A stretch of 21,941 nt of DNA from a virus. The stretch is from positions 1 through 21,941 of the IMG/VR virus record IMGVR_UViG_3300002835_001238; one strand, given 5' to 3'. The notes below the pieces were generated by a model that was not told where the DNA came from, did not search any database, and worked only from the letters and a program-made list of their open reading frames with translations. Shown here piece after piece: positions 1-21,941 of this stretch. A program made the position numbers and the translations under genes. Position 1 is the stretch's first letter, and each line of letters starts with the position of its first letter.

Positions 1-288
1 ATCTATACTAACCAAGAGTCTGTTAAAGGTATCGAAAAACTAATAGAAGGTTCAAGTGCATTTCAATTGGACATTCGTTTTGAAGCACCGGCTAAATCAA
101 TTGGAATACTATCGCTTCTAAAAGTAAAAGGTTTTGATAGCATCATGATAAATGGTCCAGATGAATTACTTAGCGACCTTAAAATTGTTAATGACATTTT
201 ACATAAATACTATAATGGGAGTAAAGATACTATTGGCTTTCAACGAGAACTAATTGAACGTGACTTAGACGAATATGCAGAATTTTAA
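1..288 (+). CDS. Array paralog 1 (5' truncated by window), tagged putative internal head protein
   Basis: The frame is open from the first base, so this is the 3' part of a longer gene; a TTG at 67 is not a credible start. The 95 visible residues include a segment equivalent to the 'GLLxLLKI' block of the other paralogs (ILSLLKVKG) and end in the family tag (FQRELIERDLDEYAEF). The preceding SVKGIEKLIEG matches the 'SLSGIHKIIK' block of the 10787 and 13995 genes, so it probably belongs to the small non-LRR subgroup. Its last 14 bases also encode the start of the next gene. The array therefore extends upstream of the window. Function is unknown; the internal-head-protein idea rests on the complete relatives. 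Confidence 0.9.
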   Translation: MYTNQESVKGIEKLIEGSSAFQLDIRFEAPAKSIGILSLLKVKGFDSIMINGPDELLSDLKIVNDILHKYYNGSKDTIGFQRELIERDLDEYAEF

Positions 289-1012
289 ATCTTATCTTGC
301 TGAAAAGTTAGCAACCAATTTTGCCCCTTGGCATATTACTGACCCTGAGAAAGTTCAGTACTATATGAAAAATTATGCTAATATGTCTGGATGGAAAGTG
401 AATAAAGACGGAACTGTATCTGTCACTAAGTCGGACTATTCGCCTAATGGGGTATATGGCGACATTGGCGGATACGGTCATGGTGAAACTGCACTCATGG
501 TAAAGTACAGAACTGCTAAGAAGTTTGAAATAAATGTTGCAGATGGTTCAAATTTCAAATCACTTTGGGGAATTCCTGATGCATGCGACCAATTGAATAT
601 AAGTGTTCCGTCATTAGAAACATTAGAACATTGTACTCCAGTTATCAAAGATTCGTTATATCTCTATACTCCTAACTTGAAAAGTTTTGATTGTGGAAAA
701 GTTTCGATTGCACAAGAACTAAAAATTGGAAGTATTGGGAAAGCACCGCTTAGAGATTTACACAAACATTTTGCAGTTCCACAAATTCGTTTCTATAACA
801 CCGCTCTACACCTAATCAAACAAAAACCGCTGTTATCATTGTTGAAATGTAATGCTAAATTGACATGGGGTTCAATTATGACAATTAATGGAACGTCTCT
901 AACTGAAGTAGTAGAAGTGTTAAAAATACTAAATAAGTATAATAGTTCTAGTATTATACAATGTCAGCGAGAACTTATCGAAAAAGACCTAGACGAATAT
1001 GCGGAGTTTTAA
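275..1012 (+). CDS. Array paralog 2, tagged putative internal head protein, APW subgroup
   Basis: A 245-residue member of the paralog family. The leader MQNFKSYLAE ends in L-A-E, as in the T4 capsid-targeting sequence, and is followed by a core starting NFAPW that closely resembles the 1658 gene (ASAKNLAPW). The core has degenerate LRR-like lines (SLETLEHC, NLKSFDC) and a LRDLHKHF block. After a PLLSLLK block it ends with the tag CQRELIEKDLDEYAEF. The start overlaps the end of the previous gene by 14 nt, the same bases being read as YAEF-stop in one frame and MQNF in the other. There is no clear Shine-Dalgarno sequence, so translational coupling is likely. Existence is certain; function is inferred only from leader and context. 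Confidence 0.93.
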   Translation: MQNFKSYLAEKLATNFAPWHITDPEKVQYYMKNYANMSGWKVNKDGTVSVTKSDYSPNGVYGDIGGYGHGETALMVKYRTAKKFEINVADGSNFKSLWGIPDACDQLNISVPSLETLEHCTPVIKDSLYLYTPNLKSFDCGKVSIAQELKIGSIGKAPLRDLHKHFAVPQIRFYNTALHLIKQKPLLSLLKCNAKLTWGSIMTINGTSLTEVVEVLKILNKYNSSSIIQCQRELIEKDLDEYAEF

Positions 1013-1671
1013 TGAAAATAAAAGAACTATTTGAGAATGAATTACCGATGACGACACAAGGCAGAGTTAGTAGTGGAACATATGTTGTAGACCTTTCTCT
1101 TGAAAATCTTCCATCAGAAAATCTTAGACAAAGGATAGTCAAAAACATCAAGTTTGTCTATCCTCAAGCTGAAGTTCATATTGATAAAGAAGCTATTTTG
1201 ACTAAAATACCAAAGATTGTGGCATCTTATATTCATGAACTACCGGATATACATGATGACATTATTCAAACAGTTGAAGAAACAGTTAATGATTTTAATA
1301 ATAAAGATGAAGATCCTATTGCTCATGGTCAATCAGAATTAGTTTTCGATGGTGTTCCATCATTCAAAGTTATTACTGAAAGAGTAACTATCAATTGTCA
1401 AGAAAATTCCATTGGTCTTACCGGGTTAGACAAGCTCATAGGACCAGAAGTTCAAGAACTATTCATTAACGATATTCAAAAGCTGAAAGGTCATATCTTG
1501 TCATTATGCAAAATACCTATGAGCGTTGATATGTATCTCTATTCAAGATCGTCTGGAGATTTACATCATAAGATTGACGAAATGCTGATAAAGCATCGTC
1601 CTACACAGGATGTCATTGGTTTTCAACGTGAACTTATCGAAAAGGATTTAGACGAATATGCAGAGTTTTAA
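1012..1671 (+). CDS. Array paralog 3, tagged putative internal head protein, non-LRR subgroup
   Basis: 219 residues from the ATG that shares one A with the upstream TAA. An in-frame ATG at 961 would add 17 residues that merely re-read the previous gene's tag in another frame, so it is rejected. The family leader MKIKELFE starts exactly at 1012, and GGAG sits 6 nt upstream. The core has no obvious LRR lines. It has the pattern of the 10131/10787/13995 group: a VVDLSLENL strand, a central PSF(K)V segment and a GLTGLDKLI block, followed by HILSLCKI. The tag is FQRELIEKDLDEYAEF, with Phe for the usual Cys as in paralog 1. The leader fits L-x-E (LFE). Function unknown. Confidence 0.93.
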   Translation: MKIKELFENELPMTTQGRVSSGTYVVDLSLENLPSENLRQRIVKNIKFVYPQAEVHIDKEAILTKIPKIVASYIHELPDIHDDIIQTVEETVNDFNNKDEDPIAHGQSELVFDGVPSFKVITERVTINCQENSIGLTGLDKLIGPEVQELFINDIQKLKGHILSLCKIPMSVDMYLYSRSSGDLHHKIDEMLIKHRPTQDVIGFQRELIEKDLDEYAEF

Positions 1672-2407
1672 AACATATCTAGCAGAAGCATCTGCCAAAA
1701 ACCTTGCTCCATGGCAAGACCCGTCTAATCCAGCATATGTTAATGTCAATGTAAGTGATTACTTTAGAGGAAGTGTAAAGAGGAATAAGAATGGTACTTA
1801 TTCAACTTCTGCGCCTCATGGATATTTTATTTCGTGTCTAAAGTTAGATAATGGTAAGCAATACGTACTACCTGTCAAGTTTTCAATTATGAGTTACTTT
1901 GAAACTATTTCCGGTGTTGAAAATGGTCTTACTACTCTTCAAGGTTGTCCTGATACAATAAGACATGAAATGGTTATTGACTCAAAGAACTTAACCACCT
2001 TAGATTATCTTTATACTCAAGTACATTGGAAGCTCAGCATTCAATGTCCTAATCTCAAAACATTTGGAGATGCAAAAACAAAATGTCTTGACTTAGTTCT
2101 ATATGACATTGGTGATGTTCCTCTCAAAGAGGTTCAATATCACGTTGAAGTAATTCATACTATCTATCTTGGATTTGATGCTGCCTATAAAAAACCTGTC
2201 TTATCAATATTCAAAATCAAAGGACATTGGGTTTCAATAGAACAAAGAACCAGTTTTGACCAATGGAAGTCAGACCCAGATGGTTCTAAAGCTAAAGAAT
2301 TTGATTTAGTATGCAAAATACTAAGCAAGTATGCTAAATCTCGAAACGCCATTGCGTGCCAACGCGAACTAATTGAAAATGACTTGGATGAATACGCAGA
2401 GTTCTAA
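1658..2407 (+). CDS. Array paralog 4, last of first block, APW subgroup
   Basis: 249 residues. The leader MQSFKTYLAE is followed by Ala, which makes YLAE|A an excellent match to the T4 prohead-protease site FIAE|A. The core is a sister of the 275 gene (NLAPWQDP) with LRR-like lines GLTTLQGCPD, NLTTLDY and NLKTFGD, then PVLSIFKIKG and the tag CQRELIENDLDEYAEF. The gene overlaps the preceding one by 14 nt. It closes the first array block: the tag-stop region reads TTC TAA with no start codon after it. The stop interlocks with the stop of a convergent minus-strand gene (4-nt overlap), so there is no room for a terminator between them. Confidence 0.93.
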   Translation: MQSFKTYLAEASAKNLAPWQDPSNPAYVNVNVSDYFRGSVKRNKNGTYSTSAPHGYFISCLKLDNGKQYVLPVKFSIMSYFETISGVENGLTTLQGCPDTIRHEMVIDSKNLTTLDYLYTQVHWKLSIQCPNLKTFGDAKTKCLDLVLYDIGDVPLKEVQYHVEVIHTIYLGFDAAYKKPVLSIFKIKGHWVSIEQRTSFDQWKSDPDGSKAKEFDLVCKILSKYAKSRNAIACQRELIENDLDEYAEF

Positions 2408-2613
2408 GAGTTTAACAAGTTAGTCAAAAAGTCTATCTTAACAGCAAGTTCGAGTTTCTCTGCTTCCATTTTTCCTATTGCATTATTGATATTGTCGAGA
2501 CCGTTTACTCTGGCGTAAAAGTTATAGTTTTCTTTAAAAAACCCTAATGATTTTGCGACGAATTCATAATCTTGACTTAGTTTTTCTAAATATTCTGCTG
2601 AAAAGTTATTCAT
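2404..2613 (-). CDS. Small hypothetical protein, predicted coiled coil
   Basis: 69 residues, mostly helix-forming with heptad-like Leu/Ile spacing (SAEYLEKLSQDYEF, and a C-terminal half rich in Glu, Lys and Leu). No signal peptide, membrane segment or known motif is visible. It lies 6 nt downstream of the zinc-finger gene on the same strand, and GAGG about 11 nt before its ATG can serve as ribosome binding site, so the two form a small minus-strand operon inserted against the direction of all other genes. Its TAG stop interlocks with the TAA of the array gene on the plus strand. No function can be assigned. Confidence 0.6.
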   Translation of the reverse strand: MNNFSAEYLEKLSQDYEFVAKSLGFFKENYNFYARVNGLDNINNAIGKMEAEKLELAVKIDFLTNLLNS

Positions 2614-2619
2614 GTGTTT

Positions 2620-2931
2620 TTATCCCTCTTTATTTTGATATCTTAAATGTAGTCCACAACTTGCTTTTCCACAAGTTGTTCTATAGCCTCTGTATAATAC
2701 ATAAGACCGTTTATTGCCACAGAACTGGCATAATGGCATATCATCAATATTATTCAATATGCAATAAATCCGTTCATGAAGTGTAGCTTCTTTTGGAAGA
2801 AAAAGTGTCTCACGTAGAATACTTTCGAATAAGTCAGGGTCAATAGACTCAAGATATTCAGTCTTTCTTGAGTTCAACTTTTTCTTATTAGATACTAATA
2901 AAGATTGTTCTATTTGAGATTTGATTTCCAT
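2620..2931 (-). CDS. Short zinc-finger protein, possible homing-endonuclease remnant
   Basis: 103 residues. The first half is charged and helical. A segment HERIYCILNNI leads into a four-cysteine zinc-binding motif C68-x2-C71-x15-C87-x4-C92 with an intervening RGY. From family knowledge, 'ERIY-xxLNN' followed by such a finger is the N-terminal DNA-binding half of mobile endonuclease-like proteins scattered through T4-type phages, which normally continue into a catalytic domain. Here the protein stops 11 residues after the last Cys, so the nuclease part is missing and the gene may be a remnant or a stand-alone binding domain. Minus orientation and location between two blocks of late genes fit an inserted mobile gene. 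A TATAAATA box lies only 6 nt upstream of the ATG. Confidence 0.6.
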   Translation of the reverse strand: MEIKSQIEQSLLVSNKKKLNSRKTEYLESIDPDLFESILRETLFLPKEATLHERIYCILNNIDDMPLCQFCGNKRSYVLYRGYRTTCGKASCGLHLRYQNKEG

Positions 2932-2937
2932 ATACTC

Positions 2938-2945
2938 TATTTATA
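2938..2945 (-). promoter_or_regulatory. T4-type late promoter box, minus strand (TATAAATA)
   Basis: A perfect T4 late-promoter octamer read on the minus strand, just before the zinc-finger gene. The expected transcription start, about 6 nt downstream, would fall on or next to the ATG, giving an almost leaderless transcript. It could be a chance match in AT-rich DNA. Confidence 0.4.
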
Positions 2946-2987
2946 TGTAGGGTTACATACATATTTCGAGAATTAGAAGGCTCTAAT

Positions 2988-2995
2988 GATAAATA
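2988..2995 (+). promoter_or_regulatory. Probable late promoter box (GATAAATA) for tail tube gene
   Basis: One mismatch from the T4 late octamer TATAAATA, in the 124-base divergent gap upstream of the tail tube gene. The same GATAAATA occurs at 3741 and 17717, also in intergenic gaps before late genes, which supports a phage-specific variant of the box. The tube gene itself has a good AAGGAG ribosome binding site at 3041-3046. Confidence 0.55.
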
Positions 2996-3055
2996 CTCTC
3001 ATATAGAAATATAATTCTTTATATATATAATTCAATTTCAAAGGAGAGCTTACTT

Positions 3056-3649
3056 ATGGCAACTTTATCACAAACAGGGATACCATTATCTGGTAACGGT
3101 ATTCTTCATCCTAAACACCGTAATAGATTTCAAGTTCAATTCGTAGGTATGTTGAACGACGGCACAAACCTAACAAGACAGGTTGTTACATGTAATCGTC
3201 CAACATTAACATTTGATGAAGTCCCATTACATCGTTACAATTCAATCTCATTTGTTGCAGGAAAGCATTCTTGGTCAGATTTCCAAGTAACTTTGGAAGA
3301 TGACTTGACAGGTTTAGCATCTTCTGCTGTTCAAGCTCAATTAGAAAGACAACAGCGTTTGATTGGTGCTGACCATGCTTCAGGTCAATTTTTGAATACT
3401 GCAGCGACTGCATCAGGTTACAAATTTGGTGTAGTTCTTCAAATGCTTGATGGTAATGAAGCTATTGCGGAACAATGGAAAATGGAAGGTGCTTGGATAA
3501 AAGAAGCAACTTATGGAGACCTTGACTATTCGTCAGCTGACCAAGTTCAAATCCAATTATCAATCAAATATGACCATGCATGGCAAGAATTGAATAATGG
3601 CGTAGTTGGAACTGATGGTATAAATGCTACAGCTGGTTTCTTGTTGTAA
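3056..3649 (+). CDS. 19: Tail tube protein, T4 gp19-like
   Basis: 197 residues (T4 gp19 has 163). This is the subunit expected to polymerise into the inner tube of a contractile tail. Visible family features are the N-terminal strand HRNRFQVQFVG, the segment VTCNRPTLTFDEVPLHRYNS, and the later 'W-x-DFQVTLEDD' strand followed by a helix, a pattern shared by the gp19/gp54 tube fold. A C-terminal half (WKMEGAWIKEATYGDLDYS, then VQIQLSIKYDHAW) matches the closing strands of the same fold. It has a strong AAGGAG site 9 nt from the ATG, its own late box and a strong terminator, so it is a monocistronic, highly expressed unit. Assignment is by motif pattern, not by alignment. Confidence 0.82.
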   Translation: MATLSQTGIPLSGNGILHPKHRNRFQVQFVGMLNDGTNLTRQVVTCNRPTLTFDEVPLHRYNSISFVAGKHSWSDFQVTLEDDLTGLASSAVQAQLERQQRLIGADHASGQFLNTAATASGYKFGVVLQMLDGNEAIAEQWKMEGAWIKEATYGDLDYSSADQVQIQLSIKYDHAWQELNNGVVGTDGINATAGFLL

Positions 3650-3666
3650 GTTTCATACTCATAGAA

Positions 3667-3703
3667 GGGGGGAGAATACCAATAAAGTATTCTCCCCTTT
3701 TTT
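3667..3703 (+). terminator. Rho-independent terminator after tail tube gene
   Basis: An 11-bp perfect stem GGGGAGAATAC (3669-3679) and GTATTCTCCCC (3687-3697), with a 7-nt loop, followed by six T. This is the clearest terminator in the window. It isolates the tail tube transcript from the downstream operon. Confidence 0.93.
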
Positions 3704-3740
3704 GTTTATATTATTAGTAAATATTAGTTTTCCAAATAAA

Positions 3741-3748
3741 GATAAATA
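3741..3748 (+). promoter_or_regulatory. Probable late promoter box (GATAAATA) for the tube-initiator to terS operon
   Basis: GATAAATA about 40 nt upstream of the next start codon and downstream of the strong terminator. No other promoter or terminator is seen until 16013, so this box may drive the whole run of genes through the fourteen-gene array. An AAGGA site at 3776-3780 precedes the ATG at 3791 with about 10 nt spacing. Confidence 0.55.
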
Positions 3749-3790
3749 CATTTAGTACATGTATTACCAGAAAACAAGGAACTTATATAA

Positions 3791-5059
3791 ATGTCAGCAA
3801 TTGATTTTAGCAAAATAGTCAGTGGAGCAGGGATACAGCTCGAACAAGCAGCTTATAACAAATTTGGAGCAGCGGTCGACCAGTTTACTCGTGCTCCATT
3901 TTCTGACATGATTACCGCAAGGACTTCGAGTTTTGGAGGTTTAGACCCGCATTTTAGACCAGACCAAAAAGGAATATGGCGACCTGCTAACTATGCGCAG
4001 GATTTAATTACGTATCAACCGAAACATAGGTTTATGTTTCGTGTATTGTTCGAAATGAATCCTAACTTTACTGAACTGATAGGCGGAAGAAAAGACGTAT
4101 TTCAATATGTTATCAAAAATATTGATAGACCTAAATTGAACTTTGATTATGAAGCTGTCAATATGTATAACTATAAGACAAAGGTTTTGAAGACAATCAA
4201 CCATGAACCTTTGTCAATGACGTTGATTGACGATATCGCAGATACTTTTCATGCGTTCTTTGCTGCTTATCTTCGTGCTCATTCACCAGCGGCTCGTTCA
4301 TGGACACCAGAAAAGTCATTAGCTATGATGGAAAGCAGTGGTATGGCTTTTTCCAAATCACGTGACGGAACGCAGATTGACTCTGCTGCGCGAGGTGCTT
4401 TACCTGATGATGCTATCAATCCATTTCGTTCTATTCGTCTTATTCAGTACTTTGGACATGCTACACAATTGAATACTTTTTGGTTTGTCAATCCACGTAT
4501 CCTTGACATTTCTTATGACTCTGCTGATAATGAAGGTGGAGATGTTGGTAACCATGCCACTATAAGATTTGATTATGATGCTTTGTCAATTGGACAACCG
4601 ACACAAGTCACAGGTCGTTCAGAATATGCTGCTCCAGGGTCTGATATGTTTAGTCCAGAAATCCCAGTTCAAAACATTGGTTTTCCTTCTCCTCATTGGT
4701 ACGGTGATAGTGCCGGTCCTGGAGGATTTGGTGGAGGTGGAGGATGGTTAGGTAATGTGTTATCAGGTGTTGTAGGAGGAGCAGTCAATCAAGTAGCAAG
4801 TGGAATAGTAGGTAACATCAAAATTCCAATTCTTGGACAAGCAGCACGAAATGTTGTCTTTGGAGCTTCACGTCAGATTACCAATACTACTCGTAATACT
4901 TTATTTGGTGTAACTGGCGGTTTAAGTTCAGCTATCTCTAACTCAGCATCAAGTGCTGGACGATGGATAAGTGACTCGGTGTCTAACATGGGGAAAACTT
5001 CACCGCCAGTAGGAACTCAAACATCTGATGAAATGTTTAGGAAAATAAGAGAAGAATAA
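3791..5059 (+). CDS. Tail tube-fold protein, probable gp54-like tube initiator/baseplate protein
   Basis: 422 residues. It appears to be a second, larger paralog of the tube protein. After an about 75-residue N-terminal extension comes KHRFMFRVLFEM (78-89), equivalent to RNRFQVQF of gp19. Then follow IDRPKLNFDYEAVNMYNYKT (111-130), HEPLSMTLIDD (138-148) and later fold strands (NPRILDISYDSAD, HATIRFDYDAL). The C-terminal 110 residues are low complexity: a Gly run at 311-318 and then a Gly/Ser/Ala/Asn-rich amphipathic stretch. T4 gp54 likewise has the gp19 fold plus a Gly/Ser-rich tail, and starts tube polymerisation on the baseplate; it is 320 residues, so this one is longer. A different tail role is possible. 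Confidence 0.65.
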   Translation: MSAIDFSKIVSGAGIQLEQAAYNKFGAAVDQFTRAPFSDMITARTSSFGGLDPHFRPDQKGIWRPANYAQDLITYQPKHRFMFRVLFEMNPNFTELIGGRKDVFQYVIKNIDRPKLNFDYEAVNMYNYKTKVLKTINHEPLSMTLIDDIADTFHAFFAAYLRAHSPAARSWTPEKSLAMMESSGMAFSKSRDGTQIDSAARGALPDDAINPFRSIRLIQYFGHATQLNTFWFVNPRILDISYDSADNEGGDVGNHATIRFDYDALSIGQPTQVTGRSEYAAPGSDMFSPEIPVQNIGFPSPHWYGDSAGPGGFGGGGGWLGNVLSGVVGGAVNQVASGIVGNIKIPILGQAARNVVFGASRQITNTTRNTLFGVTGGLSSAISNSASSAGRWISDSVSNMGKTSPPVGTQTSDEMFRKIREE

Positions 5060-5063
5060 GATT

Positions 5064-5639
5064 ATGGCTCAAGGTCGTTTTATTCCGCGCAATCCTCAAA
5101 AGTATTTTGGAAATGCTGCTCAAATCTTCTTTCGTTCTTCATGGGAACTAACTGTCATGAAGTTCTTTGATAGTTCTATAAGTGTTACTAGATGGAATAG
5201 TGAAGAAGTTGCAATACCTTACATTTCTCCAAAAGATGGACGAGTCCATCGGTATTATCCTGACTTTATGTTTGAGATGATAAATACAAATCAAGAAGTT
5301 GAAAGATGGATAGTTGAAGTAAAACCGTTGAAAGAAGCAAGTGCTGAACATGCTAAGTCAGCTTATGATAGAGTTGCACTTATGGTCAATGAAGCGAAGT
5401 GGATTGCCGCTGAAAGGTTTTGCCAGGTCAATGGAATGAAATTCAAGGTCATCACTGAAGTTGATATCTATCGAATGATGCCACGAACTGCAAAGAAGAA
5501 AGCACCAAAAGTCAAAAAGCTAGCTGCCAATGGAACTAAGAAACCTGTAGCACCAAGAAAACCGAAAACTGCAAGTAAGACATCTATAACAAGAGCGCCA
5601 ACAAATGATAAAAGAAAATCTAAAAAAACATCCGCTTGA
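5064..5639 (+). CDS. 4: Head completion nuclease, T4 gp4-like
   Basis: 191 residues. The T4 gp4 pattern is clear: an N-terminal basic G-R-F-I-P-R-N-P-x-K-Y, then FFRSSWE (E28), VAIPYISPKDGRVHRYYPDF (D67) and WIVEVKP (E85-x-K87). Together these give the E...D...E-x-K metal site of TnsA/restriction-like nucleases. gp4-type proteins act on the packaged DNA end and complete the head before tail joining. T4 gp4 is about 150 residues; this protein adds about 45 C-terminal residues rich in Lys, Pro, Ala and Thr (from about 143), which could bind DNA. It begins 4 nt after the tube-initiator gene, with only a weak purine-rich site, and overlaps terS by 35 nt. Confidence 0.82.
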   Translation: MAQGRFIPRNPQKYFGNAAQIFFRSSWELTVMKFFDSSISVTRWNSEEVAIPYISPKDGRVHRYYPDFMFEMINTNQEVERWIVEVKPLKEASAEHAKSAYDRVALMVNEAKWIAAERFCQVNGMKFKVITEVDIYRMMPRTAKKKAPKVKKLAANGTKKPVAPRKPKTASKTSITRAPTNDKRKSKKTSA

Positions 5640-6078
5640 AGATATCTTCAACATTGAACCAGGTTCAACTTATGATATGACTACAAGTTCATCATCTTCA
5701 TATGAAGATGATATGATTGCTGTTCCTCAACAAACGGTTGCCCAATCATATCAAGATGATGCAGAAGATATTGATATCAACAATAAGATTGAGAGTATTT
5801 TTGAAGCTGCTATGGATGCTTATGAAAACCAAACAGCACTTACTGAAATAGTAGAACCTCGATATGCTGCAAGGAATGCAGAAGTGGCGGCACAGTACCT
5901 CAATACTGCGTTGAATGCAACGGCTCTTAAAGCAAGAACTAAAAATGACAAAAGAAAGACTGCTCCATTTATTCCATTTGGAAATAATACAAATATTTCT
6001 GGGAACAACATCGTTGTCGCGGATAGAAATCAGATATTAGAAATGTTACGTAACAAAAACAAGGATTCGTTAGACTAA
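5605..6078 (+). CDS. 16: Terminase small subunit, T4 gp16-like
   Basis: 157 residues (T4 gp16 has 164). The N-terminal LEDIFNIEP and an acidic linker (YQDDAEDIDINNKIESIFEAAMDA) lead into the helical middle (YAARNAEVAAQYLNTALNATALKART) and a C-terminal NNIVVADRNQILEMLR. This corresponds to the 'VFVGST...LxxxL' terminus common in T4-type small terminases, the helical middle being the ring-forming part. The subunit recognises DNA and stimulates the large terminase. Its start lies inside gp4 (35-nt overlap) with only a weak ribosome site. Its TAA stop shares an A with the ATG of the first gene of the large array, coupling terS to that array. The large terminase, adjacent in T4, is 9.98 kb further on. 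Confidence 0.75.
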   Translation: MIKENLKKHPLEDIFNIEPGSTYDMTTSSSSSYEDDMIAVPQQTVAQSYQDDAEDIDINNKIESIFEAAMDAYENQTALTEIVEPRYAARNAEVAAQYLNTALNATALKARTKNDKRKTAPFIPFGNNTNISGNNIVVADRNQILEMLRNKNKDSLD

Positions 6079-6755
6079 TGAAAATAAAAGAATTATTTGA
6101 AACATCAAGTACTCAACAAATGACTAATCCAGAAGTCCGTGAGTTAATTCAATACTGGGTTGATAAGGGTTGGCTAAAGGAAGGTTTTAACAATGGTGAT
6201 TCTATACATGGTTTCCAAGTAGCTTCTGATGGTTCTGCTGAACGTAAACTTGATAAGCTAGAAATAGTGAATGAAATGCTAACTCCTGAAGGAACCTTTC
6301 CGTTCAAGTTATCTCGTGCTAAGTATGTCGCAGTTAGAGCAAATAATCTTTCTTCGTTCAAAAACTTTCCTGAACAAATTGAACATCGAATTTCTGGCAA
6401 TCTTTTGTGTCTTGACATGTTAGCACCTAGCTTCCCTCATCTTACATCTTTAGAAGGATGTCCAAAATACTGTAGAGGTCACGCGAGATTATCACGAGCA
6501 AAAAATCTATCATATGCTAACGTTCATAAACATATCTTAGCTGCAGATGTGATTTCTATAAATGAAGAATATGTTGGCCCAATGTTAGGATTTCTAAAGA
6601 TAGTCAATCTTAAAGAAATTAGACACTTATATTCAGAAAATGGAAAATTAGCTGAAGCAGCAGAGATTATCAATGAGTATCTACCAAAAGGAGATTCTGT
6701 TGCATGCCAACGAAAACTAATTGAAAATGATTTAGACGAGTACGCGGAGTTTTAA
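6078..6755 (+). CDS. Array paralog 5 (first of second block), LRR-like tagged putative internal head protein
   Basis: 225 residues. The leader MKIKELFE (L-F-E) is followed by a helical segment. Three LRR-like lines follow: SFKNFPEQI (93-101), TSLEGCPKYCRG (123-134) and NLSYANVHKHI (143-153). Then come the family block PMLGFLKIVNLKEI (168-181) and the tag CQRKLIENDLDEYAEF (210-225). The core is closest to the 8828 gene, which has the same linker (STQQM.. / SNQQM..) and TPEGTxPFKxxRAK, and to 15311. The ATG overlaps the stop of terS by 1 nt; AAGGA lies about 12 nt upstream. No enzymatic motif is visible. The packaged-protein role is inferred from the leader. Confidence 0.93.
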   Translation: MKIKELFETSSTQQMTNPEVRELIQYWVDKGWLKEGFNNGDSIHGFQVASDGSAERKLDKLEIVNEMLTPEGTFPFKLSRAKYVAVRANNLSSFKNFPEQIEHRISGNLLCLDMLAPSFPHLTSLEGCPKYCRGHARLSRAKNLSYANVHKHILAADVISINEEYVGPMLGFLKIVNLKEIRHLYSENGKLAEAAEIINEYLPKGDSVACQRKLIENDLDEYAEF

Positions 6756-7426
6756 TGAAAATTAAAGAACTATTATCAGAAGATACTGTCAAAGAATGCA
6801 CATTAGAATGCGTTTATTATTTTCCATTTACAGTTAACGGTTATGATAAACTTTCTAAAACATTGATTAGAAAAGCTGTATATAATCTTTTAAAAGGATT
6901 TAAATACTCAATAGAGAATGTTAGCGAACACTCATTCAATATCAAAATAAAAAGTCCTGATAGTAATTTGCTAAAATCAAAAGCAAATCAATTCAAGTTT
7001 CATGATAAAGTAATGGAAGCTGTTTGTGATGCTATTGGTGAAAATTATATTGACGTTATCAATAATCAGTTATTTCAAGTATTTTGTAATATCTATAGTA
7101 ACTATATCCCAACTTTTCCGGTTGAATGTGAGTTCTTTAAATTGACAATAACTCCAGATATCAAATTTACTGGAATACATAAAGTATTAGATTGTTTCCA
7201 ATTACAATTAAATGACTTTCATAATTTCAAAGGTGGGGGCTTATTAAGTTTATTGAAACTTAACCCGTCAACTACAGTAAGACTTAGTATAAACGGAAAA
7301 ATGTACCCGGAATTAGCTAGTGCTTGGAACATTATTCAAACATATTTATCATCAAAAAATCGTGATCTCGTTGCATGTCAACGAAAACTAATTGAAAAGG
7401 ATTTAGACGAGTACGCAGAACTATGA
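6755..7426 (+). CDS. Array paralog 6, CYYF subgroup
   Basis: 223 residues. The leader MKIKELLSE|D fits L-x-E. The core is not LRR-like: it begins LECVYYFPF and contains KGFKYSIENVS, SPDSNLLKSK and KVMEAVCDAIG. These are all mirrored in the 14650 gene (LECCYYFPG, KGFKFSLQDVS, DPDSNWLKSE, KIMEAVCSEY), so the two share a distinct core although their leaders differ. The family block GLLSLLKLN and the tag CQRKLIEKDLDEYAEL close the protein. A GGAG site lies 6 nt from its ATG. Its last codons overlap the next start as ATGA. Fold and function are unknown. Confidence 0.93.
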   Translation: MKIKELLSEDTVKECTLECVYYFPFTVNGYDKLSKTLIRKAVYNLLKGFKYSIENVSEHSFNIKIKSPDSNLLKSKANQFKFHDKVMEAVCDAIGENYIDVINNQLFQVFCNIYSNYIPTFPVECEFFKLTITPDIKFTGIHKVLDCFQLQLNDFHNFKGGGLLSLLKLNPSTTVRLSINGKMYPELASAWNIIQTYLSSKNRDLVACQRKLIEKDLDEYAEL

Positions 7427-8139
7427 AAATACGAGAACTACTTCAAGAAGCACCTAAAGTTTCAGAAGAAACAAAACGAGTTAGAGCCATTATTAAACAA
7501 TGGCGAGAAGAAATAAAAGCTAATCCGCAATTTTCAGAATCTGCTTTTGGTCACTTCGAGCTAACCCCAGATAATCATCTTATTCATAAAGGACGAGCAT
7601 TAGTAATTCGAAACTACATGTTAGATGAAAATGGAGAATTACCAATCAAAATCCATAGTTGTTATAAGTTATCAGTTGGAACTCCAAAAATTAAGTCATT
7701 CAAAAACTTTCCTAATGAAATACTTAGAGATTATAGAAATAAAGTAGGATTTGGAAGATTTGATTGGTCACTTAACTTTGGAGGGGTTTATTCAAATGAT
7801 GAACGATATGATCATATCACTTCGTTAGAAGGAATTACTCCAGAAGTTCAGGGTGGTATTGATATGAGCATGCTAGAAAAAGTGAATTTTTCTAATGTTG
7901 ATAAGTATATCAAAAGTTGTTCTGTTGTTGCTATTGACCGTGATTATGTTGGCCCATTACTAAGTTTTCTGAAAATACCAAACTTGCAAAAAATTAATGG
8001 TCCAACATTACAAAATGCTACAACTAATAAAGAAAAAGCTTGTGCTATTGTTACTGAACATTTAAAAGGTAAAAGAAACATCATTGAGTGCCAACGAGAA
8101 CTAATTGAAAAGGATTTAGACGAGTACGCAGAACTATGA
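7423..8139 (+). CDS. Array paralog 7, LRR-like
   Basis: 238 residues. The leader MKIRELLQE|A fits the cleavage consensus. The core has the W-x-x-E/K-I helix found in several relatives (IIKQWREEI), then FGHFELTPDN and an 'ENGELPIK' turn. LRR-like lines are SFKNFPNEI, TSLEGITPEVQGG and NFSNVDKYI, followed by VGPLLSFLKIPNLQKI and the tag CQRELIEKDLDEYAEL. It is closest to the 8136 gene. The start is an ATGA overlap with no Shine-Dalgarno sequence nearby, so reinitiation after the upstream gene is expected. The 3' end forms the same kind of junction. Confidence 0.93.
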   Translation: MKIRELLQEAPKVSEETKRVRAIIKQWREEIKANPQFSESAFGHFELTPDNHLIHKGRALVIRNYMLDENGELPIKIHSCYKLSVGTPKIKSFKNFPNEILRDYRNKVGFGRFDWSLNFGGVYSNDERYDHITSLEGITPEVQGGIDMSMLEKVNFSNVDKYIKSCSVVAIDRDYVGPLLSFLKIPNLQKINGPTLQNATTNKEKACAIVTEHLKGKRNIIECQRELIEKDLDEYAEL

Positions 8140-8828
8140 AAATTGGAGAGTTGTTAAATGAAGCAGTAAAGAAGCATCCGGAAGAATTTGCTATCATGGC
8201 TAAGATACATAAATGGCGAACCAAAATTGCTTCTGAAAAAGCTGCAACATATTCTTCATGGTATCCACCATTCGGAAAATATAAAATAGTTCCATATAAA
8301 GGTGGAGGTTATGGTGTAGAGCATTTGAGCGAAAATCTAAAACTTTATGAATGGATGTTTGAGAACGGAGAGCTTCCATTCAAGTTTATATCATGTATTT
8401 CACTTGATGTTTATGGTGTTAATGCAATGACAACGTTTAAAAACTTTCCAGATAAAGTTCTTAATAATAGTAATGGCACAATGCTGAACATATTCGGAGT
8501 TAATAGCACAATGAAAGGGCCTAATATTCATTCATTAGAAGGTGTGCCTCGACATATTAATGGTTCCGCAGATTTTTCTCATTTTCCGAAACTATCTTTT
8601 GCAAATGTTCATAAACATATCGATTATGTTGAAGGTGTTAAATTTCCATATCCGTATAAAGGTCCTATTCTTGGATTTCTAAAGATAAATGGATTGAGTT
8701 CAGTTACAGACCATGGTGATAAGTGGCAACAGATACTAAATAAACATTTAGCAAGTTCTAAACGAGATGCCATTGCATGTCAACGCGAATTGATTGAAAA
8801 AGATTTAGACGAGTACGCGGAGTTTTAA
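8136..8828 (+). CDS. Array paralog 8, LRR-like
   Basis: 230 residues. The leader MKIGELLNE|A is followed by KIHKWRTKI, a Gly/Tyr-rich segment (FGKYKIVPYKGGGYG) and ENGELPFKFISC. LRR-like lines are TFKNFPDKV, HSLEGVPRHINGSADF and SFANVHKHI, then GPILGFLKINGLSSV and the tag CQRELIEKDLDEYAEF. It is the nearest relative of the 7423 gene. It starts by an ATGA overlap without a Shine-Dalgarno sequence and ends in the 1-nt TAATG overlap, where the Ala-Glu codons GCG GAG supply a GGAG site for the next gene. Function unknown. Confidence 0.93.
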   Translation: MKIGELLNEAVKKHPEEFAIMAKIHKWRTKIASEKAATYSSWYPPFGKYKIVPYKGGGYGVEHLSENLKLYEWMFENGELPFKFISCISLDVYGVNAMTTFKNFPDKVLNNSNGTMLNIFGVNSTMKGPNIHSLEGVPRHINGSADFSHFPKLSFANVHKHIDYVEGVKFPYPYKGPILGFLKINGLSSVTDHGDKWQQILNKHLASSKRDAIACQRELIEKDLDEYAEF

Positions 8829-9493
8829 TGAAAATACAAGAACTATTTGAACAAACATCTAGTAATCAACAAATGTCTAAGGATGAAGTACTTGCTATTA
8901 TTGATGAATGGCGAAGTTGGCAAACTTTTCCGCATGATTACTATGACAAATTTGTAGTCGCTAAAGATGGAACAGTTTCATGCAATATGCCAAAATTTCA
9001 AATTACGGAAAGAATGCTAACGCCAGAAGGAACTCTTCCATTCAAGATTACCCGAGCTAAATGTATTCACGTTTATACGTCTGCACTTTCTTCATTCAAA
9101 AACTTTCCAGAGTATATTGAAACTCCTAAAAGCTCAAAGATTGATGCTCTAAAATTAGAGGGAGTAAATTTCCCTAAGCTTACTTCTTTAGAAAGTATTC
9201 CAAAGTATTCCAAAGGAGTATTGAATTTATGGGAAGCTCAAAATTTATCATTCGCTAATGTTCATAACCATATCTTAGAAGCTGATAAGATTTATATTTC
9301 TGGGAATAAGCCAAGTCCGATATTAGGATTTTTGAAAATCAAAAACCTTAAAACTGTTTGGATATCAAGTGAAAGTATTGACGATTTCGAAAGAGCAATT
9401 GATATTCTCAATGAATTCTTACCTAATGGCAACACCATTGCGTGCCAACGAAAACTAATTGAAAATGACTTAGACGAGTATGCGGAGTTTTAA
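8828..9493 (+). CDS. Array paralog 9, LRR-like
   Basis: 221 residues. The leader MKIQELFE|Q is followed by a helix IIDEWRSW. The TPEGTLPFKITRAK segment is nearly the same as in the 6078 gene, its closest relative. LRR-like lines are SFKNFPEYI, TSLESIPKYSKG and NLSFANVHNHI; the family's HKHI is HNHI here. The block SPILGFLKIKNLKTV and the tag CQRKLIENDLDEYAEF follow. It is bounded on both sides by 1-nt TAATG overlaps, each with GGAG just upstream of the ATG. No catalytic motif is seen. Confidence 0.93.
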   Translation: MKIQELFEQTSSNQQMSKDEVLAIIDEWRSWQTFPHDYYDKFVVAKDGTVSCNMPKFQITERMLTPEGTLPFKITRAKCIHVYTSALSSFKNFPEYIETPKSSKIDALKLEGVNFPKLTSLESIPKYSKGVLNLWEAQNLSFANVHNHILEADKIYISGNKPSPILGFLKIKNLKTVWISSESIDDFERAIDILNEFLPNGNTIACQRKLIENDLDEYAEF

Positions 9494-10134
9494 TGAAAAT
9501 AAAAGAATTGTTTGAACAGGAAGAAGAACAAATACCATATAAAGTAGCAGAGCAATTGAGAATGCTTACTCAAGGTACTATCAATCTAAATAAAATGGGC
9601 ATATTATATGCTAATTCTAAATTAGACTTATCGCAATCTGATACGGCATTTGGAGCTTTCGCTGATAAAGTTGAAAATGGATATGAACTAAAATATAAAC
9701 TTGACGTAGTATTAGGTGATTTTGATATTGAAGATAGACAAATAGTTTCATTCAAAAACTTTCCAAACTCGGTTCATGGTGCTGTAAATTGTTATAAAAA
9801 TAATATTACTTCACTTGAAGGTGCTCCTTATAATATAAGTGGTTCTTTAGATTTGATTGATAATCCTATCACTTCATTCAAAGATATTCATAAACATATT
9901 CAGAGTTGCAGTAAGATTTATGTTCCTGTATCAGTTCAATCAAACTTATTAGGTGTATTGAAGATGAAAAATATTCCTTTACTTTCTACTGCTTCAACTG
10001 ATAGATGGAAAGAAGGTTATAATACTTTATTAAAAGCTATATCTATCATAAATAGTTATCAAACAGCCAATGATTGGATTGCATGTCAACGAAAACTAAT
10101 TGAAAACGACCTGGACGAGTACGCAGAATTATGA
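9493..10134 (+). CDS. Array paralog 10, compact LRR-like
   Basis: 213 residues. The leader MKIKELFE|Q is followed by a very acidic EQEEEQ. This is one of the clearest LRR-like cores. Three successive lines with about 21-residue period are SFKNFPNSVHGAVNCYKNN (86-104), ITSLEGAPYNISGSLDLIDN (105-124) and ITSFKDIHKHIQSCSKIYV (126-144). NLLGVLKMKNI and the tag CQRKLIENDLDEYAEL follow. The repeat form 'L-x-G-x-P-x-x-v-x-G-x-l-x-c-x-x-N' is one I know from uncharacterised proteins of large phages. The gene starts from a TAATG overlap with GGAG and ends in an ATGA-type overlap. Confidence 0.93.
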   Translation: MKIKELFEQEEEQIPYKVAEQLRMLTQGTINLNKMGILYANSKLDLSQSDTAFGAFADKVENGYELKYKLDVVLGDFDIEDRQIVSFKNFPNSVHGAVNCYKNNITSLEGAPYNISGSLDLIDNPITSFKDIHKHIQSCSKIYVPVSVQSNLLGVLKMKNIPLLSTASTDRWKEGYNTLLKAISIINSYQTANDWIACQRKLIENDLDEYAEL

Positions 10135-10787
10135 AAATATCAGAATTATTAAATGAAGCAACAAGTAATAGAACCGATACTTTTGAAATAAAGTTATCGT
10201 TTGAAACACATTTTGCACCAAAAGTAATTGCTATTCGAGATGCTTTGATTAAAGCTAATCTTACTGGCGTAAAAGTTAAACTTGTCGATAAACCATCATC
10301 AAGTAACCAAGTACGAATAACTTTGAACGGAAAACTTCCATTCAACAAAACTAATATTGAACATCAATTAGAAAGAGTTCGCGAAGTAGTCGAAAGCTTT
10401 AACAAAATCGATAAAAGCCCTTATAACGAAGGTTCATCATTTCCTATTGTCTTTATTGACAATATGCCAAATAGCCCAATTGAATGGCCGGTTATCTATT
10501 TGAACTCAAATAGTAATACAGCTCTTTCATTAGCAGGTGTTGATAAACTTATTAAAGCAGATGAATTATTTAGAATTGAATATGCTAATATGATTAGCGA
10601 TAGTGTTGTAGGGTTATTGAAAATCAAAGGCAAACTCATTCTAAATAATGCAGATTGGGGTAATAAGTTTAAAACTGTTGAATGGGTTAAAATTATTACT
10701 AGTTATAGAAAATCAGAAAATCAAGATATAGTTGCATGTCAACGTGAAATGATTGAACAAGACTTAGACGAATACGCGGAATTTTAA
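10131..10787 (+). CDS. Array paralog 11, non-LRR subgroup
   Basis: 218 residues. The leader MKISELLNE|A is identical at nine residues to that of the 11419 gene. The core belongs with 1012, 10787 and 13995: FEIKLSFETHF, then two basic/alternating stretches that look like beta strands, NMPNSPIEWPVIYLN, and LSLAGVDKLIK in place of the HKHI block. GLLKIKGKLIL and a slightly aberrant tag, CQREMIEQDLDEYAEF (Met and Gln at usual Leu and Lys), follow. The start is an ATGA-type overlap without a Shine-Dalgarno sequence. At the 3' junction the Ala-Glu codons are GCG GAA, the only 1-nt junction lacking a full GGAG. Confidence 0.93.
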   Translation: MKISELLNEATSNRTDTFEIKLSFETHFAPKVIAIRDALIKANLTGVKVKLVDKPSSSNQVRITLNGKLPFNKTNIEHQLERVREVVESFNKIDKSPYNEGSSFPIVFIDNMPNSPIEWPVIYLNSNSNTALSLAGVDKLIKADELFRIEYANMISDSVVGLLKIKGKLILNNADWGNKFKTVEWVKIITSYRKSENQDIVACQREMIEQDLDEYAEF

Positions 10788-11422
10788 TGAAAATAAAAGA
10801 ACTATTTGAAACCTCAGTTAGAAAAGATTATTTTATAGACTTATGGCTGTCGTATAATGCTCTAACTACTACTTTAACAAAACTCAATGAAAATCCTAAA
10901 AAGATAACTGATGCTATTGACAAAAAAACCGGATTGAGTTCAATTATTCAAGTTGGTAAAGGTACATTTGATATTAGCCTTGAAGTTCCAGAACATCAGG
11001 TGAATGATTTTGCGAATTACATAGATGATGTCAATGCTGTTCTTAAAGCGTTTTTTGATATCACTGAAATTCGTGAAGATTCAGGGTCGCATATAGTTCA
11101 TTTAACATTTGACAAACAGGTTCCTTCATTACCAATACCAATTGAGTTTCCGAATATCTTTATTCAGAACCTTAATAAAACTTCATTATCTGGTATTCAT
11201 AAAATAATAAAAGATTTTAGTTATTTAGAAATCAATAATTCTGAGAATATTACAGGTGGTGTTTTGGGTTTGATAAAGTTAGCAAAACATGGAGTAATAA
11301 AAATCAATACTCCAAATCCTGAATGGGCTAACATTGTTTTAAAATATTTAAACTCGGGTGATGTCATTGCATGTCAACGAAAACTAATTGAAAAGGATTT
11401 AGACGAGTACGCAGAACTATGA
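10787..11422 (+). CDS. Array paralog 12, non-LRR subgroup
   Basis: 211 residues, the shortest complete member. The leader is MKIKELFE|T. The core is a clear sister of the 13995 gene: LWLSYNALTTTLTKLN against LTLEFSGLTDLCKKMK, TGLSSIIQV against TGTDSIILV, and FDKQVPSLPIPIEF against FSHEVPKLSIPISY. SLSGIHKIIKDF also matches SLSGIDKIISSF. The block GVLGLIKLAKHG and the tag CQRKLIEKDLDEYAEL follow. The alternating hydrophobic pattern suggests a small mixed alpha/beta domain, but I do not recognise the fold. It ends in an ATGA overlap. Confidence 0.93.
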   Translation: MKIKELFETSVRKDYFIDLWLSYNALTTTLTKLNENPKKITDAIDKKTGLSSIIQVGKGTFDISLEVPEHQVNDFANYIDDVNAVLKAFFDITEIREDSGSHIVHLTFDKQVPSLPIPIEFPNIFIQNLNKTSLSGIHKIIKDFSYLEINNSENITGGVLGLIKLAKHGVIKINTPNPEWANIVLKYLNSGDVIACQRKLIEKDLDEYAEL

Positions 11423-12345
11423 AAATATCAGAATTGTTAAATGAAGCATCTAAAGGTGCAGACTATTCAGCGGTCATTGACCAATTAGAACAAACTCCAG
11501 AGTTTAAGGACTTCTCGAAGTACTTTGACTTGAACTCCACGAAAATACAAAGAAAGAATGGTTCTTTGCAAATAGTGACTAAAGATACCTATCTAAAAGA
11601 ACCACGAGAATACTTTGTCAATTATGCAGGTGATATCAAAGTCAAAAATTCTTACGCCTCTATTTGGGGTAAAGCGGGTTATGGTGCGGGTCCAGACGGT
11701 TCATTACAAATGTATCTGAACTGTTTAGATACAATACATACCCATTTTGTGAATTGGTTTGCAAAACGTCTAAAGAATGCTAAAGATGATGTGCGTAATC
11801 TTAGTCTTACTACGCTAAAAGGCAGAATTTATCCAAATAAGATTTCAAACTTCAATTGTTCTTACAATAATCTTACAACCTTAGAAGGAGCACCTGAACT
11901 TAATGCGGCGGGGGATTTCTCAGTAGGTGGGGATTTCTATTGTAACAACAATGAACTGACTTCGCCTTTAGTTGGTGGTCCTGAACAATGTAGATTGTTT
12001 AATGCTGCTAATAATAAGCTAACATCTTTTGAAGGATTTCCAAAGCATGCTCAGTTTATTCAAGCGTATGGTAATCCAATCACTTCATTCTCTGACGTTC
12101 ATAAGCATATTCCGAGGTGTCAAGGATTTACTTTACCGCCAGTCAAAACTGGGGTCTTAGCATTTTTCAAAGTAAAAGATTGTACTTCAATTGCATTTAC
12201 TATAAATGGTAGAAAAACAGAAGATGGAGAATTTGGTTTAGTTGCTCAAATTGTTTCTAAGCATTTATTCTCTAGTGAACGAAGTGCTATCAAATGTCAA
12301 CGTGAACTAATTGAAAACGACTTGGATGATTATGCAGAGTTTTAG
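11419..12345 (+). CDS. Array paralog 13, long LRR-like
   Basis: 308 residues. The leader MKISELLNE|A precedes an extra about 130-residue N-terminal domain. That domain resembles the one in the 13057 gene (EFKDFSKYFDLNSTKIQRKNGSL against EYKEILSKTFDISSAIKLKNGTL). Five LRR-like lines follow: FNCSYNNLTTLEGAPE, FYCNNNELTSPLVGGPEQ, FNAANNKLTSFEGFPK, AYGNPITSFSDVHKHI and an initial NLSLTTLKG. Then come GVLAFFKVKDC and the tag CQRELIENDLDDYAEF. It has the most regular repeats in the family. The 3' end is TAG rather than TAA or TGA and overlaps the next gene by 14 nt. Confidence 0.93.
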   Translation: MKISELLNEASKGADYSAVIDQLEQTPEFKDFSKYFDLNSTKIQRKNGSLQIVTKDTYLKEPREYFVNYAGDIKVKNSYASIWGKAGYGAGPDGSLQMYLNCLDTIHTHFVNWFAKRLKNAKDDVRNLSLTTLKGRIYPNKISNFNCSYNNLTTLEGAPELNAAGDFSVGGDFYCNNNELTSPLVGGPEQCRLFNAANNKLTSFEGFPKHAQFIQAYGNPITSFSDVHKHIPRCQGFTLPPVKTGVLAFFKVKDCTSIAFTINGRKTEDGEFGLVAQIVSKHLFSSERSAIKCQRELIENDLDDYAEF

Positions 12346-13057
12346 ACAATACTTATTAAAAGAACAGGCTAACAACGATTTCGACTTTTGGCCGGAAGAA
12401 GATATTATCGACTGGATTACTAGAAATGGTCATCGAGTTCTAAAGAAGTATAACATTGAAGATTTAGACCCTGGCAACTTTGAAAATGCAAAGTATGATT
12501 ATGGTATTGTAAATGCTACGGCTGTGTTATTATCTGGTGATGAAGAATGTTTGCCACGTATTAATGGTTCAACTCATCTTCGTTATTTGCCATGTCAGTT
12601 TGGACAAATAGAAAGGAACTTCTTTATAGCAAATTGTAGTTTAGGTTCTTTGAAAGGATGTCCTAAAATCGTGGGTGGTCGTTTTAGCATTAGCAACAAT
12701 CCAGAAATCACATCACTTGATTATTTTCCTGAAAGAGCTTCTTCATATATACTTCGTGGAACTGGTATTACTTCTTTGAGTGGCATTCACAAAGTCATCA
12801 AAGAAATAAGACCTAATAGACAAGGTGATGGTGAAATTGTCGTTCCGCATACTTTGACTAATTCTATATTAGGCTTGCTAAAGATACCAGGATTGAGAAC
12901 TATTTCATATCCAGCAACTGAAAGAGCTAAATACTCTAATGAACTTCGCCAAGCAATTGGAATAGTCTATAACCATTTACAAACAGACGAAAAAAATGCT
13001 ATTGCCTGCCAACGAGAACTAATTGAAAATAATCTAGACGATTACGCGGAGTTTTAA
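12332..13057 (+). CDS. Array paralog 14, LRR-like
   Basis: 241 residues from ATG 12332, where MQSFRQYLLKE begins. An in-frame ATG at 12311 would add 7 residues that only re-read the previous tag, and is rejected. The leader ends L-K-E. The core is acidic at first (FWPEEDIIDWITRNG), then has LRR-like lines SLGSLKGCPKIVGGRFSISN, PEITSLDYFPERAS and GITSLSGIHKVIKEI. NSILGLLKIPGLRTI and a variant tag CQRELIENNLDDYAEF follow. The 14-nt overlap with the upstream gene places the start inside that gene's tag; GGA lies 6 nt before the ATG. The 3' end is a TAATG junction with GGAG. Confidence 0.92.
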   Translation: MQSFRQYLLKEQANNDFDFWPEEDIIDWITRNGHRVLKKYNIEDLDPGNFENAKYDYGIVNATAVLLSGDEECLPRINGSTHLRYLPCQFGQIERNFFIANCSLGSLKGCPKIVGGRFSISNNPEITSLDYFPERASSYILRGTGITSLSGIHKVIKEIRPNRQGDGEIVVPHTLTNSILGLLKIPGLRTISYPATERAKYSNELRQAIGIVYNHLQTDEKNAIACQRELIENNLDDYAEF

Positions 13058-13995
13058 TGAAACTAAATGAACTATTTCCATTACTAAAAGAAGCCGGTGT
13101 TTCGATACCTGCTGTTAAAGATTTGCCGCCTATTGACCCGGTTGATTTAGCTGATACTCTAAATAAAGTCAAACAATCAAACGAATATAAAGAAATACTT
13201 TCAAAAACATTTGATATCAGTTCTGCTATAAAACTAAAAAACGGAACTTTAACATTCAAGTTGAAAAATGGAACTATGGATTATTCGATTTATTCTAATG
13301 GACAGATAAGAGCTCAGGCAGCACATGCTGATAGAGCCACTAAGATGAATTCGCCTATTCCCGTTCCTAATCTATATGTTCGTTATATCAACTGTTTAAA
13401 AAAGCTGAAAGACATAGCTGAAAAAAAATTAGCTAAGAAAGAAGAAAATAAAACAATTATATTATCTGGAGAAATGGGCCCTGACTTAACTCAAATTGAA
13501 TTCCCAAAAGATACAATTTATCTCAATGTTCTTAAATCTTCAATTCGTTCCCTAAAAGGTTGTCCGCCAACAATTGAACATTTGATGATAAGTGACAATG
13601 AAAATCTAATATCTTTAGAAGGTTGTCCATCTAAATTAACAAATTTAGCTATATGGGATAATAAAAACTTATCATCATTAGAACATATTGCTTCTGATAT
13701 TGATGGTAATCTACAAATTTATCGTAATGCAAAAATTACTTCTTTTGACAATTTAGATAAGTTAGTAAAAAGAATAGGCATCATGTTACAATTTGACCCA
13801 ACTATTAAAAGTGGTGTTCTTTCTATTTTGAAAATTAAAGGATTAGAACAAGGTGTTCGACAAACAAAACCACCACAAGAAGTTGATCTTATCTTAGGTA
13901 AAATTCTAACTAAACATATATTTGCAGGGCGCAACAGGATTGCGTGCCAACGTGATCTAATTGAAAACGACCTAGACGAGTACGCGGAGTTTTAA
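13057..13995 (+). CDS. Array paralog 15, longest, LRR-like
   Basis: 312 residues. The leader is atypical: MKLNELFPLLKE|A, 12 residues with the L-K-E site displaced; ELF is followed by Pro rather than Glu. An about 150-residue N-terminal domain is shared with the 11419 gene and includes a Lys-rich helix around 110-130. LRR-like lines follow: SIRSLKGCPPTIEHLMIS, NLISLEGCPSKLTNLAIW, NLSSLEHIASDIDGNLQIY and ITSFDNLDKLVKRIG. After GVLSILKIKGLEQG the tag is CQRDLIENDLDEYAEF, the only copy with Asp at that position. TAATG junctions lie at both ends. Confidence 0.93.
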   Translation: MKLNELFPLLKEAGVSIPAVKDLPPIDPVDLADTLNKVKQSNEYKEILSKTFDISSAIKLKNGTLTFKLKNGTMDYSIYSNGQIRAQAAHADRATKMNSPIPVPNLYVRYINCLKKLKDIAEKKLAKKEENKTIILSGEMGPDLTQIEFPKDTIYLNVLKSSIRSLKGCPPTIEHLMISDNENLISLEGCPSKLTNLAIWDNKNLSSLEHIASDIDGNLQIYRNAKITSFDNLDKLVKRIGIMLQFDPTIKSGVLSILKIKGLEQGVRQTKPPQEVDLILGKILTKHIFAGRNRIACQRDLIENDLDEYAEF

Positions 13996-14663
13996 TGAAA
14001 GTAAAAGAACTATTTGAACACGAAGCTATTCCAAAGTTAAAACAAAATCATATGATAGAGCTTACATTAGAATTTAGCGGATTGACTGACTTATGTAAGA
14101 AGATGAAAGCAAATTTGCAACAGTTCAAAAAACTTATCAATGAAAAGACTGGAACTGATAGTATTATATTAGTTAGTACTATTTCATTTTCTATTAAATT
14201 ATTGATTGAAGATAAAAATGTTGATGCTTTTGATAATTATCGTGAAAATGTTTTAGACGTATTGAATGAATTTGCAGGTGATTCTTCTAACTATCGAGAA
14301 AATCATGAAGACCACCATGTTAATCTATTCTTTTCACATGAGGTTCCTAAACTTTCAATTCCAATTTCATATGATACTGTTTATGTAAATGTAGAAAATA
14401 AATCTTCATTATCCGGAATTGATAAAATTATATCTTCTTTTAGAAACTTATATATTCGTAATTGTGAAAACGTTACCGGAAAGGCATTAGGCATTATTAG
14501 GTTAGCTAAGAAAGGTAAAGCAATCAACTTATCAACATCAGATTATCATGAATTGCATTGGATGTATGTTATCAATAAGCATTTGAATCCTGAACGTCAA
14601 AATGTTGTAGCTTGTCAACGAGAACTAATTGAACGTGATTTAGACGAATATGCAGAATTTTAA
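13995..14663 (+). CDS. Array paralog 16, non-LRR subgroup
   Basis: 222 residues. The leader is MKVKELFE|H. The core is a sister of the 10787 gene, colinear over its length: MIELTLEFSGL, then a helix with many Lys, FSIKLLIEDKNVDAFDNY, VNLFFSHEVPKLSIP, SLSGIDKII and ENVTGKALGIIRLAKKG. The tag is CQRELIERDLDEYAEF. Sisters 10787 and 13995 are separated by three LRR-type genes, so they are not a simple neighbouring duplication. The gene starts from a TAATG overlap with GGAG and ends in a 14-nt overlap. Confidence 0.93.
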   Translation: MKVKELFEHEAIPKLKQNHMIELTLEFSGLTDLCKKMKANLQQFKKLINEKTGTDSIILVSTISFSIKLLIEDKNVDAFDNYRENVLDVLNEFAGDSSNYRENHEDHHVNLFFSHEVPKLSIPISYDTVYVNVENKSSLSGIDKIISSFRNLYIRNCENVTGKALGIIRLAKKGKAINLSTSDYHELHWMYVINKHLNPERQNVVACQRELIERDLDEYAEF

Positions 14664-15324
14664 ACAATACTTGCAAGAAGGTGAAACTCAGAATTCAGTT
14701 TATCTTGAATGTTGTTATTACTTTCCAGGAAATCCTATAACAGACATAACTTCAGCAAAAGTTCGTGGTATAGTCTCACCAGTGTTGAAAGGCTTTAAGT
14801 TTTCACTTCAAGATGTAAGCACTGAAGGTTTTGTTGTAGTTATTATAGACCCTGATAGTAATTGGTTGAAATCTGAAAAAGCTCAGTTTGATTTGCATGG
14901 TAAGATTATGGAAGCAGTTTGCTCTGAGTATAAAATGAACTTTGCGCATGTCATTAATCATCATAAGTTTTCGGCTAATTGTAATATAGGATTGAATAGA
15001 TTACTTCCATTTCAAGTAGTTTGTCATTTATTGTCTATCAATGTTCAAGTTGATACAGTTTTTACAAATATCAAAAAGCTAGTAAAATGTGATGCGATTC
15101 ACATTTATCAAATGGAGTATTTTAATGGAGGGTTATTAGGATTATTACAAATACCTCATCCAACTCAAGTTTGGTTTTCTTCTAATAGTATTAGATTAGC
15201 AAAATACGATAAATTAAATGAGGCCATTCGAATTGTCAGAACACATTTAGATGGTGATAGAAATGTTGTAGCTTGTCAACGAGAACTAATTGAAAAGGAT
15301 TTAGATGAATATGCAGAGCTTTAA
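14650..15324 (+). CDS. Array paralog 17, CYYF subgroup
   Basis: 224 residues. The leader MQNFKQYLQE|G is joined to a core related to the 6755 gene (LECCYYFPG, KGFKFSLQDVS, PDSNWLKSE, KIMEAVCSEY, FSANCNIG). That relative carries an MKIKELLSE leader, so leader and core do not co-vary. The block GLLGLLQIPHPTQVW and the tag CQRELIEKDLDEYAEL follow. The last 14 nt double as the start of the next gene (LDEYAEL against MQSF). No recognised enzymatic motif. Confidence 0.93.
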   Translation: MQNFKQYLQEGETQNSVYLECCYYFPGNPITDITSAKVRGIVSPVLKGFKFSLQDVSTEGFVVVIIDPDSNWLKSEKAQFDLHGKIMEAVCSEYKMNFAHVINHHKFSANCNIGLNRLLPFQVVCHLLSINVQVDTVFTNIKKLVKCDAIHIYQMEYFNGGLLGLLQIPHPTQVWFSSNSIRLAKYDKLNEAIRIVRTHLDGDRNVVACQRELIEKDLDEYAEL

Positions 15325-16012
15325 ACAATACTTACAAGAAGACACGGCTTCAAATAGCGAATACGTTCAACGTATTCGAGACCTATTAAATGATTGGGCA
15401 AGTCAAGAACTTATACCGAATGACCCAAAGAAAAACTCTTTGCACGGTTTCAAAATATCTGCATCTGGGATAGTTGATTGTCAGTTAGGAACTCTTATAA
15501 TTTATGATGAAATGTTAGATGCTAATGGTGAATTCCCATTCAAAATCCGAAATGCAAAATATATGATTTTGGAGCGTTTAGAAAAATTAAAATCATTCAA
15601 AAACTTTCCTGAAAAATTAGTATGTAAATCAGATTATAGGGATGTTTTTATAACATATCATCTTTTTAAGTATCGTAAAATTACATCTTTTGAGAATTTT
15701 CCAAAATATTGTCCTAATGGAGAAATACAACTAGAGGCATTTGTAAATGCTTCTTTTTCAAATATTCATAAACATATTTTGGATGCAGAAACAATAAGAA
15801 TAAATCCTAATTATGTTGGACCTATTTTATCATTTTTAAAGATTCCAACTTTAACAGATGTATATGCATTTACGGGGGATGTAAATGACGAAAGTGAATC
15901 ATGTAAAGAAGCTCTTAGTATTCTAAATAAACATTTAAATGGTAATAGAGACTTTATTGCATGTCAACGAGAACTAATTGAAAAGGATTTAGATGAATAT
16001 GCTGAATTATAA
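15311..16012 (+). CDS. Array paralog 18 (last of second block), LRR-like
   Basis: 233 residues from ATG 15311. A further ATG at 15305 would add Met-Asn only; the 14-nt overlap seen at the other junctions of this type and the MQSFKQYLQE leader favour 15311. The core resembles the 6078 and 8828 genes: HGFKISASG, DANGEFPFKIRNAK, SFKNFPEKL, TSFENFPKYCPNG, SFSNIHKHI and YVGPILSFLKIPTL. Those relatives carry MKI-type leaders. The tag CQRELIEKDLDEYAEL is followed by TAA with no start codon in the junction position. The Ala-Glu codons are GCT GAA, without a GGAG site, as expected for an array end. Confidence 0.92.
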   Translation: MQSFKQYLQEDTASNSEYVQRIRDLLNDWASQELIPNDPKKNSLHGFKISASGIVDCQLGTLIIYDEMLDANGEFPFKIRNAKYMILERLEKLKSFKNFPEKLVCKSDYRDVFITYHLFKYRKITSFENFPKYCPNGEIQLEAFVNASFSNIHKHILDAETIRINPNYVGPILSFLKIPTLTDVYAFTGDVNDESESCKEALSILNKHLNGNRDFIACQRELIEKDLDEYAEL

Positions 16013-16015
16013 GAA

Positions 16016-16023
16016 TATAAATA
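16016..16023 (+). promoter_or_regulatory. T4-type late promoter (TATAAATA) for the large terminase
   Basis: An exact match to the T4 late octamer, in the 45-base gap between the array and terL. By analogy with T4, transcription would start about 6 nt further on, near 16029-16030. The box overlaps the left arm of the hairpin at 16020-16055. Confidence 0.7.
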
Positions 16024-16055
16024 TAGATATTAATTACTATTCTAATATCTATATT
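16020..16055 (+). promoter_or_regulatory. Perfect inverted repeat directly before the terL start codon
   Basis: A 13-bp perfect stem, AATATAGATATTA (16020-16032) with TAATATCTATATT (16043-16055), and a 10-nt loop; the ATG follows after 2 nt. Only read-through transcripts from the array contain both arms. A transcript from the late box at 16016 would start near 16030 and lose most of the left arm. T4 uses this arrangement (for example genes e and soc) to keep early read-through RNA untranslated. The stem has one G-C pair, so it is only moderately stable. There is no recognisable Shine-Dalgarno sequence. The effect on translation is inferred. Confidence 0.65.
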
Positions 16056-16057
16056 AT

Positions 16058-17617
16058 ATGGCAAATCCTTATCTAAAGCGAGCGAATACAGAAACTGAAT
16101 ACGAAGCTTGGCAAATCCAAGAACTTGAGAAGTGTATGAATGACCCGATATACTTCATCAAAAACTATGTCAAAATTCAGCATGCTATTAAAGGTACGGT
16201 TCTATTTGAGCTGTTTGACTATCAAGAAGAATTCATTCTAGCAATTCACAATAACAAAGATACGTTAGCACTAATGTCTCGCCAGCTTGGTAAGACAACT
16301 ACTGCGGCAATCTACATCTTTTGGCTTTCTGCTTTTACTGATGACCAAGCATGTGTGATAGCATCTAAGAACATGGACCATGCTACAGACATCATGGCCA
16401 AAATCAAATTTGCATATGAAGAGCTTCCAAATTGGTTGAAGCCTGGAGTCAAGTTCTACAATCGTACATCAATCGAATTTGACAATGGTTCAATCATCAA
16501 ATCACAAGCAACTACAGAAAAAACTGGTCGTGGTAATTCACCATCAATTCTAATGCTTGACGAGATTAGCTTTATTTCAACTCGTATCCAAGAAAAGATT
16601 TGGGCTTCAATTGCTCCGGCTCTTTCAACTGGTGGTAAGTTGATTATGACAACTACTCCTAATGGTGATACTGACTTGTTTGCTAGATTGTGGAGAGAAT
16701 GTCTTGCAGGTCTAAACAGCTTTAGTCATACTTTTGCTCATTATACTCAACATCCTGAACGTGGTCCTGAATCTGGTTATCGAGAAGAAATGCTTGCAAA
16801 ACTAGGGGAACTTGTTGTACGAGTAGAACTTGATTGCGAATTCCTTTCTTCTGATGCTCTTCTTATCCAATCACAACGTCTTATCGAACTTAGACATCAA
16901 CAACCAATCTTTATTGACAAGGGCTTTTCTTTCTGGGAAAACATTCGTGCTGATGCTGCTTATCTTGTAGGTGTTGATATTGCAACGGGTTCGGGTCGAG
17001 ATTACAGTGTTGTTGAAGTGTTTGAGTTTCCATCACTTATTCAAGTTGCTGAGCTTCGAACTAATAGTCTAAACATACCTGACTTATATGATAGAATAAA
17101 GTGGTTACTAAACAAAATGTCAAGTCATACTATGAATAACAAACGACCTGAAGTATTCTGGACATTTGAACGAAATGGAGTTGGTGAAGCTATTGGTGCT
17201 CTTTATAATACCGATGAACATCCACCTGAGTATGCCGAACTTATCAATGATGTGCCTGGCAAGTTAGGAATGCAAACAACAAATCGTAACAAAATCCTCG
17301 CTTGTCTTCAACTAAAGTCTATGGTTGAAAAGATAAAGAACGGATTGGAGATAAGGTCTGAAATCAATATCTTTGAACTTAAGAACTTTATTGCTTCAGG
17401 TGGTTCTTATGCCGCTAAGATTGGAGCTACTGATGACAGTGTGTCTGCATTATTACTTATTATTAGATTGCTAAAGCATGTAAGTGAGTTTGATGACAAA
17501 GCTAGAAAGTTGTTATATGAATATAATGCCGAAGATTATAACCCAGCGGTAAATAGCTTTGGACCTGACACTCCATTAGATGAAAGTGATGAAGCAATAC
17601 CTTTTATGGTGCTTTGA
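16058..17617 (+). CDS. 17: Terminase large subunit, T4 gp17-like
   Basis: 519 residues (T4 gp17 has 610; the difference is mostly at the N-terminus). This is the DNA-packaging motor and headful nuclease acting at the portal. ATPase: Walker A SRQLGKTT (74-81), Walker B ILMLDE (164-169), coupling motif TTT (198-200). C-terminal RNase H-type nuclease: D307 in VGVDIATGSGRDYS, E371 in FWTFERNGVGEA, and D459/D460 in GATDDSVSALLL. All key residues are present, so it should be active. It follows the last array gene after 45 bases holding a late promoter and a hairpin, rather than overlapping terS as in T4. The transcript probably ends in the downstream non-coding region. Confidence 0.95.
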   Translation: MANPYLKRANTETEYEAWQIQELEKCMNDPIYFIKNYVKIQHAIKGTVLFELFDYQEEFILAIHNNKDTLALMSRQLGKTTTAAIYIFWLSAFTDDQACVIASKNMDHATDIMAKIKFAYEELPNWLKPGVKFYNRTSIEFDNGSIIKSQATTEKTGRGNSPSILMLDEISFISTRIQEKIWASIAPALSTGGKLIMTTTPNGDTDLFARLWRECLAGLNSFSHTFAHYTQHPERGPESGYREEMLAKLGELVVRVELDCEFLSSDALLIQSQRLIELRHQQPIFIDKGFSFWENIRADAAYLVGVDIATGSGRDYSVVEVFEFPSLIQVAELRTNSLNIPDLYDRIKWLLNKMSSHTMNNKRPEVFWTFERNGVGEAIGALYNTDEHPPEYAELINDVPGKLGMQTTNRNKILACLQLKSMVEKIKNGLEIRSEINIFELKNFIASGGSYAAKIGATDDSVSALLLIIRLLKHVSEFDDKARKLLYEYNAEDYNPAVNSFGPDTPLDESDEAIPFMVL

Positions 17618-17635
17618 GGAAAAACCTCGTTTTTC
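17615..17635 (+). terminator. Weak possible terminator at the end of terL
   Basis: GAGG (17616-17619), an A5 loop, then CCTC (17625-17628), G and TTTTTC. The stem is only 4 bp plus a possible wobble and overlaps the TGA stop, so this is a low-confidence call. Confidence 0.3.
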
Positions 17636-17685
17636 TTAAAAAATTGCCGAGTGATTAGTCATGGAAAATGATGTGTTTGAAAACT

Positions 17686-17863
17686 AGTAATAAAATCAAT
17701 AAGTTACGAAGATAATGATAAATATTTTTAGTAATAAAATCAACTACTTAGAAAAACGTCAACTTCTAGTAATAACGAAATTGAAGAGGAGAGGAGAGAG
17801 ACAACTGAATATAATATATACCCTTAGTCTGTCAGTTTTTCGAGTAATAAAATCAACTGCTTA
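17686..17863 (+). repeat. Three 21-base direct repeats (AGTAATAAAATCAA...TTA)
   Basis: Copies at 17686-17706, 17730-17750 and 17843-17863. The first 14 bases, AGTAATAAAATCAA, are identical in all three, and copies two and three differ at one position over 21 bases. The spacing is uneven (44 and 113 bases), so this is not a CRISPR or minisatellite pattern. Confidence 0.8.
17717..17724 (+). promoter_or_regulatory. Probable late promoter box (GATAAATA)
   Basis: The same GATAAATA as at 2988 and 3741, lying between the first two direct repeats in the non-coding region. It is 250 bases upstream of the next gene, with terminator-like hairpins in between, so it may make a short untranslated RNA rather than serve the gene at 17976. 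Confidence 0.4.
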
Positions 17864-17902
17864 GACACGAGCGAAATCAATTATATAGTCTGTCAGTTTT
17901 TT
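17855..17902 (+). terminator. Terminator-like hairpin in the non-coding region
   Basis: Nested pairing AACTG-ctt-AGAC (17855-17866) with GTCT-gt-CAGTT (17888-17898), followed by further T residues to 17902. A similar, weaker arrangement (AACTGA near 17802-17808, TCAGTT at 17833-17838, T run) uses the first copy of TAGTCTGTCAGTTTTT. Loops are long, so efficiency is doubtful. Confidence 0.35.
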
Positions 17903-17975
17903 AGCTTGCATAGATTATGGCTTAGGTGTAAATAGTAAATCAAACATTTATATAAAGAGAGAGAGAACATCTATC

Positions 17976-18392
17976 ATGAAACTTATCGACATCAAACCAC
18001 ATGTTATCAGTGAGTCAAGCACTCCTATACATATGACTATGCTTCTTGACGAAGTAAGAAACGCAGGCAAAATCACTAACACTGCACAAACTGTTCTGAT
18101 TGCACAACTTGTTCAATTGTTCAAGTTTTCACCAGTCAATCCGCAGAATGATATTCTTCAGTTCCAACAATCTCATAGTGCAATGAAACCTCGTTATGTC
18201 TATGAGAATCCAACTCCTAAGGAATTACTTGATGATATCAAAGGTCTGAAAGATGATGAACAAGTCAAGTTAGCAGAATGGCTATTACGTCAACTTGCAA
18301 TCGTTGAGGCAAATGAAGATTTGGAACTTTATCATAATCCTGAAATGGCATTGAATAAATGGATAAGCCTTGTAACGAAGGCTCAACATTAA
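17976..18392 (+). CDS. Hypothetical protein with a possible capsid-targeting-like N-terminus
   Basis: 138 residues, soluble and mostly helical; no recognised domain. The N-terminus MKLIDIKPHVISE|S ends in I-S-E at residue 13, which would fit the same prohead-protease consensus as the array leaders, but it otherwise differs and the family tag is absent. The middle contains KELLDDIKGLKDDEQVKLAEWLLRQL, an amphipathic helix pair, and the C-terminus MALNKWISLV. A purine-rich site (AAAGAGAGAGAGAA, 17955-17968) precedes the ATG. It lies between terL and a tail-fibre-like gene, so a virion role is plausible but not shown. Confidence 0.75.
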   Translation: MKLIDIKPHVISESSTPIHMTMLLDEVRNAGKITNTAQTVLIAQLVQLFKFSPVNPQNDILQFQQSHSAMKPRYVYENPTPKELLDDIKGLKDDEQVKLAEWLLRQLAIVEANEDLELYHNPEMALNKWISLVTKAQH

Positions 18393-18398
18393 TAAATA
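18391..18398 (+). promoter_or_regulatory. Possible late promoter box (AATAAATA)
   Basis: A one-mismatch version of the late octamer at the very end of the upstream gene, 47 nt before the start of the next gene. That gene also has a GGAG site at 18431-18434, 10 nt from its ATG. Confidence 0.35.
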
Positions 18399-18444
18399 TT
18401 ATTATATTCAAATACTCGCTTTCTATAGATGGAGCTAAATTAAC

Positions 18445-18882
18445 ATGACTTATCAAATAAAACATGCTGATACTTCGGTCGCAGATATACCTCTTGCGCC
18501 GCTTACTACAGATGATACTTCAACTTCATTGACCTTTGTTGGTCGTGGAGTTCCAAATCATGGGCAAATACATCAAACAAATTTTTTGAAAATACTTGAA
18601 AACTTTGCTTCTGATACTGCGCCTCTTCATCCTGTTTACGGACAACAATGGTACAGTAAGACGCTAAAACAACTGAAAGTCTGGGATGGGACAGCTTGGA
18701 TACTTTCACAGTCTTGCGCATGTCAGGTTGGTCCAACTGCTCCAACTTTTATCGCAAAAGGTCAAATGTGGTATAATACTACTACAAGCATGTTGATGGT
18801 GCAGATAGGAAATACTGCAGGAACTTCTAAATGGGTTACCGCAATTGATGAGAGCTTGTTATACTTAGCACTTCTCATGTAA
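18445..18882 (+). CDS. Virion protein with tail-fibre-type GQxWY repeats
   Basis: 145 residues. After an N-terminal strand-rich part (TSLTFVGRGVPNHGQIHQTNFLKILENFAS) come two copies of a short beta motif: VYGQQWYSKTLKQLKVWDGTAWI (about 63-86) and AKGQMWYNTTTSMLMVQIG (about 107-125) ending K-W-V. The motif 'G-Q-x-W-Y-(D/N)-x-x-x-x-x-L-x-V-x-x-G-x-x-W' is common in tail-fibre and other virion proteins of large myoviruses. Hence a structural, probably adhesin-associated role is likely. At 145 residues it is far shorter than a full fibre, so it may be an adaptor. A GGAG site lies 10 nt upstream. Confidence 0.65.
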   Translation: MTYQIKHADTSVADIPLAPLTTDDTSTSLTFVGRGVPNHGQIHQTNFLKILENFASDTAPLHPVYGQQWYSKTLKQLKVWDGTAWILSQSCACQVGPTAPTFIAKGQMWYNTTTSMLMVQIGNTAGTSKWVTAIDESLLYLALLM

Positions 18883-18915
18883 TTCGCAACACTTATTTCT
18901 GGAGTATCTTTTCAT

Positions 18916-19545
18916 ATGTCAATTTTAGTCGCAGTTAGCGGAACTCACGGTTCTGGAAAATCCGCAATTCTTGAGGGATTATCAGCAAATTCTCAATTTA
19001 CAGTAGATACATTCAAAGTATCTCGTGCTGTTCAAGAAGAACTCGGTGTAGAAAATCTTCAAGAAGTATTGACATCTTTCTACAAAATGAAAGATTATCA
19101 AGAAAAAGTTTTTGAATACAAATGGAGTCATGATAGTGCTTTAGCTAAAGCAGAAGATTCCAAACTCGTTTTGACTGAAAGGTCATTCTTCGATATTGCA
19201 GCTTATACTGAGATTTGGGTATCTCGTCTAAATAGAACTTCTGAAGCACAACGTACCTGGTTTGCAGATTTCAAAGCAAGATGTATTGAAGCTCAACGTA
19301 TCTACAACGGGTTAGTCATCGTACATGCTCATCCAAACATTCCATTTGAACTTGACCCGAATCGTGCTGATGAACAAAGTAGAGCTCAATTTGAAAACTT
19401 GCTGATTTCATATTCTACTTTATATGGTGATGCTATACGTCGTCCAGCAACTAAGAACTTTTATGCTAAGTTGGATGTCTTCTGCGAAGGAAGAACAGAA
19501 CGTGTTGAACTTGTTACTGACTTTTTGAACCATTTACATTCGTAG
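18916..19545 (+). CDS. P-loop ATPase/nucleoside or nucleotide kinase-like protein
   Basis: 209 residues. The N-terminal strand ILVAVSGTHGSGKS contains a perfect Walker A, G9-T-H-G-S-G-K-S16. A strand LVLTERSFFDIAAYTE around residue 85 resembles the DR(S) region of deoxynucleoside and thymidylate kinases and of NadR-type AAA_28 proteins. VIVHAHPNIPFELDPNRADEQSR (about 133-157) looks like a lid region. The probable job is phosphorylating a nucleoside or nucleotide, or a related ATP-dependent step in the infected cell; the substrate cannot be read. GGAG (18901-18904) precedes the ATG by 11 nt. It is a metabolic gene among virion genes, adjacent to the exonuclease. Confidence 0.7.
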   Translation: MSILVAVSGTHGSGKSAILEGLSANSQFTVDTFKVSRAVQEELGVENLQEVLTSFYKMKDYQEKVFEYKWSHDSALAKAEDSKLVLTERSFFDIAAYTEIWVSRLNRTSEAQRTWFADFKARCIEAQRIYNGLVIVHAHPNIPFELDPNRADEQSRAQFENLLISYSTLYGDAIRRPATKNFYAKLDVFCEGRTERVELVTDFLNHLHS

Positions 19546-19561
19546 CAACACCTGATATAAT
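19533..19561 (+). promoter_or_regulatory. Sigma70-type promoter with extended -10, before the exonuclease gene
   Basis: TTTACA (19533-19538), a 17-base spacer, TATAAT (19556-19561), with TG at 19553-19554 giving an extended -10. This is 5/6 and 6/6 to consensus with ideal spacing. It overlaps the 3' end of the kinase gene and would start RNA near 19568, about 30 nt before the exonuclease ATG. It suggests expression by the unmodified host polymerase, unlike the late boxes elsewhere. Confidence 0.65.
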
Positions 19562-19563
19562 TG

Positions 19564-19587
19564 AACCTATACTACTTTTATTAGGTT
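19564..19587 (+). promoter_or_regulatory. Small hairpin covering the weak ribosome site of the exonuclease gene
   Basis: AACCTA (19564-19569) can pair with TAGGTT (19582-19587) across a 12-nt loop. The right arm contains the only AGG upstream of the ATG at 19597. The stem is 6 bp, so this is suggestive only. Confidence 0.3.
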
Positions 19588-19596
19588 TAACTTTAT

Positions 19597-20202
19597 ATGA
19601 CTTTGCAACTTTATACATCTCGTGCCCCTAAGTTAGGTCTTTGCCTTGACTTTGAGACTTCAGGTTCAACGTGGGGCGGTGATAGTTCTATTGACCATCA
19701 AGCACTAAGTTTGGGTATGGCAGTGTTCAACACTCGAACGTTAGATGTTGTGGATTCTCTCTATCTTGAGATGAAGTTTGATGCAAGCCGATACAAATGG
19801 TCTGCTGAAGCTGAAGCAATACACGGACTTTCACAAGCATATCTGGAAGAACACGGGCTGTCTAACGAAGATGCGGTTGTGCAAATTGTCGAATTTTTGT
19901 TGAAGTATTTTGGACCTAATCCGGAAATCATGGTCATGGGTCACAATGTCGATTATGACTTATTGTTTATGCGTCAGATGTTAGTTCCACATAACATGAT
20001 GTTTCATGTTCATAATGTGAAGATTGATACTGCAGGTGTTAGCTTTGTCAATTTTGTGACATATAAATCAGACCACTTGTTCGAAATAACAGGAGTTGGC
20101 GACCGTGATACACATAATGCATTGGCTGATGTGTTCATGACAATTGCTGCTGTAAAGTTTATGCGAGACTTAGTTGAGATGGCTTTAACTGATGGTAATT
20201 GA
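19597..20202 (+). CDS. DEDDh 3'-5' exonuclease (DnaQ/RNase T superfamily)
   Basis: 201 residues, a single exonuclease domain. All catalytic residues of the DEDDh class are visible: ExoI LDFETSG (D18, E20), ExoII GHNVDYDLLFM (D121, or D119) and ExoIII RDTHNALADV (H173, D178). It should degrade single-stranded DNA or RNA from the 3' end with two metal ions. It is a stand-alone protein, not fused to a polymerase, so the likely role is nucleotide recycling, repair or RNA turnover rather than proofreading. A good sigma70-type promoter lies just upstream. The last 11 nt overlap the next gene. Confidence 0.9.
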   Translation: MTLQLYTSRAPKLGLCLDFETSGSTWGGDSSIDHQALSLGMAVFNTRTLDVVDSLYLEMKFDASRYKWSAEAEAIHGLSQAYLEEHGLSNEDAVVQIVEFLLKYFGPNPEIMVMGHNVDYDLLFMRQMLVPHNMMFHVHNVKIDTAGVSFVNFVTYKSDHLFEITGVGDRDTHNALADVFMTIAAVKFMRDLVEMALTDGN

Positions 20203-20392
20203 TAAAGATTTATGTTATGTCTATGACGGTTTAGAAGTCCGTCAAACTGGTCGAACGGCAGTTAAAACTATTGGCAAAAATCTGCGAGCTAAAGAGCAGA
20301 CTATAGTTGAAATAACTCCTGCTCTTGATGCAGGTTTATGGTTCAAATGGGTAAGACCTGAAGACCTTTATGTAATACATCCATCAGAATAA
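20192..20392 (+). CDS. Small hypothetical protein
   Basis: 66 residues, beta-rich by pattern (LCYVYDGLEVRQTGR, QTIVEITPAL, WFKWVRPEDLYVI). No motif is recognised. The final part, W-F-K-W-V-x-P-x-D-L-Y-V-I, reads like a small SH3-like or accessory fold, but this is only an impression. It overlaps the exonuclease gene by 11 nt (ATGGTAATTGA) and lies 2 nt before the next gene, so it is translationally coupled in the exonuclease operon. Confidence 0.65.
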   Translation: MVIDKDLCYVYDGLEVRQTGRTAVKTIGKNLRAKEQTIVEITPALDAGLWFKWVRPEDLYVIHPSE

Positions 20393-20394
20393 TA

Positions 20395-21552
20395 ATGGCT
20401 GCAAATAAAAAATTCGTTACTTATAAATGCAATACATGTAATAGAACAAAAGATGTTGAGGCTTCGTCTTTACACAGCTTCATAAACCTATGTTCAATTA
20501 CTTTGAACTGTAGTGGGAAGTTATTACCTATAGCTACTAAAAGTTTGCGTAATGTTTTGGCTTCTGCCCCTGTCGACGGCGTTCCTGATTGGATTTCTCG
20601 TTTTGAAATTAGTAGAAATCAAACATCTTCAACTATAAATAGTTCTGAACAAAATCTTTATGTTACTTTAGCATCTTCTAGTTCTTTGGCTTTATCTTTA
20701 GCAGTCAAACGTCAAAATCCGTCAATAAACAACAATCCGTCTTCTTTATCAATTTCGTTTGCTACTCAACAATCTGAAGTAAATACTTTTGATGAATTTA
20801 CATACTTTATTTCTTCTACTTTCAATTCTGTTTCTGGCCCTGACTCTACATCAAGTAAAAAGGTTTTGCGATTTACATCTTCAGATATTGTAAAAGTTTT
20901 TTTGAATGGAGTTGAATTAATTGAAGGAACGCTAATCAATGATTATAGATTAAACTATAATGGTCAAAATGGTTATCAAGTAGTTTTCAATACTTCTTAT
21001 TCAATTAGTTCAGTAGTAAAAGTAATAGTTTATCAAAATCAAAATATTGTTTTATCTAATCCAATAACTTTTACTCGTAATACTTTATTAGTTTCTAATT
21101 TAGAAAATCAAACTTCATGGACAAATGTTTCTACTATTGAATATGGAAATGATACTTATGATGTTTATACATGTTTAGATACTTTATCTTTACCTGCTAA
21201 TCAAATTTTGAATTTGTATCCAAATGGAAATCATTTTTCAAGCAATGTTATTTACACTGATTTGAATAACTTTAGATTTTTATTAGCGTATCCTCCATTT
21301 TCTGTTATTGATAGAATTTATTCAGCTTTTGTTGATTTTAATAATCTTTCAGATGTAGATTATCATTTACGACTTTATTCAAATAATGGCTCTATTACTT
21401 TAGAAGTTTCTAAAAATTCTATTTCTTACGTTAGCTTTGCCCCTTTAATACATGTCGCTGATGATAACTTAGAATGGTTATCATCAGCAGATGTCATCAC
21501 GGATGATACTTCGTTAATTCCTAACAATCCAAAAATCATCGGCCCAATATAA
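20395..21552 (+). CDS. Probable virion structural protein with N-terminal zinc ribbon
   Basis: 385 residues. The N-terminal 45 residues hold a zinc-ribbon pattern C12-x2-C15-x17-C33-x5-C39, within YKCNTCNRTKD and LCSITLNCSGKLL. The remainder is Ser/Asn/Thr-rich and strand-forming, with repeated segments such as VFLNGVELIEGTLINDYRL and a C-terminal DIITDDTS-like end. This is typical of tail or fibre-associated beta-structured virion proteins. I know similar 'short Cys4 ribbon plus beta-rich body' proteins from large myoviruses, but give no name. Composition is more T-rich than its neighbours. It begins 2 nt after the small ORF without a clear ribosome site and ends abutting the next gene. Confidence 0.6.
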   Translation: MAANKKFVTYKCNTCNRTKDVEASSLHSFINLCSITLNCSGKLLPIATKSLRNVLASAPVDGVPDWISRFEISRNQTSSTINSSEQNLYVTLASSSSLALSLAVKRQNPSINNNPSSLSISFATQQSEVNTFDEFTYFISSTFNSVSGPDSTSSKKVLRFTSSDIVKVFLNGVELIEGTLINDYRLNYNGQNGYQVVFNTSYSISSVVKVIVYQNQNIVLSNPITFTRNTLLVSNLENQTSWTNVSTIEYGNDTYDVYTCLDTLSLPANQILNLYPNGNHFSSNVIYTDLNNFRFLLAYPPFSVIDRIYSAFVDFNNLSDVDYHLRLYSNNGSITLEVSKNSISYVSFAPLIHVADDNLEWLSSADVITDDTSLIPNNPKIIGPI

Positions 21553-21941
21553 ATGTTCTTTTATACTATAGAAGCGTTTCAACCGTTTCTTGAACGGTTA
21601 TTGCCTGGAATTTCATGCGATGACTTGTTTAAGGTTACCGTTATCTCAAATGAGTATCAATATGATATGTTTGCTATAGAAGCAGCAGAAGAAGCTATAA
21701 ATGAATTGCTTCTAACTGAAGAACAGGAATTTTTATCTATTGAGTTTAATCCTGATTTCTATCCTGCAGCAGTTGCATATGGCGAAGATACCGATGAAGA
21801 GGAAGAAGAACTAATCAAAGAACTAGAACTCCAAGAATTAGGTGAAGAAGATGATAACCTATTTCAAATTGCATTAGATGGATTACCTCGAACAGAAAGA
21901 GATTTAACTATCAATGACTATATTCAATTAACTTACGTATT
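21553..21941 (+). CDS. Hypothetical acidic protein, 3' end outside window
   Basis: 129 codons are open from the ATG directly after the upstream TAA to the window edge, with no stop. It begins MFFYTIEAFQPFLERLLPG. It contains a helix AIEAAEEAINELLLTEEQEF and a strongly acidic segment (DTDEEEEELIKELELQELGEEDD, about 79-101). The end is LPRTERDLTINDYIQLTYV. No domain is recognised. Zero-base spacing to the zinc-ribbon gene suggests coupled expression and possibly a related, virion assembly role. Confidence 0.75.
   Translation, partial: MFFYTIEAFQPFLERLLPGISCDDLFKVTVISNEYQYDMFAIEAAEEAINELLLTEEQEFLSIEFNPDFYPAAVAYGEDTDEEEEELIKELELQELGEEDDNLFQIALDGLPRTERDLTINDYIQLTYV

Follow-up and report, generated by a model that had tools for sequence, protein, structure and literature searches.

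Organization of the array

Why does a phage carry fourteen related genes end to end beside its packaging genes, and where do their products act? In the window (the whole 21,941-nucleotide stretch of DNA that was analysed), ORF reading places these tandem genes at 6078–16012, and a second block at 1–2407 holds four further paralogs, one of them cut by the window edge (Table 1). An earlier note on this DNA had proposed a 14-gene array of leader-bearing internal head proteins that are injected with the DNA. The array and its leaders were borne out, with an (L/I)-x-E motif early in all 17 complete window paralogs. The count of 18 members given there is correct for the window; the whole window is contained at 100% identity in a longer contig of this phage (118,937 bp), which has 31 members by the tail pattern described below. 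The phage of this array is known from metagenome contigs alone.

Consecutive genes overlap by 1, 4 or 14 nt at 17/17 junctions, including the junction with the small-terminase-like gene. The five 14-nt overlaps coincide exactly with the five MQ-type leaders; in one of these, ATGCAGAATTTTAA codes for YAEF-stop and also for MQNF.

Table 1. Paralogs and flanking genes in the window. A slash marks the predicted cut.
Feature	Leader	Coordinates	Strand	Remarks
Paralog, 3' part only		1..288	+	full copy, MQSFKEYLLE leader, on longer contig
Paralog	MQNFKSYLAE/K	275..1012	+	L147 best match 66% identical
Paralog	MKIKELFE/N	1012..1671	+	start within longer ORF from 961
Paralog	MQSFKTYLAE/A	1658..2407	+	
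Small-terminase-like flank gene		5605..6078	+	phrog_445, E 5e-5; 1-nt overlap with array gene 1
Array gene 1	MKIKELFE/T	6078..6755	+	LRR-type by alignment
Array gene 2	MKIKELLSE/D	6755..7426	+	
Array gene 3	MKIRELLQE/A	7423..8139	+	LRR-type by alignment; L147 best match 67% identical
Array gene 4	MKIGELLNE/A	8136..8828	+	LRR-type by alignment
Array gene 5	MKIQELFE/Q	8828..9493	+	LRR-like structure model
Array gene 6	MKIKELFE/Q	9493..10134	+	LRR-type by alignment
Array gene 7	MKISELLNE/A	10131..10787	+	
Array gene 8	MKIKELFE/T	10787..11422	+	structure model: front half ferredoxin-like
Array gene 9	MKISELLNE/A	11419..12345	+	phrog_21719
Array gene 10	MQSFRQYLLKE/Q	12332..13057	+	upstream TTG start at 12311 also open
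Array gene 11	MKLNELFPLLKE/A	13057..13995	+	phrog_21719
Array gene 12	MKVKELFE/H	13995..14663	+	
Array gene 13	MQNFKQYLQE/G	14650..15324	+	
Array gene 14	MQSFKQYLQE/D	15311..16012	+	
Large terminase flank gene		16058..17617	+	phrog_36964, E 3.5e-66
Possible extra leader-bearing gene	MKLIDIKPHVISE/S	17976..18392	+	outside the paralog family; Pfam search empty up to E 0.05

A short N-terminal leader

The (L/I)-x-E motif ends at residue 8–12 in 17/17 complete window paralogs. A site within residues 1–13 is present in 17/17, whereas 2000 whole-protein shuffles averaged 2.1 and never exceeded 7/17. The residue after the later Glu had been described as often Ala, Gly, Asp or Gln, which holds for 12 of the 17 (A in six, Q in three, D in two, G in one); the others carry T (two), K, N or H. 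The cut position is a prediction because most MKIxE leaders hold a second site, I-x-E at residue 5.

Leader identity between 31 paralogs (29 from the long contig and two from L027; 465 pairs) was 38%, compared with 8–9% for other 10-residue windows. By rule, the leader is present in 28/31 members on the 118,937-bp contig; one of the three without it has F-T-E. A looser start rule found a leader in 29/31 paralogs (29 on the 118,937-bp contig and two on an overlapping contig) compared with 49/238 other genes (Fisher p 9e-16, with paralogs that are related and therefore not independent). One of the two extra members on contig G005 lacks the leader by rule. Depletion of internal L/I-x-E sites in the paralogs was not significant (31 vs 36.3, P = 0.19). 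Leader codons at identical residues agree at 0.72 versus 0.53 expected from codon usage (n=711); a degree of DNA-level exchange at the leaders is likely. In structure models of two paralogs the first ten residues have mean pLDDT 50 and 43, and the whole models 89.8 and 89.9.

Diverse bodies behind the leader

The paralog bodies have a mean identity of 23%. Mature window paralogs, at 22.8–33.5 kDa with a mean pI of 6.6 (3/17 above pI 8), are larger than the T4 internal proteins (IPs; 8.0–20.4 kDa, pI 9.0–9.7) and are not basic, so that 'small basic' does not describe them. The 50 listed VIA matches of the gene 5 model (pLDDT 89.8) look like LRR proteins from their titles, with Z at most 7.8, a range common in this tool. 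For the gene 8 model, Z was at most 6.2 among the matches listed, also in the common range, and these matches are mostly what we take to be ferredoxin-like domains. Neither model matched the PDB at E 0.001 in Foldseek, and three BFVD matches at E 0.001 or better were all nameless.

Profile searches gave a similar picture. The six window paralogs scanned had no Pfam match above cut-off; LRR_4 appeared at E 0.7 for one of the six and at 0.00066, below cut-off, for one relative. In PHROGs at E < 0.001, phrog_21719, which comprises phage proteins of unknown function, was the only family matched, by two of seven scanned paralogs (7.7e-6 and 1e-4), and an eighth matched nothing at that threshold. 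The profile and fold searches found no function for any paralog. The models suggest bodies that are LRR-like or have a ferredoxin-like front domain, with weak fold matches, which again differs from the T4 IPs.

Head genes of the same phage and comparison with T4

A gp21-type protease and L-x-E sites in the capsid protein had been named as things to look for, and both were found on the 118,937-bp contig. The protease is of the S77 type (PF03420, 84.6 bits), and the gp23-type capsid protein (PF07068, 323.3 bits) has L-M-E/T at residue 39 with no further site beyond it, although depletion of internal L/I-x-E in this protein was not significant (0 vs 2.4, P = 0.075). Three family members sit between the protease and scaffold-like genes.

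The T4 start MKTYQEFIAE, previously assigned to IPI–III, belongs to IPII and IPIII but not to IPI, which begins MKTFKEFTSTTTPVSTITE in the T4 record. A closer match to the MKISELLNE type is the start of T4 gp24, MAKINELLRE. The gp24 propeptide is nearly the same peptide, but gp24 is the capsid vertex protein and not internal cargo. Taking as T4-type an N-terminal propeptide of about 7–19 residues ending in (L/I)-x-E, we found this sequence feature in 17/17 window paralogs at 8–12 residues. For a stricter capsid targeting sequence (CTS) register we used hydrophobic residues 4 and 7, aliphatic 8 and Glu 10, adapted from IPIII mutant data in PMC9026906, with 'hydrophobic' a generalisation made here. 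This register is exact in 4/17 (genes at 275, 1658, 14650 and 15311), and the gene at 12332 has one inserted residue. The other 12/17 leaders are MK types of 8 (six), 9 (five) or 12 (one) residues and lie nearer the gp24 propeptide.

The family resembles T4 IPI–III in its short N-terminal peptide, with the same register in the MQ types, in the presence of a gp21-type protease, and in a shared leader before diverse bodies. It differs in number, with about thirty paralogs compared with three IPs that are homologous in the leader only, and in a shared C-terminal tail, none being seen at the T4 IP ends examined. A second parallel, by description, is SPN3US paralog family B, for which PMC5694885 lists 20 head proteins (gps 83, 138–154, 161 and 237); this, too, is a large head paralog family from a large phage, and its gene numbers mostly run in sequence. 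As described in PMC5694885, the processed SPN3US proteins are not family B; they carry an AxE motif, and their propeptides are mostly long.

Leaders in other phages

Arrays in other phages adjoin similar structural genes. Members on other contigs carry the leader in 42/51 cases, compared with 16/116 other ORFs, and 9/51 lack it by rule. MKxxELFE fell at ORF starts in 102/116 distinct matches versus 5/37 for a permuted control, many of whose matches are copies of a single protein. The leader also precedes enzymes: MKIKELFE an ADP-ribosyltransferase (ART-PolyVal, 5e-18) and MKVHELFE a kinase-like protein encoded next to two LRR members, with leader-like N-termini on phosphoribosyltransferase (PRTase) and RimK ATP-grasp genes within or near arrays. 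Among 133 leader ORFs, three matched phrog_21719. No similar array was seen by eye among 35 genes in the terminase neighbourhoods of XacN1 and RAS14.

A SAM hydrolase, an APH kinase and a cytidylyltransferase are reported from cyanophage virions (PMC10665884; PMC3037559), with MS detection of the cytidylyltransferase family in S-SM1 (PMC3037559) and S-CREM2 (PMC10665884). These enzymes of T4-like cyanophages (S-CREM2, S-SM1) also have CTS-register leaders, but they are single enzymes rather than a paralog array. The cytidylyltransferases of S-CREM2, Syn19 and S-SM2 carry M-K-x-F-x-x-F-L-x-E, and that of S-CRM01 nearly matches it; in Bellamy the annotated start is without a leader, and MKSLFQFLNE/A lies in frame just upstream. 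Across S-CREM2, the strict T4 register was found in 4/51 MS-supported genes compared with 1/167 undetected genes (p = 0.011), a difference that was borderline once genes shorter than 100 residues were set aside (3/48 vs 0/79, p = 0.052). The loose L/I-x-E rule did not predict MS detection in S-CREM2 (7/51 vs 12/167, p = 0.12). In searches of open-licence PMC papers, none of the titles and abstract starts listed described the array, its tail, or leaders for capsid targeting on virion enzymes of cyanophages; 'capsid targeting sequence' and 'cyanophage' co-occur in these papers only in a T4 review.

We consider it likely that the products of the array are head cargo, a protein family that is targeted to the head, processed by the protease and probably ejected into the host. 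The part of the earlier proposal that concerns head targeting and gp21-type processing is supported by the leader register, the S77 protease, gp23, synteny, the S-CREM2 MS data, the leader on unrelated proteins and the arrays beside similar structural genes elsewhere. Packaging in the head is supported by comparison. Weighing against this reading are bodies that lack the basic character of T4 IPs, relatives without a leader, the occurrence of the motif in UvsY and the failure of the loose rule to predict detection in S-CREM2. Entry into the host and any anti-defence or takeover function are inferred by analogy, from T4 IPI–III as presented in PMC12373910 and from the leader-bearing enzymes of other phages.

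An unlikely alternative is that these proteins belong to the prohead core and serve morphogenesis alone, being cut by the protease and removed or kept in the head, with no effector delivery. The members between protease and scaffold-like genes would fit this role, as would T4 mutant data suggesting that IPIII takes part in head assembly (PMC9026906). However, the bodies are only 23% identical and the genes come and go between phages, unlike a conserved scaffold, and similar leaders occur on enzymes, including some reported in virions (PMC10665884). More improbable still are tail or baseplate virion proteins, or late cytoplasmic proteins, whose leader is a helix suiting overlapping gene starts. 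Single relatives adjoin baseplate, sheath or other tail genes, identified by eye (L072, L073, L074 and L140), the 14-nt overlaps determine how MQ leaders begin, and both UvsY proteins among the 133 leader ORFs also begin MKxxELFE. Nevertheless, the overlap spans M-Q-N/S-F only, the L-x-E beyond it is kept in both leader classes, and the register fits enzymes reported in S-CREM2 virions.

The conserved C-terminal tail

The strongest conserved element, ahead of the leader, is the extreme C-terminus, which was absent from the earlier note. Tail identity is 0.75–0.82 inside one phage set and 0.41–0.64 across sets. Tail codons at identical residues agree at 0.61 compared with 0.54 by codon usage (n=4070), barely above prediction, so gene conversion was rejected as the only source of tail uniformity. 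As the tail protein sequence is 79% identical while codons are near expectation, selection on the protein is indicated, and we favour mainly protein-level constraint. The same contrast, together with ORFs that are intact and matched between phages, makes it scarcely credible that the array is a selfish expansion of duplicated cassettes maintained by recombination at conserved junctions with no common virion function, even though several junctions have 88–93% DNA similarity over 81–106 bp and leader codons are more alike than codon usage predicts. In tblastn searches of 50,697 phage records, matches to three queries never extended to the tail, and a distant family member used as query had no match.

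One tail consensus within a phage, and a different version in each other phage, is as expected if tails bind one co-evolving partner. The tail probably serves to dock every member of a phage's set onto a single partner, which might be a core, portal or ejection factor. On the head cargo reading, the leader would attach late-made paralogs to the prohead core, the gp21-type protease would cleave after L/I-x-E, and the freed 23–34 kDa bodies would remain among the packaged DNA, to be ejected with it at infection and to work inside the host. There the different bodies may bind different host or defence targets. Genes enter and leave the array as cassettes that join through short overlaps. More tentatively, the proteins might carry a two-part address, a cleavable leader plus the tail as a second, phage-specific tag, and the array could supply an interchangeable stock of injected LRR-type binders in which each cassette serves one host target.

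Nearly all of the roughly thirty proteins have a T4-like head-loading tag, and each particle therefore probably carries a varied protein set. If so, one particle would deliver about thirty different proteins at time zero, compared with three IPs in T4. Leader register and tail would then give a sequence rule for candidate injected proteins of uncultivated phages, and a reason for the kinases, cytidylyltransferases and SAM hydrolase in cyanophage virions. Leaders could double as packaging tags outside T4, and the tail, being specific to the phage, leads to the testable claim that all members share a partner during head assembly or ejection.

T4 Alt is cut at both ends according to PMC9026906. 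The tail in this phage includes L-I-E, which resembles a second gp21 site; cleavage there was rejected as a general feature of this family, since relatives carry L-I-D, L-I-T, E-L-M or L-Y-D at that position. Most members of the L201 set retain L-I-E in the tail.

Leaders on the array paralogs

The earlier note had described a fourteen-gene array at 6078-16012 of the window, encoding putative injected head proteins with capsid-targeting-like leaders. This array is real: 14 consecutive paralogs are found there, and four further paralogs, one truncated by the window edge, occupy positions 1-2407. The claim that every complete paralog begins with an L-x-E leader also holds, as an (L/I)-x-E site ends at residue 8-12 in 17/17, compared with a mean of 2.1/17 and a maximum of 7/17 having the motif in the first 13 residues of shuffled proteins (2000 runs). 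Most leaders of the MKIxE form carry an additional, earlier I-x-E at residue 5. The leaders belong to MK types (12) and MQ[SN]F[KR]xYL types (5). Adjacent genes overlap at all 17 junctions, including that of the TerS-like gene, by 1 nt (8), 4 nt (4), or 14 nt (5). The five 14-nt overlaps are precisely the five MQ leaders; the overlap thus accounts for M-Q-N/S-F, but not for the L-x-E beyond it.

Structure models of the 8828-9493 and 10787-11422 proteins had mean pLDDT values of 89.8 and 89.9, with averages of 50 and 43 over the first ten residues. The first is LRR-like, the matches listed being LRR proteins by title (Z at most 7.8), and the front half of the second is ferredoxin-like (Z at most 6.2 among the matches listed); the Z scores of both fall in the tool's "common" range. 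Alignment demonstrated that the two proteins have a C-terminal part in common.

Head genes of the same phage

The window is 100% identical over its whole length to parts of IMG/VR contigs of 118,937 and 90,028 bp. The search for a gp21-type protease that the earlier note proposed was answered by a 206-codon Peptidase_S77 gene on the 118,937-bp contig (84.6 bits, profile match), which also carries a Gp23 capsid gene (323.3 bits, profile match). The anticipated site in the major capsid protein is present as L-M-E/T at residue 39, where the slash marks the predicted cut; no L/I-x-E follows residue 39 in this protein, an absence that by itself is not significant (P = 0.075). On inspection by eye, the protease gene has a portal-like neighbour and the capsid gene a charged, coiled, scaffold-like one; T4_CASP matched the scaffold-like gene at E 0.055, below its cut-off. 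In the T4 record gene 22 immediately follows gene 21, whereas here three family members (106075-107896) lie between the protease and scaffold-like genes.

By tail pattern, the conserved C-terminal end, this contig holds 31 family members: 14 and 13 in two arrays, three in the head cluster, and one alone at 32064-32762. The leader is present in 28/31 (starts checked), the exceptions being the array ORF ending at 24438, the lone ORF, and a head-cluster gene with F-T-E (MKINELFTE).

Several further observations concern this phage. A 394-codon gene adjoining the array (29266-30450 of the long contig) starts MKIFELFSS and resembles, by eye, a family found in other phages (L255 and L276), where the leaders are MKIAELFE or MKISELFE. 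Contig G005, which shares about 26 kb with the long contig, carries at 66885-68422 and 74880-75221 two further tail-bearing genes, of which one is leaderless, as well as a second match to the S77 protease (30 bits). In the head cluster (L056:5352-8379; 105352-108379 of the long contig), one paralog and several small genes have the motif IAGI close to their N-termini. The same motif is part of FLKRIAGITS at the C-terminus of the scaffold-like protein, so it may serve for contacts in the core.

A modular leader

In pairwise comparisons of the 31 paralogs, identity averaged 0.38 for leaders, 0.23 for bodies, and 0.77 for the C-terminal 20 residues, as opposed to 0.08-0.09 for other 10-residue windows. 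Stretches that match MK[ILVFM]xELFE with G as the next base numbered at least 120. Among the matches listed, 102/116 distinct matches lay at an ORF start, compared with 5/37 for a permuted control pattern (59 stretches across the whole collection), many of whose non-start matches came from one protein family. The leader precedes unrelated bodies: among the matches listed, the 133 non-redundant ORFs comprise cytidylyltransferases, ART-PolyVal, deoxyribonucleotidase, amidoligase, and others. Since two of these 133 are UvsY, the motif by itself is no proof of packaging.

At another locus, L074, leaders of this kind occur on two LRR members and on a protein whose kinase-type matches are weak (E 0.002 and 0.013, neither reaching the cut-off); the kinase-like protein has exactly the same leader, MKVHELFE, as one of the LRR members. 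At L176:4511-7274, three genes in tandem (303-310 codons), with leaders MKLHELFE or MKLFELFE, gave no Pfam match and share an early LFRG, LWRG, or LYRG stretch reminiscent of ADP-ribosyltransferases. An ART-PolyVal ADP-ribosyltransferase (5e-18) at L259:8694-9341 begins MKIKELFE/N and is a possible Alt analogue.

Leaders and published virion proteomes

The S-CREM2 report lists 52 proteins detected by mass spectrometry in CsCl-purified virions (PMC10665884); our test set comprised 218/219 genes, 51 of them detected. A T4 register rule, derived from IPIII data and written after the Syn19 leaders had been seen, matched 4/51 detected versus 1/167 undetected genes (Fisher p = 0.011). The detected matches are a SAM hydrolase, a kinase, a cytidylyltransferase, and the small ORF13, and the single undetected match is a 55-residue ORF. 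Among genes of at least 100 residues the counts were 3/48 versus 0/79 (p = 0.052). A looser L/I-x-E rule gave no significant enrichment in this set (7/51 versus 12/167, p = 0.12). The S-CREM2 authors caution that such proteins are possibly carry-over from purification (PMC10665884). The Cas9-annotated S-CREM2 virion protein has RFASFMAE/A 17 residues past its annotated start.

From the same source, a kinase was detected in S-CRM01 virions (PMC10665884), and the annotated S-CRM01 kinase gene, in the stretch read, begins MISFDQFLSE/K. The cytidylyltransferase family was detected in S-SM1 virions (PMC3037559). The N-termini compared were those of other phages: MKKFSAFLNE/A in Syn19 and MKSFFQFLSE/A in S-SM2; in Bellamy the annotated start lacks a leader and an in-frame MKSLFQFLNE/A lies just upstream. 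CTS-like leaders also occur on neighbouring genes around a kinase in S-CRM01 (g127-g131) and S-CREM2 (gp12-gp15), the latter cluster including the Cas9-annotated protein.

Relatives and the C-terminal tail

Array members occur on five contigs of other phages (L147, L157, L012, L165, and L281). Their neighbours there look, by eye, like the tube-like, gp4-like, TerS-like, or TerL genes of the window, and compared with the window these arrays have genes absent or extra. In L147, no counterparts exist for 6078, 6755, and the five genes 8828-12345, but the rest of block 2 is in the same order as far as the contig end. The leader is present in 42/51 members on other contigs versus 16/116 other ORFs of the same loci (at least 100 codons), the 16 including several with a cargo-like look. 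Leader-like N-termini in or near arrays are also found on non-paralogs: an ATP-grasp protein of the RimK type (5e-22) and a phosphoribosyltransferase in three copies, of which the best scored 8e-8 and one fell below the cut-off. The L034 entry at 7953-8651 has the same sequence as the lone ORF, so the other-contig and long-contig sets share at least one gene.

Over the last 19 residues, six sets each have internal identities of 0.75-0.82, and comparisons across sets give 0.41-0.64; L157 and L012, possibly two phages, were pooled because their tails are alike, and the ORF ending at 24438 was left out. Across six matched window/L147 pairs, tails (0.42-0.68) change no slower than bodies (0.42-0.63), while inside one phage the tail is far more uniform than the body. 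Agreement of synonymous codons in the tail is only slightly above the level expected from codon usage (0.61 versus 0.54). We read this pattern as protein-level co-evolution with one partner per phage, probably with some DNA exchange at junctions. The tail may act as a second tag, C-terminal and specific to each phage.

Comparison with T4 internal proteins

At the level of sequence, the leaders and their modularity, the concerted tail, the gene location, and the protease and capsid genes are established. Packaging of the paralogs in the head is supported by comparison, and to this extent the earlier idea of packaged head proteins is largely right. The leaders would be cut after L-x-E in this phage, and the paralogs would be ejected along with the DNA and bind host targets. 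T4 Ip1-3, each of which inhibits a different GmrSD enzyme and which have only the leader in common (PMC12373910), are by analogy the closest functional model, and the paralogs most likely work like them. However, they differ from the T4 proteins in size, charge, number, fold, and tail, and are therefore not classed as T4 internal proteins. The unusually large, cassette-like set of head-targeted paralogs is a variant on a known kind of system.

Other features of the window

Additional genes in the window
Feature	Position	Basis or remark
Tail tube family phrog_4542 match	3056-3649	Profile match
Tail tube family phrog_4542 match, long extra C-terminal region	3791-5059	Profile match; directly next to the other phrog_4542 gene
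Short ORF, CxxC-like pairs	2620-2931	Minus strand, against operon direction

A sequence of ~290 bp 3' of the terminase gene (17620-17904) recurs, whole or in part, at 87-97% identity in three or four other places in the long contig and G005. G005 diverges from the long contig at one copy, so the repeat is possibly a source of breaks in the assembly or a dispersed element. A similar-looking ORF in L147 (6555-6866) lies in the gap matching that of the short minus-strand ORF, which may on this basis be a mobile endonuclease remnant.
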